Of a DNA stretch of 64,000 bases, positions 1 through 64,000 are shown piece by piece. How positions within the stretch are numbered: the stretch's first letter is position 1; every line of letters starts with the position of its first letter. The DNA lies in contig NZ_JAPZVN010000012.1 in NCBI RefSeq assembly GCF_027533845.1, forward strand, positions 1-64,000, given 5' to 3'. This DNA comes from Streptomyces sp. RPT161 (GTDB lineage Bacteria > Actinomycetota > Actinomycetes > Streptomycetales > Streptomycetaceae). Below the pieces are notes generated by a model. That model searched no databases, was not told the origin of the DNA, and worked only from the letters and a program-made list of their open reading frames with translations. The translations under genes were made by a program, and so were the position numbers.

Positions 1-232
1 GTCTCCGGCCGAAGCCGTGAGCGCGCTGTCATGCCTAGCCGGTCAACTCAGAAGCGGCGGCAGGGGGGGTGGGCGCGCCCGGCGGAACTCCGACCGGCTG
101 AAGCCGCTGAGGCGATGAATCTGCGGGAACTGCTCAACATCCCTGTGGTACGGGCCAAGACAGGGCTTCGTCAAAGTTCTACCTTGCCCTTTGTGTCCGC
201 AGGTCGCTATCGCGACACCTCGCTCGTGCTGT
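1..232. other. left edge, no gene recognised
   Basis: Open frames exist on both strands, as expected at this GC content, but none has a recognisable product or a convincing ribosome binding site. The stretch lies downstream of the acetyltransferase that ends at 233. Confidence 0.4.
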
Positions 233-769
233 TCAGCCCCGGGGTGTCCAATCGTTCGAGAGGAGCCCAAGGACGGCTTCGTCTGCGTATGTGCCGTACA
301 CCCATGCGGAGCGCCGCAGTGTTCCCTCCCGCGTGAACCCGACCCTGGTTGCCGCCGCGAGCATAGGGCTGTTGTCCGTGAGGGTCTCGATCTGCAGCCG
401 CTGTAGTCCGCGTACGGCGAATCCGTACTCGCACAGTGTGTGCAGGACATCCACGCTGAGCCCGCGGCCGCGGAATGTGGGGCGCAGGGCGATGCCGATG
501 TGAGCCGTCCGGTTGTGCGTGTCGATGCCCCAGAGGAGGGCCTCGCCGGCCAGCTCATGCGACTCCAGCTCGACGACGGAGAAGCACGCTGCCTCGTCCG
601 ATGGCTCGGTCACGGCGAAGGGCGAGTGGCCCAAACCTGGTGAGATGGGTCGCCACGGGCGAGAGTCGGCGCGTGACCGTGTGGGCACATCGTCGTACAG
701 CTCGGAGTGGAGAACTGGGACGTCGCTCTCGTGCCGGGCACGCAGCCCGATCTTTTCGCCACGTATCAC
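233..769 (-). CDS. GNAT family N-acetyltransferase (RimJ/RimL-like)
   Basis: A 178-residue protein of usual GNAT length. The N-terminus has the beta-strand opening of the family ([11 protein letters not shown]). The acetyl-CoA binding loop is visible as [12 protein letters not shown] near residues 98-109, followed by the strand and helix containing [13 protein letters not shown], typical of RimJ/RimL enzymes. By family it transfers an acetyl group to an amine; the substrate cannot be told from sequence. Its start lies only 67 bp downstream of the transposase stop on the same strand, so its original promoter may have been displaced and it may now be read from the element. Confidence 0.85.
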
Positions 770-836
770 AGGGCATTCCTATACGAGTGGCCCCAGCCGA
801 TCAACCAAGCTTCCCCGCCTGATCCACAGGTGGCAG

Positions 837-2013
837 TCAGGAGAGCCCGAGGAGTGCGAACGGTCGCCGGGGGTCGCGAGCGTTGCGGCGGAGGCCAGCA
901 GCGATGTTGGTGACGCCGGCGAGCTTCAGGACGCCGATGGCCAAGTTTCGCCAGGTGGCCATGGCGCGTGGTGCGTTGCCGCTTCGCAGCTGGGAGGCGT
1001 CCTCGGCGAAGGTTGTGTCGCGGACGTGGTGCGGGGCTTCGATCTTCCAGTGGTCGCGGATGCGCTTCGAGCTGGGCGGACGTGGTTTCCTCGGCGGTCA
1101 GGCTGGTGACGGCGTAGACGGTCTTGACGGTGGTCCTGCTGGTTTTGCGGTCGGTGCGGCGTCGCTTGATCTGGATCGCCTGGCGGGCTCCGGGGAAGAG
1201 CAAGTTCTTGACGGTGGCGGCCTTAATGCTGCGGATTTCAGCGCGTCCGATGCCCCGGGTGCGGCACTGGAGCGGGATGTCCCTCCAGGGCATGGACTTG
1301 AGCTGCTTGCGCAGGTTCTTCTGGTTACCCTTAACGATCACGATGCAGTGGGCTTGGCGCCGCAGGAGATACTCGGCGTGCTCGCGCTGGGTGCGCAGTG
1401 CGTCGCTGGTGACGACTGCTCCGGTCAGTTCAGCGATGCTGTCCAGCAGCGGCTGGAAGCAGGTGATTTCGTTGGTCTTCTCGCCAACGTCCAGCTGGGC
1501 CAGGACCAGGCCGGAGGTGTGCTCGACCGCGGCGAGCAAGTGAATCTTTCGGCCCTGTGCCTTGCCTGCGCCGCGCAGGCTCTTGCCGTCGACCGCCAGG
1601 CCGCGCGGTGCGGCGGTGTCGGCTGGGCGGCGGTCCGCCAGCCAACGGCCGACAGCCCGGTCCAACGCGTCGCCGTCGATGCGGGCCAGCAGCCGACGGA
1701 CTGTCGACTCTGTGGGCAGGCACCTGCCTGGAAGGACAGGATCGCAACGTGTGCCGAGCTGTTCCAGCAGGTGGGGCGGTACACCGGAGATCCACTCTCC
1801 GACCGCCAGGAGTGATGTTGCCCCGGACAGCACGGCGCACGCGGTCAGTGCCAGTACGACGGTCAGAGCGTGCCGCACTCCGCGGCGATCACGCGGATCG
1901 GGCACCTGGGTCAACCGCTCCAACAGGCTCGGGACCTCGTCAGGAGCGACGTCGGGTTGCGCGCGCGGTTGGTCAAAGGCAGGCGGTATCGGGGATGATG
2001 CGTCGGCAGGCAC
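837..2013 (-). pseudogene. ISAs1-family transposase, frameshifted
   Basis: The minus-strand frame from 2013 has the ISAs1 features: an N-terminal DDE_Tnp_1-associated region ([14 protein letters not shown]), then [12 protein letters not shown] and [18 protein letters not shown] with the catalytic acidic residues. Near 1059-1065 the frame breaks after AQLEAH. The expected continuation ([21 protein letters not shown], then [17 protein letters not shown]) runs in another frame to a stop at 837-839. From 2013 to that stop is 1177 bp, two short of a whole number of codons, so a 2-bp deletion restores a 392-residue protein. In the present frame the ORF runs on aberrantly to 766. Terminal inverted repeats could not be placed. 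As read, the element should be unable to transpose on its own. Confidence 0.85.
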
Positions 2014-2635
2014 GGTCTTCCAGTCGGATCATGGGGCGTCGAGAACTCCATGATCTTGGAAACCCGTGCCTGTTGCGTCCCGGGCCAGTCGAGCAGGCAG
2101 ATCGTCCCGAACCGGACGCCTCCCGACTATGCCGATGCCCTGCGGGCCAAGAGGCCCGCATCCGTCGGTGATGTCGCCTCCGCGTGTGGCCTGGCGCGAA
2201 CGTATGCGGCGACGATCGGTGAGGCCGACGGTAAAGGCACCGCTTCTCAAGCCGGATACAGCGGCCGTAGTTCTCGCAACCGCAAGGAATCGGCTACGAC
2301 TTGGTGACGCGGAAGCGCAACGCGACTTCGGGCTTGCCGCCGCAGTAGGGAAAGCCGGACGTCGCCCCTCGGCTTGCCCGCGGGAAATCCAGCGCTACGG
2401 GACGACCTTGGCAGCGTGTGGTGTGTAAAGCGGTAATCCCTGATCTGGCCAGTCAGGGGACAACCGATATAGCGCTCCACCGTAGGGCAGGGCGGGAAGA
2501 AGGATGTTGTGCGATCCCGGCCCTGCTCCGGAGGATTTCGCCCCTGCTGCGCTGCCGCAGGGAAAGCTGGGGCGAAGTCCGGTGCAGGGCCGGGAACGAC
2601 GACCGTCGACCGGTCAGCCGACGCCGCTGTCTGCG
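2014..2635. other. non-coding stretch between transposase and lasso precursor
   Basis: No convincing gene. It holds an 8-bp inverted repeat (GATCATGG/CCATGATC around 2027-2056) close to the transposase start, which may belong to the end of the insertion sequence. The rest would contain the 3' region of the lasso precursor transcript; no strong terminator hairpin was found. Confidence 0.35.
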
Positions 2636-2773
2636 CTAGCGGGGCTTCTTGAAGCCCAGGGTCGTGGCGTCCTTCTGCGTGTAGATGGTTCCATCCGTGT
2701 CCTTGGTGAAGTGGCCGACCTTGGCGACGGTGGGAGGCGTGTAGCGCGCGGGCAACTGCTTGTTCCTGGTCAT
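2636..2773 (-). CDS. lasso peptide precursor (A), predicted core GTIYTQKDATTLGFKKPR
   Basis: A 45-residue gene. The leader matches the actinobacterial lasso pattern YxxPx(L/V)xxxGxxxxxT exactly: Y11, P14, V16, G20 and T26. T26 is the conserved Thr at -2, which places the core at G28-R45 (18 residues). Gly1 and Asp8 of the core suit an 8-membered macrolactam ring, and there is no Cys, so the product would be class II. The start codon follows GGGAG with 7-nt spacing. The biosynthetic genes (cyclase, leader peptidase, RRE protein, exporter) begin about 650 bp away on the opposite strand. Precursor genes normally lead the same operon, so this divergent arrangement is unusual. I do not recognise the core as a published lasso peptide. 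Ring residue and cleavage site are inferred from family rules. Confidence 0.88.
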   Translation of the reverse strand: MTRNKQLPARYTPPTVAKVGHFTKDTDGTIYTQKDATTLGFKKPR

Positions 2774-3424
2774 GGCCTTCTCCCTTGTGTCTCGGTTGAA
2801 CCTGGAATGACGTCAAATCATGTAACCGCCCTCGAACCAGAGGTGTCCACTTGGGCATTACAACTTCCGCCATCCTGAGCTGACTTCACTGCCACGTGCG
2901 TGGATCGGCTATGCGCACGCGCCGACCGCTTCACGTGGCTGTCGAGCATGGCTGGAGAAGGTCCAAGCCAGGTCCCACGAGGCGCATGGTGCACTGCGAA
3001 CGCTGTCCGCAACAACCAGGAGCCTCGTGCGTCACTCCGCCCTCTCAATTGCTACTTCACCTGGCGGGGGAGGGGTGGAGGAGATTCGGTGGCCGCCATG
3101 GAACTTGACTTATTGTATGTATGCCGTGATTCGCGGACTCGGTCTGATCGGTTATCGGAACGGATCCTTTTGCTCTTTTGTCGTCACGGTAATTGGCGCG
3201 ATGTCAACTTCGGCCAGTTGCCAGACCTTCCCCCGGTGGGGCACGGTTTTGCGGCGGCGCGGGACAGTGCGGGACCCGCCCCTTGCCCGCGTGCGGCGTG
3301 GGTGTCGCCCCCTACGGTCCGGCGCTGACAGGGCAGCCGTATGGCCGAGTGGGATCGGTGGCCGGGCGGGTGGACGCGATGCCGACGGGCGGATGTCGCC
3401 ATTGATACCGGGTGGGTGAGGCAT
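2774..3424. other. divergent intergenic region of the lasso locus
   Basis: About 650 bp between the divergent precursor and cyclase genes, without a convincing gene. It should hold both promoters. An 8-bp palindrome TGACGTCA lies near 2811-2818, about 40 bp upstream of the precursor start. A comparatively AT-rich patch with TTGACT lies near 3106-3111 on the plus strand. Neither was matched to a clear -10 box. No second lasso leader motif was found in the plus-strand frames. Confidence 0.4.
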
Positions 3425-5305
3425 GTGCAATCGCTGAACGACAACCTTGTGGTCTTCCCGGACTCCCCAGGCGGCGTTTGGGCTCACCGTCAGGTCGATG
3501 CGGAGGCACCGCAGATGGTGCCCCATGCTTCCGGGCGGCCGTGGCTGGTCGGTTCGTGGGCACCGGAGGATCTGGTGGTGGCCGACGCGGGCCCGGTGCG
3601 GGTGGCCGTGTACGGTCCGGAATCGATCACGCCGAATCGGCTCTCCGAGCTGGTCTCCCCGATGCGCGGCCTGCCGGACCTGGACCGGCTGGCCCGCCGG
3701 CTTCCCGGCAGTGCACATGTGATGGCGTCCGCCCATGGTCAGGTGCGGGTCCAGGGCACCGTCACCGGGACCCGCTGCGTGTTCACCGCCTGTCTGGGTG
3801 ATGTTCCGGTCGCCAGTGACCGAGCCGACGTGCTGGCCGGGATGGTCGGCGCGGAGCCGGACGAGGACCTGCTCGCGGCGGGTGTGACGTACGGGATGCT
3901 CTTCACGCCACTGAGCGAGCGCAGTTGGTGGCGCGGCGTACGCCAAGTGGCCGCGGACTCCTGTCTGTTGCTCCCCGGCAACGGCCCCGCGCGCACGGCG
4001 CGTTGGTGGCATCCGCCGGAGCCGAACGTTCCGTTGGCGCGGGGAGCGGCCCGGGTGCGCGAGAGTCTGCGGGAGGCCGTGGCCCTGCGACAACCCCGCC
4101 GGGGCAGGCTGTCGGCGGACCTGTCGGGCGGCATGGATTCCACCTCGCTGTGCTTCCTCGCGGCTGAGCACCGCCCCGACCTGCTGACCTTTCGTTGGAT
4201 CGGCGGCAGTGCGATCAACGACGACCCGCTCTACGCCGCCCAGGCCGCGCGCTCGCTGGAGCACGCCGAGCACCTGACCATGCTGGAAACCGACGCTCCG
4301 CCGGTGTTCTCCCCGCCGTACTGGCTGCCGGACACGGAAGCCCCGCGGGCTGCCACCCGCGGGATGAACGCGATCCGCACGGGGATCCGACTGCTGGTCG
4401 AGAACGGCTCCACCCGACACCTGGCCGGGCACGGGGCCGATGAGCTGTTCACCGGCAGCGCCGCCTACCTGCACACGCTCTTTCGCCGCCGACCGGTGAC
4501 CGCCCTGCGGCAGCTGCGCGCCCATCGGGCGCTGAGCCGCGGGCCGTTGGCGTCCAGCCTGGCCGGTCTGCTGCGGGGAGAAGACCTCGGCGCGTGGTGG
4601 CGGCGGTGCGCCGACGACCTCCGCCGCCCCACGCCGCTACGCCCGGCTCCTGCGCTCGGCTGGGGAGAGCGGCTCCCGGCGACGCCGTGGGCCACCGGGG
4701 ACGCAGTGAGGACCACGCGGACGCTCTTCTACGACGTGGCGGATCAGGTCGCCCCGCTGGCACCGGACCGAGGGCAACACGAGGCCCTGACAGCCCTGCG
4801 TAGCGCAGGGCCTGTGCTCCGGCTGGTCTGCCGTGAGTACGCGGCCGAGGGGCTGCGCTTGGAACTGCCCTACCTGGATGACCGGGTGGTCGAGGCTGTG
4901 CTGTCCATCCGTCCCCATGAGCGCTACACCCCCTGGCAGTACAAGCCGGTGCTGGCCGCGGCGATGCGCGGCCTCGTGCCCGACGTGATCCTGGACCGCA
5001 CCACCAAGGGTGACTGTGAGGAATCCGTCGACCGAGCGTTGCAGCAGCATGTTCCCGACCTGCTGGAACTGTTCGCGGACTCGCTCCTGGCGCGCCGCGG
5101 CCTTATCGACGTGGCCGGTATGCGCACCACCTTGCTCACACCGCCCCGGACCGGAGACGTCTGGTCCGCCCAACTGGAGGCGACGCTCGGCGCCGAACTG
5201 TGGCTGCGGGAGATCGCGGTCCGCCCCACGGCGGCACTCGCCGGCTCCACACGCGGCGGCGCCCGCCACCTCCACCGAGTGACCGAACCCGAGGAGACGC
5301 CGTGA
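3425..5305 (+). CDS. lasso peptide cyclase (C), asparagine-synthetase-like
   Basis: The ATP-dependent enzyme that would activate the core Asp8 side chain and close the ring onto Gly1. The N-terminal half has the degenerate glutaminase-like region of lasso cyclases (NLVVFPDSPGG near the start). The C-terminal half carries the ATP-pyrophosphatase loop LSADLSGGMDSTSL and the downstream GHGADELFTG and ELPYLDDRVVE motifs of asparagine synthetase B. About 626 residues, normal for the family. The start is uncertain: GTG 3425, just after GGTGAG, gives a family-like N-terminus, while the open frame extends upstream to ATG 3341. Its stop overlaps the GTG of the next gene (GTGA), so the two are translationally coupled. 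Confidence 0.9.
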   Translation: MQSLNDNLVVFPDSPGGVWAHRQVDAEAPQMVPHASGRPWLVGSWAPEDLVVADAGPVRVAVYGPESITPNRLSELVSPMRGLPDLDRLARRLPGSAHVMASAHGQVRVQGTVTGTRCVFTACLGDVPVASDRADVLAGMVGAEPDEDLLAAGVTYGMLFTPLSERSWWRGVRQVAADSCLLLPGNGPARTARWWHPPEPNVPLARGAARVRESLREAVALRQPRRGRLSADLSGGMDSTSLCFLAAEHRPDLLTFRWIGGSAINDDPLYAAQAARSLEHAEHLTMLETDAPPVFSPPYWLPDTEAPRAATRGMNAIRTGIRLLVENGSTRHLAGHGADELFTGSAAYLHTLFRRRPVTALRQLRAHRALSRGPLASSLAGLLRGEDLGAWWRRCADDLRRPTPLRPAPALGWGERLPATPWATGDAVRTTRTLFYDVADQVAPLAPDRGQHEALTALRSAGPVLRLVCREYAAEGLRLELPYLDDRVVEAVLSIRPHERYTPWQYKPVLAAAMRGLVPDVILDRTTKGDCEESVDRALQQHVPDLLELFADSLLARRGLIDVAGMRTTLLTPPRTGDVWSAQLEATLGAELWLREIAVRPTAALAGSTRGGARHLHRVTEPEETP

Positions 5306-5778
5306 CCAGTCCCCCCTGCGCGCTGCCGCCCCGTATCCGCCTGCCCCTGCACCGGCGTGTGCTGCCGCTGACCGCCGTGTCCATCGCCTGGCCCCTGGCC
5401 AAACTGCCCCCCAAGTACCTGCGCGTCACACTCGAAACGCTGCGCGTCGGCGCACGTCCGGGCACCGCCGCACAGGCGTCGGCGGCCCGCACCGCGGTCG
5501 TCGCGGTCAGCCTGCACTGCGCCGTCCACAACTGCCTGCAGCGGTCGATCGCGGCGGCCGTGCTGTGCCGCTTCAAGGGAGTGTGGCCCACCTGGCAGGC
5601 CGGCGTGCGCACCACGCCCTTCGCCGCCCACGCCTGGATCGAAGCCGACGGCCAGATGATCGACGAACCGTACCCCGACGGCTACTACCGGCCGCTGCTC
5701 ACCGTCGCCCCCAACGCGCCCAGGCGAGCGGCCCGTTGGCCGCTGCCGCGCCGAGACCGTGCTCGGAGGACCCCATGA
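5302..5778 (+). CDS. lasso leader peptidase (B2), transglutaminase-like
   Basis: A 158-residue transglutaminase-like cysteine protease that cleaves the leader after the -1 residue. The catalytic Cys lies in HNCLQRS and the His in AAHAWIEADG, with the Asp nearby, as in lasso B2 proteins. GTG 5302 is preceded by GAGGAG and overlaps the cyclase stop. Its own stop overlaps the ATG of the RRE gene by four bases. The order C-B2-B1-D with overlapping codons indicates one operon. An open frame extends upstream to 5200, but that part lies inside the cyclase gene and does not resemble the family. Confidence 0.9.
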   Translation: MTSPPCALPPRIRLPLHRRVLPLTAVSIAWPLAKLPPKYLRVTLETLRVGARPGTAAQASAARTAVVAVSLHCAVHNCLQRSIAAAVLCRFKGVWPTWQAGVRTTPFAAHAWIEADGQMIDEPYPDGYYRPLLTVAPNAPRRAARWPLPRRDRARRTP

Positions 5779-6035
5779 CGCTACGCCTGACCGCCCATAC
5801 GGTCACCACCGAAACCGATGACGGCGCGGTGCTGTTGAGCCAGCGCACCGGAGACTACTGGCAGGTCAACCACACCGGCGCCTACGCGCTCCAGCGCCTG
5901 CTGGCCGGCCGCACCGTGGAACAAGTGGCCGAGGAGTTCGCGGCACGCTACGACATCGCACCGGCCCAGGCGCGCGAAGACCTCACCGCGCTGACCGACC
6001 AACTCCGGTCGTCCGGGCTGGTGGAGGCCGACTGA
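5775..6035 (+). CDS. lasso leader-binding RRE protein (B1), PqqD-like
   Basis: An 86-residue PqqD-like RiPP recognition element. Visible features are the N-terminal beta strands (VTTETDDGAVLLSQRTGDYW), then a winged-helix part with NHTGAYALQRLL and TVEQVAEEFAARYD. It should bind the precursor leader, chiefly the Tyr/Pro motif, and present it to the peptidase. ATG 5775 follows GGAGGA with short spacing and overlaps the peptidase stop (ATGA). Length is usual for a discrete actinobacterial B1 protein. Confidence 0.9.
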   Translation: MTLRLTAHTVTTETDDGAVLLSQRTGDYWQVNHTGAYALQRLLAGRTVEQVAEEFAARYDIAPAQAREDLTALTDQLRSSGLVEAD

Positions 6036-6141
6036 CAACCGGCCCCGGCCTGCGGTGCCCTGCGCGGTGCCGGCCGTCCCGCCTCGAACTCGCTCGTCGT
6101 GACGGCCCGGGCGCCGGGCTGGAGAAGGAGCCGCGCACGCG

Positions 6142-7911
6142 ATGCTTCGACACCTTTGGGCCCTGACCCAGGGGCAGCGGCGGCCCCTGGCCACCGCCCT
6201 CCTCCTCACCCTGGCCGCGGCAGCCGTGGGCGTCGCGCAGCCCCTGGCCGCCAAGGCAGTGGTCGACGCGCTCACCGCACACCGGCCGCTCCTCCTCCCT
6301 GTCACCGTCCTCGTCCTGCTGCTGCTGGCCCAGGCGCTGGTCGGCGCCTTCGCCGCCTTCCTGCTGGAGCGCACGGGTGAGCGGTTCGTCCTCGGCATGC
6401 GCACCAGGGTGTTCTCGCACCTGCTGCGGGTCCGGATGCATGCCTTCGACCGCTTGCGTGTGGGCGACCTCATGGCGCGCGCCTCGACGGACGTGGCCGT
6501 CCTGCGCGACGCGCTCACGCACCTCTCCGTCCAGCTCGCCACGAACCTGTGCGTCGCCCTCGGCAGCGTCGGCGCCATGTTCGTGATGGATCCCGTCCTG
6601 ATGCTGCTCATCCTGTGCGTGATGCTGGTCGGCAGCCTTGTGATCAATGGGCTTTCGGCGAGGATCGGCCGCGCGTCCACGACGCTGCAGAACGCCGTCG
6701 GAGAGATCTCCGCCGGACTGGAACGTGCGCTGTCCGCCCTCCGCACCGTCCGCGCCAACCGCGCCGAACAGCGCGAGATCGACCGTCTCACCACCCTCGC
6801 CCACCGGGCCTACGACGCCGCGGTGCACAGCGCCCGGCTCACGGCGACGATCGCCCCCACGGCCCAGATGGCCATCAACGCCGCCTTCGTCCTGGTCCTG
6901 CTGATCGGCGCGGTCCGTGTGGACGAAGGGGCGCTCTCGCTCGGCGCCCTCGTGGCGATGCTGCTGTACGCCACCCAACTCGGCGGCCCCATCACCGAGT
7001 TGATGGAAGGGGTCGCCTCGGTGCACCGGGCGAAAGGCGCCACCGACCGCATCCAGGAGGTGTACGCGCTCCCCACCGAGGACAGCGGCAACGCGGCGAC
7101 CAGCCGCGGCCCACTGTGGCGGCACCCACCCCAGCGCCCGACTTCGAGTGCGTCGCTGGAGATTCGCGATCTGCGATTCGGCTACAGTCCCGACGCTCCG
7201 GTGCTCCGGGGACTGTCGCTCTCCGTCCCGCACCACGCGCTCGTCGCCCTGGTCGGACCGTCCGGAGCCGGCAAGTCCACCACCTTCGCACTGATCAACC
7301 GGTTCTACGAGCCGTGGAGCGGCAGCATCCGCATCGACGGGCAGCCCGCCACGGATGTCGATCTCCAGGAGTGGCGCTCGCACATCGGCTGGGTCGAACA
7401 GGACTGCCCCCTCCTGCACGGCACCTTGCGGGACAACCTGTGCTACGCCGCTCCCGACGCCACCGACGACAGGCTGTGGCGGGCGCTCGACCTCGTCAAT
7501 CTGACCCAGAAGATCCACCGGCTACCGGCAGGGCTGGACACCGACGTCGGCGAGCGCGGGGCGCGTCTGTCCAGTGGCGAACGCCAGAGAATCGCCATCG
7601 CCCGAGCGGTACTGGGCCGCCCCCGGCTGCTGTTGATGGACGAACCCACCGCGCACCTCGACCCTGCCAACGAGGCCGCGTTGACGGTCAACATGCACAA
7701 CCTGCGGCAGGAGTGCGCCCTTCTCGTCATCGCCCACCGAATGTCCACCATCGAAGCTGCTGACACTGTCGTCATGCTCTCGAACGGCGCGGCTCAGGCC
7801 ACAGGCACGTACGCCGAGCTCCTGCGCACCCACCGCGGATTCCAGCGGCTCGTCGATCGCTCTGCCGACGTCGACGGCTCATGTCGCCCTTGGCAGCCAG
7901 GCGTACGCTGA
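6142..7911 (+). CDS. lasso peptide ABC exporter (D)
   Basis: A 589-residue half-transporter: about six transmembrane segments in residues 1-290, then the nucleotide-binding domain. Walker A is GPSGAGKST, the signature is LSSGERQRIAIARA, Walker B is LLLMDEPT and the H-loop is IAHR. It probably exports the mature lasso peptide across the membrane as a homodimer and gives self-immunity. ATG 6142 has GAAGGAG upstream. It follows the RRE gene by 106 bp on the same strand and closes the operon. Confidence 0.9.
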   Translation: MLRHLWALTQGQRRPLATALLLTLAAAAVGVAQPLAAKAVVDALTAHRPLLLPVTVLVLLLLAQALVGAFAAFLLERTGERFVLGMRTRVFSHLLRVRMHAFDRLRVGDLMARASTDVAVLRDALTHLSVQLATNLCVALGSVGAMFVMDPVLMLLILCVMLVGSLVINGLSARIGRASTTLQNAVGEISAGLERALSALRTVRANRAEQREIDRLTTLAHRAYDAAVHSARLTATIAPTAQMAINAAFVLVLLIGAVRVDEGALSLGALVAMLLYATQLGGPITELMEGVASVHRAKGATDRIQEVYALPTEDSGNAATSRGPLWRHPPQRPTSSASLEIRDLRFGYSPDAPVLRGLSLSVPHHALVALVGPSGAGKSTTFALINRFYEPWSGSIRIDGQPATDVDLQEWRSHIGWVEQDCPLLHGTLRDNLCYAAPDATDDRLWRALDLVNLTQKIHRLPAGLDTDVGERGARLSSGERQRIAIARAVLGRPRLLLMDEPTAHLDPANEAALTVNMHNLRQECALLVIAHRMSTIEAADTVVMLSNGAAQATGTYAELLRTHRGFQRLVDRSADVDGSCRPWQPGVR

Positions 7912-8159
7912 AGGGCTCGGCGAGTACGCGATCAGTCATCGGGCACGCCCGGCAAGGCGGTGCTGCCGTCGGTGCGGATGCCGTCCAGTCTCTGATCGGC
8001 GCCGGACGATCCTGTGGGCGACCAAGCCTCCTGTGCTGCCCCACTCCCGTGGTGTCCGGCAGGGAGCCGTCGTCGGAGGTGGCGACGTTGTCGTGGCGAG
8101 CGGGAACATCGTTCGGGTGCCGGGGGCGACGCGCGGCGGTCCCGGCGCCGAAACGGGCC

Positions 8160-8381
8160 TCAGAGCTTGGTCAGCTTGCCGTACGGACTCGCTATCCGTA
8201 CCTGTGGTGAACCGAAGTCGACAAGTACCGCGACCTCGTCCTCGACACCGATCACCCGGCCGAGGCCGAACTGGTCGTGTGTGACCCGGTCTCCTACCGC
8301 GAAATGCTTGGGAGGCGACGTGACCGGGGGCTTGAAGGGGCTTGACGGCAGGTGGCGCCGGGCTACGGCTGGCTTTGTCAT
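8160..8381 (-). CDS. small CarD/TRCF-like domain protein
   Basis: A 73-residue protein with a single recognisable part, FAVGDRVTHDQFGLGRVIGV followed by VAVLVDFGSPQVRI. This resembles the Tudor-like fold of CarD and Mfd RNA-polymerase-interacting domains and a small conserved Streptomyces protein of unknown role. The start at ATG 8381 lacks an obvious Shine-Dalgarno. The longer open frame upstream has no family features and overlaps the neighbouring acetyltransferase region, so it was discarded. A function in transcription is only inferred from the fold. Confidence 0.65.
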   Translation of the reverse strand: MTKPAVARRHLPSSPFKPPVTSPPKHFAVGDRVTHDQFGLGRVIGVEDEVAVLVDFGSPQVRIASPYGKLTKL

Positions 8382-8631
8382 TGGTCTCAGTATGCGCCCG
8401 ATGAGCGAGCTGCCGCTCCGCGCGGGCGAACGAAACCAAGTCGAGACCTCCTCCGGGCAACCACTGCTCGTCCGGTTTCGCCTTCCCGAGCCGGCGAAGC
8501 CGCGGACCCGCCCCCAGCTCGACGGGCTCGTACCGCTCGGCCCGCTGCCACCCCGGCATCGCCGCCTCCTGAGGGCGGCAGGCCGGGTACTGGTTCTCGC
8601 CGGGGTCCCTGCCTTCGACAGAATCGGGGTC

Positions 8632-9162
8632 ATGACTGAGATCCTCACCCCCCGCCTGCTCCTTCGCCGCTGGCATGACGACGACATTGCCTTCATGGCG
8701 GAGATCAACGCGGACCCGCAGGTCATGCGCTGGATCGGCGACGGTTCGGTCCGTGATTTCGACAGCACTGCGGAGGCCGTCGAGCGGTGGGAGGAGGAGT
8801 GGGACGAGGAGGGCTTCGGCCTCTTCGCCGTCGAGCTACTGGCCTCAGGCGAGCTGGCCGGATTCGTGGGCCTGTCCGTACCGGAGTTCCTGCCGGAGGT
8901 ACTGCCCGCCGTGGAGATCGGCTGGCGGTTGGGCCGCCAGTTCTGGGGTCAGGGGTACGCCTCCGAAGCCGCCTGCGCCGTGCTGGAGTTCGCGCTCCGA
9001 GACCGTGGCCTCGACCGTGTCATCAGCATCGCCCGCGTGGGCAACGACGCCTCCGAGAACGTGATGCGCAAGCTCGGCATGCTGCCGGAGCGTGAAACGA
9101 CGCACCCGGTGTACGGCTTTCCGCTGCGCGTCCACGCCATCGACCTCACGGAGTTCTCGTAA
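8632..9162 (+). CDS. GNAT family N-acetyltransferase
   Basis: A 176-residue GNAT protein. It opens with [15 protein letters not shown], typical of the RimJ/RimL branch. The acetyl-CoA loop is [18 protein letters not shown] (about residues 104-121), followed by the conserved [13 protein letters not shown]. The substrate is unknown. ATG 8632 was chosen because homology begins there; the open frame extends upstream to 8014 without family features. Downstream is the long cold-shock leader. Confidence 0.88.
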
Positions 9163-9398
9163 CCCGGCCAGACAACGGCAGCCATCGTCCCCTCATCTCG
9201 CGCCGACCCGCACACGGCTCCTGGGCCACCCGCGCTGGGCCCCCCGCGCGGCCCGTGCTCGCGGACGCGAATACCTATTGCCGAGGGTGCAGAAAACAGT
9301 GCGATGGCCGGTGAGGTTTTATGGCCCAGAGAGTGAGGCGTGGAAACCTGCCGTGCTCAGCGGCTCGCTCCGTGCTACTGTCGATCGCAGTTGCAGTT

Positions 9399-9526
9399 GT
9401 GGTTCCCAAAGTCTTCAAGTGCTCCTGTCGGCTCTCCATGCCGGTGGGTGCGCTTTTGTACCTCCGGTGTTCATTCCGGACGGGGCAATCATCGCGGCGA
9501 CGCGGAGCTCGCAAGGTGCGGGCTCC
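9399..9526 (+). promoter_or_regulatory. cold-shock gene leader elements (box and stem-loop)
   Basis: Two elements in the 5' region of the first csp gene recur in the second. A box GTGGTTCCCAAAGTC lies at 9399-9413. A stem-loop lies at 9504-9526 (GGAGCTCGCA/TGCGGGCTCC, one wobble mismatch), ending 27 nt before the start codon. The second gene has the box at 18280-18293 and the stem-loop at 18365-18387 with almost the same distance to the start. Conserved position suggests control of mRNA stability or translation. This is inference. Confidence 0.5.
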
Positions 9527-9553
9527 GGGCACTGCCCCCGAAGGAGATTCAAT

Positions 9554-9757
9554 ATGGCATCTGGCACCGTGAAGTGGTTCAACGCGGAAAAGGGCTTCGG
9601 CTTTATCGAGCAGGACGGCGGCGGCGCTGACGTCTTCGCCCACTACTCGAACATCGCCACCCAGGGCTTCCGTGAGCTTCAGGAAGGCCAGAAGGTGACC
9701 TTCGACGTCACCCAGGGCCAGAAGGGCCCGCAGGCGGAGAACATCGTTCCCGCCTGA
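9554..9757 (+). CDS. cold-shock protein, CspA family
   Basis: A 67-residue single-domain OB-fold RNA chaperone. RNP1 is KGFGFIEQ and RNP2 is DVFAHYSNI, both intact. It begins [17 protein letters not shown], as in Streptomyces CspA/ScoF proteins. AAGGAG precedes the ATG with good spacing. The long leader and the strong terminator right behind the gene mark a monocistronic unit. It is nearly identical to the protein at 18414-18617, differing mainly around the ATQ/DAQ loop and the C-terminal residues. Confidence 0.95.
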
Positions 9758-9770
9758 CGCTGACGCGTAC

Positions 9771-9822
9771 AACGTGGCTGGGGCCCGCACCTTTGGGTGC
9801 GGGCCCCAGCCACGTTGCTTTT
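9771..9822 (+). terminator. strong intrinsic terminator after csp
   Basis: A perfect 21-bp inverted repeat (9771-9791 and 9796-9816) with loop TTTG, followed by GCTTTT. It begins 14 nt after the cold-shock stop codon. Confidence 0.9.
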
Positions 9823-10141
9823 GTTGACGTCGAAGTCCCAGAAGGAAGTTCTTGAAGCCGCCGGTGCTGATCAGCAGTTCGTAGCCGGACTCGCTGTCCG
9901 CCCGTTCTCCGCCAGCAGGTTGACTGGTCGTCAGTTCGCCGCGCCGTGCCTCGCGCAGACCTTCAAGGTCGACGACCGTCGCGCGGGTGATCCCGGCGTC
10001 GGTGAAGTCGGCTGTCGGCCTTCGCCGACGTGCACGCGGCACTTCTGAACTGCTTTCGGGGCCGAGGGCGGTGAGACACGCCACCCGCCAACTCCCGGTC
10101 ACATCACGGGAACTGGAGAAGCTTTACCGGTCACCGCCTTG
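9823..10141. other. region upstream of chitinase, no certain gene
   Basis: A minus-strand frame is open here and reads through to 10102, with a somewhat protein-like stretch (DAGITRATVVDLEGLREA). It runs on through the terminator into the csp region and has no clear start, so it is at best a gene remnant. The TTGACT at 10139-10144 may be the -35 box of the chitinase promoter. Confidence 0.3.
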
Positions 10142-10157
10142 ACTGGTCCAGACCAGC
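10142..10157 (+). promoter_or_regulatory. DasR-type operator (dre) at chitinase promoter
   Basis: ACTGGTCCAGACCAGC contains the 12-bp palindrome TGGTCCAGACCA. This matches the TGGTCTAGACCA-type element found upstream of Streptomyces chitinase genes and bound by the GlcNAc-responsive regulator DasR. It lies 63 bp upstream of the GTG start and overlaps a TTGACT -35-like box at 10139-10144. Only one copy is seen. Confidence 0.75.
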
Positions 10158-10219
10158 GCGAGTTGAGTGGTGCGCGCTTGTCGAGCCAGCATCCCCCCAC
10201 GCCGCAAAGGAGTGATCAC

Positions 10220-11125
10220 GTGCTGAAACGGCGCGTCACAGGTTTACTCGCCGCCCTCGCCGTGGCCGCCACCATGGCAGTCGCCCTCCCCGCGTCCGCG
10301 ACCACCGCTTCGGCGGCCCCGCGCCAGGCGCTGAGCTGCGGCAACTACCCCGACTGGGTCGCCGGCAGGCCATACGTCACCGGGGACATCGTCAGATACA
10401 CCAATGGCCAGTACTACCGGGCCAGCCACGACAACCCGGGCTACGACCCCACGATCAGCACCTGGTACTGGGACCCCTACAGTTGCGATTCCGGGCCAGG
10501 TTCTTCGGGATTCGTGGTGAGCGAGGCCCAGTTCAACCAGATGTTCCCCAACCGGAACCCCTTCTATACCTACAGTGGACTGACCGCCGCCCTCAGCGCG
10601 TACCCCGGCTTCGCCACCACTGGCGGCGACACCGTCCGGAAGCAGGAGGCGGCGGCCTTCCTCGCCAACGTCGCCCACGAGACCGGTGGTCTGCAGTACG
10701 TGGTGGAGCAGAACACATCGAACTACTCCCACTACTGCGACTACAGTCAGCCCTACGGCTGTCCGGCCGGGCAGTCCGCCTACTACGGTCGCGGTCCGCT
10801 CCAACTGAGCTGGAACTTCAACTACAAGGCGGCCGGGGACGCCCTCGGCATCGACCTGCTCGACAACCCGTACCTGGTACAGAACGACTCCGCGGTGGCG
10901 TGGAAGACCGCCCTGTGGTTCTGGGACACCCAGAACGGCGCGGGCAGCATGACCGCCCACAACGCCATGGTCAACGGTGCCGGCTTCGGGGAGACCATCC
11001 GTAGCATCAACGGCAGCGTGGAGTGCAACGGCGGCAACCCCGCCGAGGTCCAGGACCGCATCAACTACTACCAGAGCTTCACCCAGATCCTCGGCACCCC
11101 CACCGGCGGCAACCTGGGTTGCTGA
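10220..11125 (+). CDS. secreted GH19 chitinase with chitin-binding domain
   Basis: A 301-residue extracellular endochitinase. Residues 1-35 form a signal peptide (LKRRVTG, hydrophobic core, ASA). Residues about 38-88 are a CBM5/12 chitin-binding module with NYPDWVAGRPYVTGDIV and WYWDP aromatic residues. The rest is a bacterial GH19 catalytic domain: the catalytic Glu lies in NVAHETGG, and YYGRGPLQLSWNFNY and DNPYLVQND are family motifs. GTG 10220 follows AAAGGAG. Regulation is probably by DasR through the upstream palindrome. A strong hairpin follows the gene. Confidence 0.94.
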   Translation: MLKRRVTGLLAALAVAATMAVALPASATTASAAPRQALSCGNYPDWVAGRPYVTGDIVRYTNGQYYRASHDNPGYDPTISTWYWDPYSCDSGPGSSGFVVSEAQFNQMFPNRNPFYTYSGLTAALSAYPGFATTGGDTVRKQEAAAFLANVAHETGGLQYVVEQNTSNYSHYCDYSQPYGCPAGQSAYYGRGPLQLSWNFNYKAAGDALGIDLLDNPYLVQNDSAVAWKTALWFWDTQNGAGSMTAHNAMVNGAGFGETIRSINGSVECNGGNPAEVQDRINYYQSFTQILGTPTGGNLGC

Positions 11126-11153
11126 CCTGGTCTCAGGCGCCCCAAGCCGAGCG

Positions 11154-11188
11154 TGGCCGCTGCCGCACCCCGGGTGCGGCAGCGGCCA
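11154..11188 (+). terminator. hairpin after chitinase
   Basis: A 17-bp perfect inverted repeat (11154-11170 and 11172-11188) beginning 28 nt past the stop codon. No T-tract follows, as is common for Streptomyces terminators. Confidence 0.75.
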
Positions 11189-11334
11189 TGCCCGCACCAA
11201 AGGCCGACGGACAGAGGCAAGACCCAGCGCCGGTTCCGGTGATCAACCACGAAGGCCGGAAGGGATCCCGGACGTCGTGTCCGCGTGGCGCGAGGCGGGG
11301 CTGGTTCCAGTGCGCCGTCTCGCGCGACTGCCCG

Positions 11335-12090
11335 TCAGAGCCTGCGGCCGAAGAGGTCGAGCAGCGCCGTCCAATGGCGTTCGGCGGCATCAGGGTTGTA
11401 GGCGGCGGTGTCGGCTTGTGTGAAGCCGTGCTGGGCGCCGGTGTAAACCTCGCAAACGTGGCGCACGCCCGCCTCGGTGAGCGCCTTCTCGAAACGGTCG
11501 ATCTGCTCGGGCGGCAACGCGTGGTCCTGGTCGGCATGGCCGAAGTACAACTCGGCTTTGACGCGGTCGGCGAGAAGATGCGGGCTGTCAGGTCCGGTGG
11601 TGGCCAGATTCCCGCCATGGAAACCAGCTGCCGCGGCGACCTGGTCCGGGTAGCTGGCGGCGGTGCGCAGGGCCAGGGCCGCGCCCATGCAGTAGCCGGT
11701 GATGCCGACCGGCCCACTCGTGGTCGTGGGGGAGTCGGCCAGCCAGCGCAAGTAGGCCTGGGCATCGCGCATCGCCAGTTCCGGAGTCAGCGACTGCACG
11801 ACCGGCATGATCTGTTGGAAGATCTCCGGGCGCTGGGTCACGTCGATGAAATCGGGCAGGTCGAACAGTGGAGCCCGCCCGTGGCGGTAGAAGACATTGG
11901 GAACCAGGACGGTGTAGCCGGCGGCGGCAAGTCGGTCGGCCATCTGCTTGAGGTTCGGGCGCAGCCCGAAGGCGTCCATGTAGAGCAGGACTGCGGGGTG
12001 CGGGCCGGTGCCGTCGGGATGTGCCAGGTAGGCGTCGGCAGTGCCGTCCGGGGTGGGAACGTCCACGGATGTTCCACGCACAGCGGTCAT
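11335..12090 (-). CDS. dienelactone hydrolase family protein
   Basis: A 251-residue alpha/beta hydrolase. The nucleophile is Cys in GITGYCMGAAL, the signature of dienelactone hydrolases. The acid lies around GHADQDHALPP and the His in GAQHGFTQAD. Such enzymes open dienelactones in aromatic degradation, but many actinobacterial members have unknown substrates. No aromatic-degradation genes are nearby, so the role is open. The gene stands alone and converges with the chitinase. Confidence 0.88.
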   Translation of the reverse strand: MTAVRGTSVDVPTPDGTADAYLAHPDGTGPHPAVLLYMDAFGLRPNLKQMADRLAAAGYTVLVPNVFYRHGRAPLFDLPDFIDVTQRPEIFQQIMPVVQSLTPELAMRDAQAYLRWLADSPTTTSGPVGITGYCMGAALALRTAASYPDQVAAAAGFHGGNLATTGPDSPHLLADRVKAELYFGHADQDHALPPEQIDRFEKALTEAGVRHVCEVYTGAQHGFTQADTAAYNPDAAERHWTALLDLFGRRL

Positions 12091-12620
12091 CTGTGAAATC
12101 CTCTGCTTTCTTCGGAGTGAGTTGGCCGAGATGTCAGAGAAAAGGCTTGGCGATTGTTGTCAGGGCCGAGTTGTGTCCGGTGGTCGATATTAGCGCACCA
12201 CGTAAGCCGGGTGGTGCGGGGTGAGTGGTAACTCTTCGCCCTGGAAACGGTATTGACGAAACATTGGGGATCTGATCAGCGCGATGGCCGCCTTGACGAA
12301 CGGAAAGGAATCTGCTCCGCGCGGTAATTGTGGTCACCGGCGGTTGGCGGCGGTATGGCCACGGCCTCCGGCGAACGAGTTGCCCAGTGGGTTTCGGCCG
12401 CGCGCCGACGGGCGTAGTAGCGGGCCGTTCGTATGCTGTCCGGCCGCAGCGGTAGCCGCGTCACCGGCCTCTGGTATGGCCGCGAAGCGGTGGTCGGACG
12501 CAAGTCCATCAACCTGGGGCAGCTTGGAGCGCAATTCCGCGGGTGTGTGCTGAAACGCCGTCGGCTATCCGTTGTGGCACAAGGTGGCGCTGTTCAGGGC
12601 TCCGGATCCTCCCGGGCAAT
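12091..12620. other. 530-bp gap without a recognised gene
   Basis: It lies upstream of the hydrolase and downstream of the phosphatase, both on the minus strand. A locally AT-richer part (12160-12320) may hold the hydrolase promoter. Open frames here lack start signals and family features. Confidence 0.35.
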
Positions 12621-14690
12621 TCACCGAGGGGTGCTGACGCGGGCGAGGAGGATGGCGATGTCGTCCTGCGCGGGGCTTGGGGCGAGGCGGTCGATGAGGG
12701 TGTCGGCGAGTTGGTCGAGGGACGGATGGGTACCGCTGAGGAGGTCGAGGAGCTCCTCCAGGCGCTCGTCGAGGTCGTATCCGCGGGCTTCGATGAGCCC
12801 GTCGGTGTACAGGACGAGCACGCTCCCGGGAGTGAGGGGGACCTCGGTGGTCGTGTAGGAGATGCCGCCGATGCCGAGCGGTGCGCCAGGTGGCAGGTCG
12901 ATGAGGCGGGCGGTGCCGTCGGGGGTGATCAGGGCAGGCGGGGGATGTCCGGCCCGCGCGAGCCAGCAGCGGTTGGCCACGGCGTCACATACGCCGTACA
13001 GGCATGTGGCCAGAATGGGGCTGTCGAGGTCCTGCATGGTCTCATCGAGGTGCTGCAGGAGCTGGTCGGGCGGCAGGTCCAGGCGGACGAGGGCACGCAG
13101 GGTGGTGCGCATCCGCCCCATGACGGCGGCGGCCGGGATGCCGTGCCCCATGACGTCACCGATGGCGAGCGCGGCCTTGCCGGGGGTCATGGCGGCCACG
13201 TCGTACCAGTCGCCGCCGACCTCGGCGGCCTCGGAAGCGGGCGTGTAGCGGTGGGCGATCTCGATGCCGCTTGGCGGCTTGAAGCTGCGGGGCAGCATGC
13301 TTCGCTGCAGGGTCAGGGCGATGTCGTGTTCGCGGGCGTAGCGCAGGGCGTTGTCGATCGCGATGGCGGCCTTGGCCGCGATCTCCTCGGCATCGGACAG
13401 CTCGTCCTCCTCGAACGGGCTGGGGTTCTCCGATCGCCAGAAGCCGACCGCACCCACAAGCGTGCGCCGTGAGTACAGCGGGGCGGTGATCTGCGAGTGC
13501 ATGCCGTAGTCCAGCAGCGTGCGGGCCTGGTGGCCGTGACGGACCTGCCACGCGGAGGCGGTACGAAGGTCCGGCACGAAGGTGGCGCTCGCGCCGGCTA
13601 TGTCACGGATTTGCGGCGTGAAGGAGGCGAGAGCGATCTGTGAGCCCACGGGGTCGAGCGGGGGGTCGTCGTGGACCCCGCCCAGGGCGACGCGGCGAGC
13701 ATAGGCGCCGTGGTCCTCCGGCGGTTCGTCGGCGAGCAGGACGGGCAAGGTCAGGTCGACGGTGACGAAGTCGGCGAAGCGGGGGACCGCCACCCGCACG
13801 ATTTCCTGTGCGGTCTGCTCGGCATCGAGTGTCGTGCCGATGGCGATGCTGGCTTCGTACAGCAGTCTGAGGCGCTCGTGAGCGTGGCGTGCCTGCTCAC
13901 GGCTCTCCTCAAGTGAGCTGGCCATGGTGTTGAACGCCGTCCCGAGCTGCTCGATCTCGCCCCTGCCGGTTTCACGCATTCGTACGGCCAGGTCGCCGCC
14001 GGCGAGCCGGGACGCCGCGTCGGCTGCCTTGCGGACCGGCCAGACAACGGCCCGGATCACGTACCCGGCGAACGCCGCGATGAGGAGTATTGAGCCGGTG
14101 AAGCCGATCGACGCCGCGACGACCGCGCCCCGGGCGTCATCGTTGGCCGCGCGTTCACGCGCCGCGATCAGCGCTTCCTGCACCGAGTCGTACTGGCCGA
14201 ACTGCTTCCTGAGCGCGTCGACGCGCCGCTTCCCTTCCAGCGTCGCCGCCACGCCGCGCGCACGGGGATCTCCCCGGCGTGCCGCCGCGACCAGCGGAAT
14301 CGAGTAGTCACGGATCAGGGACTGGCCAGCCTGGCTGATCTGCTGGGCCAGTCTCTTCTGGCCGGGGGTGGTGCTGAGGCGTACGAGTTGCTGTGCCTGG
14401 TCGGTGAACGTCGTCCGGGCGGTCTGCCACGGCTCAAGAAACTGGTTCTGCCCGGTGATGACGAAGCCGCGCTGGCCTGTCTCCAGGTCGACGATGAGCC
14501 CCTCGACCGTCCTCGCCTGAGTGAGTGCGGTATGGGTATGGCGTTCGCTGGCCGTCGACTCGCCGAGGTCGATGATCGACAACAGGAGCAGCATGAAGGC
14601 AAGCCCGATCAGCGCGGCGAGCAACCCACCAGAGACGGCGGTGAGGGGCACCAGCCCCACACGTGCGCGCCTTTTTGGTGGACCTGCCAT
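12621..14690 (-). CDS. membrane-bound SpoIIE/PP2C-type phosphatase with CHASE3-HAMP-GAF
   Basis: A 689-residue signalling protein. Order of parts: transmembrane helix (about 17-40), CHASE3-like extracellular helical domain (about 45-185, with LETGQRGFVITGQNQFLEPW), second helix (about 195-215), HAMP (about 217-270), GAF domain (about 290-450) and a PP2C-type SpoIIE domain (about 480-689). The metal-binding aspartates appear in EVGGDWYDV, IGDVMGHG and SPAQDDIAIL. It should dephosphorylate a partner such as an anti-sigma antagonist in response to an external signal. No HATPase domain is fused, and no sigma-regulator gene is adjacent, so the partner is unknown. Confidence 0.9.
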   Translation of the reverse strand: MAGPPKRRARVGLVPLTAVSGGLLAALIGLAFMLLLLSIIDLGESTASERHTHTALTQARTVEGLIVDLETGQRGFVITGQNQFLEPWQTARTTFTDQAQQLVRLSTTPGQKRLAQQISQAGQSLIRDYSIPLVAAARRGDPRARGVAATLEGKRRVDALRKQFGQYDSVQEALIAARERAANDDARGAVVAASIGFTGSILLIAAFAGYVIRAVVWPVRKAADAASRLAGGDLAVRMRETGRGEIEQLGTAFNTMASSLEESREQARHAHERLRLLYEASIAIGTTLDAEQTAQEIVRVAVPRFADFVTVDLTLPVLLADEPPEDHGAYARRVALGGVHDDPPLDPVGSQIALASFTPQIRDIAGASATFVPDLRTASAWQVRHGHQARTLLDYGMHSQITAPLYSRRTLVGAVGFWRSENPSPFEEDELSDAEEIAAKAAIAIDNALRYAREHDIALTLQRSMLPRSFKPPSGIEIAHRYTPASEAAEVGGDWYDVAAMTPGKAALAIGDVMGHGIPAAAVMGRMRTTLRALVRLDLPPDQLLQHLDETMQDLDSPILATCLYGVCDAVANRCWLARAGHPPPALITPDGTARLIDLPPGAPLGIGGISYTTTEVPLTPGSVLVLYTDGLIEARGYDLDERLEELLDLLSGTHPSLDQLADTLIDRLAPSPAQDDIAILLARVSTPR

Positions 14691-15110
14691 GTGTGTCCCC
14701 TACCGCGCACCAACCGGCGGTCGCGTCATCAGCAGGGCGGTCCCTCGGTGAGGTCCGTCTCCTTGAGTCTATGGTGGGTTCGCCGTACCTGCCTGGGAAC
14801 GCGGCCCCACTGTCGCCGCCAGCCGCGAGCGTCCCTGATCAGGTAGGACGTCGCCGCCCGGGGTGCGGTGGGCCAGCGGCGGCAGGTGTCGTCCGGGCTC
14901 GGGCACGTCCCGGCCGCGCCTGCTCGGTCCAAGTGGTCCTGCCACCGGTCACGGCCGCCAACGGCCCGGCGGATCACACCGCCTCTCGCTGCGGCCCGGA
15001 GCTGGCCGCCCTGCTCGTCGTAGCGCTGCGCAGCGTGCATCGGCCCTGGTGACGGAGATCTGGAACCCGGTGATCGGGTCCTGACTGGGACCCCTTACGC
15101 GGATCCAACC
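14691..15110. other. divergent gap between phosphatase and desaturase
   Basis: About 420 bp with no supported gene. It should contain the phosphatase promoter on the minus strand and, at its right end, the desaturase control region. Confidence 0.4.
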
Positions 15111-15137
15111 TACGTTGCCGTAACCTACGGCGCCGTA
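15111..15137 (+). promoter_or_regulatory. tandem palindromic operator before desaturase
   Basis: Two 12-bp sites on a 15-bp spacing: TACGTTGCCGTA (15111-15122) and the perfect palindrome TACGGCGCCGTA (15126-15137), 30 bp before the GTG start. The form suits a TetR-type repressor of fatty-acid desaturation, but no such regulator is adjacent. The binding protein is inferred. Confidence 0.55.
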
Positions 15138-15166
15138 AGTACTGCTGTCGCCCGTCTGGAGCCGTT

Positions 15167-16129
15167 GTGACCACTGCCGCCGCCCGTCCTCGTACTTCGC
15201 AGAGGTGGAGTGACGTCCAACTGCTGCACGCCCTGGAGGAAGTGGTGGAGACAGAACTCAACCGCCATCTCAGGGTCGCCAAGGAGTGGATGCCCCACGA
15301 GTACGTGCCCTGGAGTGACGGCCGGAACTTCGACGGTGTCTTCGGCGGCGAGGCATGGTCCCCCGAGCAGTCCAGGGTCTCCGACATCAGCCGCATCTCT
15401 CTGGTGGTCAATCTACTGACCGAGGACAACCTCCCCAGTTACCACCACGAGATCGCCACCCTCTTCGGTCGGGACGGCGCCTGGGGGACGTGGGTGCACC
15501 GGTGGACCGCCGAGGAGGGGCGGCACGCCATCGTGATGCGCGACTACCTGCTCACTTCGCGGGCTGTCGACCCTGTCGAGCTTGAACGTCTGCGCATGAA
15601 GCACATGTCGGCGGGCTTCGAGTCGGACAACAGCCACAGCGTGCTTCACTCGGTGACGTACGTGGCCTTCCAGGAGTTGGCCACCCGCATCTCGCACCGC
15701 AACACCGGGCTCCACGCCGGTGACCCGGCGTGCGACAGGATGCTCGCCCGGATCGCCGCCGACGAGAACCTGCACATGGTCTTCTATCGCAATCTGCTGG
15801 CGGCGGCCCTGCTGCTCGCTCCCGACCAGGCGATGCGGGCCATCGCGGACGTGGTCACCGGTTTCAGGATGCCTGGTCACGGGATGCCGGGCTTCGAGCG
15901 GGCAGCGGCCCGGATCGCCATCGGCGGGATATACAACCTGCGCATCCACCACGACGACGTACTGCTGCCGGTGCTGCGCCATCTGAAGGTGCTGGAGGTC
16001 TCCGGGCTCGGCGCGGAGGGATTGCAGGCACAGGACGAGATCGGTCGGTTCATGGGCGGCCTCGATGACCAGGCCAAGCGGTTCGACGAGCGGCGGGCCG
16101 CTCTGCTGGCCCGCCGCCGTAACGCCTGA
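15167..16129 (+). CDS. acyl-ACP desaturase (ferritin-like diiron)
   Basis: A 320-residue soluble acyl-[acyl-carrier-protein] desaturase of the FA_desaturase_2 family. It introduces a double bond into fatty-acyl chains and so adjusts membrane fluidity. Both diiron motifs are present: WTAEEGRHAIVMRDYL and IAADENLHMVFYRNLL, plus the earlier Glu in LLTEDNLPSYHHEI. It begins at GTG 15167. The tandem palindrome 30 bp upstream suggests repression by a TetR-type regulator encoded elsewhere. The electron donor (ferredoxin) is not encoded next to it. Confidence 0.92.
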   Translation: MTTAAARPRTSQRWSDVQLLHALEEVVETELNRHLRVAKEWMPHEYVPWSDGRNFDGVFGGEAWSPEQSRVSDISRISLVVNLLTEDNLPSYHHEIATLFGRDGAWGTWVHRWTAEEGRHAIVMRDYLLTSRAVDPVELERLRMKHMSAGFESDNSHSVLHSVTYVAFQELATRISHRNTGLHAGDPACDRMLARIAADENLHMVFYRNLLAAALLLAPDQAMRAIADVVTGFRMPGHGMPGFERAAARIAIGGIYNLRIHHDDVLLPVLRHLKVLEVSGLGAEGLQAQDEIGRFMGGLDDQAKRFDERRAALLARRRNA

Positions 16130-16160
16130 GCCGCTCGACGGGTGCGGGAGCACCACGGGT

Positions 16161-16184
16161 TCCCACGGCCTTGAGGCCGTGGGA
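16161..16184. repeat. perfect hairpin, possible IS200/IS605-type end
   Basis: TCCCACGGCC/GGCCGTGGGA with loop TTGA, 32 bp after the desaturase stop. Similar hairpins sit at the ends of IS200/IS605 elements in Streptomyces, and sequence beyond it looks like mobile-element debris. It may also serve as the desaturase terminator. Confidence 0.45.
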
Positions 16185-16260
16185 GCTTGAGAACGCGTGA
16201 TCGGACCACGCGGCCGGGTTTCCGCCCGCCACCACCGGGCGCAGGTCCGCAATGCCCGTA

Positions 16261-16560
16261 CTACGCTTCGCCCGCGACAACAGTCGCTGGAGGCACCGAC
16301 GAACCCGGGCCGCACCGGCGCGACTTGGGCACCCGATCGCCGCCTCCACCGTCTGGGAGATTCCGCACGCGGGTGGATCCGAACCTGCCCCTCGGCAGTT
16401 CGGCCCGACTTGGCGCGAGTTCGTGCCCGCGCACGCCATCGGCACGTTCGCCTGCGGCTTGCCGGACATCGACACCATCGGCCTGCAACGCCTGTGCGCC
16501 CTGGCCCTCCTCGAACACGGCATCCGCCGCCCGCACCCAGTCGGCAGTACGGGTGCGCCC
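16261..16560 (+). pseudogene. degenerate integrase-core transposase fragment
   Basis: The plus-strand frame reads RFARDNSRWRHRR, then IAASTVWEI, GPTWREFVPAHAIGTFACG and ALALLEHGIRR. These follow the order of an rve-type (IS3/IS481-like) transposase: the helix-turn-helix linker (SASTVWxIL), GPTWxEFLxxQAxGIxACDF and FIEHGTRR. The catalytic Asp region is altered (ACGLPDIDT) and both ends are missing. No functional protein is expected. Confidence 0.6.
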
Positions 16561-16719
16561 AACCCGCGATCTGCTCCGACTCCGTTCGCCGCCGACGAGG
16601 TGGACGTGGCGCGCTGCGGCGGTCGTGATGCGGGCGGTGGCTCGGCGTCGGCTTGGCCTGATCGGGCGTTCGGCGATCGCGTTCGTCCGAGGAACGCCTT
16701 GGGTGTCCCCGCTGGGCTG

Positions 16720-17092
16720 TCAGGCTCGGGCGGCACCGTCCGCCTGGGGCGCCGGGGTTGCGAGGGCGGTCGGGGCGGCCTTGGTCGCCGGGCGGCTGGT
16801 GGCCAGGAGGAGCACTGTGACGGTCGCCTGGATTCCGATGATCATGGCTTGTGTCACAGGGGCGTTGACACCCAGCAGGACCATCGTCGTGTTGACCGCG
16901 AAGTGCACCGCCATCGACGCGACGACTCCCGCGTTCGTAGGCGTAGGCGGTCAGCATGGCCATCGGGACGGTGCCGACGGCAAAGAGCACGCCGCTCGGG
17001 TTAGGCGGTGTCCCACTGGAGACGCCAAGCAGCTCGGCGATCGAGGCGATCGAGCGAGCGGCACGGCGGCCTCGGCGCCGTTCCGCGAGCAC
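16720..17092 (-). pseudogene. broken CPBP-type membrane protease fragment
   Basis: Two overlapping minus-strand frames join into one C-terminal part of a CPBP intramembrane protease. The first contains GVLFAVGTVPMAMLTAYAYER. After a frameshift near 16941 it continues in another frame as GVVASMAVHFAVNTTMVLLG and NAPVTQAMIIGIQATVTVLL. The catalytic N-terminal region (EExxxR) is absent. The fragment is embedded in transposon debris. Confidence 0.65.
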
Positions 17093-17173
17093 GGCATGAT
17101 CGGCGGACCCGATCCGACGGCTTCCGGCGGCCTCGGGAGCGGGAGTGTCAGACCCTGGCTCTACCGTTCCTTC

Positions 17174-18034
17174 ATGACTCCTGAGATGCGGGACAGGCTA
17201 AGTCCCTTCCGTGCCAAGGCGATTGCACAGGGCATCCCCGCAGACGACGTGGAGCGGTGGTTGGACACCGCTCGCCCCTGCGCGACACTGGCGCAGGAAG
17301 GGGACGGACCGGTCGTCGGCCGGTTCGGCGGCCCCCTGATGCTTCCCGCCGACACCCCCGCTCCCTTCTACCCCTTCGTCGCCTCCATCGATCTCGCGGC
17401 CCTGCCCGACGACGCGACGGACCTCCCCCTGCCTCCGGACGGCCACCTGCTGCTGTTCGCCTTTCCCCAGGACGACGGCGACTTCGCCACCATGGGCGAA
17501 GCGGTGTACGTCCCTGCCGGTGTTGCCGTGGAGGAGCGGGACAAGGATTCCTGGGCCTGGTTCGAGATCGAGGAGTACCGGGAGATAGTCGAGGCGTTTC
17601 CGCGGGGGCAACTGCGGGCGACGCCCAACGTCTCCCTGCCCTACCACTACGCCGTCGAGATCCCCGAGCACCCCTACAGCGAGCCGCTCCCCGGGCACCC
17701 CCGCTCCGAGGAACTGGCCCAGGTGTGGGAGGACACACGGGATGACATCGCCACCTGGGGGCCTCTCCAGATCGGCGGATACGCTTCGGAAGAGGCCGTC
17801 CATCTTGACCCGGTCGAAGGCGTCGTGTGGTGCGCGGTGAAGGCGGCGGAGGCAGGCCATTGGGGTGGGGGCGCAGTGGTGTCAGGTGCCGTCGAGGACT
17901 GGGTGCTGCTCGCCGACTGGGACCCCTGCATCGAGGGCAGGGAGGGCGCCACCGTCCACTGGGTGATCCAACGCGAGGACCTGGCCGCGCGACGCTTCGA
18001 CCGTACGTTCGCCACCGTCTTCTGGAACCCCTGA
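17174..18034 (+). CDS. DUF1963 family protein (YwqG-like)
   Basis: A 286-residue soluble protein with the DUF1963/YwqG pattern: GRFGGPLMLPAD near the N-terminus, PFVASIDLAALP, LLLFAFPQDDGDF, then QIGGYASEEAV and DWVLLADWDP toward the end. The family is widespread but its biochemical role is unknown. ATG 17174 was chosen because family similarity starts shortly after; the open frame upstream to 16187 covers the remnant region. It is not in an obvious operon. Confidence 0.85.
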   Translation: MTPEMRDRLSPFRAKAIAQGIPADDVERWLDTARPCATLAQEGDGPVVGRFGGPLMLPADTPAPFYPFVASIDLAALPDDATDLPLPPDGHLLLFAFPQDDGDFATMGEAVYVPAGVAVEERDKDSWAWFEIEEYREIVEAFPRGQLRATPNVSLPYHYAVEIPEHPYSEPLPGHPRSEELAQVWEDTRDDIATWGPLQIGGYASEEAVHLDPVEGVVWCAVKAAEAGHWGGGAVVSGAVEDWVLLADWDPCIEGREGATVHWVIQREDLAARRFDRTFATVFWNP

Positions 18035-18279
18035 CAGCGGCTCCGCCTGAGCCCGAACACAACGGTTCTCGGCTTGTGGCGGCCCGTGGTAGGCGGTGGT
18101 CATCGGCCTCACCCCAATGGCCCTGCCGGTGCGCGGCTTGCACACACGGTCGCGTAAGCCCGTTGGCCTGCGTTTCCGTCCGTTTCGTCAGGAATCCGTT
18201 GAGGTGACTGGTCGGGATGGCGCCCCGCTTGTCCTGTAGCCGGATGGCTGCGGTGCGTGTAGCGTCGAGGTCAGTAGTC

Positions 18280-18387
18280 GTGGTTCCGAAGTCCCGTTCG
18301 CCCGTGACACGCTCGCGGGCGTTCTTGCTGTTCAGCGCATCTCCGGGCCAAGGCGATCACCTCCGGAACCCGCACAGTGCGGGTTCC
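18280..18387 (+). promoter_or_regulatory. cold-shock gene leader elements (second copy)
   Basis: The box GTGGTTCCGAAGTC lies at 18280-18293. A perfect 11-bp stem-loop GGAACCCGCAC/GTGCGGGTTCC lies at 18365-18387, ending 26 nt before the ATG. Both correspond in order and position to the leader of the csp gene at 9554. Confidence 0.5.
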
Positions 18388-18413
18388 GATACGAGTCCCT
18401 TGAGGAGACAAGC

Positions 18414-18617
18414 ATGGCCAGCGGCACCGTGAAGTGGTTCAACGCGGAAAAGGGCTTCGGTTTCATCGAGCAGGACGGTGGCGGCGCCGACGTGTTCGCG
18501 CACTACTCGAACATCGACGCTCAAGGATTCCGTTCGCTTGAGGAGGGCCAGAAGGTGACGTTCGACGTCGCCCAGGGCCAGAAGGGCCCCCAGGCGGAGC
18601 GCATCCGCCTGGCGTAA
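18414..18617 (+). CDS. cold-shock protein, CspA family (second copy)
   Basis: A 67-residue CspA-type RNA chaperone with intact RNP1 (KGFGFIEQ) and RNP2 (DVFAHYSNI). The first 35 or so residues are identical to the copy at 9554-9757; changes cluster in the [11 protein letters not shown] loop and the tail ERIRLA. TGAGGAG precedes the ATG. A hairpin follows closely, so the gene is monocistronic. Two such genes within 9 kb suggests a local duplication or redundancy in cold response. Confidence 0.95.
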
Positions 18618-18627
18618 CAACGCGAAT

Positions 18628-18658
18628 GGCCCCGGTCGGACGGTCTCCGGCCGGGGCC
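18628..18658 (+). terminator. hairpin after second csp gene
   Basis: GGCCCCGGTCGG pairs with CCGGCCGGGGCC across a short loop, 10 nt after the stop codon, with minor mismatch and no T-tract. Confidence 0.7.
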
Positions 18659-19010
18659 TCGCACTGTCTGGTGCCCTGCTCCGCAGCGCCTGGACGGTAC
18701 TGGCCCAGTAGGCGCGGCAACGCAGGGGTGCTGGTTGCCGCGAGACAGGCCCGGGGCAGCGGCGTGACCGCTCACCATGCCGCTTCACCGCCGCCCGGTT
18801 CGTCGCCCTGCCATGAGGTGGAATTTCCGTGTCGGGCGGTCGGGTGAGGCGAACACCGTGGTGGGCTGGGGCGGTGCGCCGTCACGGTAACGCGTGACAG
18901 GAGTCGGAACAGCCTCGGTGTGACGGGTCACCCGGGTGCGGCGCAAGTCGGCTGGGGCAGGCGAGCGGCTACAGCTGAGGACGGCGATGAGTGGGAAGGA
19001 GGCGCGCACG

Positions 19011-19865
19011 GTGGATGACACGTCGCGGCTCGCGCCGGGTGCCGACCGGTCCAAGCGGGGCTGGTGGTACGAGTTGCTGGGCTGCGCTGGCCACGGGCAC
19101 GAATTGGTGGCCAGGGACGCCTCTCGGATCCGGCCGCAGGACGCCTGGCTGGTCCGCGAGCACCAAGGTCTGCGCTGGCACCGCTGCCTGCGCTGTGACG
19201 CCTGGCTGGCCCTGCCTCCCCCCAGCACGCCAGGCCGGGAGTACGCCCCGGGGCGTGAGGAGATCCAACTCCCCTTGCGGGGCCGGGCACTTCGCGATCG
19301 GTACGTGCTGCGCCTGATCGCGCTCGACCGTCTGCTGCACTTCCTGGTCCTGGCCGTGCTGGCTGCGGCAGTGCTGGGTTTCGCCGGTGAGCGCAGTCGT
19401 CTGCGTGCTCCGTTCTACCGCGTCGTAGATGCCTTGCAGAACGGTGTCGGCGGCGTGGGGGGCCGCTCGGCGCATGGACTGCTGGGCGAGTTGGACCGGG
19501 CTTTCGGGGCGCGCTCGGCGACCTTGTGGGCCATCGGCGCGGTCCTGGCGGCTTACGCCGTGCTGGAGGGCGTCGAGGCGGTCGGATTGTGGACAGGGCG
19601 GCGGTGGGCCGAGTACCTGACGTTCGTGGCGACTTCCGTGCTGCTTGTTCCCGAGGTCTACGAGCTGACGGGAACGGTGACCGCAGGCAAGGTCATCACG
19701 CTTGTCATCAACTGCGCCGTGGTGGCCTATCTGCTGTTCGCCAAGCGGCTGTTCGGCGTGCGGGGCGGGGGGCGAGCGCAGCGGGCCGAGGTGGCACGGG
19801 ACAGCGGCTGGGCGGCGGTCGACCGGGTGTACCCGGGCGCCGGGCTTTCCGGCGAGTCGGGCTGA
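19011..19865 (+). CDS. DUF2127 family membrane protein
   Basis: About 284 residues. A soluble N-terminal part of about 90 residues contains a paired-Cys motif (HRCLRCDAW), which could bind metal. It is followed by four hydrophobic segments, with LRLIALDRLLHFLVLAVLA and TLWAIGAVLAAYAVLEGVEA typical of DUF2127. Function is unknown. GTG 19011 is supported by AAGGAGG eight bases upstream; an in-frame ATG at 18987 is the alternative. It stands alone. Confidence 0.75.
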   Translation: MDDTSRLAPGADRSKRGWWYELLGCAGHGHELVARDASRIRPQDAWLVREHQGLRWHRCLRCDAWLALPPPSTPGREYAPGREEIQLPLRGRALRDRYVLRLIALDRLLHFLVLAVLAAAVLGFAGERSRLRAPFYRVVDALQNGVGGVGGRSAHGLLGELDRAFGARSATLWAIGAVLAAYAVLEGVEAVGLWTGRRWAEYLTFVATSVLLVPEVYELTGTVTAGKVITLVINCAVVAYLLFAKRLFGVRGGGRAQRAEVARDSGWAAVDRVYPGAGLSGESG

Positions 19866-20069
19866 TGGCCGTGCGGTCGGCCGGCGCAGGCGCGTTGACG
19901 GCAGGTGACTTCGGGGCACGTCCGTAGCCCGGTGGGGGAGAGGTCCTGCCGCTGTCGACGGCGACGCCCATCATGGTTGCGGCGACGGTGCCGTGGGAGG
20001 TGATGACGCCCTGGAAGCCGGGCTGGCTTCATGGGCGACCTGTTGACGGTCCGGGCTTGGCTGGCGCTG

Positions 20070-20516
20070 TCACCTGTGGCGCGGCGTTGCCGGGGCTGTC
20101 ACGCCTCCCACCAGGACGTCGTGCACCGTGAACCGCTCGAGTTCGGTTGCGACAGCGTCGGCGACCGCACGATCGAGAGCGGTCAGCGACTTCTGGACGC
20201 CGCGCCCGATGGCACACGCCGGATCGGGGCCGTGTAGGCCGAGTACCGGGTCGTCGCCTTGGAGGAGCCGCCAGATCCGGGCGAGCGTGACGTCCCGGGC
20301 GTCGGTCGCAAGCTCCCAGCCACCATGCACGCCCGGACGTGACCGCACCAAGCCGCCGTCACGCAGTGGGCCGAGCACCCGGCGCACGTAGACGGGGTTG
20401 ACGTTGGTGCTCTCGGACAGTTCCTCCGAGCTCGCGGGGCGGCCTTCGGTCACGCCGGCGAGGTAGGTCAACACGTGCACGGCGACCGCGAACTGGGTGT
20501 TGGTCGACCGGGCCAT
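20070..20516 (-). CDS. Rrf2 family transcriptional regulator
   Basis: A 148-residue Rrf2-type winged-helix repressor: TQFAVAVHVLTYLAG, SSEELSESTNVNPVYVRRVL and LRDGGLVRSRPGVHGGWELA are the family signature. It has only one cysteine in the region where iron-sulfur Rrf2 proteins have three, so it probably does not hold a cluster and may sense ligands as YwnA-like members do. It is divergent from the NmrA-type reductase 79 bp away, with an inverted repeat between them, which fits autoregulation and control of that gene. Confidence 0.88.
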   Translation of the reverse strand: MARSTNTQFAVAVHVLTYLAGVTEGRPASSEELSESTNVNPVYVRRVLGPLRDGGLVRSRPGVHGGWELATDARDVTLARIWRLLQGDDPVLGLHGPDPACAIGRGVQKSLTALDRAVADAVATELERFTVHDVLVGGVTAPATPRHR

Positions 20517-20537
20517 GCGCCCATCTTGCCATATCGC

Positions 20538-20556
20538 AACCGTTGTGGCTACGGTT
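20538..20556. promoter_or_regulatory. inverted repeat between Rrf2 and NmrA genes
   Basis: AACCGT and ACGGTT separated by 7 bp, centred in the 79-bp divergent gap. It is a candidate operator for the Rrf2 regulator. Confidence 0.5.
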
Positions 20557-20595
20557 AGTAAATCCGCAATCATGATGACTACGAATTGGGGAGAG

Positions 20596-21456
20596 ATGAC
20601 GATCGCCATCACCGGGGCTTCCGGTCCTCTGGGGCGCGCCAGCACCGGCTTTCTGCTGCAGGCCGTCGACCCGCGAGAGGTCGTGCTCACCACTCGGCAT
20701 CCGGACTCACTGGCCGAACTCGCCGCGCGCGGTGCCGACGTGCGACGGGCCGACTTCGCCGATCCGCGCACGCTTGCCACCGCGTTCAAGGGCGTTGACC
20801 GGCTGCTGCTCATCTCCACCGACGCGATCGGTTCGCGTCTCGACCAGCAGCGCGCAGCCATCTCTGCCGCTGCCGACGCGGGTGTCCGGCACGTCGTGTA
20901 CACCTCCGTTCCCGAACCGGTACCGGCCAACCCGGCACTGGTGGTCGCCGACCACGCGGGCACCGAGCAGGCGCTGCGCGACAGCGGTCTGCGGTGGACG
21001 GTCCTGCGCAACAACCTGTATGCGCACATGCAGGTGCCGGTCATCGAGCAGGCTGTCGCCTCGGGCCGGCTCGTGACCAACGGCGGCACCGGCGCCACCG
21101 CCTACGTGACCCGCGAAGACTGCGCGGCGGCGGCCGCCGCGGTCCTGACCCAGGAAGGGCACGAGGGCCAGGCGTACGACATCACCGGCCCAGAGGCGTT
21201 GAGCGCCGTCGACCTCGTGGCCCTCGCACGCGAGATCGGCGGTCGCGACGTCGAACTCGTAAGCGTCGACGACGCCGCGTCCACAGCCGGCCTGCGGGCG
21301 GCCGGGCTTCCGGACGAGACCGCGGAGCTGGTGACGTCGTTCGGCGCGGCGACTCGCGGCGGCTTCCTCGCGAACGTCAGCTCAGCGGTCGCCGACCTGA
21401 CCGGCCACACGCCCAAGGCGCTGGCGGATGTCGTCCGGGAAGCGCTGAAGTCCTGA
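20596..21456 (+). CDS. NmrA-type NAD(P)-binding reductase (quinone reductase-like)
   Basis: A 286-residue Rossmann-fold protein. The nucleotide-binding motif is ITGASGPLGR at residues 4-13, and the atypical NmrA pattern (VLTTRHPDSL, VRRADFADP) follows. It resembles YtfG-type NADPH:quinone oxidoreductases. ATG 20596 follows GGGGAGAG. It is divergent from the Rrf2 regulator and probably its target, as in YwnA/YwnB-like pairs that respond to electrophiles. The substrate is not known from sequence. Confidence 0.85.
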   Translation: MTIAITGASGPLGRASTGFLLQAVDPREVVLTTRHPDSLAELAARGADVRRADFADPRTLATAFKGVDRLLLISTDAIGSRLDQQRAAISAAADAGVRHVVYTSVPEPVPANPALVVADHAGTEQALRDSGLRWTVLRNNLYAHMQVPVIEQAVASGRLVTNGGTGATAYVTREDCAAAAAAVLTQEGHEGQAYDITGPEALSAVDLVALAREIGGRDVELVSVDDAASTAGLRAAGLPDETAELVTSFGAATRGGFLANVSSAVADLTGHTPKALADVVREALKS

Positions 21457-21471
21457 CCGCGCAGCGCCGGG

Positions 21472-21516
21472 CGACGGCTCGGCGAAGCGGTCACCCGGGA
21501 GCGCGCCGAGCCGTCG
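21472..21516 (+). terminator. hairpin after NmrA gene
   Basis: A 13-bp inverted repeat CGACGGCTCGGCG/CGCCGAGCCGTCG (21472-21484 and 21504-21516), 15 bp past the stop codon. Confidence 0.65.
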
Positions 21517-21787
21517 TGCGCAGCGCGCGAACCGAATCGCCGCCCCCTCTGGAACTCGACATCCCTCCACACAGCGACTCCCCTGCAATGCCCACGGACG
21601 GTTTCCGGCCAGTCCGATCCGTCGGTGACGTCTTCGTCATCGGAGATGCCGCCTGACGCTCTTCCAGCCCGAATGCCGGATGCCCGGCTGTCACTCGCAT
21701 TTCGCCCGCGGTGCCGGAGCATTCACCCTCACGGCAACGCGAATCATCGTCCGACCAGCGGCGACCGGCCGCACCAGGAGGTTCAAC
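21517..21787. other. gap with possible oxidoreductase remnant
   Basis: The plus-strand stretch 21590-21655 reads PTDGFRPVRS...GDVFVIGDAA before a stop. This resembles the C-terminal FAD-binding motif of pyridine nucleotide-disulphide oxidoreductases (TDxxLRxxGxxxVFAIGDxA). It is too short to call and may be a relic. Confidence 0.3.
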
Positions 21788-22573
21788 GTGACCGGCGAAG
21801 ACCAAACCGACACTCTCCACCTGCGTCGCCTGGCGTGGGCGGGCGTCGAGGTCCGCCTCGGCGACACCCGTCTGCTGATCGACCCCCTTGAGCACGCCGA
21901 GCCGCTCGCCCCCGCCCTCGGGGCGCCGCGGCGGCCCCTGCCACCCGTCGACACGGCGCCTGGGACACACGCCTTGATCACGCATCTGCACCCGGACCAC
22001 TACGACCATGAACTGCTCGCGCGGCTCACGGTCTCCGGAACCGTCGGCTGCCACGCGCCCATCGCACCAACGCTGACGGAAGCCGGCATCGACGCGATCC
22101 CGCAGGAACTTGAACAGCCGCGCGCCATCGGCCCGTTGACCGTAACGCCTGTCACCGCGCTGGACTGGCGAGGCGGCGACGCCGACCAGGTCGCCTGGGT
22201 CGTGGCCGGCGCCGGACGGCGGATCATCCACTGCGGCGACACCATGTGGCACGGCAACTGGTGGCAGATCGCCCGCGACCACGGCCCGTTCGACGTCGCC
22301 TTCCTGCCGGTCAACGGCGTCATAGCCCGCTTCGAAGGCTACGAGGCCAACGTGCCCGTCACCATGACACCCGAGCAGGCGATAGAGGCCGCCGCCGTAC
22401 TCGGTGCCACTTCCGCCTGCGCGATCCACTACGGGCTCTTCCACAACCCGCCTACCTACGTCGAACAACCGGACATCGAGCAGCGCTTCCGTCAAGCCGC
22501 CGAGGCACGCGGCATCACGGCAGTACTCGTGGACGACGGGGAAGTCGTTCCCGTTCCGTCCACCCGCGCATGA
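21788..22573 (+). CDS. metallo-beta-lactamase-fold hydrolase (UlaG-like)
   Basis: A 261-residue MBL-fold protein. The metal motif is THLHPDHYDHE (HxHxDH), with further ligands in IIHCGDTMWHG and AIHYG near the C-terminus. The branch includes UlaG-like lactonases and phospholipase-like enzymes. GTG 21788 is preceded by AGGAGG at a 6-nt spacing, a decisive start; the open frame upstream to 21680 is not supported. The substrate is unknown. Confidence 0.87.
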   Translation: MTGEDQTDTLHLRRLAWAGVEVRLGDTRLLIDPLEHAEPLAPALGAPRRPLPPVDTAPGTHALITHLHPDHYDHELLARLTVSGTVGCHAPIAPTLTEAGIDAIPQELEQPRAIGPLTVTPVTALDWRGGDADQVAWVVAGAGRRIIHCGDTMWHGNWWQIARDHGPFDVAFLPVNGVIARFEGYEANVPVTMTPEQAIEAAAVLGATSACAIHYGLFHNPPTYVEQPDIEQRFRQAAEARGITAVLVDDGEVVPVPSTRA

Positions 22574-22848
22574 CCGCTGTGCGGCACTGCGCTTGCCCGA
22601 GACCCCATCCGCGCCTCCTGTGAGGACTACCGCGCCGCGGCGAGCACTGATCTGGTCCACGACGACGAGACGCCCTCGCAGGCCGCCTTGCCCTCGCGGG
22701 CCTTCCCGGGGTCGGGCGACGCCGGAAGGCCGTCCGAGGCCGTGACTCCGTATCACCTGTACAACACAGGAGCGAAAGTGTGATTGTTGTGTAATCGTCT
22801 GCGGCTAAAGTGTGGGCTGCTCAAACATTCGGGCGCTAGGCGCCAGTC

Positions 22849-25212
22849 GTGAGAGGAAGGCCCGCCCTGCCTACGGTCTCCCGGGCGCCCCGTCGGCACC
22901 GTACGCGCCGCCGCGCCGACATGCCGCTGCTCGGCGGAGTCCGCCCACCCATCGCCTCGTTCATCGTGCTGCTGCTGGTGGTCGCCGCCCTCACCGTCGC
23001 CGGTCTCGGCAGCGTCCACGGCGAGCAGGTGCCGCAAGCCGTGCTGGGCGGCGAGCAGCAGACCGCCGCCGACATCGCCGTCTCCGTGCGGACGGCGATC
23101 GACGCCGAGGCGACCACCGTACGCCGCACCGGGGACTCGTACACGGTGACGGGCAGGACCACTCCGGCGCAGGTGCTCAAGTCACTGGCCGCCGCGCGGA
23201 AAGCGGTGCTCGGCGGCGCGCTGCTGGACACGCAGTCCGGCCGCGTACTGGCGACCGGCGGCGAGCGGGTGCCGCTGACCGGGGTGGACGCCAAGGCGCT
23301 GACCGGCGACCACGGCACGGCCCCGCCGCGGCTGGTGACCGCGGGTACCGGGCAGCGGATGCTGTACTTCGCCAACGTCACCCTGCCCGCGCAGAGCGTG
23401 GACGCTAACCAGGACCAGAACCCGGACGCCGCCCTGCCCCAGCGCAAGCAGTGGCTGCTGGTGGTCTCCGAGGCGCTGCCCGCGCTCACCTCGTACGGCG
23501 ACGGGCGCACCGCCCAAGTGCTGGACGCCAAGGGGAACATGCTCGCCACCGCCGCCAGCGGTATGGCGCAGCCGCTGGACGCGGCCGACCTCGGGATCCC
23601 CTCGGCGGCGGTCGACGCGGCGGTGTCAGCCCACGGCGCCGGAGCCTCTGGAAGCCTGCTGGGAGCCACTTCGGGTGGCCGGCAGACGGTGGCCGGATGG
23701 GCGTCGGTCGCCTCGTCGTCCGGCACCGGCGACGCCGACCGTCTCGGGCTGGTCGTGCTGACCTTCCGCCCGGTTCCCGTCATGGGGCCCTCGGTCGACT
23801 ATTCGCGGTTCGCGCTGGTCGCCGCCGGGGTGCTGGCAGGGATCGCGCTGCTGGTCGGCCTGCTCCTCCAACTCACCGTGCAGCGGCCCCTGCTGCGGCT
23901 GTACCTGTCGGCCGACCGGCTGGCCAGAGGTGCGGGGGAGAGCGGTCCGCGGACCGCCGAGGATCTGGCCCGGCCGGTTCCGGTGCACGGGCTCGGCGAA
24001 CCGGCCCGGATCGGACGGGCGTTGGAGTCGCTGCGCCGCCAACTGCTGGGCGAGAGCGGTCCGGAGGAGATACCGGTACGGCGCGGCCCGGGCTGCAGGG
24101 CGCTCGCCGTCATCGCGATGCTGCTGGTGGCCGCTTGGGCGGCGCCGCTCATCTTCCTGCTGAACCGGGCGGATACCGCGACCGCGGTGCCGGCGCCCGT
24201 CGTCGCCGACCAGCAGGCGCGCACCGAGATCGCGGCGAACCGGATCAGGCAGTCCCTCGGCGAGTCGTACACCGACCTGTCGGACGTGGCGAAAAGCCTG
24301 TCCGGCACGACGAAGGCCGCCCAGACCACGGTCCTGGGACGCACCCTCGCCGACCACCACCACTTCCGCTCGCTGTACCTGATCGGCCGCACCGGCGCCA
24401 TCGTGCTACGGGTCGGCAAGACGCCGCTGCGCACCATCGTCCACGTGCCCGGCGGCAGCGGGATCACCACCGTGAACACCTCGGGCCGGATCCCGGCGAT
24501 CGCGGCCTACGCCCAGATACCGGTCGGCAAGGGCGGGGCCCTCGCGGGTGGTGGGGTGGTGCTCTTCGGTGAGATAGATGTGAACGCGCTCAACTCCGAG
24601 CTGCCCAGACCGAAGCTGGGCGGTGTCTGGGTGACCGACGCGAACTACAAGGTGCTGGCGGCGAGCATCGGCTACCGGGCCTTCGAGGCGCTGCCCGGCT
24701 CGGGCCTGACCCGGCTCGCCACCTCGACCCAGAGCGCCCCGGGTACCGCGGGCACCGCCACCTCGGCGGTCCTCCACTCCTCCTCCGGCCCGTCCGTCGC
24801 CGCCGCCGCGCCGCTCGCCCAGAGCGGCCCCACCGTCGGGCTCGGCTGGCGGGTGGTGACCGCCGAACCGGCGGCGGCGCTCCAACTACCCGCGTTCCAG
24901 GCCGAGCAGCGCACCATGCTCGCCGGCGTGCTCGGCCTCACGGTCGGCGTGGCCTGCCTGGGCTGGCTGCACATCGTGGTGATCCGGCCGCTGCGCACCA
25001 TGGCCGTGCTCGCCGAGCGGCTCGCCGGTGGAGACCGGCGCACTGTGCTGTACCCGGTCAACCACGACGAGGCGGGCTCGGTCACCCGCAGCCTGGAGCT
25101 GATCCGGCAGGCGCTGGCGGAACGGGGCCGGGGGAGCAGATCCGGTCACGCCTCCGCCGCCCAACCCGGCCCACCCGCCCAGTCCCGGCACACGAGCGCA
25201 CCCCAGCGGTAG
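22849..25212 (+). CDS. double sensor/HAMP membrane protein of the pgs locus
   Basis: About 787 residues arranged as two similar halves. Each has a transmembrane helix, an extracytoplasmic sensor-like region, a second helix and a HAMP-like linker. Helices lie near residues 35-58, 325-348, 425-443 and 697-715. The second HAMP is clear (VIRPLRTMAVLAERLAGGD). No kinase, cyclase or methyl-accepting domain follows; the tail is Pro/Ser-rich. It heads the operon with pgsB 15 bp downstream, so it may regulate or scaffold polymer synthesis. The start is uncertain: GTG 22849 has no good Shine-Dalgarno, and ATG 22921 is an alternative. Confidence 0.7.
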   Translation: MRGRPALPTVSRAPRRHRTRRRADMPLLGGVRPPIASFIVLLLVVAALTVAGLGSVHGEQVPQAVLGGEQQTAADIAVSVRTAIDAEATTVRRTGDSYTVTGRTTPAQVLKSLAAARKAVLGGALLDTQSGRVLATGGERVPLTGVDAKALTGDHGTAPPRLVTAGTGQRMLYFANVTLPAQSVDANQDQNPDAALPQRKQWLLVVSEALPALTSYGDGRTAQVLDAKGNMLATAASGMAQPLDAADLGIPSAAVDAAVSAHGAGASGSLLGATSGGRQTVAGWASVASSSGTGDADRLGLVVLTFRPVPVMGPSVDYSRFALVAAGVLAGIALLVGLLLQLTVQRPLLRLYLSADRLARGAGESGPRTAEDLARPVPVHGLGEPARIGRALESLRRQLLGESGPEEIPVRRGPGCRALAVIAMLLVAAWAAPLIFLLNRADTATAVPAPVVADQQARTEIAANRIRQSLGESYTDLSDVAKSLSGTTKAAQTTVLGRTLADHHHFRSLYLIGRTGAIVLRVGKTPLRTIVHVPGGSGITTVNTSGRIPAIAAYAQIPVGKGGALAGGGVVLFGEIDVNALNSELPRPKLGGVWVTDANYKVLAASIGYRAFEALPGSGLTRLATSTQSAPGTAGTATSAVLHSSSGPSVAAAAPLAQSGPTVGLGWRVVTAEPAAALQLPAFQAEQRTMLAGVLGLTVGVACLGWLHIVVIRPLRTMAVLAERLAGGDRRTVLYPVNHDEAGSVTRSLELIRQALAERGRGSRSGHASAAQPGPPAQSRHTSAPQR

Positions 25213-25227
25213 AAGGACGGAATCGAC

Positions 25228-26664
25228 GTGCTCTTTCTCTATCTCGTCCTGCTGCTGTGCTGCACCGCGCTGCTGGTCGCCGGAGTCCTGGAGCAGAAGC
25301 GGCACTTCGCCTCGCTGGAGCAGATCCCGACACGGGTGCTGGTCAACGGCATCCGCGGCAAGAGCTCGATCACTCGGCTGTGCGCGGGCGCGCTGCGCGG
25401 CGGCGGTCTGGCCACCGTCGCCAAGACCACCGGTACGGCCGCCCGGTTCATCCACCCGGACGCCACCGAGGAGCCGGTCTACCGCAAGTTCGGGCTGTCC
25501 AACATCGTCGAGCAGATCGGCATCGTGCGGCGTGCGGCGGCGTACCGGCCGGACGCGCTGGTGATCGAGTGCATGGCGGTGATGCCCGCGTTGCAGGAGA
25601 TCAACCAGGAGAAGCTGATCCGTTCCACCATCGGCGTGCTGTGCAACGTCCGAGAGGACCACCTTGAGGAGATGGGGCCGACCCTCGACGACGTCGCCCG
25701 CTCGCTCTCCCGCTCGATGCCGGTCGGCGGGGTCTGCGTCACCGCGGAGAAGGAGCGGCTGCACATCCTCAAGGAGGAGGCCGACAAGCGGAACTGCCGA
25801 CTGGTCGCGGTCGATCCGGAGACGGTGACCGACGCCGAACTGCGCGGCTTCAGCTGGTTCACCTTCAAGGAGAACGTGGCGATCGCGCTCGCGGTGGCCG
25901 AACTCCTCGGTGTGGAACGGCAGACCGCCCTTCAGGGCATGTGGGACGCCCCGCCGGACCCGGGCGTGCTGTCGGTGGAGCGCTACGCCACGCCGGAGGG
26001 CAAGCGGCTGCGGTTCGCCAATGTCTTCGCCGCCAACGACCCCGAGTCCACGCTGATGAACGTCAAGCAGCTGGAGGATCTCGGCGCCATCCGGCGGCCG
26101 CTGAACGTGGTCATCAACTGCCGCCCGGACCGGGTGGAGCGCAACGGCCAGATGGGCGCGATCGTCTCCGACCTCGGCGCCGAGGTGGTCTTCCTGATCG
26201 GGCACCCGACCAAGAGCGCCCGCGACGCGATTCCCGCGGGCTTCACCGGCCGGGTGGTCGACCTCGGCGGCGACAGGCGCGACCCGGAGGAGCTGACCGC
26301 CGCGATCCTCGCCGAACTCGCCCCGAACTCCTCGCTGGTGGCGATCGGCAACATCCACGGCCAGGGCGAGCTGTTCCTGGAGTGCCTCGCCGAGCTGCCG
26401 CTCGACGACTCCGATGAGCCGCTCGCCGTCGCCCCCGACGGCCTGGACCAGGACACCGTGCAGATCGCGGTCTCCCGGCCGCCCGAGCCGGAGCCGTACA
26501 GCTGGGTGGCACCCCTGGAGACCCCGGCGTACGGCCTGCACGTCCCCGGACAGCGCGAGCTGGCCCGCCGGTTCGCCGCCCGCCACGGCCGCCCGGCCGA
26601 GGGGGGCGGCGAGACCGACCCGCACCAGTCCTACGATCCGTACCAGCCGACGAGGAACCCGTAA
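25228..26664 (+). CDS. pgsB: PgsB/CapB poly-gamma-glutamate synthase subunit
   Basis: A 478-residue Mur-ligase-like amide ligase. After an N-terminal hydrophobic segment (LFLYLVLLLCCTALLVAG) comes the ATP-binding loop NGIRGKSSITRL, then KTTGTAAR, CNVREDHLEEMGPT and NVFAANDPEST, all characteristic of CapB/PgsB. It activates the growing chain as acyl phosphate and adds glutamate through the gamma carboxyl. The C-terminus is longer than in Bacillus, with a Pro/Glu-rich tail of about 80 residues. GTG 25228 follows AGAAGGA. It is directly followed by pgsC. The polymer has not been shown here; the residue could differ from glutamate. Confidence 0.92.
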   Translation: MLFLYLVLLLCCTALLVAGVLEQKRHFASLEQIPTRVLVNGIRGKSSITRLCAGALRGGGLATVAKTTGTAARFIHPDATEEPVYRKFGLSNIVEQIGIVRRAAAYRPDALVIECMAVMPALQEINQEKLIRSTIGVLCNVREDHLEEMGPTLDDVARSLSRSMPVGGVCVTAEKERLHILKEEADKRNCRLVAVDPETVTDAELRGFSWFTFKENVAIALAVAELLGVERQTALQGMWDAPPDPGVLSVERYATPEGKRLRFANVFAANDPESTLMNVKQLEDLGAIRRPLNVVINCRPDRVERNGQMGAIVSDLGAEVVFLIGHPTKSARDAIPAGFTGRVVDLGGDRRDPEELTAAILAELAPNSSLVAIGNIHGQGELFLECLAELPLDDSDEPLAVAPDGLDQDTVQIAVSRPPEPEPYSWVAPLETPAYGLHVPGQRELARRFAARHGRPAEGGGETDPHQSYDPYQPTRNP

Positions 26665-27147
26665 GTGATCCCCGCCAACCTCACCGCACAGACCGCCGCG
26701 CTCGGGATCGCCCTCGGGCTGGTCTTCTCGCTGGTCTGCTACCTGACCACCAACCTCTCGCCCGGCGGGATGATCACCCCGGGCTGGGTGGCCCTCACAC
26801 TCGTCACCGACGTGCAGATGGCCGCGATGATGGTGGGCGTCGCGGCGCTGACCTTCTTCGCGACGAAGCTGCTGCAACGCAACGTGATCCTGTACGGCAA
26901 GCGGCTGTTCGCCGCCGTGGTGCTGTGCGCGGTGCTGATGCAGACCACGGTGATGCTCGCGCTCAACCACGAGTTCCCGCTGCTGTACACATCGCAGACG
27001 CTCGGCTTCATCGTGCCGGGTCTCATCTCCTACCAACTGGTCCGTCAGCCGCTGGCGCCCACTCTCATCTCCACGACGGCGGTGACGCTGGCCACCTACG
27101 TGGTGCTGGTCGCCGGACTGCTGCTCGGCGCCTTGCCGACCGGCTGA
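26665..27147 (+). CDS. pgsC: PgsC/CapC poly-gamma-glutamate biosynthesis membrane subunit
   Basis: A 160-residue integral membrane protein with four to five hydrophobic segments. LVCYLTTNLSPGGMITPGWVAL is the conserved CapC opening and GLISYQLVRQPLAPTLISTTAV the conserved end. It forms the membrane complex with PgsB. The GTG start immediately follows the PgsB stop, so the two are coupled. Its C-terminal part is the parent-like sequence of a decayed copy at 43508-43696. Confidence 0.92.
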   Translation: MIPANLTAQTAALGIALGLVFSLVCYLTTNLSPGGMITPGWVALTLVTDVQMAAMMVGVAALTFFATKLLQRNVILYGKRLFAAVVLCAVLMQTTVMLALNHEFPLLYTSQTLGFIVPGLISYQLVRQPLAPTLISTTAVTLATYVVLVAGLLLGALPTG

Positions 27148-27191
27148 CCCGCCCCCGCCCGCTCGCCCCCGTACCACCAGGAGGACGTGCC

Positions 27192-28271
27192 ATGCACCAC
27201 GACCCCGGACACCCCCCACGGCGCGTCAGCCGCCGTACGGTTCTCGGGGCCATCGCAGGCGTGGCGGCCGCTGGGGCGGCGGGCGGTTACGCCTGGGACC
27301 GCTTCGGCGGCGGCCACAGTGAGGCGAGCAGGGGCGCGCCGACCGCGGGCGGGGGCCCCGGCGCGCACTCCACCGGCGGCTACGGCTTCGAGCGGCTGTC
27401 CTCCCCGAACCGCACCGTGGTGCGGGCCGCCGACGGCGCCACGCTCGCCACCTTCACCGACGGCGCCCGTACCGCCGTGCTCACCGGCCCCTCCCGCCGG
27501 TTCACCGAGCCGCGGACCACCGCGGCCGCGGTGACCACCGACGCCTGGGTACGGGTGCTGCCCCACGAGTGGCGGCAGGACATGGAGAAGTCCTCCTGGT
27601 TCAAGGGCTGGTTCACCAAGGCGCTCGGCGACACCAGCCCCGACGTCTTCGCCGTGGCGTTCCAGTACAGCAGCGCCGGGGCCCCCGACAAGTACAACGC
27701 CTCCGGCGTGCGCTACGCGGGAACCGCGCACTTCGGCCCGCGCAACAACGCCGTCAGCAACCCGCTGGACTTCGCCTACCACGACGAGAAGTCAGACTTC
27801 TACGACTACCTGGGCATTCCCTGGACCTTTCCCGACGGCACACGGGTCGACCCGCGGAAGGCCCGCTACGGCGACATCGACTGCTCCGGCTTCCAACGCC
27901 TGGTGTGGGGCTACCGCATGGGCATTCCGCTGCACAACACCAACACCGCGGGCGCGGGCCTGCCTCGGCGCGCCTTCGCCATCGCCGCCTACGGCCCCGG
28001 CCGCCTGCTGATCCCCGACACCGGGCAGCAGCCCACCGACATCAGCGTCCTGCAACCCGGGGACCTGGTCTTCTTCGCCATCATCAAGTCCGATCCGAAG
28101 CTGATCGACCACTGCGGCATGTATCTGGGACTCGACGACCAGGGCCGCCACCGCTTCTACTCCAGCCGCTCCGCCGCCAACGGCCCGACCATGGGCGACA
28201 TGTCCGGCCACGCGCTCCTGGACGGCACCGACTTCTACGCCCGCGGCTTCCGGACGGCCCGCCGACTGTGA
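27192..28271 (+). CDS. Tat-exported NlpC/P60-type peptidase of the pgs locus
   Basis: A 359-residue protein with a twin-arginine signal (RRVSRRTVLGAIAGVAAAG). The C-terminal half has the NlpC/P60 catalytic Cys in DIDCSGFQRLVWGYRMG and the His in LIDHCGMYLGLDD. A middle region of about 130 residues is unassigned. NlpC/P60 enzymes cut gamma-glutamyl bonds in peptidoglycan or poly-gamma-glutamate, so it probably trims or releases the polymer, in the place where Bacillus uses CapD or PgdS. ATG 27192 follows AGGAGG. A collapsed paralogue lies at 43727-43979. Confidence 0.85.
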   Translation: MHHDPGHPPRRVSRRTVLGAIAGVAAAGAAGGYAWDRFGGGHSEASRGAPTAGGGPGAHSTGGYGFERLSSPNRTVVRAADGATLATFTDGARTAVLTGPSRRFTEPRTTAAAVTTDAWVRVLPHEWRQDMEKSSWFKGWFTKALGDTSPDVFAVAFQYSSAGAPDKYNASGVRYAGTAHFGPRNNAVSNPLDFAYHDEKSDFYDYLGIPWTFPDGTRVDPRKARYGDIDCSGFQRLVWGYRMGIPLHNTNTAGAGLPRRAFAIAAYGPGRLLIPDTGQQPTDISVLQPGDLVFFAIIKSDPKLIDHCGMYLGLDDQGRHRFYSSRSAANGPTMGDMSGHALLDGTDFYARGFRTARRL

Positions 28272-28325
28272 CGTCCCTTCATATCCGCAACCGCTGACCC
28301 GATACGTACCCCCGAGGGACCCGCC

Positions 28326-30251
28326 ATGGCCACCATCCCCGCAGATCAGCCCACCGGCGCGCGCCGCCGCCACCGGGCGGCGCCCCGCCGCCACTGGTCG
28401 GCGGGGCGCCGCTCCGGTCGGCCGGAAGCCACCCTGCGCTGGGAGCGCCCGGCCCTCGCGGCGGTGCTCGCCCTCGCCACGGTGCTGTACGCGTGGGGCA
28501 TCGGGCATGCCGCGATCCACCCCTTCTACAGCGCGGCGGTACGGTCGATGGCCACCAGCTGGCGCGCCTTCCTCTTCGGCGGGCTCGACCCCAGCGGTTC
28601 GATCACCATCGACAAGCTTCCCGGCGCCTTCTGGCCCGACGCCGTCGCCGTCTGGGTCTTCGGCCCGCACAGCTGGGCCGCCGCGCTCCCGCAGGTCATC
28701 GAGGGCGTGCTCACCGTCTACCTGCTCCACCGCATCGTGCGCGCCTGGGCGGGGCCGCTCGCCGCGCTGATCGCCGCACTGGCGCTCACCCTCACCCCGG
28801 TCACCGTGGTCCTCAACCGGGCCACGATCCCGGACACCGCGCTCACTCTGCTGCTGGTGGCGGCGGCCGGCGCGCTGCAGAAGGCCGTGCGCACCGGGCG
28901 GCTGCTGCCGTTGATCACCTGCGGGGTCTGGGTGGGACTCGCCTTCCAGACGAAGATGCTGCAGGCCTGGCTGGTGTTGCCGGTCTTCGCCGCGGTCTAC
29001 CAACTCGCCGCGCCCGGCTCACCGTTGAAGCGGGCCGTGCGTGTCCTGCTGGGCGGCACGACGGCCCTGGCCGTCTCCTGCTTCTGGGTGCTGATCGCCT
29101 GGGCGACGCCCGCCGCCGCCCGCCCCTACCTCGACGGAACGTCCAACAACAATCCGTTCAGTCTCGTCTTCGGCTACAACGGCCTGAGCCGCTTCGGCAG
29201 CAATCCCACCGCGTTCGGAGCCGTCCCTGGCACCGCCGCCAGCCGCACCACCGGCAACACCGGCTGGGACATGCTCGTCAACCACACCATCGGCCCGCAG
29301 ATCGCCTGGTTCCTGCCGCTCGCCGTGCTTTCCCTGGTGCTGGGCCTGATGTGGCGGGCGCGCCTGCCGCGCACCGACCTGCCCCGCGCGGGATTCGTGC
29401 TGTGGGGTGGCTGGCTGACAGTCCACGCCGTGGTGTTCAGCGCCTCCAACGGCAACCACGCCTACTACACCGCTGTCATCGCGCCGGCGCTCGCCGCGCT
29501 CGCCGGCGGCGGACTCGCCGTCTTCTGGACCGAGTTCGACAGCGGCGGCCCCCGGCGGGCGGCGCTGCCCGGCGCGATCGTGCTGACGGTGGTGTGGGCC
29601 CTGGTGGTCGACTGGCCGACCCGGTTCGTCTCCTGGCTGCTGCCGGTCGCCGTGATGCTCGCGCTCTGTAGCGCGTTGGGCCTGTGGACCAGGGGCCCGC
29701 GCACCACCCGGCGGCTGGTGCACGGTGCGCTGGCGTCCGGGGTGGCGGCCACGCTGGTCGTACCGGCCGGGTGGGCCGCCTCCAGCCTCGACCCGCGCTA
29801 CGCGGGTGCCTCGACCTCGCCGGTGGCCGGTCCGGTCGGCACCGCCTACGCCGACCTTGTCCACCACCGCGCCAAGGTCAGCAGCATCGGTCTCGACCAG
29901 CCGTCCGCCCGCGACAGCGCGGTGCTCAGCTACCTCACAGCGCACCGCCACGGCGAGAAGTACCTGCTCGCCACACAGGCGGCGTACACCGCTGAGCCGC
30001 TGCTGCGCGCCACGGCCCAACCCATGCTCGTCATGGGCGGCTTCACCGGGCGCACCCCGTTCCCCACCGCCCAGCAGCTCGGCGATCTGGTCGCCGCGCA
30101 CCAGCTCCGCTACGCGATGCTCACCACCCAGCGCCCCACCACCCCGGCCACCACCTGGGTCAAGAACCACTGCAGCCGGGTTCCTCCCTCCGCCTACGGC
30201 CGTACCACCAACGGCAGCTTCACCCTCTACGACTGCCAGCCCTGGGGGTGA
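28326..30251 (+). CDS. GT39-like membrane glycosyltransferase of the pgs locus
   Basis: A 641-residue polytopic protein with about 10-12 transmembrane segments. The first extracytoplasmic loop carries PSGSITIDKLPGAFWPDA, with the acidic residue pattern of PMT_2/ArnT-type (GT39/GT83) transferases that use polyprenyl-phosphate sugars. A C-terminal soluble domain of about 150 residues follows. Placement at the end of the pgs operon suggests that the polymer or its anchor is glycosylated. The sugar and the acceptor are unknown. Confidence 0.85.
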   Translation: MATIPADQPTGARRRHRAAPRRHWSAGRRSGRPEATLRWERPALAAVLALATVLYAWGIGHAAIHPFYSAAVRSMATSWRAFLFGGLDPSGSITIDKLPGAFWPDAVAVWVFGPHSWAAALPQVIEGVLTVYLLHRIVRAWAGPLAALIAALALTLTPVTVVLNRATIPDTALTLLLVAAAGALQKAVRTGRLLPLITCGVWVGLAFQTKMLQAWLVLPVFAAVYQLAAPGSPLKRAVRVLLGGTTALAVSCFWVLIAWATPAAARPYLDGTSNNNPFSLVFGYNGLSRFGSNPTAFGAVPGTAASRTTGNTGWDMLVNHTIGPQIAWFLPLAVLSLVLGLMWRARLPRTDLPRAGFVLWGGWLTVHAVVFSASNGNHAYYTAVIAPALAALAGGGLAVFWTEFDSGGPRRAALPGAIVLTVVWALVVDWPTRFVSWLLPVAVMLALCSALGLWTRGPRTTRRLVHGALASGVAATLVVPAGWAASSLDPRYAGASTSPVAGPVGTAYADLVHHRAKVSSIGLDQPSARDSAVLSYLTAHRHGEKYLLATQAAYTAEPLLRATAQPMLVMGGFTGRTPFPTAQQLGDLVAAHQLRYAMLTTQRPTTPATTWVKNHCSRVPPSAYGRTTNGSFTLYDCQPWG

Positions 30252-30502
30252 CCGGCGCCCCGGCTGCCACCGCACCGCGCAGACGGCGCCGCCCTCGGCG
30301 CTGGTGCCGCGTCACGAGGACGCGAGCGGGGTGAACCGCCGGAACGCCTTTTCCGTACAAGGTGGTTGGACCCGCGACATCGCAGTGGGTGGCGCAGGCG
30401 CCGCGTTACAGGGCTGACGAACATGTGTGGGCGGTGTGGCGGTACGGTGTGCGGCAGTCGATCGCCGGTCGCGCGATCGCGGACCACCAAGGGGGTTTCT
30501 CC

Positions 30503-31834
30503 ATGCCACACCGCCGACCGCCCCGCCGCAGCAGGCTGCTCTCCAGAGCTGTCGGCACGGCGGGTGCGCTGGCCGTCGTCCTGGGCGCGGGGATAGCGCC
30601 CGCGTCGGCCGCCGCTAAAGCACCCGGCGCGCCCGCCACCGGATTCTCACCCGACGAGGACGTCCCCTGGGCGCCCACCAAGGATGAGGCACCGTTGCAG
30701 CACAAGTCCGTCCACCCGGCGACCACCCGCGGCCGCACGGACGGCGATGCGCTCCAGCTCAACCTCCCGGCGCCGACCGGGCGTTACTCGGTCGGGACGG
30801 TCAGCCTCCACCTCGTCGACACGTCCCGTACGGATCCGTACGTGCCCGGCAACGCGCGCGAACTGATGGTCTCCGTCTGGTACCCGGCCGCCTCCACCTC
30901 GGGGCACGCGCAGGCGCCGTGGATGCCGTCGGTCTCCGGAGCCAGCTTCCTCGCCTCGCGCGGCCTGTCTCCCGATGAGGTCTCCCTGCCCGAGACGGCT
31001 GGCCACGTACTCGCCCCGGTCGACACCAAGCTCGGCAAGCTGCCCGTCCTGCTCTACTCCACAGGGCTGCACTCCGACCGTGCGATGGGTACCGCCCTCG
31101 TCGAGGACCTCGCCAGTCGCGGGTACATCGTCGTCACCGTCGACCACACCCACGACGCGAACGAAGTCGAGTTCCCCGGCGGGCGACTTGAGACCGACGC
31201 CATGCCGTCCAACGCGCACTCCTCCCACACGGTCGCCGTGCGCGCGGCGGACATCCACTTCGTCATCAACCAGCTCGCCAAGATCGCCAAGGGTGGTAAC
31301 CCCGACGTCGACCACGCCAAGCTCCCCTCGGGCCTGGCCAGCGCCGTCGACATGTCGCGCATCGGGATGTTCGGTTGGTCGCTGGGCGGCGCCGCGGTGC
31401 CGACCTCCATGCAACTCGACTCGCGCATCGCCGCAGGGGCCGACCTCGACGGCCAGTTCTTCGGCCCCGCGACCAGCGAGAACCTCAACCGGCCCTTCAT
31501 GCTTTTCAGTTCGGGCACCCACAACCGCAACAACGACTCCTCGTGGCGCACGTTCTGGTCCCATCTGACCGGCTACCGGCTCGACATCCAACTCAAGGGC
31601 TCGGCCCACCTGTCGTTCAGCGACAACGAGGCGATGGTCCCCCAGGAGGCGGATCTCCTGGGGCTCTCCCAGTCCGACCTCCAGCAGCAGTTCGGCACCA
31701 TCGACCCCAACCGCGCCATCGACGTCGAGCGCGTCTACCTCGCCGCGTTCTTCGACCAGCAGCTTCGCAACAAGCACAGCACTCTCCTCAACGGCCCCAA
31801 CAAGCAGTACCCAGAAATCAACTTCGTCCGCTGA
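30503..31834 (+). CDS. secreted alpha/beta hydrolase (PAF-acetylhydrolase-like)
   Basis: A 443-residue protein. The N-terminal signal has RRPPRRSRLLSR, a hydrophobic core and ASA cleavage. The nucleophile elbow is GMFGWSLGGAA (GxSxG), the acid is likely in AGADLDGQFFG and the His in GSAHLSFSD, in the arrangement of platelet-activating-factor acetylhydrolase II. It would be an extracellular esterase or lipase. ATG 30503 follows AAGGGGG. It may be an independent unit: a 250-bp gap separates it from the pgs operon. Confidence 0.87.
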   Translation: MPHRRPPRRSRLLSRAVGTAGALAVVLGAGIAPASAAAKAPGAPATGFSPDEDVPWAPTKDEAPLQHKSVHPATTRGRTDGDALQLNLPAPTGRYSVGTVSLHLVDTSRTDPYVPGNARELMVSVWYPAASTSGHAQAPWMPSVSGASFLASRGLSPDEVSLPETAGHVLAPVDTKLGKLPVLLYSTGLHSDRAMGTALVEDLASRGYIVVTVDHTHDANEVEFPGGRLETDAMPSNAHSSHTVAVRAADIHFVINQLAKIAKGGNPDVDHAKLPSGLASAVDMSRIGMFGWSLGGAAVPTSMQLDSRIAAGADLDGQFFGPATSENLNRPFMLFSSGTHNRNNDSSWRTFWSHLTGYRLDIQLKGSAHLSFSDNEAMVPQEADLLGLSQSDLQQQFGTIDPNRAIDVERVYLAAFFDQQLRNKHSTLLNGPNKQYPEINFVR

Positions 31835-31868
31835 CCGCCACACCGACTCCGGCCTCGTGATCCGGCCC

Positions 31869-31929
31869 GAGCACACGAAGGCCCAGGCCAGCCGGTTGAT
31901 CACCGGCTGGCCTGGGCCTTCGTGTGCTC
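31869..31929. terminator. bidirectional hairpin between hydrolase and P450
   Basis: A perfect 28-bp inverted repeat (31869-31896 and 31902-31929) with a 5-nt loop, between convergent genes. It can end transcription from both sides. Confidence 0.9.
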
Positions 31930-32126
31930 GGACCGGCCAGCGGCCGGCACCCAGCCACGACCGACTGGGGCGACTGGCGAAGGACGACTCACCGCGGATC
32001 ACTCAGGAGGCCCGCCAGGGCCTTGAGCGCGCTTTGGACCTCGCCTTGTGGATGGATCTGTACTCCCCGACTGTCAGCCGCTCGTGACCTGGCCGAGGGC
32101 GGATGACGCGCAGGCGGCGACGGCAG

Positions 32127-33257
32127 TCAGCGAGACCCCGCGGTGGCGTCCCCGGCGATCCGGGGAGGGCGTTCAAGCCCGTTGCGGCGGCGGCGCACCT
32201 TTGTCTTCGGGCCGATGTGCACGGCATCGACGCCGAGCAGCCCCTCGAACGGCACATACGCCTCGCGCTGCCCGGGGGCCACCATCAGGTCGGTCTCGCG
32301 GATGTGGCTGAGCAGCAGTTCGGCGAGTGGCATGACCATGTGGCGGCCCCAGCAGCGTTCGGAGGCGTGGCCGAAGGGCATGTAGCCGGGGGTGTCGTCG
32401 GGGTCGAGCGCATCCCAGCGTTCCGGGCGGAACTCGTGCGGGTGGTCCCACAGGGCGGGGTCGCGGTGGGTGAGCAGCGGCAGCATCAGCACATCGTCCG
32501 CGGCGCCGATGCGCGGGTCGATGGCCGGGTACTCGGGGGAAGCGTCGCGGAGCATGTTCCACGACGGCGGCAAGAGCCGCATCGCCTCCCAGATGATGTT
32601 CCGCGTGGGAACGCCGTCGTCGAACGGGGCGCCGAGCCACAGGGCGTTGGCGACGAGAGTGGAGACGGTGAAGCAGACCGGGGCGGCCAGACGCCGGTAG
32701 ATGCCCATCGCCCAGCGGCGGTCCTGATACCCCTCGGCTTCGGCGAAGAGGTTCCCGGTGTGCGTCAGTTGCGGCCCCGGTGTCGGCCGCCCGGGCAGGG
32801 CGGCGCCGGCGACGATGGTGATCCAGGTCAGCTTGGGCGTCAGCTCCAGCGTGCGGGACATGAGGATCTTCAGGCGGTAGGGGTCGTCCCGCAGGACGAG
32901 GTCCCGCAGGAACATGTGCCCGGTGATCGGCCATGGCCCCGACAGATCCGTTGTCTTCGGCAGCGGGTCGGGCTGCTCCAGTGCGGTGCGCACATCCTTG
33001 CCGATGGTGCGAATGCCCGCCGACGCCTCTGCCTTCGAGATCGACCGGCCGTGCAGCGGCTTGAAAGTGGGCCGCTCCGTCTCGGTCGCCTTCCTCCCCG
33101 CGAGGATCTTGTCGGACAGTTCGGCCCCGGCGATGCCGATGGTGTCCGGTTCCAGGCGGATGAGGTCCTTGCCCAGGTGGTCATCGAGCAGAGCTCGAAG
33201 ACGCGGATGGAAGACCGTGGTCCGGCGCACGGCAGGGTGGGGTGTGGAAGCAGGCAA
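32127..33257 (-). CDS. cytochrome P450, predicted atropopeptide-forming
   Basis: About 376 residues. The heme-binding motif is PFGHASERCWGRHM, with Cys as the thiolate ligand. The K-helix ExxR is EAMRLLPP. It lies 115 bp downstream of the peptide gene ending AWYHWY on the same strand. In known atropopeptide (tryptorubin) loci, one P450 installs the C-C and C-N crosslinks between aromatic residues, so that role is proposed. The start is uncertain: TTG 33257 follows GGAG at 7 nt and precedes family-like sequence (PAVRRTTVFHPRLRALLDDH), while the open frame extends to 33506 across the precursor, which is unlikely. Confidence 0.85.
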   Translation of the reverse strand: MPASTPHPAVRRTTVFHPRLRALLDDHLGKDLIRLEPDTIGIAGAELSDKILAGRKATETERPTFKPLHGRSISKAEASAGIRTIGKDVRTALEQPDPLPKTTDLSGPWPITGHMFLRDLVLRDDPYRLKILMSRTLELTPKLTWITIVAGAALPGRPTPGPQLTHTGNLFAEAEGYQDRRWAMGIYRRLAAPVCFTVSTLVANALWLGAPFDDGVPTRNIIWEAMRLLPPSWNMLRDASPEYPAIDPRIGAADDVLMLPLLTHRDPALWDHPHEFRPERWDALDPDDTPGYMPFGHASERCWGRHMVMPLAELLLSHIRETDLMVAPGQREAYVPFEGLLGVDAVHIGPKTKVRRRRNGLERPPRIAGDATAGSR

Positions 33258-33372
33258 CAGGACGCTCCGTGGCGTGGATGCGGACCAGGGCCCGCAACCG
33301 GCGGAACCCAGCAGCTCGGGGAACGAGGAGCCGGTGCCGGTGTGCGGGCCCGGTGCTGGAATCGCTGGCGGT

Positions 33373-33447
33373 TTAGTACCAGTGGTACCAGGCGACGCGC
33401 TTGAAGCTGCGCGCGCCGAAGATCGCCTCGCGGATCTTCTTGGCCAT
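33373..33447 (-). CDS. atropopeptide precursor, predicted core AWYHWY
   Basis: A 24-residue gene whose C-terminus is AWYHWY. Tryptorubin A, the founding atropopeptide, is a processed AWYIWY hexapeptide encoded at a precursor C-terminus beside a P450. The match of length, position and aromatic spacing is close, with His replacing Ile at position 4. The leader is 18 residues, basic (AKKIREAI, SFKRV). A very strong Shine-Dalgarno (GGAGGGGGG) lies 6 nt before the ATG. The P450 follows on the same strand. No dedicated protease or exporter is adjacent, as in known loci. The gene is too short for usual ORF callers. Confidence 0.85.
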   Translation of the reverse strand: MAKKIREAIFGARSFKRVAWYHWY

Positions 33448-33492
33448 GGTGTCCCCCCTCCCTCGACGTCGCACATCACATGGGCGGTGGGA

Positions 33493-33563
33493 CACGCCAG
33501 TTTCACGTCCCCCGAGGTGGGAGACCTGTCGGTCCAACCGATGAGACGCAGTGAACTGGCGTG
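33493..33563 (-). repeat. long inverted repeat upstream of atropopeptide precursor
   Basis: CACGCCAGTTTCAC (33493-33506) and GTGAACTGGCGTG (33551-33563) are complementary apart from one extra T, separated by 44 bp. It lies 46-116 bp upstream of the precursor start, so it could be an operator pair or a 5' leader structure. Confidence 0.5.
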
Positions 33564-33820
33564 CGTCAGGAGATGTCAACGGGTCTGACGAGGGCAAGTA
33601 GGCAGTTTGATGCTCAAGTTGACTGTGAGTTGTGCATCAGGCACTCATGTGTGACGCAAGGTTAGGCACTGTGCGACACCAGATGAGCAGCAGGTGAACA
33701 AAGCGCCACCCGTCACGACCGGCGGCGGCTGAGAACTGCCAACAAGGCCTTGCCGAACCGGCGTTGGCCGTTGAGGGTTTCGGCCAGTAGGCCGCACCGG
33801 CTCCGGCGCGCTACGGCGCG

Positions 33821-34231
33821 CTAGGCGCAGGACGGGCACAACCCCCGGTAGGTGACCACGACTTCCGACACCGTGAAGCCGAACCGTTCCCCGGCGGGGA
33901 GGTCGGCCAGCGGATCGCCGGTCGGGTGGACGTCGCGGATGGTGCCGCAGTTGGAGCACACGAGGTGCTGGTGCGGGCGGTGCGCGTTGGGGTCGTAACG
34001 CTTCGCGCGGCCGTCGGTGGAGACCTCCACGACCTCCCCGAGGGACACCAGCTCGCCCAAGGTGTTGTAGACGGTCGCCCGGGAGATCTCGGGCAGCCGC
34101 TCGGCCGCGCGGGTGTGCACCTCGTCGGCCGTGAGGTGCACGTGCTCGCCGTCGAGGACCTCCGCAACGGCACGCCGCTGGGAGGTCATCCGCCAGCCGC
34201 GTCCTCGCAGTCGCTCCAGCAGGTCACTCAT
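33821..34231 (-). CDS. Fur family transcriptional regulator (CatR/PerR-like)
   Basis: A 136-residue Fur-type repressor. The winged helix contains RGWRMTSQRRAVAEVL and SRATVYNTLGELV. The metal site includes HRPHQHLVCSNCG and a C-terminal CPSC pair, so the structural zinc Cys4 site is intact. The sequence is nearer to the peroxide-sensing actinobacterial CatR/FurA group than to iron or zinc sensors. It is divergent from katG, 378 bp away, and probably represses it and itself, being relieved by peroxide. A broken furA-like gene lies between. Confidence 0.9.
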   Translation of the reverse strand: MSDLLERLRGRGWRMTSQRRAVAEVLDGEHVHLTADEVHTRAAERLPEISRATVYNTLGELVSLGEVVEVSTDGRAKRYDPNAHRPHQHLVCSNCGTIRDVHPTGDPLADLPAGERFGFTVSEVVVTYRGLCPSCA

Positions 34232-34306
34232 ATCGGTTCACCTATCAGGTTCGGTGGGTGCCCGAAGTTCACCGGGATCCGATTGGGTACGGGTTTCGCA
34301 TGCTTC

Positions 34307-34334
34307 TTGACTTGGACTCTGTCCATCGTAGGAT
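34307..34334 (+). promoter_or_regulatory. katG promoter with internal palindrome
   Basis: TTGACT (34307-34312) and TAGGAT (34329-34334) with a 16-bp spacer form a good vegetative-type promoter. The spacer holds the palindrome TGGACTCTGTCCA (34313-34325), a candidate Fur-family operator. It sits just upstream of the broken furA and 280 bp before katG. Confidence 0.6.
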
Positions 34335-34390
34335 CGCTTCCGGTGATAACCAAGGGACAGGAAGACTCCAGTACGGCAGGAGACAGAGAC

Positions 34391-34560
34391 TTGACGGGAC
34401 CCCCGCCGAGGAACTGCGCGGTGCCAGCCTGCGGGTGACGGCCGCCCGCGTCGCGCTGCCCGACGACCGCCCGGGACGGAGACCACCTCCGTGTCGAGGC
34501 GATCGTCTCCAGGGCGCGCGATCGCATGGGCCATGTCTGCCTGTACCCCGACTGTTCCAC
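34391..34560 (+). pseudogene. furA remnant between fur and katG
   Basis: Two plus-strand frames read PAEELRGASLRVTAARVAL, then after a frameshift between about 34456 and 34478, GDHLRVEAIVSRARDRMGHV. These match in order the N-terminal DNA-binding half of actinobacterial FurA/FurS, which normally precedes katG (cpeB) in one operon. The rest of the protein is missing. It appears that the cis furA has decayed. Confidence 0.7.
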
Positions 34561-34594
34561 CGCCCGCAGTTCCGGAACACCGTGATCCGCCTAG

Positions 34595-36841
<2,247 letters not shown>

Positions 36842-36845
36842 TGAC

Positions 36846-36883
36846 GACGTCCAGGTCGGCCCGCACGGGCCGACCTGGACGTC
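36846..36883 (+). terminator. hairpin after katG
   Basis: A perfect 18-bp inverted repeat (36846-36863 and 36866-36883) starting 4 nt after the stop codon. Confidence 0.88.
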
Positions 36884-36933
36884 CGGCAAGCCCGCCGTCC
36901 GCCATCAGGCGCCCCTGACCTGGTTCCCTTGGC

Positions 36934-37425
36934 TCAGCCGAGGGTCGTGAGCAGGGTGTCGAGGCGCTCGTACCCCTCGGTGACACCCTGGCCCATGCCG
37001 CTGGCCAGGATCGCGTCACGGGCGGCGAGGGAGTCGACCACCGACAGGATGGTGACGCGAGTGCGGTCGTCGCCGAGATCCTCGAATGCGGCGGTGTCCA
37101 GGCTGACACCGTCGGGCACACCCTCGAAGGTGAAGGTCTGCACGAGCCTTTCGTGGGGGCGCACCTCGTGGAAGGAGCCGTAGAAGGCGGCGACTTCCTG
37201 GCCCTCCCGGATCGCGCGGTAGCGATAACTGCCGCCGGTCCGCATGTCCCAGCTGTCGATCTTCGTGGTGACGCTCTTGGGGCCGAGCCACTGCGCCACG
37301 AGGTCCGGATCCGTCCATGCGCGGAAGACCTTGGCGGGGGGCGCGGCGAACTCGCGGGTGATGCGGATGGTGGGGAGCTGGGGGTCGGCCTCGACGCGGG
37401 TCTCGTGAGCGGGTCGGCTCGTCAT
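36934..37425 (-). CDS. SRPBCC/AHSA1-type protein
   Basis: A 163-residue START-like protein. ITREFAAPPAKVFRAWTDPDLVAQWLGPKS is the AHSA1-type beginning, with GGSYRYRAIREGQEVAAFYG after it. The fold holds a hydrophobic cavity; actual ligands are mostly unknown. Its start overlaps the stop of the ArsR gene by four bases (ATGA). ArsR-SRPBCC pairs are common in actinobacteria, and the regulator probably controls the pair. Confidence 0.9.
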   Translation of the reverse strand: MTSRPAHETRVEADPQLPTIRITREFAAPPAKVFRAWTDPDLVAQWLGPKSVTTKIDSWDMRTGGSYRYRAIREGQEVAAFYGSFHEVRPHERLVQTFTFEGVPDGVSLDTAAFEDLGDDRTRVTILSVVDSLAARDAILASGMGQGVTEGYERLDTLLTTLG

Positions 37426-37763
37426 GATGCTTCCTCCTCTTCCTCGTCAAGTGACGCCAGGACGGCGTCCAGGCGCTGGAAGCGCTCCTCGGCGCGGCGC
37501 CGATAGCGATCAATCCAGGCGGTCATGAGGTCGAGCACCTCGGCTTCGAGGTGGCACGGGCGGCGCTGGGCATCGCGGCTGCGGCTGATCAGCCCGGCGT
37601 CCTCCAGCACCTTCAGGTGCTTGGACACCGCCTGGAGCGAGACGTCGAACGGTTCGGCCAGCTGTCCCGGAGTGGCGTCACCGAGCGAGAGCCGGGCGAT
37701 GATGTCCCGCCTGGTCGGATCCGCGAGCGCGGTGAACGCTCGGGAGAGCCGTTCGTCCGTCAC
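37422..37763 (-). CDS. ArsR family regulator
   Basis: A 113-residue winged-helix protein: FTALADPTRRDIIARLSLGD and SLQAVSKHLKVLEDAGLISR are typical of the ArsR/SdpR branch. No Cys-based metal site is visible in the alpha-3 region (QAVSKHL), so it is unlikely to be a metal sensor. It is the first gene of a two-gene operon with the SRPBCC protein. The C-terminus ends in an acidic run (DEEEEEAS). Confidence 0.9.
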   Translation of the reverse strand: MTDERLSRAFTALADPTRRDIIARLSLGDATPGQLAEPFDVSLQAVSKHLKVLEDAGLISRSRDAQRRPCHLEAEVLDLMTAWIDRYRRRAEERFQRLDAVLASLDEEEEEAS

Positions 37764-37868
37764 TGGGTGCCTCCGGATGCCTCGTTCTCAACCGACTGGT
37801 TGAGAACAAAGCTACACCTCCGGTCCGCGTAAGTACGAGCCCTCTTGCCTGTTCCGCCGTGGCGGATG

Positions 37869-38810
37869 TCACCCGGTGGTGGCCAGTCGCTCGCGCCACC
37901 AGGCGACCGTCGCCCTGATCTGCTCGTCGACGGGGGTGGCCCGTACCGCGAATGCGGCTTCGTAAGCGCTGGAGTCGGCTATGAACGGGCGGTCGAACTG
38001 GTAACGGATCTCCTTCAGTTCACGGATCAGCGGGGAGAAGACCGACACGACGCCCAGCGCGGCTGGCGACAGCCTGCGCACCGCGACCGGCCCCGTTCCC
38101 GCCTCGGCGGCAAGGCGGTCGACCATCTCCCGGGTGGACAGCGCGGGCTGCGTCGGCACGTGCCAGGCCCGTCCCCAGGCCCGTTCCTCACAAGCCACCT
38201 CGGCCAGGGCCCTGGCCACGTCGGGGAGATAGCTCCAGCTGTGCGGGGCCTGCGGATCGCCGAGCGCGGAGACCGGCTTGCCGCGCAGCAGTCGTGGCAT
38301 GACCCGTGCGGCCAGATGCCCGCCGTCGGTCACGCCGGGCCCGAAGAAGTCCGAGGCCCGCACCTCGACCGCCCTGATACGGCCCTGCTCGTGCAGTTCG
38401 CGCGTCTGCTCCCAAACGGTGGCGCGCGCCCGCCCCTTGGGGCCGGTCGCCGCCAGCGGCAGTTCCTCGGTCATGGGGCCGTCCACCGGACCGTAGCCGT
38501 AGAGATTGCCCAGCATGACCAGGACGGCACCCGTCGCCTCGGCCGCCGCGCGGACCGACGAGGCCAGTGGCGGCCATGCGCTCGCCCAGCGATGGTAGGG
38601 CGGTGCGGCACAGCAGTAGATGGCGTCCGCGCCCCGCGCCGCCTCGATCAGTCGGGTGCTGTCCGTCGCGTCCGACGCGATGTGCTCGATGCCGGGCTCC
38701 GCGCTTCGGCCCGACTTGGTGACGACCCTTACCGAATGGCCCTTCTCGGCAAGAAGTCGAGCAGTGGCCGCCCCGGCGGGCCCGAACCCCAAAACCACAT
38801 GAAGACTCAC
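37869..38810 (-). CDS. NAD(P)-dependent epimerase/reductase
   Basis: A 313-residue extended SDR protein. The Rossmann motif is LGFGPAGAATARLL, a variant of GxxGxxG. The active site carries LYGYGPVDG with Tyr, and DFFGPGVTDGG follows as in sugar or flavonoid-type reductases. The substrate is unknown. It stands between a small operon and the CobW gene on opposite strands. Confidence 0.83.
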   Translation of the reverse strand: MSLHVVLGFGPAGAATARLLAEKGHSVRVVTKSGRSAEPGIEHIASDATDSTRLIEAARGADAIYCCAAPPYHRWASAWPPLASSVRAAAEATGAVLVMLGNLYGYGPVDGPMTEELPLAATGPKGRARATVWEQTRELHEQGRIRAVEVRASDFFGPGVTDGGHLAARVMPRLLRGKPVSALGDPQAPHSWSYLPDVARALAEVACEERAWGRAWHVPTQPALSTREMVDRLAAEAGTGPVAVRRLSPAALGVVSVFSPLIRELKEIRYQFDRPFIADSSAYEAAFAVRATPVDEQIRATVAWWRERLATTG

Positions 38811-39004
38811 GCCCGCACACTAGCGCGACCGTGGGTGGTGTCGCCCTCGCGCCGGTGAGCCAGGGGATTGCCACGCTGAGGCCGCCGCGGTGCCACCCCC
38901 GGCCGAGTCCGGTCGTGGGAGGGCCCGGCCCCGGCGCGGGTCCCGTCGCCGGACGGGTAGTAGCCTCGAAGGCGCCCGCCACGCCGTCGTGAAGAGGACC
39001 CACG

Positions 39005-40057
39005 TTGTCGAAGCACCGGATTCCCGTTGTCATCCTCGCGGGGTTCCTGGGGTCGGGTAAGACCACGTTGCTCAACCACCTCCTGCGGAACCGGGCCGGG
39101 GTGCGCATCGGAGTGGTCGTCAATGACTTCGGCAGCATCAACGTGGACGCCCTCAGCGTGGCCGGTCAGGTCGATTCGATGATCTCGCTGGGGAACGGCT
39201 GTCTGTGCTGCGCGGTCGACACCAGCGACATGGACGAGATGCTCCACCGGCTCACCCGGCCGAGCGCCGGCATCGACGTCATCGTCATCGAGGCGAGCGG
39301 ACTCGCCGAACCCCAGGAGGTGATCCGCATGGTCCTGGCCAGCGACAACCAGCGGATCGCCTACGGGGGCCTGGTGGAGGTGGTCGACGGTGTGGAGTTC
39401 GAAGAGACCCGCACCCGGCATCCACATATCGAACTCCACCTGAAGTGCGCTGACTTGATCGTGCTCAACAAGAGCGACCGCCTCAGCGAGTCGCGGCGCG
39501 AAGAACTGCTGGCTGCCGTGTCCCGGATCACCCCGCGGACTCCGGTCGTAGCGACGGCACACGGACGAATCGACCCGGAGCTGCTGTTCGACCGGAGAGG
39601 GAAGGCATCACGGGAGCCGGCGGTGAGGCAGTTGTCCTTCGACGACCTGCGCACCGACGATCACGACCACACCCATGACCACGCCGACGGTTGCGATCAC
39701 CTGCATTCCGCCTATGAGACGGTCAGCTTCGTCTCCGAGCGGCCGATGAACCCGCGCAAGATGATGGACTTCCTGGACGGCGGTCCCACGGGGATCTACC
39801 GCATCAAGGGCTTCGTCGACTTCGGTGAAACCGGAGCCAGGCAGAAGTACGCCCTGCACACCGTCGGCAAGTACCTGCGTTTCCGCCTGGGGCGCTGGGG
39901 CGAGGGCGAGCCGCGCAGCACCCGGCTCGTCTTCATCGGCGCCGGTCTGAACGCGCGCTCCCTCACCGAGGAACTCAACCGCTGTGTCGAGACCGGTGAG
40001 CCGTCCACCACGGACGAGCTGCGGATGATGCCGGTGCTGCGGTACGTCGAGACCTGA
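39005..40057 (+). CDS. CobW/COG0523 family GTPase metallochaperone
   Basis: A 350-residue G3E GTPase. The P-loop is GFLGSGKTTLLN at residues 13-24, the metal motif is GCLCC, and the G4 motif is LNKSD. A His-rich loop (DDHDHTHDHADGCDHLH, about residues 218-234) suggests transfer of zinc or another divalent ion. A CobW C-terminal domain follows. The start codon is TTG 39005 with AGAGGA upstream. No Zur-type box was recognised, and no paralogous ribosomal protein genes are near. Confidence 0.92.
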   Translation: MSKHRIPVVILAGFLGSGKTTLLNHLLRNRAGVRIGVVVNDFGSINVDALSVAGQVDSMISLGNGCLCCAVDTSDMDEMLHRLTRPSAGIDVIVIEASGLAEPQEVIRMVLASDNQRIAYGGLVEVVDGVEFEETRTRHPHIELHLKCADLIVLNKSDRLSESRREELLAAVSRITPRTPVVATAHGRIDPELLFDRRGKASREPAVRQLSFDDLRTDDHDHTHDHADGCDHLHSAYETVSFVSERPMNPRKMMDFLDGGPTGIYRIKGFVDFGETGARQKYALHTVGKYLRFRLGRWGEGEPRSTRLVFIGAGLNARSLTEELNRCVETGEPSTTDELRMMPVLRYVET

Positions 40058-40132
40058 CGACCTGTCGAGATGGGCGGCTCGCTCTCACCGCGCACAGCTC
40101 GACGACGACGGACCCGCCGTCCCGCCAGCTTG

Positions 40133-41569
40133 CTATGCGCTCAGAGCCCCGACCCGGGTCGCGAATTCCACCAGACCGTCCGCCGACGCGCCCGCCCAGC
40201 CCACATAGCCGTCCGGGCGGATGAGGAAGACGCCGGTGCCGTACGCCTCGTACGGCGGGATGCGGACCGCCGGGAACGGGACCGTTGGCAGCTCCACGTC
40301 GGTGCCGACCGTCAGCAGCGTCCAGTGTGTGCCCCGGAACGCGTCGAAGAGGCGTACGCCGCCCCGGCGGCCGTCCGGGGCACGGTCACCCGCGTGCAGC
40401 GTGTCCTCGGGAAGGCACGGACGGGTCTCCACGGCCAACGACGACTTACGGTAGCCGAGGCCCAACTGCTGGGTCGCTCGGCCCCGGCGGACCTCACCGT
40501 GGTGCACACGGGTCGACAGGATCAGCATGTCGGCGGCGTTCGGCAGCCGCTCCTCCTCGTACGTGTCGAGCAAGGCCTCCGGCGCCCCGCAGGACAGCAT
40601 CGCGCCGAGCTTCCAGCCCAGGTTGTACGCGTCCTGGACGCTGGTGTTCAGGCCCTGACCGCCCGCGGGCGAGTGCACGTGCGCGGCGTCGCCCGCGAGG
40701 AACACCCGGCCCACCCGGAACCGGTCCGCCAGCGCCGCCCGCAGCCGGAACTCGGACGCCCAACGCACCTCGGGCACTTGACGTTTAGTCAGGTGGGAGC
40801 GCGCGGCGACCACCCTGCGAATGCCGTCCAGGGACGTGTCGATGGCCGAACCGTGGGGAAACTGCGCGATGAGCTGGAAGTCGTCCGTGCCGACCAGCGG
40901 ACACAGGCCCAGCAGGCCCTCGCCGGTCTCCTGGGCGGGCGGGAAGATGTGCCAGTTGTCGCGGTCCAGTCCGCTGACCCGGACGTCCGCCACCAGCATC
41001 GGGTTCGGGTCCACGGTCTCGCCCGTCATCCCGACGCCGAGCAGTCGGCGCACCGCCGAGCGTCCCCCGTCGGCGGCGACCGCGTACCGCGCCCGCACCG
41101 TGGTGCCGGTCGCCAACTCGGCGGTCACCCCGTCCGCGTCCTGGGCCAGGCCCACCACCTCCTGCCCGAAGGCGACCCGACCGCCCAACTCGCGCAGCCG
41201 CTCGTACAGCACCTCCTGGGTGCGCCACTGCGGCAGCATCCATGATCCGGCGTACGGCTCGGCCTCCGACGGCTCGGTGGCGTCGAACAGGGTTTGCTCG
41301 CCCTGCCGTTCGCCGTCCTTCCAGATCATGTTCGCCGGGTAGGGGCCGCCCGCCGCGCGGACCTGGGCCACGACGCCGAGGTCGTCGAGGACTTCCAGCG
41401 TGCGCGGCTGGAGCCCCTTGCCGCGCGAGCCGGGGAACAGGGCCGGGCCGCGTTCGACGACCAGCGCGTCCACGCCGCGCCGGGCGAGGTCGACGGCGAG
41501 CGTGAGGCCGGTGGGGCCGGCGCCGACGATCAGCACGTCGACGTGCGTGCTTGTCTCCAGGAGAGCCAT
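40133..41569 (-). CDS. FAD-dependent aromatic monooxygenase
   Basis: A 478-residue class A flavoprotein hydroxylase. GAGPTGLTLAVDLARRG near the N-terminus binds the FAD ADP part; the GD motif is LAGDAAHVHSPAGGQGLN, and the NADPH-related DG motif is AADGGRSAVRR. The C-terminal thioredoxin-like part of PHBH-type polyketide oxygenases follows. It hydroxylates or inactivates an aromatic compound. The divergent TetR regulator and two shared operators indicate substrate-induced expression, as for a detoxification or resistance enzyme. Confidence 0.9.
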   Translation of the reverse strand: MALLETSTHVDVLIVGAGPTGLTLAVDLARRGVDALVVERGPALFPGSRGKGLQPRTLEVLDDLGVVAQVRAAGGPYPANMIWKDGERQGEQTLFDATEPSEAEPYAGSWMLPQWRTQEVLYERLRELGGRVAFGQEVVGLAQDADGVTAELATGTTVRARYAVAADGGRSAVRRLLGVGMTGETVDPNPMLVADVRVSGLDRDNWHIFPPAQETGEGLLGLCPLVGTDDFQLIAQFPHGSAIDTSLDGIRRVVAARSHLTKRQVPEVRWASEFRLRAALADRFRVGRVFLAGDAAHVHSPAGGQGLNTSVQDAYNLGWKLGAMLSCGAPEALLDTYEEERLPNAADMLILSTRVHHGEVRRGRATQQLGLGYRKSSLAVETRPCLPEDTLHAGDRAPDGRRGGVRLFDAFRGTHWTLLTVGTDVELPTVPFPAVRIPPYEAYGTGVFLIRPDGYVGWAGASADGLVEFATRVGALSA

Positions 41570-41577
41570 GAGATCTC

Positions 41578-41627
41578 CTTAACTTTGTTAAGTTGACGAT
41601 TCGAAGTCTGCCCTTAACGGCGTTAAG
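41578..41627. promoter_or_regulatory. two perfect TetR operators CTTAACNNNGTTAAG
   Basis: CTTAACTTTGTTAAG (41578-41592) and CTTAACGGCGTTAAG (41613-41627) lie 35 bp apart in the 67-bp divergent gap. The first overlaps the Shine-Dalgarno side of the monooxygenase gene, the second lies just before the TetR start. Confidence 0.85.
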
Positions 41628-41636
41628 CTGTCAACC

Positions 41637-42281
41637 GTGACCCCTCAGAGAACTCCGAAGCTCGACCGGAAGCTGGTCGCCGAGACGGCGCTGACACTCC
41701 TCAACGAGGTGGGCCTCGAAGGCCTCACTCTTCGTGCGATCGCCAGGGAACTGGACGTCAAGGCCCCTGCTTTGTACTGGCACTTCAAGGACAAGCAGGC
41801 GCTGCTCGACGAGATGGCGACAGAGATGATGCGGCGGATGCGGCTAGGCACGGTGCGGCCGGAGGGGGACTGGCGGGAAGCGTTCCGCGCGACGATGCGC
41901 GCCCTGCGCGAGCACCTGCTGCGGTACCGCGACGGCGCCAAGGTCTACAGCGGCACGCGGTTCACCGACACCTCGTACGCGGAGGGACTGGAAGCCAGTC
42001 TTCGCATGCTGACGGAGGCGGGCTTCACACAGGCGGCGGCGGCCCGCGCCTGGTTCACGGCATGCAGCTACACGATCGGCTTTGTCATCGAGGAACAGGC
42101 CGTGGGACCCAACCCGTTCGAGGGCACCGAAGGCTACGACGTCGACGCCCGCGCGGAGCGCCTGGCGGCCTATCCGCTCGCCGCGCAGGCCGGCCGTGAG
42201 ATGTTCCAGGACTTCGACCGTGGCTTCGAGAAGGGCCTGGACGCGGTCCTGGCAGGCATCGAAGCGACACTGTCCAGTTAG
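41637..42281 (+). CDS. TetR family repressor
   Basis: A 214-residue TetR protein. The DNA-binding helix-turn-helix is LRAIARELDVKAPALYWHFKDKQALLD, close to the class of the tetracycline repressor itself. The C-terminal ligand domain matches the TetR_C type. The start codon is GTG 41637. It should repress itself and the divergent FAD monooxygenase through the two operators. The ligand is probably an aromatic compound, possibly tetracycline-like; this is inference. Confidence 0.92.
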   Translation: MTPQRTPKLDRKLVAETALTLLNEVGLEGLTLRAIARELDVKAPALYWHFKDKQALLDEMATEMMRRMRLGTVRPEGDWREAFRATMRALREHLLRYRDGAKVYSGTRFTDTSYAEGLEASLRMLTEAGFTQAAAARAWFTACSYTIGFVIEEQAVGPNPFEGTEGYDVDARAERLAAYPLAAQAGREMFQDFDRGFEKGLDAVLAGIEATLSS

Positions 42282-42401
42282 CCCGCCGCGGCGGATACGA
42301 GTTCACCCGCCCGACTGCATGCGCCACGCCCCAGCGTCAGCGCGCCGTCGGGCCCGTTGCGCACCCTGCCCCAGCTTCGCCCGTGCCACCCCGAGGACAC
42401 C

Positions 42402-43343
42402 TCACTCCCAGCCGCGAGCCACCGCCGCCAAGGCGTCGGCGACCCGTTGGCGGGACGCCGGATCGGCTCGTACGGTGAAGCTGTTCTCGACGTGCAGGAA
42501 CGGGACCCCGTTGTCCGCCGCCTTGTTGCCCTGCGCGTTCGTGGTGCCTTCGAGGCCGCTGCAGCGTTCCCGCCAGACGCGGCAGACCCGGAACCCCTTG
42601 TCCGACAGGAGGCGGGCCGCCTCGCGCACCGGGCGGCTGGGCTCGGCGGGGCCGGGGGAGACGATGACGTCGTGGTCGGGGGAACTGGCGTCGGCGAAGC
42701 CGTGCACCTGGATCGCGGGCAGGCCGCGTGCCACCAGCATGTCGCACACCGCGCCGAAGACGGAGTCCTCCCGATGCGCCACATCGGCGGCGTTCCCCTC
42801 GCCCGCGTTGCGCGGTGCGCCCGCCAGGACCAGAACTCCGCCCGGCGCCCTGGTGAACAGGTCGCCGGCGAGCAGTTCCGTGTACAGGTCGGAGCGCGGA
42901 TGCGGGGCCTGCACGTTCCAGCGCACCGGGTGCGCCAGGTCGACGTACACCCAGCCCCAGCCCCGGTGCGTCGCGGGTGATTCGGCGACCTCGGCGACCT
43001 CGCGGTCCGTGCCGGACACGCGAAGGGTGCGCACCGTGTAGCCGACGGTGGCGAGTCGTTGGCGCGCGGCGTCGAGGCGTCTGTCCAGGACCAGCGCGAC
43101 ACCGGTCGCGATCGCCCTCCGCTCCCCGCGGTCAGGTATCCGGTAGCCCCCTTCCTTGGGAAGGCCGGAGATGTGCTCGCCTATGCGCCGGGTCAGATCG
43201 ATGGTTTGGGACGGGGGCACGGACTTCCCTTCCTGAGCGCTGCGCGACTGCCAGATGACGACGGTGCCCACCGCCGCCACGGCAAGGGCGGTGATGAGTG
43301 TGACGGCGCGCCAGCGCGGGCGCCAGAGGGAAGGAGAACGCAC
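42402..43343 (-). CDS. membrane-anchored protein of unknown function
   Basis: About 313 residues. An N-terminal transmembrane helix (VTLITALAVAAVGTVVIW) anchors an extracytoplasmic domain. Conserved-looking stretches are VQAPHPRSDLYTELLAGDLF, DVAHREDSVF, IQVHGFADAS and TTNAQGNKAA...FLHVEN. The His/Asp/Glu pattern suggests a metal-dependent hydrolase, perhaps of the N-formylglutamate or poly-gamma-glutamate hydrolase fold, but I do not assign a function. GTG 43343 was chosen; the frame extends to 43406. It lies beside the decayed pgsC/nlpC fragments, which may be meaningful. Confidence 0.6.
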   Translation of the reverse strand: MRSPSLWRPRWRAVTLITALAVAAVGTVVIWQSRSAQEGKSVPPSQTIDLTRRIGEHISGLPKEGGYRIPDRGERRAIATGVALVLDRRLDAARQRLATVGYTVRTLRVSGTDREVAEVAESPATHRGWGWVYVDLAHPVRWNVQAPHPRSDLYTELLAGDLFTRAPGGVLVLAGAPRNAGEGNAADVAHREDSVFGAVCDMLVARGLPAIQVHGFADASSPDHDVIVSPGPAEPSRPVREAARLLSDKGFRVCRVWRERCSGLEGTTNAQGNKAADNGVPFLHVENSFTVRADPASRQRVADALAAVARGWE

Positions 43344-43507
43344 GGAGAAAGACCCTACACACCAATAGCGACGGCGTGATGTGTGCCACAAACCGACCGT
43401 GTTCACACGGGCTTTATGCCCGTCAACTGTGCGGCGGAAATAGGAGGGTTGGGGAATCCGCCGTGCTGTGCATTGTGCGTTGGGAGGCCGCGGCGCGTGA
43501 CTGCCAA

Positions 43508-43696
43508 CTGATCGCGGTCGAGTTCCCGATGCTGTTCGGCCACCAGGCCCTCGGCTACATCGTCCTCGGGCTGATCGCCTACCAACTGGTGCGCCAACCG
43601 CCCCGCGCGACCCTGCTGTCCACCACCGCGGTCACCCTCGGCGCATATGTCGTCCTCGCGGCTGGGCTGCTGATGGGCGCCCTGCCGGCGGTGTGA
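43508..43696 (+). pseudogene. pgsC fragment (decayed second copy)
   Basis: The C-terminal third of a PgsC-like protein: EFPMLFGHQALGYIVLGLIA and YQLVRQPPRATLLSTTAVTL match the intact PgsC at 26665-27147 closely. The N-terminal two-thirds are missing; the open frame upstream to 43376 is unrelated. A NlpC-like fragment follows in the same order as in the intact locus. Confidence 0.8.
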
Positions 43697-43726
43697 CCAC
43701 AGCTACCGAGAGAGAGCCCGACAGAC

Positions 43727-43979
43727 ATGGCCACATCCCCGCGCAAGGGCGGCAACCGGCTGTCCATCGCCCTGGTCTCGACGCTCGCCGTCACGGGAGC
43801 GGTCCTCGGCTACGAACTGCATCGGCATCTATCTCGGCCTGGACACCGACGGCCATCCGCGGTTCATCTCCAGCCGGGAGGAGAACAACGGCCCCACCTT
43901 CGGCGACATCGGCCGCACGGCCCGGCTCGACGGCAACGGCTTCTACGCCTCGGGCCTGCGCAACGCCAAGCGCCTGTAG
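43727..43979 (+). pseudogene. NlpC/P60 fragment (decayed second copy)
   Basis: An N-terminal export segment (NRLSIALVSTLAVTGAVLGY) runs into a frame change near 43818. The other frame then reads IGIYLGLDTDGHPRF and NNGPTFGDIG...GFYASGLRNAKRL to a stop at 43977-43979. This matches the last 50 residues of the NlpC/P60 protein at 27192-28271. Roughly 250 codons, including the catalytic Cys, are lost. Confidence 0.8.
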
Positions 43980-44022
43980 GCGGGTTCGGCGGTCAGCGGT
44001 GCGCTGACCGCCTGGCGCACCG

Positions 44023-45225
44023 CTACGGGTTGATGCCGTCGTACTGCACGACCCGGTACGGCGACTGCCCCTGCTGTCCGTTCCACTGCGACACGATCAG
44101 GGTCAGTGACGTCGCGCCGGCGCTGCCCGGATGGATGTATCCGCCGTAGAGGTAAGGGAGTTGGGGCTTGCCCCAGTGGCTCACCGGCCAGGTGTTGTTG
44201 CCCACGATCTGCACCTTGGGAGCGGTCCACACGGCGTCCGGGCGGGGTGCGGTGCGGGTGCAGATCGAGTAGTCGGTCACGTCGAAGTAGCTCATGCAGT
44301 AGGTGTTGCCGACGCGTTTGACGGAGAACTCACCGATGTTGTTTCCCGTCAGGATCGGCGACGGCGCGGCCGAGGTGGTCCACTGCCACGACGCGCCCAC
44401 GTAGGCCCAGTTCTGCTGGGCGCCGAAGTTGCCGTTCCGGAAGTCGCCCGGCTGGATGCGGAACAGCTGGATCGCTCCGCCGTCGGCGGTGTTCCTGTGG
44501 GTTCCGTTCCACCGCTTCGAGAAGATGTACAGCCAGCCGTCGGGATCGATGCCGGCGAACGACCACATGCCGTACATGGACTGGTTCACCCCCTGGGTGT
44601 CACCGGCCCAGTGGTAGGGGTAGTCGTTCCACGTCACGCCGTAGTCGTCGGAGTAGGCCACGCCGGACATCAGCGAGCCGTCGTAACCCGCGGGCGGACC
44701 CCAGACGGCAACGGACGTGTACTGGATGTACGTACGGCCGCCGAACTCGATGCAGTCGTTCGGAATCCGGCTGACCTCGAAGCCGTACCCGTTGTCGGCG
44801 TTGTGCTGGTAGTCGAACAACTGGCGGGCACCGCCCCCGGTGGGCATGGCCCAGGTGAACGAGATCGGTGCCGCGCCGGAGGAGTCGAACCTGTCCTGGC
44901 ACAGCATCACCGGCGACCCGAGATAGCCGCCGCTCTGCCCGGCTCCGGACCAGGAGTCACCGAAGACGTAGCCCCAGCTGTTGTCGTGCTCCCGGTGGTA
45001 CGGGATGGCGAGATCCCCGGATCCCAGCCCCTGACCGCTCGCGGAGTCACCGGGCTGGTCGCACAACGGCGCGCCGCTTTGGGCCATCGGCCGCATCCGG
45101 GCGCGGGAGTCCGCGGCGGCGGGCACGGCGCCCAGCGCGCTGGTGCCCAGGGCAAGGCCCACGCCGGCCCTGAGTACGGATCGGCGGCTGGCCGGGCGCT
45201 GGTCCGGCCGCGAGGTGTTGGACAT
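44023..45225 (-). CDS. Tat-exported DUF4185 protein
   Basis: A 400-residue secreted protein with a twin-arginine signal (RPASRRSVLRAGVGLALG). The mature part has the DUF4185 beta-propeller pattern: SWGYVFGDSWSG, GVAYSDDYGVTWNDY and FDVTDYSICTRTA. The fold resembles glycoside hydrolases or sialidase-like propellers, but activity is not established. It shares a strand with the secreted esterase and protease upstream, with gaps of 56 and 69 bp, so the three may form one transcription unit. Confidence 0.85.
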   Translation of the reverse strand: MSNTSRPDQRPASRRSVLRAGVGLALGTSALGAVPAAADSRARMRPMAQSGAPLCDQPGDSASGQGLGSGDLAIPYHREHDNSWGYVFGDSWSGAGQSGGYLGSPVMLCQDRFDSSGAAPISFTWAMPTGGGARQLFDYQHNADNGYGFEVSRIPNDCIEFGGRTYIQYTSVAVWGPPAGYDGSLMSGVAYSDDYGVTWNDYPYHWAGDTQGVNQSMYGMWSFAGIDPDGWLYIFSKRWNGTHRNTADGGAIQLFRIQPGDFRNGNFGAQQNWAYVGASWQWTTSAAPSPILTGNNIGEFSVKRVGNTYCMSYFDVTDYSICTRTAPRPDAVWTAPKVQIVGNNTWPVSHWGKPQLPYLYGGYIHPGSAGATSLTLIVSQWNGQQGQSPYRVVQYDGINP

Positions 45226-45281
45226 CGGTCAATCCTCCAGGTGTGCGGTGCCCGACGCGGCGGGCCGTCTGCCGTCGGGGG

Positions 45282-46385
45282 TCAGCTGGTCGTGGTGAAC
45301 GCGCCGCGCAGGTGGCTCATGTAGTCGGCGACGGCGGGGGCCCAGCATCCGTAGTTGTGCCCGCCGTCGCAGGTGGAGGCCAGGGCCGAACCGTTGCCGT
45401 AGTCGACGAGGCGGCTGGGGTAGCCGAGCTTGTCCAGACCTGACTTGACGTTCTGGGCGGCGATCTCGGTGAAGTTGTCGATGGGACCCTGGTTGCCGGT
45501 GTAGAGCGTCACGTCGACTCCGGCGAGCTTGGCCAGGTTGGCCGGGGCGGCGGGGTTGACCTCGTTCCAGATGTGATCGGCGTTCAGGACCGGGTACGGG
45601 GAGCCGAAGATCGCGTCGCTGTCGACGTAGGGGCCGTAACCGGTGCACTGGCCGGTGCCCGAGGAGCTGGATGTGCTGACGGCACACCACGCGCCGGTGA
45701 GGTTGAGCTCGGTGGCCAGGACGGCCCCGCGCACCGCCGGCATGCCGAAGTCGATGCCGCCTGACAGGGAGGCGACATGGCCGAACACGTCGGAGTGGGA
45801 CTCGGCGTAGTGCAGTGCGCCGTAACCGCCCATCGACACGCCGGTGACAGCCCGGTGGCCCTTGTCGGCGATGGTGCGCAGATTGGCGTCGATGAAGGGG
45901 ACGACCTGGTCGATGTGGAAGGTCTCCCAGTTCGCCGCGCCCGCGGCGGTGTTCTGCATGAGCCAGTCGGCGTACCAGCCCTTCAGGCCGCCGTCCGGGA
46001 CCACGGTGATCGCCGAGTCGGAACGCAGCGCCGGGGCGGCCGCGGCGTCGTCCACCGTTCCGCCGCCACCGTGCAGGAAGTAGACCACCGGCCACCGCTT
46101 GCTGGGATCGGCCGCGTAGTCACGGGGAAGGAAGACGCGGATCTTGTGCTGGCCGGACAGCTGTTGGCTGGTCACGGTGATGGTGAAGTCGGTGGCGGAG
46201 CGCACCTCGGTGGCGCCGGAGACCTGGGTCAGGCCGTAGCCGTTGGTGAAGCTCGGGATCGAGGGGGCGTCGGCGTGTGCGACCGGCCCGGCGAACACGG
46301 TCAGCGCCGCCAGCGCGGTCGCGGCGGCGGCCGTTTTGGCGCGCAACGGGAAACGGCTCCGTGCGCCGGTCAGCAGCGGTCTCAT
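45282..46385 (-). CDS. secreted esterase D/antigen 85-type hydrolase
   Basis: A 367-residue alpha/beta hydrolase. The signal peptide has KTAAAATALAALTVFAGPVAHA. The nucleophile elbow is TGVSMGGYGALHYA. YFLHGGGGTVDD holds the oxyanion region, and the His is likely in DGGHNYGCWAP. The family includes esterase D and mycolyltransferases; in Streptomyces it is probably an extracellular esterase. ATG 46385 has AAGGAGAACG upstream; the frame extends six codons further. Confidence 0.87.
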   Translation of the reverse strand: MRPLLTGARSRFPLRAKTAAAATALAALTVFAGPVAHADAPSIPSFTNGYGLTQVSGATEVRSATDFTITVTSQQLSGQHKIRVFLPRDYAADPSKRWPVVYFLHGGGGTVDDAAAAPALRSDSAITVVPDGGLKGWYADWLMQNTAAGAANWETFHIDQVVPFIDANLRTIADKGHRAVTGVSMGGYGALHYAESHSDVFGHVASLSGGIDFGMPAVRGAVLATELNLTGAWCAVSTSSSSGTGQCTGYGPYVDSDAIFGSPYPVLNADHIWNEVNPAAPANLAKLAGVDVTLYTGNQGPIDNFTEIAAQNVKSGLDKLGYPSRLVDYGNGSALASTCDGGHNYGCWAPAVADYMSHLRGAFTTTS

Positions 46386-46454
46386 GAGACGTTCTCCTTC
46401 CAACAGGGGTGGTCAGTGGGTGCGATGCGGGCGTCGTGGGAGGGGCGGGGCGGT

Positions 46455-47318
46455 CTACGGGTTGTCGGTGACGTGGAAGCCCGCACCGTAGACGCCGGGG
46501 TGGGCGGCGTCCCGGGCGCGCAGGTCGGCGAGGATGTTCGCCGAACTGGTGTAGACGAACGGCGGGACGCCCGCGACGACGGCTTTGGTGATGCCGGCCC
46601 AGGGTCCTGCCGCCTGGAAGTTGTTCTGGGCCGAGGGGTAGGCGCTGCCGGGCACGTGCCAGATCGCCGGGCCTCCCGAGTCGCCGTCCTTGTGCGCGGC
46701 CCAGGACTGGTAGACGCCCTTGGAGTTGTCGGTGATGCGCCCGTAGTAGACGCCGAGTTGACCGGAGACCACCAGCTCGTTGTCGTCCAACAAGCCGGCG
46801 CCGAGCAGGCGTTCGTCGTCCAGCGGCGGGGTGAGGGCATTGGGGCTGGGCTGCCCGCCGGCGGCCTCCACCTCGCCCGTCTCCTTCAGGTACGGCCCCT
46901 GCGAGGAGGGCGTAACGGCGGGCACCAGCTCGATGATCATGTAGTCCTTGGTGGGATGCCCCACCGTCGAGCCCTCGGGGTCCTTGAAGTACCGCACGTA
47001 CCCGATGGGGCCGAACGCGACGTCGCCGCGGTCGTAGACGGGCTGGATGTTCTCGGGGATGTCACGGTCGGAGTACCTCTTGTCGGGACGCAGGCAGTGA
47101 CCCGCCGAGATGGCGATCTCGCGCCCGTACTTGTCGGTGCCGACCGCCCCGATCGTGCAGAAGGCATTGGGCATGTCCGGGCTGAAGATGATCTGCATGG
47201 CGTTGAAGACACGCTTCCCGGATCCGGCCTGGGCGGCTGACGCGCCCGTGACGCCGGTCATGGCCAGCAGCACCCCGAGGGCTCCGGCCAGGACGCCGGC
47301 AACTCGTCTTTTGCGCAC
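46455..47318 (-). CDS. secreted trypsin-like serine protease
   Basis: A 287-residue chymotrypsin-fold protease. The signal peptide (RKRRVAGVLAGALGVLLAM) ends near ASA. The triad is visible as His in IAISAGHCL, Asp in KDYMIIEL and Ser in DGDSGGPA. No pro-domain of the alpha-lytic type is seen. GTG 47318 follows AAAGGAA. The longer open frame to 47558 overlaps the divergent HTH-lytic transglycosylase gene and is not supported. Confidence 0.87.
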   Translation of the reverse strand: MRKRRVAGVLAGALGVLLAMTGVTGASAAQAGSGKRVFNAMQIIFSPDMPNAFCTIGAVGTDKYGREIAISAGHCLRPDKRYSDRDIPENIQPVYDRGDVAFGPIGYVRYFKDPEGSTVGHPTKDYMIIELVPAVTPSSQGPYLKETGEVEAAGGQPSPNALTPPLDDERLLGAGLLDDNELVVSGQLGVYYGRITDNSKGVYQSWAAHKDGDSGGPAIWHVPGSAYPSAQNNFQAAGPWAGITKAVVAGVPPFVYTSSANILADLRARDAAHPGVYGAGFHVTDNP

Positions 47319-47536
47319 GCGCTTTCCTTTCAACGGCTTTGAGCGGTGGGCGGGCAGGCGGTGTCTGCCTCCTCGCGCGGAGGGGCTTCCCGCCTGTGGG
47401 CCGGGCCCATTCAAACCGGCCTCGCGTACTCCGTCCCGGCCGGGCGACCTCGTCGGATAAATTCCTGACAATCGCTGGACATCGCACTCCCCCCGCGACC
47501 AGACCGTTGCAGGGGGGAATGAAAAAGGAATGAAAG

Positions 47537-48538
47537 TTGGGACGTCAGGAAAGGCCACTTGATCCCCTGCGCGGGCCGCTGGCCAGATTCGCCCACGACC
47601 TGCGGGAGTTACGCCGCCAAGCCGGCAGCCCGCCCTACCGCCTGCTCGCCGCGCGTACCCACTACTCGGCTTCCACCCTGGCCGCTGCCGCCGCCGGACA
47701 CCGCCTGCCGAGTGCCGCCGTGCTGGCCGCCTTCGTGAACGCCTGTGGCGGCGACCCGGAGTACTGGGAACAGCGCCGCCTCGACACCCACAACCTCATA
47801 ACCCGCCCACCCGCATCGCTCCCCGAGGGGGATGCGCACGCGGCTCCACCGGACGTCGCGGCCGCGAGCGACCACCGACCTGCCGGGCCGTCCGCCGAGG
47901 CGGAGCCGCGCCGCGTCCTCGGCTGGCGGCACCGGCTGCCGCCGCGGCGATGTGCCGGTCTCATCGCCGTGGTGACGTTCGGCGCGCTTGTGCTCGGTGA
48001 CACGGCCCCACCAGGGGACACCCGGCCGAACACGGCAACGGCCGCCACCCGGCTGCGGGACGACGCGCGGTGGTTGCGCACCGACGCCGGCATCCCACCG
48101 CGCTACCGGCAACTGATCGTCCAGGCCGGCACCATGTGCGACGACCCGCAGGTCACTCCCGCACTGGTGGCGGCCATCCTCAAGGTGGAAAGCGGATTCG
48201 ACCCCGACCTCAGCGACCCGGCCAGGGACGAGTACGGCATCGCCCGTTGGACACCGCGCGTCCTGCGGTACTACCTGCCGCCGAACAGGCAGGGAGCCGT
48301 CCCGAGACCACCGCTCACCCCTGAGGAGTCCATCCCCGCGCTGGGCAGGATGCTGTGCGCCATCGCCCCCGAACTCGAAGGTGTCCCGGGCGATCCCGCG
48401 CTCAACCTCGCCGCCGCCTACCGCACCGCCACCTGGGTCGTGCAACAGCAGGGCCCCGCGCTGAAGCGCATTCAGCCGTACGTCGACAGCGTCCACACCA
48501 ACCTGCTCCGCTACCGGCCCGCGGCGAATCCCGCGTGA
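47537..48538 (+). CDS. HTH-transmembrane-lytic transglycosylase fusion
   Basis: A 333-residue protein with three parts. Residues 10-85 are an XRE-like helix-turn-helix of the Streptomyces type (FAHDLRELRRQAGSPPYRLL, YSASTLAAAAAGHRLPS). A hydrophobic segment near 140-157 (CAGLIAVVTFGALVLG) crosses the membrane. Residues about 190-320 form an SLT-like transglycosylase domain with the catalytic Glu in AAILKVESGFDPDL and the EYGIARWTP motif. The layout suggests a DNA-binding or scaffold domain inside and a peptidoglycan-cutting domain outside. The start is TTG 47537, with AAAAAGGAATGAAAG upstream. Confidence 0.8.
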   Translation: MGRQERPLDPLRGPLARFAHDLRELRRQAGSPPYRLLAARTHYSASTLAAAAAGHRLPSAAVLAAFVNACGGDPEYWEQRRLDTHNLITRPPASLPEGDAHAAPPDVAAASDHRPAGPSAEAEPRRVLGWRHRLPPRRCAGLIAVVTFGALVLGDTAPPGDTRPNTATAATRLRDDARWLRTDAGIPPRYRQLIVQAGTMCDDPQVTPALVAAILKVESGFDPDLSDPARDEYGIARWTPRVLRYYLPPNRQGAVPRPPLTPEESIPALGRMLCAIAPELEGVPGDPALNLAAAYRTATWVVQQQGPALKRIQPYVDSVHTNLLRYRPAANPA

Positions 48539-48667
48539 TGCGGTCCGCCGTCCGTGTCGCTCCGCGCATCCCCTATCACGTCGGGGCCGTTACACCACAG
48601 CCCGCTTGACGGCGATGATCACTGATCGTGAGACTCGTCACACCGACGATCTTGGGGAGTGATCACC

Positions 48668-49054
48668 ATGCGGACGATCCGTGATGTCGCCTTGACCGCC
48701 TCCGTCGCCGCCCTCGTGCTGGCGGGCATGTCCGCCACGAGCGCGAACGCGCGGCCCGCGCAGGGCGGCGGCAGTCAAGGCGCCTGTGCGGCGGGCCAGT
48801 TGTGCCTGTGGCCCAAAACGGGATACCGGGGGCAGCGGCAGACCGTCGAACTGGCCCAGATCGGCATCGAGCACTGTACGTCCCTGCCTGAAGGGGTGAC
48901 GGAGGCCTCCCTGGCCAACCGGTTGGGACGGCCCGTCACGACGTACCAGAGCGAAACATGCGCGGAGACTGGGGAGTTCACCACGTACCCGTCGGGGACG
49001 TGGGTGCCCGAATCGCCGTTCGTCGTGCGGGCGTACAAGGTGTGGGAGAACTGA
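48668..49054 (+). CDS. secreted I36-type peptidase inhibitor family protein
   Basis: A 128-residue secreted protein. The signal peptide is followed by GACAAGQLCLWPKTGYRGQR, the start of the peptidase inhibitor family I36 (SMI-type) domain with paired cysteines, ending AYKVWEN. Members inhibit metalloproteases or act as small beta/gamma-crystallin-like proteins. ATG 48668 was chosen, with GGGGAG upstream; GTG 48659 is in frame. A terminator follows. Confidence 0.82.
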   Translation: MRTIRDVALTASVAALVLAGMSATSANARPAQGGGSQGACAAGQLCLWPKTGYRGQRQTVELAQIGIEHCTSLPEGVTEASLANRLGRPVTTYQSETCAETGEFTTYPSGTWVPESPFVVRAYKVWEN

Positions 49055-49091
49055 CGGCCGTCGGCCTCGCGCCCACCACGCGGGTTTCGTT

Positions 49092-49125
49092 CGGGTCCCC
49101 GGCCGGTCCGTCGGCCGGGGACCCG
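49092..49125 (+). terminator. hairpin after I36 gene
   Basis: CGGGTCCCCGGCC (49092-49104) pairs perfectly with GGCCGGGGACCCG (49113-49125). It also lies downstream of the injection-system operon that runs toward it. Confidence 0.75.
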
Positions 49126-49233
49126 GACAGGTGAGGACCACATGAGCGGCGGTGTGGCCCTGGCCTGTTCGCTGCGGTCCGTCCGCGGTTGAACCGCCAG
49201 GCGGCTCGGGAACCGCGAGGGACTCCTGCCCGG

Positions 49234-50526
49234 TCAGCCGGTGGTGCCCGTGCCGTCGGCGGTGCCCGCGGTGCTGCGACCGAAGAACTCCAGCTCCGCG
49301 ATGGCGACTTCGGTCTTCGCCGAGGCGCCATAGGCGGATTCCAGGGTCAGCCGCAGCATCTGCACGTCCGAGCCCCGGACGGAGAACACCTGGAAGCCGG
49401 GGCGGTCGTCGAGGGTGATGCGCTGGACCGTGGTGGTGTTGTCGGCGTGGTAGAGGGTGACCTCCATCTCCAGGGGGCGGGCCTGCTGGAAGTAGACGTC
49501 CTGCTGGGTACTGGTTCCCGGAGTGATACCGAGGTCCAGCAGGTGCACCGGGCGGCCGAAGTCGGCGGTGATGTACTGACCGCCGCCGTTGCCGGCCACC
49601 CCGTCACCCCACCAGGTGTTGTTGTACCCGTCGTCCAGGTTGGACGCCTTGTGGCCGGGGTCGGAGTGGGAGGCCGTGATGGTCTGGGCGTGGATCGGGA
49701 CCGGGTGGGTGAAGTGGTCCTCGATCGCGTTGACCGCCTGCCCGGTGTAGAGCACCAGACAGACGACCACGGCCACCGCGATCGCCGCGCGGACCGCCCA
49801 GACCGGCCAGCGGGCCCGCAGGCCGCGCAGGCGCGGCCGTTCACCGGCCATCGGGATGCGCTCGGGCCCCTTGGCACCGCGCCGGAAGATGCGGCGCCAC
49901 CACGGCGGCGTCTCGGTGTGGCCGGTGACCGTGAGCAGAGCCGCGCAGCGGCGGCAGTAGTGCCGTGACTCGGGGTTCACGGTGCCGCAGACGGGGCAGG
50001 CCACCCCGTCGTACGGCTCCTCCTCCGGGGCGAGCCGGCGCACCCGGCGCGGTCGCTGCTGGTCGGCGCGACCGGGCAGCACCGGGCCCGCCGGGGTCTC
50101 CGGCTCGGACTGCCCGGCAGTGGGCTCCTGGACGGGGACGATGAGGGCGCGGGCGCGCTCGGTGCGGTCGATGATCTCGCCGTAGGGGGGCACCTCCTCG
50201 GTGGGTGGCTCCTCCTGCCGTTCCAGATGGTGGAGGTCGGGCCCGGTCGCGCCCGCTACGGGGGCCGGGGACGTGGTCCGGTACGGGTTGTCCGCCACCG
50301 GTTCGCCGACGGGAGGGATCGTCGGGAGCCCGTGGGCGAGCCGCGGGTCCACGGCGGGGGGCGCACTGGATGCGGGCGTGGTGGACGGCGTGCCCTTGGA
50401 CTTGGGCGGTTGGTCGCCGCGTTGCCAGCGCAGGAACTCTCCGCACTCGGTGCAGAACGACTCGGTCTGTCCGGTCGCCCCGCACTCCGGACAGGTCATC
50501 GCCGTGTTTCCAGTCGCGTCGGTCAT
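49234..50526 (-). CDS. zinc-ribbon/single-pass membrane protein with discoidin-like domain (CisA-like)
   Basis: A 430-residue protein. It has an N-terminal zinc ribbon (CPECG...CTECG), a disordered Pro/Glu-rich middle, a second zinc ribbon (CPVCG...CRRC near residues 200-220), a transmembrane helix near 260-280 (AVRAAIAVAVVVCLVLY) and an extracytoplasmic beta-sandwich with YITADFGRPVHLLDLGITPG, like F5/8C discoidin domains that bind glycans. It ends the contractile-system operon and overlaps the previous gene (ATGA). A membrane protein in this place, reported as CisA in Streptomyces coelicolor, mediates membrane contact of the particle; the comparison is from memory. The longer frame upstream is not supported. 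Confidence 0.75.
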   Translation of the reverse strand: MTDATGNTAMTCPECGATGQTESFCTECGEFLRWQRGDQPPKSKGTPSTTPASSAPPAVDPRLAHGLPTIPPVGEPVADNPYRTTSPAPVAGATGPDLHHLERQEEPPTEEVPPYGEIIDRTERARALIVPVQEPTAGQSEPETPAGPVLPGRADQQRPRRVRRLAPEEEPYDGVACPVCGTVNPESRHYCRRCAALLTVTGHTETPPWWRRIFRRGAKGPERIPMAGERPRLRGLRARWPVWAVRAAIAVAVVVCLVLYTGQAVNAIEDHFTHPVPIHAQTITASHSDPGHKASNLDDGYNNTWWGDGVAGNGGGQYITADFGRPVHLLDLGITPGTSTQQDVYFQQARPLEMEVTLYHADNTTTVQRITLDDRPGFQVFSVRGSDVQMLRLTLESAYGASAKTEVAIAELEFFGRSTAGTADGTGTTG

Positions 50527-51236
50527 CACTGTTCTTTCGGTTGTCCGTTGTCCACGAGGGCCTGCGTACGGGGGTCTGCGGTGGGCGGCGGATCGGCCTC
50601 CCGCGGGGGCGCGGGCTCGGCGGGCGGCGGACCGAAGCCGGGTGGGGGAGGCGGACCGAAGCCGCCGGAGGGCGGCGACGGCAGGATCTCCACGCGGTAC
50701 GGCACGTGCACCGGGCGGGCGGCGGCGACCAGTTCCTCCAGCAGGCGGCGGTCTATCGCCGAAGGATCGGGCACCCGCAGCCGCACCACGACACCGGGTA
50801 CCGGCCCGCCGGGAAAGGCCCCCAGCGGGCGCGCCGACCAACTCGCGCCGCCGCTCTCCTCGATCTCCGGCCGCACCCCGAACGCCAGTCTGACCGCCTC
50901 CGCGAGCCCCGCCGCCGTACCGCGCACCCGGTGCAGCGCGGCCGCCGCGGCGACCGCCGCCCGCAGGCGCGCGCCGTTCGCTTCGGGACCGCTCTCCGCG
51001 CCGAGCCAACTGCCCAGCCAGAGCACGAAGTCCTCCGGGGCGAGGTCGGTGCGCAGGTAGGCGTCGAAGCAGTCGAGGGTGACCAGCAGTGGCGCCAGCA
51101 GATCGTCAAGTCCGGCCACCCAGCGCTGCATCAGATCGTCCTGGGCGAAGACCGCCGGGAGGCGTTCGCCCAGAGGATGGGGGCTGGGCAGGCCGTCGAC
51201 GCCGCCGCGCGACGCACCCTCGGCAGAAGCGTTCAC
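50526..51236 (-). CDS. contractile injection system tail protein I (baseplate)
   Basis: A 236-residue protein of the phage tail protein I type: HPLGERLPAVFAQDDLMQRWVAGLDDLLAPL and FVLWLGSWLG, then AAALHRVRGTAAGLAEAV. Such proteins form part of the baseplate wedge. The C-terminal 60 residues are Pro-rich. It overlaps the baseplate J gene upstream by four bases and the membrane protein gene downstream. Confidence 0.85.
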   Translation of the reverse strand: MNASAEGASRGGVDGLPSPHPLGERLPAVFAQDDLMQRWVAGLDDLLAPLLVTLDCFDAYLRTDLAPEDFVLWLGSWLGAESGPEANGARLRAAVAAAAALHRVRGTAAGLAEAVRLAFGVRPEIEESGGASWSARPLGAFPGGPVPGVVVRLRVPDPSAIDRRLLEELVAAARPVHVPYRVEILPSPPSGGFGPPPPPGFGPPPAEPAPPREADPPPTADPRTQALVDNGQPKEQ

Positions 51237-53203
51237 ACAATCACCCGGACCCGGTGGTCGAAGGGGAAGACGAGCGCGCCCGCGGCGATCGTGATCCGGT
51301 CGGCCGCCTCGCCGCGCAACCCGGTCAGCGGATCGGCCGGGTGCAGCAGCACCTCGTCAACGAGTTCCACACCCGGCACCCGCTGTAGGACCGCGTACAC
51401 CTCACCGGCGTGCACCGGGCGGCCGAACGGCCAGCCGGTCCCGTTCGGCCCGCCGGTGAGCGGGTCGAGGTAGCGGTACAGCGCCTCGTTCGCCGCCGCC
51501 CGGACCCTGTCGCCCGCGCTTCCGGCGAAGGCGTGCATCGTGGCGACCACGGTCACGCCCTGGTAGTACGGTGGACCGACGGCGAGCCGGGTGCCGATCG
51601 GGCGGCGATCGTCCAGGTACTCGGTGATCGTCGCCAACAGCTCGTCGTCCGGCACGAGTTGCTCGAAGCGCAGCCTGCCGCCGGGATCGGGCACCGCTCG
51701 CGGGACGACGAGGACCCGCACCGCGCCCGGCTCCTCGGGATCGGAGAGACAGCGCAGCCGGGCCACGCCGGGGGCGGCACGGCGGGCCAGCTCCTCGTAG
51801 TCGCGCTGGGTGACGGCGCGTTCCTGGGTGCGCAGGGTGATGGGGGCACGAAGCTTCGCCTCGTCGACGGTCTCGCCGTCCACCCCGCCGGTGGCGGACT
51901 CGCGGTTGATCACGCCCGCGATGTACGGGATGGAGCTGCGCAGCACGCAGATGGCGCCGCGTGCGACGTTGCCCCGGCGTCCGCCGCCGACCCGGTAGCT
52001 GGCCGCGCGGACCACGGCACCGCGCTGGGGTACGGCGCCGTACTGCCGCATGGTGCCGTCCGGTTGACGCACCGCCGGACCGAAGACCACCTCGCCCGTG
52101 GCCAGGTCGAGCCGGATGTGCCGATCGGTGGGGCTGGAGGCCGAGAAGTCGTCCACGACCTGCCAGGACCGCCAGCCCCCGTCCTCGTCGGAGGCACCAG
52201 TGCCTGGCGCGGCGGTCTGGATGAGCACCGGCGGATCGTCGGCGACGACCGGTGCGTGGGCGAGGACGTAGCGCTGCCCGGGCACGCCGGTGGACTCGCC
52301 CAGGATCTCCCCGCGCACCGTCTCGGCGTGTGTCACCGCGGTGGTGCCGCCGATGGTGAAGGCGCTCGCCGCGCGCACGGTCGGGCTCACCGAGTAGAAC
52401 GGCTGGCCGGGTTCGGCGGCCACCACCCGACAGCGCAGCCAACCCGCCTCGCGGCGGCCGATACGGGTGCGCTCGTGTCCGCCGGGCACGTGCAACAGCA
52501 CCTCGCCGGGGCGGTTGAGGCCACCGGTGCTGTCCTCCTCGACCTCGCAGAGCGCCCAGCCGTCCGCCGTCCACGCCTCCCAGCGCAACGGCGGCTGACG
52601 CGGGTCGACGCCGACGCCGTCCACCCGGCTGTCCAGGCGCAGCGCAACCAGGCAGTGCGGCACCGGGCCGGACAGGCCGAACAGGGCGGCGTCGCCGACC
52701 TGCGGCTCCTCCTGGAAGACGGCGAGGTCCCGCCCGGCGTCCAGCAGCTCGTTGGTGCGGTCCGCGGGCGCGCCGCCCGAGCCGTGCTGGACCAGCAGGG
52801 CGTCCAACGAGCAGGGCTCGACGCGCAGTTCGCCGGTGGTCGCGAAGACCACCGCCTCCTCGACCTCGGTGCGCCGGGTGGCCACCTCGGTGCCGGGCGG
52901 CAGCACGATCGGCTGCTCCTGCGGGGCGGACAGCCGGAACGTGACATCGGCGCGGGCGGCGGCGGGCGGAAAGAGGGTGAAGCCCAGCAGGTCCAGGAAG
53001 GCCAGGTAGTTCCGGTCGGGCACCCGGTTCAGCCGGTAGCTGACCTGGTCCACCATGTGCGCCACGGCCTCGATGAGGGTGACACCGGGGTCGGAGACGT
53101 TGTGGTCCGTCCACTCCGGACAGCGCCGCTGCACATAGCGCTTGGCGTCGTCCACGAACTGCTGGAAGCGACGGTCGTCGAGGTTGGGAGAGGGCAGCGC
53201 CAT
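51233..53203 (-). CDS. baseplate assembly protein J-like
   Basis: A 656-residue putative baseplate assembly protein (TIGR02243/gpJ type). The start has DDAKRYVQRRCPEWTDHNVSDPGVTLIEA and the C-terminal half has the baseplate J pattern PITLRTQERAVTQRDYEELARRAAPGVARL. It connects the wedge to the hub. It sits between the gp25 gene (10 bp upstream) and tail protein I, with overlapping stop and start codons, as in other extracellular and Streptomyces contractile systems. Confidence 0.92.
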   Translation of the reverse strand: MALPSPNLDDRRFQQFVDDAKRYVQRRCPEWTDHNVSDPGVTLIEAVAHMVDQVSYRLNRVPDRNYLAFLDLLGFTLFPPAAARADVTFRLSAPQEQPIVLPPGTEVATRRTEVEEAVVFATTGELRVEPCSLDALLVQHGSGGAPADRTNELLDAGRDLAVFQEEPQVGDAALFGLSGPVPHCLVALRLDSRVDGVGVDPRQPPLRWEAWTADGWALCEVEEDSTGGLNRPGEVLLHVPGGHERTRIGRREAGWLRCRVVAAEPGQPFYSVSPTVRAASAFTIGGTTAVTHAETVRGEILGESTGVPGQRYVLAHAPVVADDPPVLIQTAAPGTGASDEDGGWRSWQVVDDFSASSPTDRHIRLDLATGEVVFGPAVRQPDGTMRQYGAVPQRGAVVRAASYRVGGGRRGNVARGAICVLRSSIPYIAGVINRESATGGVDGETVDEAKLRAPITLRTQERAVTQRDYEELARRAAPGVARLRCLSDPEEPGAVRVLVVPRAVPDPGGRLRFEQLVPDDELLATITEYLDDRRPIGTRLAVGPPYYQGVTVVATMHAFAGSAGDRVRAAANEALYRYLDPLTGGPNGTGWPFGRPVHAGEVYAVLQRVPGVELVDEVLLHPADPLTGLRGEAADRITIAAGALVFPFDHRVRVIV

Positions 53204-53213
53204 GCGCGGTTCA

Positions 53214-53684
53214 CTACTTTCCGGCGGTTGCGGCCGGGAGCGCGGCAGCGGCGTCGGACGGATCGGTGCCGTCGGCCGCGCCAGGCTCCTCGTGCGAGGG
53301 GATGACGTAGAAGGGGAAGACCAGGCTGCGCGGGTTGTTGGTGCCGCGGATGGTGTAGCGGACGTCGATGTACAGCACGACCGCGCGTTCCGGGTCGGCG
53401 GAGACCTCCACGTCCAGCACCTCGATCCGCGGCTCCCAGCGGTCCAGGCAGGCGCGCACGTCGTGCGCGATCCGGCCCGCGGTGGAGCCGTTGACCGGAG
53501 CGAACACCAACTCGTGGATGGCGCAGCCGAACTCGGGCCGGGTGGGGCGCTCGCCCGGGGCGGTGGACAGGACGAGGCGGATCGCCTCCTCGACCTCCTG
53601 CTCGCCGGAGACCAGCGCGATGGCCCCGGAGGCGTCGGTACGCATCGGGAAGGCCCAGCCCGAGCCGACGAACTGGCCGCTCAT
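53214..53684 (-). CDS. gp25-like baseplate protein
   Basis: A 156-residue GPW/gp25 family protein: GSGWAFPMRTDASGAIALVSGEQEVEEAIRLVL and TAPGERPTRPEFGCAIHELVF are the conserved lysozyme-like core without lysozyme activity. It starts the sheath at the baseplate. The C-terminal 25 residues are acidic and Ala-rich. It lies 31 bp after the spike gene. Confidence 0.93.
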   Translation of the reverse strand: MSGQFVGSGWAFPMRTDASGAIALVSGEQEVEEAIRLVLSTAPGERPTRPEFGCAIHELVFAPVNGSTAGRIAHDVRACLDRWEPRIEVLDVEVSADPERAVVLYIDVRYTIRGTNNPRSLVFPFYVIPSHEEPGAADGTDPSDAAAALPAATAGK

Positions 53685-53715
53685 GGGTGCGCTCCTCGCA
53701 TAGTGCTGTGTTCCA
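53685..53715. other. short non-overlapping gap in the injection-system operon
   Basis: The 31 bp between the spike and gp25 genes is one of the few gaps in this operon. The gp25 start must have its own ribosome binding site here. No terminator is visible. Confidence 0.4.
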
Positions 53716-55545
53716 TCAGACGACTGGTGCTCCGTTCGCGGTGACCACGCCCTCCATGGAGACGGTCGTCGCCTCCGTGGAGACGGACGCCGCGGTGGTG
53801 TTGACCTCGGTGGCCTCCGTGGTGACCGCGGTCGCCGCGGTGTTCACCTCCACGGCGCTGAAGGAGAGTTCGGACTCCGAGCTGATGCTGACCACGGCCC
53901 CGCGCAGGGTGAGTGGGCCCTGGCTGGTGACCGAGACCGCCCTGGTGCCGGTGATGCTCACTTCGCCGTCGCTGCGGATGGTGATGGCGGTACCGGTCTG
54001 GTCCAGGTGCACCGTCATCGACTCGTCCCCGGTGCGCAGTCGTACGCCGCGCGGGGAGACCGGAGCGTCCAGCAACTCCAGCCGGTTGCCGCTGCGCGAG
54101 ACCAGGCTGCGCCGGTTGACCCGGCCACTGGTGCCGTCGGTCAGCGGGACATCGTGCGGCGAGGGCTTGTCCCGCCCGTTGTAGAGCCCGCCCAGCACAT
54201 AGGGGTGGTCGAGAGCGCCCCGGTCGAAGGCGACCAGCACCTCGTCGCCCACTTCGGGGCTGATCACGCCCCCGCCGCGGACGCCGCCGAACTGCACGGT
54301 GCGCGCCCAGTCGGAGACGTAGTCATCCGAGAGCCAGGGGAAGTTGAGCTTCACCCGGCCCTGCTCCAGCGGGTCCTTGACGTCGGTGACGGTGCCGATC
54401 ACCACCCCGGACAGCCGCTGCTCCAGCGCCGCCCCGGACCCGGAACCGGAGGCCAGCCCGTACAGGGTGCGGTGCTGGCGGCCGCTGACGGTAAGCCAGG
54501 TGCGGTAGCCGGTTCCGGCGCTGAAGTGATGGCGTACGGCGGTCGCGGTGTAGCGGCCCTCGAACGGCACGCCCATGCCGTTGAGCGCGACGGGGACGCC
54601 CGGGCGCAGCCACGGGTCACCGCGCAACTCCGCCTCCAACTCGGCGAAGGCGGCGGCGGTGTCGGCGGCCAGCGCGTCGGCGGCGTGCTCCACCTCGGAC
54701 TGGGTGTCGTAGGGAACGTCCGTGCCGAGGAGTTCGGCGGTGCCGAAGGGAGCCGCGGCGCTGCCGGGGGTGAGCCCGATCTTCAGCTCGTCGCTGTCCG
54801 CGGCGCTGACCCGGGCGGTGAGCGGACGCTTGGCGTGCACGTCCCAACCCCGTACCTGGACGTTCGTCACCTGGTCCGACGCGGTGACGCCGACCCGGCA
54901 GCGGATCAGGTTGCGGCCCTTCTCGACCACGTACGGGCTGGACTTGGCGGGCGTGCTGGGCGCGGGCGCGCCCGAGGCGGGCTTGGGCTGCACGAACTGG
55001 AACTCGCCCTGGTCGGTGAAGACCACCTCGGCGTCGTTCTCGTCGGCCAGCCGGTTGAGGAACTCCCAGTCCGACACGCCAGGTTGGGTGACCAACTGGT
55101 AGACGGTCGCCGTGGAATCGACACGGCCGACGGTGAGGCCGTGTTGCGCCGCGATCCGGCGGGCGATGTCGGAGGCGGTCATCTCCCGGTATCCGGCCAC
55201 CCGGCGGCCGCGCAGCAGACGGTGGCCGAAGTCCAGCCCACGGACCACGGTGAACGCCCCGGCCCCGTCGAAGTCCGTTTCCAGCGCGGTGACTTCGCCG
55301 GTGAGGAGCGGCTTTCCGGAGTCCTTGCCGTCGGCCAGCCCGCGCAGTACGGCGCGTGAACCGATCCTGACGCCCAGCGCGGCCAGCACCTGGTGGTGCG
55401 GGTCCTGGAAGGTCAGCTGGAAGGCCGCCGGGACATTGACGCTGGCGTCCACCCAGCCCTCTACCAGCAGGGATGCCAGGGCCGAGGTCAGCGGGCGGCC
55501 GTCCAGGGTGACCTGGAGAACCTCGGTGTACGGAGTCTCACTCAT
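53716..55545 (-). CDS. VgrG-like spike protein
   Basis: A 609-residue spike. Residues 1-330 are the gp27-like hub domain (phage_GPD), residues about 385-460 an OB-fold gp5 part (VVIGTVTDVKDPLEQGRVKLNFPW), and the tail is a beta-helix with repeating VNTTAASVSTEATTVS-like units. It forms the membrane-piercing tip. ATG 55545 lies inside the end of the LysM adaptor gene (8-bp overlap). No effector domain is fused at the C-terminus. Confidence 0.93.
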   Translation of the reverse strand: MSETPYTEVLQVTLDGRPLTSALASLLVEGWVDASVNVPAAFQLTFQDPHHQVLAALGVRIGSRAVLRGLADGKDSGKPLLTGEVTALETDFDGAGAFTVVRGLDFGHRLLRGRRVAGYREMTASDIARRIAAQHGLTVGRVDSTATVYQLVTQPGVSDWEFLNRLADENDAEVVFTDQGEFQFVQPKPASGAPAPSTPAKSSPYVVEKGRNLIRCRVGVTASDQVTNVQVRGWDVHAKRPLTARVSAADSDELKIGLTPGSAAAPFGTAELLGTDVPYDTQSEVEHAADALAADTAAAFAELEAELRGDPWLRPGVPVALNGMGVPFEGRYTATAVRHHFSAGTGYRTWLTVSGRQHRTLYGLASGSGSGAALEQRLSGVVIGTVTDVKDPLEQGRVKLNFPWLSDDYVSDWARTVQFGGVRGGGVISPEVGDEVLVAFDRGALDHPYVLGGLYNGRDKPSPHDVPLTDGTSGRVNRRSLVSRSGNRLELLDAPVSPRGVRLRTGDESMTVHLDQTGTAITIRSDGEVSITGTRAVSVTSQGPLTLRGAVVSISSESELSFSAVEVNTAATAVTTEATEVNTTAASVSTEATTVSMEGVVTANGAPVV

Positions 55546-56272
55546 GGCTCGGCGCCAACTCCTCGGCCGCGGGCAGCAGTAGTTCGCTGCCGGGGGAGAG
55601 GACCATGGGGTCGTCGATGCCGTTGGCCTCGGCGATGGCCCGCCAGGCACCGGGATCGCCGTACTCGCGCCACGCGAGGGACTGCAGCGAGTCCCCGGCG
55701 ACGGTGCGGTGCACACGGCGGGCGGTGAGCGCGCCCGAGGTCGGGTTCTGGCCGGGGGTCTGGCCGGGCACCTCCTGCAACGTCAACGAGCATGTGGCAC
55801 GCAGCGGTTCGCCGCCCGGCGAGAAGACCGTGTAGCTGACGTCGACCGAGGTGACACAGGCGTCGAAGCCGATGGAGGAGAAGGTTCCCCACTCCATGCG
55901 CACCCACGGTGGTGAAGGCGCCTTGCGGGACAGGCTGGCCTCGGTCGGCTCGCAGCAGGCGAGCAGGGTCTCCACCCGGCTGCGGACACCGCTGCTCCCT
56001 GGCTGGTCCGAGGCGTCCAGCAGGACCTGGACGGAGAGCACCCGCGGGTCCGCGTTGAGGAACTGCGGCGGTGAGGTGCGCTGGAACCCGATCGCCCGGC
56101 CCGGCTCCCAGCTCGCGCTCTTGCGCAGGTCGATGGTGGACGGGTTGTACTGCAGGGGCAGTTCGGCGAGGAGCCCGCCGGGCCCCGCGGTCACATCGGT
56201 GGGCGGCTCGTACACCCGGAGCGAGGCGCGCCGCATGCCGCCGCCGGTGGTGCTGGATGAACTGGGGGACAT
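55538..56272 (-). CDS. LysM-containing tube-spike adaptor
   Basis: A 244-residue protein of the CIS tube/LysM family. The first two-thirds form the tube-like domain (LPLQYNPSTIDLRKSASWEPG), and a LysM domain ends the chain (VAGDSLQSLAWREYGDPGAWRAIA...NGIDDPM). It joins the inner tube to the spike, like gp53 in T4. It overlaps both neighbours by a few bases. Confidence 0.92.
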   Translation of the reverse strand: MSPSSSSTTGGGMRRASLRVYEPPTDVTAGPGGLLAELPLQYNPSTIDLRKSASWEPGRAIGFQRTSPPQFLNADPRVLSVQVLLDASDQPGSSGVRSRVETLLACCEPTEASLSRKAPSPPWVRMEWGTFSSIGFDACVTSVDVSYTVFSPGGEPLRATCSLTLQEVPGQTPGQNPTSGALTARRVHRTVAGDSLQSLAWREYGDPGAWRAIAEANGIDDPMVLSPGSELLLPAAEELAPSHE

Positions 56273-56712
56273 CAGGCCGCTCCGGCGTCGGTGAAGCCGT
56301 GGTGGGTGATCTCAAGGGTCTCGGTGGCCACCGCGGGGGAGGCCGGGTCCAGTGACGGTCCCTGCCAGCGCACCGGCAGCACCTCCAGCAGTCCCCACTG
56401 GGCGACCTGGCTGCCGTCCGCGCGCAGGGCGACGATCTGCGCGGTGGGACGGCGGATTCCGGTGGCGATGGAGGAGATCCAGCTGGTCACCTTGGCGGTC
56501 TCGTGGGTCAGCGGCCGGGAGAGGCGGATGGTGGAGTGACGTACCCGCGTGGGGAGTTGCCAGACGTGGCCGTTGTTCCCGCCTTCCTCCCACTGCTGCA
56601 CCTCGACCTCCGCGGCGAGGCCCTCGCAGCTGTTGAAGAGACCGAGGTCCAGCCCGTCGATGGTGAGCCGGAAGAAGATGGAGGACCCGGGGTCCTGCTG
56701 GGCGGTGGTCAC
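56272..56712 (-). CDS. second tube-type protein (tube initiator)
   Basis: A 146-residue phage tail tube homologue: SSIFFRLTIDGLDLGLFNSCEGLAAEVEV and TLEITHHGF show the T4 gp19-like beta-barrel pattern. Contractile systems usually carry two tube proteins, a major one (here 60613-61056) and a specialised one near the hub. Its place next to the LysM adaptor suggests the latter role. Confidence 0.88.
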   Translation of the reverse strand: MTTAQQDPGSSIFFRLTIDGLDLGLFNSCEGLAAEVEVQQWEEGGNNGHVWQLPTRVRHSTIRLSRPLTHETAKVTSWISSIATGIRRPTAQIVALRADGSQVAQWGLLEVLPVRWQGPSLDPASPAVATETLEITHHGFTDAGAA

Positions 56713-56755
56713 GTCGTGCTCCTGGTGGGGATGGTGGGGTTGCTGGTTCGCCTAC

Positions 56756-59700
56756 TTACCGGCGTGGATCGCGGAGCCGCCCCAACCGCTCCCTGTCCAG
56801 CCGCAGCTCGGCCCGCAGCAGTCGGGCCAACGGTCCGACGAGGCGGCGTGCCAGCACGTCCAACTCGGGGTCGCTCAGGGCCCGCGGGCCCGTCGGGGTC
56901 GGCCCCGCGTCGGGCTTCGGCGCGGACTGCCGAGGCGCTTGCGGCTTCGGGGCCGCTTGTGGCGGCGCGGGTTGCGCGGCGGGGCGTGGCCTGGTGGAGG
57001 CCTGCGGGGCGATCGGCGGTGGAGCGGTGGCCGTACGCGTGGGGCGTGTTGGGGCGGCGGTCTCCGCCGCGGCGTACCGGGACGGTGCGGGTACGGCGCG
57101 CGCCACGGGGAGGTGGGCGGCGGTGCGGCCGGACATGCTGGCCGTCTGCGCAGGGGCCGGGGGAGCCGCCTGGCCCGGCCAAGCGGCGGGCGGCCGTACG
57201 GCTGCGGGGTGCGGGGCCGGTGTGGGCGCGGCCGCTGCGGGGGCGGCTGCCAGGCGTGCGACCGGAATCGGGGCGTTGCGCCCGGCAGTCGCACTGCGCG
57301 CGGGGGCGGCAGGGTACGGCGCTACGGGCGAGGGGTGCGGGTTGTTGACGGGTGCGGGCACGGTCGTCCGGGGGGTGGCGGCAAGTCGCGCGATCGGGAC
57401 CGGGGTACTGGCCGCACCGGGGTTGCTTGCCCCAGCGGGCGGCCGTACGGCCGAGGGGTGCGCGTTGAGGGCGGGGGTGGCGGCCAGGCGTGCGACCGGA
57501 GCCGGAGCGCTGGGTGCGGCGAGGGCACCGGCGGGGGACTGCAGTACGGCTGAGGGGTGCGCGTTGAGGGCGGGAGCGGGTGTGGTCGTCCCCGGGACGG
57601 TGGCGGCCAGACGCGCGATCGGGATCGCGGCGCCGGGTGCGGAAGGGGCGCTTGCCGAGGAAGCGGGTGTGGCCGGGGAGTGCGCGTTGAGGGCAGGCGT
57701 GGTCTCGGTCGTCCCGGGGGCGGCGGCAAGTCGCGCGACGGGAATCGCGCGATGGCCCGCGCCGGTGTTGCCTGCCGCGGGGGTTCGTGCGGCCGAGGGG
57801 TGCGGGGTGAGGGCGGGCGCGGGTGCGGTCGTTCCGGGGCCGCTGGCCCGACGTGCGACCGGAACCGGAGCGTTGGGCACGGCGGGGGCGGGCCCGCCGT
57901 TGGGTCCGGGCAGCGCGGACGGCGAGGCGGCTGAGGGGTGCGCGGCCGGTGTCCGGGCGGTCAGCCCGGGCGCAGTCACCCCGCTCACGTCTACGGGACC
58001 CGCGGCGGGCGGCAGGGTGCCTGCGGCCGATGGTGCGGTGGGCATGCCGGAGTGCTGGGGGACCGCCACGGGTGCGGCCGGGCTTCCACCAGCAGGGGGC
58101 AGCCCCCGTGGGGGAGCGCCGGACGTCGGCGCGCTGCGGATCTCCGTACGCGTGGGTGCGGCTGGGGCGGCGGCGTCGGGGGAGCGTCGCGGCGAAGCCG
58201 GTACCGGGACGGTCTGCACCGGGATGACCGGGCGGGCGGCGGCACCCGGAACCGCATTGGACCGTCCGGGAGTTGTCGGAGTCGCGGTCTGCAGCCACCT
58301 GCGAACAGGGGCGGTTGAGGCCGACCTCGGGGCCTCGACCGACCGCTGGACCTCCGGAGCCGGACGCTGCGAGCCGGCGCGCCGTGGCCGATCCGCGCGC
58401 ACCGCGGGTGTGATGCCCACTGCCGGACTGGCACTTCCCCGCTTCGCCACCGAACCGCTCGGCGGATTCGGCACGTTGGAGAGGCCTGACTGTACGGTCC
58501 GCTCCGCCGCCGAGGACAACGGCACAGATTGGGACATCGGCGCCCTTCGCGCGTCCGCTGACGACGCGCCACCGTGCTGCGCGTCGCGTGTGCGCAGAAC
58601 CGTGGTCGCCGTCGGAGACGCGGACACGGCTCCGACTTCCGCTTCCGCTTCGGGCGTGGCGGCGGCGCTCACGTGCGGTGCGGACGGCACAGGCCGACTG
58701 CTCGTTGCCGCAGGGGCCTCTTGGACACGCGCCGGAGCAGTCCCCGACTGCCCACCACGGTGGTCACGTTGAGCAGACGCGCCCACAGGAGCGGCACTCC
58801 CGGAGAATGGCTCAGGCTCATCAGGTGGGGTGGGCCCGGAGGCCGCCGCATCCGCCCTTTTCGCGACCGAGGGCCGTCCGCCCTCCGGTGCGGTCGTGGG
58901 CGGCAGTGTGTCAACTCGGCGCTGCACGGGCGCGCCCAGCCCGACCTTCTGGTTCGGACGCGGTCGCGCAGGGCGGGAAGGCGAAGCGGGCGCGGGCGCC
59001 GCCGAAGCGCCCCCCGAAAGCCGACGCGCCCCCGGAGGGACCGCACCCAGCGGCGCACCCAGAGCGGCACGCGTCGCAACCCCCGGCGCCTGAGCCGAAG
59101 CAGGACCGGTCGGGACCTCCGCTCCCGCCTTGGACGCGGGCGTCTTGATGCGCACCGGGGCCGACCGCTCGGAAACCGCCTCAGCGACGGGGGCCGCCTC
59201 GGCGACGGGAGCCGCCGGAGCGGAAGCCCTCCCGCCGGGCGGGGTTGGCATGGCGGGCGTCGGGGGAGTGGGCACCGTCCTTTCAGAGGCGGGCGGCGCG
59301 GCGGGCGCCACCGGAGTGGGCACCGCCCCTTCAGGAGTGGGCACCGCCGGAGTGGGCACCGCCGCTTCAGCAGCGGACGCCGCCTTACCGGACGTCGACC
59401 CGGCGGGCGCGGGCGCCGCCTGCACGGGCGCCGTCCCTTCGGGCGTGGGCCGCGCACCGGGCGCCGCCGGACCGGGAACCGTCTCTTCCGGCGCGGTTGG
59501 CGCGGCGGGTGCCCCCAGGCCGGAGGCGGCCGTGCCGGGGACCGGGAGAACGGTGGACGCCCGAGGGCGGGACACCGCCCGCACCCGTACCGCGGGCGTC
59601 GACCGCGTGGCGGTTGCCGCGGACTCCGCCCACCCGTCCGCCCCCGGCGGCTCCCGCCGGGCTACCGGTAGCAGTGGGACCGCCGGGCTGTGGCCCGGGA

Positions 59701-59989
59701 GCCGTTCACCGGACTGCGGAACAGCACGCAGCAGCCCGTGCACCACCCCGGCTGGCGCCACGGGTGAGACGAGGTGCGTCAACCCGCTTGAGAACGACGG
59801 GTTTTGCCAGGCGGTCAACGAGTCGCCGAAATCGGCGCGCGCGCCGACCGCCGTCAGTCCGGCACGCGGCGCGGGCGGTGGCACCTGCCGCCACTCCGCA
59901 CGGGCAGACGCGGCGGGCGGCGCCGGTTCGGGGGTCACCGCCCCGCGCGCCACCGCCCCGCGCGCACGCCGAAGTCCGGGGAACCGCAT
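56756..59989 (-). CDS. large Pro/Ala-rich repetitive protein of the injection system
   Basis: About 1077 residues, almost all low-complexity Pro, Ala, Thr and Val. Units of the form PVPVARLAAxPGTT...PALNAHPSAV recur at least six times in the region of residues 700-950. A short N-terminal part (DFGDSLTAWQNPSFSSGLTH) and the last 40 residues (DPELDVLARRLVGPLARLLRAELRLDRERLGRL) are ordered-looking; the end resembles amphipathic helices seen in other contractile-system proteins. No catalytic domain is visible. It could be a tape measure or a tethering/assembly factor. ATG 59989 follows GGGGGG at 7 nt; GTG 60010 is an alternative. Confidence 0.75.
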   Translation of the reverse strand: MRFPGLRRARGAVARGAVTPEPAPPAASARAEWRQVPPPAPRAGLTAVGARADFGDSLTAWQNPSFSSGLTHLVSPVAPAGVVHGLLRAVPQSGERLPGHSPAVPLLPVARREPPGADGWAESAATATRSTPAVRVRAVSRPRASTVLPVPGTAASGLGAPAAPTAPEETVPGPAAPGARPTPEGTAPVQAAPAPAGSTSGKAASAAEAAVPTPAVPTPEGAVPTPVAPAAPPASERTVPTPPTPAMPTPPGGRASAPAAPVAEAAPVAEAVSERSAPVRIKTPASKAGAEVPTGPASAQAPGVATRAALGAPLGAVPPGARRLSGGASAAPAPASPSRPARPRPNQKVGLGAPVQRRVDTLPPTTAPEGGRPSVAKRADAAASGPTPPDEPEPFSGSAAPVGASAQRDHRGGQSGTAPARVQEAPAATSSRPVPSAPHVSAAATPEAEAEVGAVSASPTATTVLRTRDAQHGGASSADARRAPMSQSVPLSSAAERTVQSGLSNVPNPPSGSVAKRGSASPAVGITPAVRADRPRRAGSQRPAPEVQRSVEAPRSASTAPVRRWLQTATPTTPGRSNAVPGAAARPVIPVQTVPVPASPRRSPDAAAPAAPTRTEIRSAPTSGAPPRGLPPAGGSPAAPVAVPQHSGMPTAPSAAGTLPPAAGPVDVSGVTAPGLTARTPAAHPSAASPSALPGPNGGPAPAVPNAPVPVARRASGPGTTAPAPALTPHPSAARTPAAGNTGAGHRAIPVARLAAAPGTTETTPALNAHSPATPASSASAPSAPGAAIPIARLAATVPGTTTPAPALNAHPSAVLQSPAGALAAPSAPAPVARLAATPALNAHPSAVRPPAGASNPGAASTPVPIARLAATPRTTVPAPVNNPHPSPVAPYPAAPARSATAGRNAPIPVARLAAAPAAAAPTPAPHPAAVRPPAAWPGQAAPPAPAQTASMSGRTAAHLPVARAVPAPSRYAAAETAAPTRPTRTATAPPPIAPQASTRPRPAAQPAPPQAAPKPQAPRQSAPKPDAGPTPTGPRALSDPELDVLARRLVGPLARLLRAELRLDRERLGRLRDPRR

Positions 59990-59990
59990 C

Positions 59991-60149
59991 TCATGCCCCC
60001 CGTTCAGCACGGTCCACGAGCGCGGCGATCTCGCTCACCCAGCGCTGCCGGTCGCGGTGCTCCATGTCCAGGATGGTGTCCAGACCCCAGTGGAAGTGGT
60101 AGGCGATGTACGCGGCCTCCTCGTGCAGTTGGTCGGCCGCGTACGTCAC
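59991..60149 (-). CDS. small DUF6760-like protein of the injection system
   Basis: A 52-residue protein, YAADQLHEEAAYIAYHFHWG near its start and HRDRQRWVSEIAALVDRAE after it. It resembles a short conserved protein found in contractile-system loci between tail assembly genes. GTG 60149 overlaps the stop of the previous gene by four bases (GTGA), and its own stop overlaps the start region of the large Pro-rich gene. The tight coupling supports it as a real gene although it is below usual length limits. Confidence 0.8.
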   Translation of the reverse strand: MTYAADQLHEEAAYIAYHFHWGLDTILDMEHRDRQRWVSEIAALVDRAERGA

Positions 60150-60613
60150 GATTCCCCCAGGCGGCTCCCGCCGATCTCCACTTCGAAGGTGTCCTTGCAG
60201 TTCGGGCAGCTGACCGCCGCCCTGGTGTGGCCCTCGGAGTTGATCTGCCGGTAGAAGTCCTGCAGGAAGGCCAGGTCCGAGGCGAACATCTCCTCCACCA
60301 CGCCGTCGTGCACCACGGGGAGCGTGCCCAGCCGGGTGATCACCCGGCCGAGCAGGACCACCGACAGATACGCCGAGTTCTCCTGCACGCGCACGTCGCG
60401 CAGGGGGACGAGTTCGTCCCGCGCGGTCGCGAGCCGCATGGTGCCGTGCCTGTGTACGGTGCCGGACTCGTCGACGTAGCCGCGCGGGAGCTCGAAGTCG
60501 AACTCGGTGCGCAGCGCTCGCGGTTCCGACTCCCGTGCAGGCACCGAGGCCTCGGGTTCCGGCGCGGGCGCCGGAACCTTGGCCTCAGCGCGCCCGGCGA
60601 TCTGACGGCGCAT
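60146..60613 (-). CDS. tail assembly-type protein with CxxC motif
   Basis: A 155-residue protein. The core TEFDFELPRGYVDESGTVHRHG and LRDVRVQENSAYLSVVLLGRV resembles tail assembly chaperone-like proteins of contractile systems. A C-terminal SCPNCKDTF motif may be half of a zinc site. The gene overlaps the tube gene upstream (TAATG) and the small gene downstream. Confidence 0.8.
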   Translation of the reverse strand: MRRQIAGRAEAKVPAPAPEPEASVPARESEPRALRTEFDFELPRGYVDESGTVHRHGTMRLATARDELVPLRDVRVQENSAYLSVVLLGRVITRLGTLPVVHDGVVEEMFASDLAFLQDFYRQINSEGHTRAAVSCPNCKDTFEVEIGGSRLGES

Positions 60614-61056
60614 TACTCAATGACCAGTTCTTCGAAGGTGATGGTCACGGTCTCGGTCAGCGCCGACGCCTCGCCCGCCTTCGCCGAGCTGGCGTCCACC
60701 TTCGAACACCAGGCGTTCCGCAGGTGGTACCGCTTGACCGGGTTGTTCATGTAGTCCATGAAGATGATGCTGGCGTTCTTGCGGGCGGCGCCCATGTTCC
60801 CCGCGATGGACTGGTTGATCCACTGCGAGAAGGACGCGCTCTGCGTGGCGCCGCGCACGACCGTGCACTGCCCGGCCTTCTTCACGCCCGGCAGCTTCTT
60901 GACGACCGGCTTTCCGGCCGCCGAGACCTGCTGGTACTCGATGACGTCCTGCTCGATCGACAGGCCTTCGACCGACTGCAGGTACTCGACCATCACGCCG
61001 TCGATCTGCAGTCCGAAATTGTGCGAGGTGAGGGCATCACCAGGCTGGAGAGACAT
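60613..61056 (-). CDS. major inner tube protein
   Basis: A 147-residue T4 gp19-like tube protein: GDALTSHNFGLQIDGVMVEYLQSVEGLS is the conserved start and TETVTITFEELVIE the end. It stacks as hexamers inside the sheath. It lies 52 bp downstream of the sheath gene, as in other contractile injection systems, and should be the most abundant tube subunit. Confidence 0.94.
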   Translation of the reverse strand: MSLQPGDALTSHNFGLQIDGVMVEYLQSVEGLSIEQDVIEYQQVSAAGKPVVKKLPGVKKAGQCTVVRGATQSASFSQWINQSIAGNMGAARKNASIIFMDYMNNPVKRYHLRNAWCSKVDASSAKAGEASALTETVTITFEELVIE

Positions 61057-61108
61057 GCTCCGTGGTCCTCGTTTCTAGTTTCCGGAAGGGATGGCCCGAC
61101 GCGCCGGG

Positions 61109-62716
61109 CTACTCGTCCAACTCGCCCGCGCCGCTGGAGTGCTGGGCCATCCGGAAGACGACGAACTCGGCGGGCTTGACCGGTGCGATTCCGATCTCGC
61201 ACACCACCCGTCCCAGGTCCACCGACTCCGGCGGGTTGGTCTCCGCGTCGCACTTGACGTAGAAGGCGTCCTCGGCGGTGGAGCCGAACAGGGCGCCGTT
61301 CCGCCACTCGTTGACCAGGAACGCCGAGATGTTACGCCGGATGCGCGACCACAGCGCCTCGTCGTTCGGTTCGAAGACCACCCACTGGGTGCCCAGGAGG
61401 ATCGACTCCTCCAGGTAGTTGAAGTACCGCCGGACGTTGAGGTACCGCCAGGCCGGATCGGACGCGAGGGTGCGCGCGCCCCACACCCGGACGCCCCGCC
61501 CGGGGAAGGCGCGGATGCAGTTGACGCCGATCGGGTTCAGCAGGTCCTGCTCGCCGCGGGTGATCTGCAGCTCCAGGTCGACGGCGCCGCGCACCACCTC
61601 GTTGGCGGGTGCCTTGTGCACCCCGCGCTCGGAGTCGTTGCGGGACCAGATGCCCGCCATGTGCCCGCTCGGCGGGACCATTACGGCGCGGCCCACGGAC
61701 GGGTCGAAGACCTTGACCCACGGGTAGTAGAGGGCGGCGAACTTGGAGTCGTAACCAGCGGTGTCCTGCCGCCACACCCGCACCTGACGGGCGTTGAGCC
61801 CGGGCAGCGGGTCGAGGATCGCCATCCGGTCGCCCATCTGCTCGCAGTGCGCGATCAGACCCAACTGAACGGCCTTGACGGCCTCGTGGTCCAGCGCGCC
61901 CGCCTGGTGGGCGGCCATCAGGTCGGGGACCGCGACCATGGTGATCTCGTCCACGGCCTCCAACCCGCCGAAGCCGGTGCGGTCCGCGGAGTCGCCCAGG
62001 TACTGCTGGGGGGTGAGCCGACCGTCGGCCGGTGCTTTGCCCCGGGACGGTGCCGGCGCGGCGGGGGCGGGCAGCGGCAGGGCCACGGCCTGGTTCTCCG
62101 GGCGGGCCAACTGCCCGGCCGGTACGGCCTCTTCGACGGTGATGAGCCGGGACTTCTCCTTGACCTGGGTGACCACGTAGGCGCGCGAGCCGCGCTTGGC
62201 GGTGACGTCCAGCGTCTCCTTGACCTGGTCCCCGGTCTTCACCAGCAGCCGGAACCGGTCGGCGGGGCCGTCGCCCTCGGCGTCGGTGACCTCGACGGTG
62301 ACCGGACCGTCGGCCTCCGCCGCGGCGGGCAGCGCCGCCACCCGGAATCCGCCGAGCGCCTGCGGCTCACCGGCGGTCAGCGCGGCCGGGGCGCCGGTCG
62401 CACCGTCCGAGGCGGCCCCGGTGTCCGGCGAGGCGCCGAAGGTGCCCTCGACGTTGCCTCCGACGCGCACCACGTAGCAGGCCGTGCCGCCGTTGTTGAA
62501 GAAGCCGTACACGGCATGCGCGAGGTAGTAGCCGGCGGTGAAGTCGCCGAACGCGGCTGTGTACTGGCTCCAGTTGGTGACCAGGGTCGGCTCGTTGAGC
62601 GGCCCTTCCGGGGCCAGCCCGACGAAGGCGCCGACTGCGGTGCCCACTCCCTCTATCGGGCGCGAGCCGCTGGCCACCTCCTCCACATAGACCCCGGGCG
62701 ACAGGTACGACGGCAT
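61109..62716 (-). CDS. contractile sheath protein
   Basis: A 535-residue sheath subunit. PSYLSPGVYVEEVASGSRPIEGVGT is the classic sheath N-terminus, and the C-terminal part has GVRVWGARTLASDPAWRYLNVRRYFNYLEESI and FRMAQ. The variable outer domain lies near residues 85-250. It is the first gene of the minus-strand operon. ATG 62716 follows GAGGAGT; the open frame continues upstream but the family start is clear. Contraction of this protein drives the inner tube outward. Confidence 0.95.
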   Translation of the reverse strand: MPSYLSPGVYVEEVASGSRPIEGVGTAVGAFVGLAPEGPLNEPTLVTNWSQYTAAFGDFTAGYYLAHAVYGFFNNGGTACYVVRVGGNVEGTFGASPDTGAASDGATGAPAALTAGEPQALGGFRVAALPAAAEADGPVTVEVTDAEGDGPADRFRLLVKTGDQVKETLDVTAKRGSRAYVVTQVKEKSRLITVEEAVPAGQLARPENQAVALPLPAPAAPAPSRGKAPADGRLTPQQYLGDSADRTGFGGLEAVDEITMVAVPDLMAAHQAGALDHEAVKAVQLGLIAHCEQMGDRMAILDPLPGLNARQVRVWRQDTAGYDSKFAALYYPWVKVFDPSVGRAVMVPPSGHMAGIWSRNDSERGVHKAPANEVVRGAVDLELQITRGEQDLLNPIGVNCIRAFPGRGVRVWGARTLASDPAWRYLNVRRYFNYLEESILLGTQWVVFEPNDEALWSRIRRNISAFLVNEWRNGALFGSTAEDAFYVKCDAETNPPESVDLGRVVCEIGIAPVKPAEFVVFRMAQHSSGAGELDE

Positions 62717-63068
62717 TGGCTGGGTACTCCTCGCAGTACAGGAACGACTGGCAGCGTCCGCCATGTTGCCGCCGCGCGCGCGGCCGCGGCATGTCCGCCC
62801 GGCCCGTCCTGTGGGCACCCCGCAGGGCCTCCCCGGGCAGCGCGCGACGAACCCGAACGCTCATCGCGGCCCGAGGCGGGGGGAGAACCCAGGCCACCTG
62901 TCCACCATGCCGTTGCCACGCGCCCGCCAGCAGCCGCGCTAGGGCAGCCGCGAGGGCAGCGGATGCTGCCCGAACGGCCGCCATGGAGCCAACCGGGCAG
63001 CTCACACTGCCCGTAAGGCTTCCCCCGCGCCCGCTGTGCACCTTCCGGGACCGCCCTAGGCTGTGCCG
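62717..63068. other. divergent promoter region of the injection system
   Basis: About 350 bp between the sheath operon and the plus-strand gene at 63069. No gene was recognised. It should hold the main promoters of the locus, but no box could be named. Confidence 0.45.
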
Positions 63069-64000
63069 GTGAGCACCTGGGCGAGCCTTGAACCCGCGGC
63101 GACCACCGTCGATCCCGGCAGCAGCACCACCGTGCGGCTGCGCATCCGCAACACCAGCGACGTGGTCGAGGAGTACCGCGTCAACCCCGTCGGCGACCTC
63201 GCCCCCCACATCCGGGTCGAACCCTCTGTGCTGCGGCTGTATCCGGGCACCACCGGAACCGCCGAGGTGACCCTCAGCCCGCCGCGCACCCCCGACGTGC
63301 CCGCCGGGCCCAATCCGTTCGCCCTGGAGATCACCCCGGCCGAGCACCCGGACCAAGTCGCCGTCCCCGAGGGCAACCTGACGGTCACCCCCTTCCACGA
63401 GGTGCGCGCCGAACTGGTGCCCGGCAGTGTCCGAGGGCGGTGGCGCGGGCGTCCCCAGCTGGCCGTCGACAACCTGGGCAACACCGAGGTCACGGCCTCG
63501 CTGCGCGGCCACGACCAGGCTTCGGACCTGCGCTACGACATGCGCCCCAACACCGTGCAGATCCCGCCGGGCCGGGCCCGGTTCGTGCGGCTGGGGCTGC
63601 GCCCCTCCCGCTTCCTGTGGGCCGGGCGCGAGCAGAAGCACGACTACACGGTGGACGTCCAGCGCGCCGGTGCCAAGCCCGTCGCCGCGCAGGGCCAGTA
63701 CGTCCAGCCCGCACTGTTCGCCGGGTGGTTGTCGCGGCTGCTGATGCTCCTGGTGATGCTGCTGGTCGCCTTCATCGTGCTCTGGTTCACCTTCCGGCCC
63801 TCGATCAGCACGGCGGCCTCCCCGCAGCCGAACAACTCCCCGGCGGGCGCGGTGGTCGCCCCGAGCAATTCCGTACCGCCCCCGCCCTCCCCGACCCCGC
63901 AGAAGTCGCCGGACGGCAACCAGAACGGTGCCGCGCCCTCGCCCCGCGTGCCGAGCAACCCCAACGCCGCCAGGGGGCAGCACGCGGACGAGCGTCAGGT
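63069..64000 (+). CDS. membrane protein of the injection system, partial
   Basis: The gene runs off the right edge; about 310 residues are seen. Two Ig-like beta domains fill residues 1-205 (TTVDPGSSTTVRLRIRNTSD and LAVDNLGNTEV). A transmembrane helix follows near 219-240 (LSRLLMLLVMLLVAFIVLW), then a Pro/Ser-rich linker. Similar proteins lie beside contractile-system operons in Streptomyces, often annotated as hydrolytic proteins without evidence. GTG 63069 is the start chosen. It may anchor or regulate the particle. Confidence 0.75.
   Translation, partial: MSTWASLEPAATTVDPGSSTTVRLRIRNTSDVVEEYRVNPVGDLAPHIRVEPSVLRLYPGTTGTAEVTLSPPRTPDVPAGPNPFALEITPAEHPDQVAVPEGNLTVTPFHEVRAELVPGSVRGRWRGRPQLAVDNLGNTEVTASLRGHDQASDLRYDMRPNTVQIPPGRARFVRLGLRPSRFLWAGREQKHDYTVDVQRAGAKPVAAQGQYVQPALFAGWLSRLLMLLVMLLVAFIVLWFTFRPSISTAASPQPNNSPAGAVVAPSNSVPPPPSPTPQKSPDGNQNGAAPSPRVPSNPNAARGQHADERQ

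Follow-up and report, generated by a model that had tools for sequence, protein, structure and literature searches.

Streptomyces sp. RPT161 carries a further atropopeptide-type locus, whose core peptide recurs in other loci and whose leader motif is unique to it among the loci examined. The stretch analysed, here called the window, comprises positions 1 to 64,000 (forward strand) of contig NZ_JAPZVN010000012.1 in assembly GCF_027533845.1. Judged by sequence comparison the locus is very probably a minimal two-gene atropopeptide (tryptorubin-type RiPP) locus with the standard order and spacing, and it is an ordinary member of the family with a modest twist. The preliminary description of this DNA had pointed to a 24-residue frame ending in AWYHWY, with a strong Shine-Dalgarno and a P450 on the same strand; all of these are present, on the minus strand, and the proposed pairing of an atropopeptide-type precursor with a P450 in the usual two-gene arrangement was borne out.

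The precursor gene and its P450

The precursor gene (33373..33447, minus strand) was recognised from its translation and from the homologous P450 that is present in 22 of the 26 other loci brought in by a search with its product. It encodes MAKKIREAIFGARSFKRVAWYHWY, 24 codons from an ATG at 33447 to a TAA stop, and with the border set by relatives this divides into a leader peptide of 18 codons, MAKKIREAIFGARSFKRV (33394..33447, minus strand), and the core peptide AWYHWY (33376..33393, minus strand), as read from the translation. A gene of 24 codons would escape gene callers with the usual length limits. The frame stays open upstream to a TTG at 33597, which would give 74 aa, and the length of 24 aa is a judgement, made because the ATG has a ribosome-binding site, GGGAGG (33457..33462, minus strand), 9 nt before it and because of the lengths of related precursors: with starts chosen by script, 107 of 110 precursors (that of Streptomyces sp. 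RPT161 included) are 25-40 aa, 65 of them 26 aa. A scan for sigma-70-like promoters, which is weak for such genomes, found none, and the RNA fold of 33373-33580 has a z of -2.56. When the stretch around the precursor was compared with relatives at E 0.01, the match in nearly all rows listed covered the last part of the precursor gene and the bases that directly follow; the promoter side gave no match at this threshold among the rows listed, and two rows had short matches elsewhere.

It is extremely improbable that the short ORF is a chance frame and that the P450 acts on another substrate. Against the leaders of its P450's clade the leader taken alone is indistinguishable from chance, its score being reached by 689 of 1000 shuffled leaders and by 861 of 3712 open stretches in the window, but the frame ends in an exact family core and a stop, has the spacing and the ribosome-binding site, and is followed by a family-typical P450. 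The core pattern W[YFW]xW[YFW]-stop has a single match in the 64-kb window and occurs in none of 300 first-order random windows, and exact matches to FKxxxWYxWx-stop were found in one of 391 genomes, that of Streptomyces sp. RPT161.

The second gene (32127..33257, minus strand) encodes an atropopeptide-modifying cytochrome P450 of 376 aa with a TTG start, as indicated by alignment, Pfam, conserved columns and tree. Its frame begins 115 nt downstream of the precursor on the same strand, with a GGAG (33265..33268, minus strand) 7 nt before the TTG. The start was taken as the TTG at 33257, where MPASTPHPAVRRTTVF aligns with the ATG-started MPSSTQHPAARRTTVF of the related locus L028, and the idea that a frame without an ATG meant a damaged P450 was rejected on this alignment with the ATG of relatives. 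In another relative, L037, the open frame reaches a further 44 codons upstream of the P450, to an ATG, and that enzyme may carry an N-terminal extension. The haem-binding loop FGHASERCWG (32346..32375, minus strand) contains the cysteine ligand C302, which is invariant in 12 aligned rows. The Pfam p450 match covers residues 218-319 only, and three further P450s in the same genome match in residues 218-339 only, at 29-33%. The AlphaFold model, with a mean pLDDT of 78.5, is too poor for active-site statements; a structure search returned P450s in all of the best 50 of 924 PDB matches, with TM-scores of 0.36-0.53 to the query.

The P450 is intact and under purifying selection, since it departs at one of the 129 columns conserved in at least 95% of 81 rows and has a pairwise dN/dS of 0.20-0.34 against ten clade members. 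A decaying locus, where the P450 or the leader has drifted and the product is no longer made, would fit the TTG in place of ATG, the RSFK motif, the odd leader, the absence of the P450 from both congeners compared and the alteration of 15 columns that are invariant in the ten clade members. We nevertheless consider decay very unlikely: of the other 80 rows, 42 depart at none of the 129 columns, 15 at one and 23 at more, there is no internal stop or frameshift, dN/dS is well under 1, and the core, the stop and both ribosome-binding sites are intact.

Relatives and surroundings of the locus

The 24-residue query matched 27 of 394 family genomes at E up to 1, Streptomyces sp. RPT161 included, and four of the 26 other loci (L015, L017, L020 and L026) lack such a P450. 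A P450 of this kind was found at E up to 1e-90 in 51 of 394 family genomes, that of Streptomyces sp. RPT161 counted, and one occurs in three of 394 genomes of a class-level sample; the genome samples of the precursor, P450, FKxxxWYxWx and WYHWY searches overlap. Plasmid records with a relative of the P450 number 18, from Streptomyces clavuligerus (16) and Embleya (2). The P450 alignment, searched in a species-level genome collection, led to 112 confirmed relatives; the 80 best were carried forward. The preliminary description had let its reading depend on conserved homologues of the short ORF beside similar P450s, and a script found a precursor-like ORF ahead of the P450 in 80 of these 80 loci, also picking a second, unrelated-looking ORF in L031, L047, L051 and L103; the precursors of L047 and L051 were taken from this ORF survey. 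Where P450s were identical over residues 21-300 of the match, their loci were counted as one, which reduced 130 loci to 110 distinct ones. L090, from Xanthomonas cucurbitae, has a precursor but was left out of the tree: counted from the match start, its P450 frame lasts for 95 codons while the match continues beyond it, which means a broken gene, either in the locus itself or in the assembly.

The grouping of the P450, on which the preliminary description also relied, is the same in both trees: it falls inside the P450s that stand beside atropopeptide precursors. In the tree of 110 distinct P450s (its own included) a clade of 14 rows holds it (support 100), L028 and L031 being its sisters (support 95), and its branch is fairly long at 0.23; a more careful 41-row tree gives the same clade at 100/100 and the same sisters at 88/93. 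The other 13 loci of the clade (L028-L038, L076 and L128; 11 are named as Streptomyces, and L076 is named 'Actinobacteria bacterium') have PSLK leaders, and their P450s are the nearest, at 76-82% identity. Identity is 61-73% to the P450s of the 22 loci from the precursor search and 68% to that of L107, which by contig and place is the published jum (amyxirubin B) locus; according to the part of PMC11450843 available to us, this locus yields amyxirubin B when expressed.

With regard to the definitions in that part of PMC11450843, the P450 is of the class-defining atropopeptide-modifying kind, judged here by its nesting in the tree among P450s beside atropopeptide precursors, jum included. AWYHWY has the Trp at core position 2 that defines atropopeptides and the Trp at positions 2 and 5 (xWxxWx) of the bitryptides, a subfamily there described by an xWxxWx core together with a KSLK leader. 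The locus resembles those of tryptorubin A/B, amyxirubin, varsorubin, scabrirubin and laurentirubin in its short precursor directly before a homologous P450, its xWYxWY core and a leader closing with an SxK motif two residues before the core, and differs from them in RSFK for KSLK, a precursor of 24 aa and His at core position 4. The biarylitides (P450Blt, Tyr-x-His or Tyr-x-Trp) are alike in having P450-made aryl crosslinks on a ribosomal peptide of very few residues in which His may occur, but their precursor has five residues from an 18-bp gene (PMC13417212, in the part used here), compared with 24 residues in Streptomyces sp. RPT161. The P450Blt structure 8U2M, mentioned in the consulted part of PMC12352619, is absent from the entries listed for the 18 PDB sequences that match our P450 at E 1e-5.

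On one side the locus has a PAF-acetylhydrolase-like gene and on the other a Fur/PerR-type regulator divergent from the catalase-peroxidase KatG (33821-36841, adjoining the locus); no further tailoring gene was seen beside it. A 35-nt inverted repeat with a 5-nt loop, 97% perfect (31862..31936, no strand assigned), lies between the convergent P450 and PAF-acetylhydrolase-like genes and is perhaps a two-way terminator; a scan of 31800-33830 for T-run terminators called nothing. The G+C of the P450 is 70%, the same as that of the window. In the two congeners compared, searches found neither the P450 (E 1e-40) nor the precursor (E 0.001). Within the pieces compared, 22699-31845 of the window forms one stretch of a contig in one congener and 29178-31921 does so in the other, 33816-36884 matches another contig in both, and the locus itself (31922-33815) has no match, with a break in synteny between the flanking blocks. 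Because the flanks match the congeners and the stretch between them does not, we infer that the locus was gained in, or kept only by, the lineage of Streptomyces sp. RPT161, at a point of rearrangement. Farther along the window, Pfam matches reveal genes of a phage-tail-like contractile injection system (53716-62818), with a baseplate hub/spike gene (53716-55716, minus strand) and a tail sheath gene (61109-62818, minus strand).

The core peptide and its expected product

The locus had been announced as a new atropopeptide precursor with the core AWYHWY. The locus is real, but the core is not new: eight of the 110 other distinct loci share AWYHWY (L055, L061, L069, L071, L079, L135, L153 and L155). 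The WYHWY-stop pattern occurs in four of 382 genomes of an order-level sample, Streptomyces sp. RPT161 included. In the text of the literature searched the string AWYHWY was not found, and the matches listed for WYHWY concern other subjects, going by their titles. Tryptorubin A derives from AWYIWY. Tryptorubin B is made from lauA together with lauB1, and for LauA the core is stated as WYIWY (the available parts of PMC11450843 and PMC12352619). Core position 4 is Ile, Leu, Phe, Gly, Val, Ala or Arg in relatives, and the tree requires at least six changes between His and other residues there. Since the 13 clade mates of the P450 carry Phe, Ile or Val at this position, His4 looks like a gain of Streptomyces sp. 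RPT161's own.

The product would be formed as follows. The leader would dock on the P450, with RSFK in the place of KSLK, and the enzyme would join Trp2 to Trp5 by oxidative bond formation; if the product is tryptorubin- or varsorubin-like, Tyr3 and a backbone nitrogen would also be joined to Trp, by oxidative C-C and C-N bonds. A host protease would then cut off the leader and often Ala1. His4 would lie between the crosslinked residues, most likely unmodified. The [M+H]+ expected for AWYHWY and WYHWY would be 923.3835 and 852.3464 with one crosslink (-2H), 921.3678 and 850.3307 at -4H, and 919.3522 and 848.3151 at -6H.

The suggestion that His4 could add imidazole chemistry to the crosslinking was overstated. 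The enzyme ScaB, which is closest to the root of the family P450 tree, cyclised ScaA-I25H, with His at the same core position, and also a natural precursor giving WPHWY; the crosslinks of ScaB were located at residues 1 and 4 of WxxW/WxxY and not at the two between (all from the accessible part of PMC12352619). Because another P450 of the family thus accepts His here, engineered and natural, His4 is probably a spectator, by analogy with that enzyme. If His4 were itself crosslinked, through an imidazole C-N or C-C bond to Tyr or Trp, the topology would be new to atropopeptides. Biarylitide P450s do make Tyr-His links, in Tyr-x-His (as given in the parts of PMC11450843 and PMC12352619 used), and the recurrence of His at core position 4 might reflect selection for this residue. 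The same part of PMC12352619, however, reports that with ScaB, another enzyme, ScaA-I25H yielded the cyclic tetrapeptide like every other position-4 variant except Arg, the bond in I25H not being described in that part, and that His placed at a crosslinking position gave no cyclic product (ScaA W26H; XaaA W23H and Y26H; XamA2 W22H and Y25H). Nor does any column of the P450 distinguish the AWYHWY loci: the best three residues occur in eight of nine His rows and also in 28-35 of 101 others. We consider a crosslinked His4 unlikely and favour the spectator role.

The leader motif

At the place of the KSLK motif, core positions -6 to -3, the precursor has RSFK (33400..33411, minus strand), the sole feature of the locus met in no other locus examined and the one that the first reading, right in kind, had missed. 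All 109 other precursors have xxLK there: KSLK in 85, PSLK in 13, QSLK in five, KPLK in three, and ESLK, RSLK and KNLK in one each. The S-F-K preserves the spacing from motif to core, and RSFK stands at the right place while falling outside the six leader motifs published in the part of PMC11450843 consulted. The QSLK precursors (L006, L041, L105, L135 and L136) and the KNLK precursor (L099) are likewise off that list, as given there, in otherwise family-typical loci.

The rest of the leader resembles canonical leaders (IREAIFGA compared with IRNAVSGQ), unlike the KKSEP leaders of the P450's own clade; the leaders of that clade end KKSEPSLKQ-like and its cores are AWY(F/I/V)WY, and Streptomyces sp. 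RPT161 has neither. One explanation would be that the precursor was exchanged, so that recombination brought in a canonical-type leader, on which a P450 of the PSLK clade now acts. In both trees the P450 lies within the clade, next to its sisters L028 and L031, and leader positions -7 to -15, anchored at the right, fit 72 distinct canonical leaders to a degree that 95 of 5000 shuffles reach, whereas their fit to 12 distinct clade leaders is at chance level (3975 of 5000 shuffles as good); these positions and the anchoring were picked after viewing the sequences. A gapped test of the whole leader against all 109 leaders is not significant, however (104 of 1000 shuffles as good), and L036, which has a PSLK-type leader with a short insert, scores 6.2 against the canonical leaders and thus fits them as well as the leader of Streptomyces sp. 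RPT161, which scores 4.9. More simply, this lineage may have branched first within the PSLK clade and kept an older leader. In an AU test a clade formed by the 13 PSLK rows alone, with the P450 of Streptomyces sp. RPT161 outside it, is not rejected (p 0.31), which allows the earliest branching. Retention of the older leader therefore suffices; an exchange is possible yet unneeded, and we regard it as rather unlikely. Somewhat less likely still is the widest reading, that the leader motif is not fixed and the P450 reads S-F-K on a canonical-type leader though its clade uses PSLK, the two genes being an exchanged or re-tuned pair; its boldest step would be the imidazole crosslink at His4.

The His4 core may yield an imidazole-bearing analogue of tryptorubin, although at least eight other distinct loci carry this core already. 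RSFK is a natural leader variant beyond the motif list used for mining atropopeptides, and a search limited to that list would therefore drop the precursor of Streptomyces sp. RPT161. The locus also provides a natural means of testing which residues of the leader are read by the P450.
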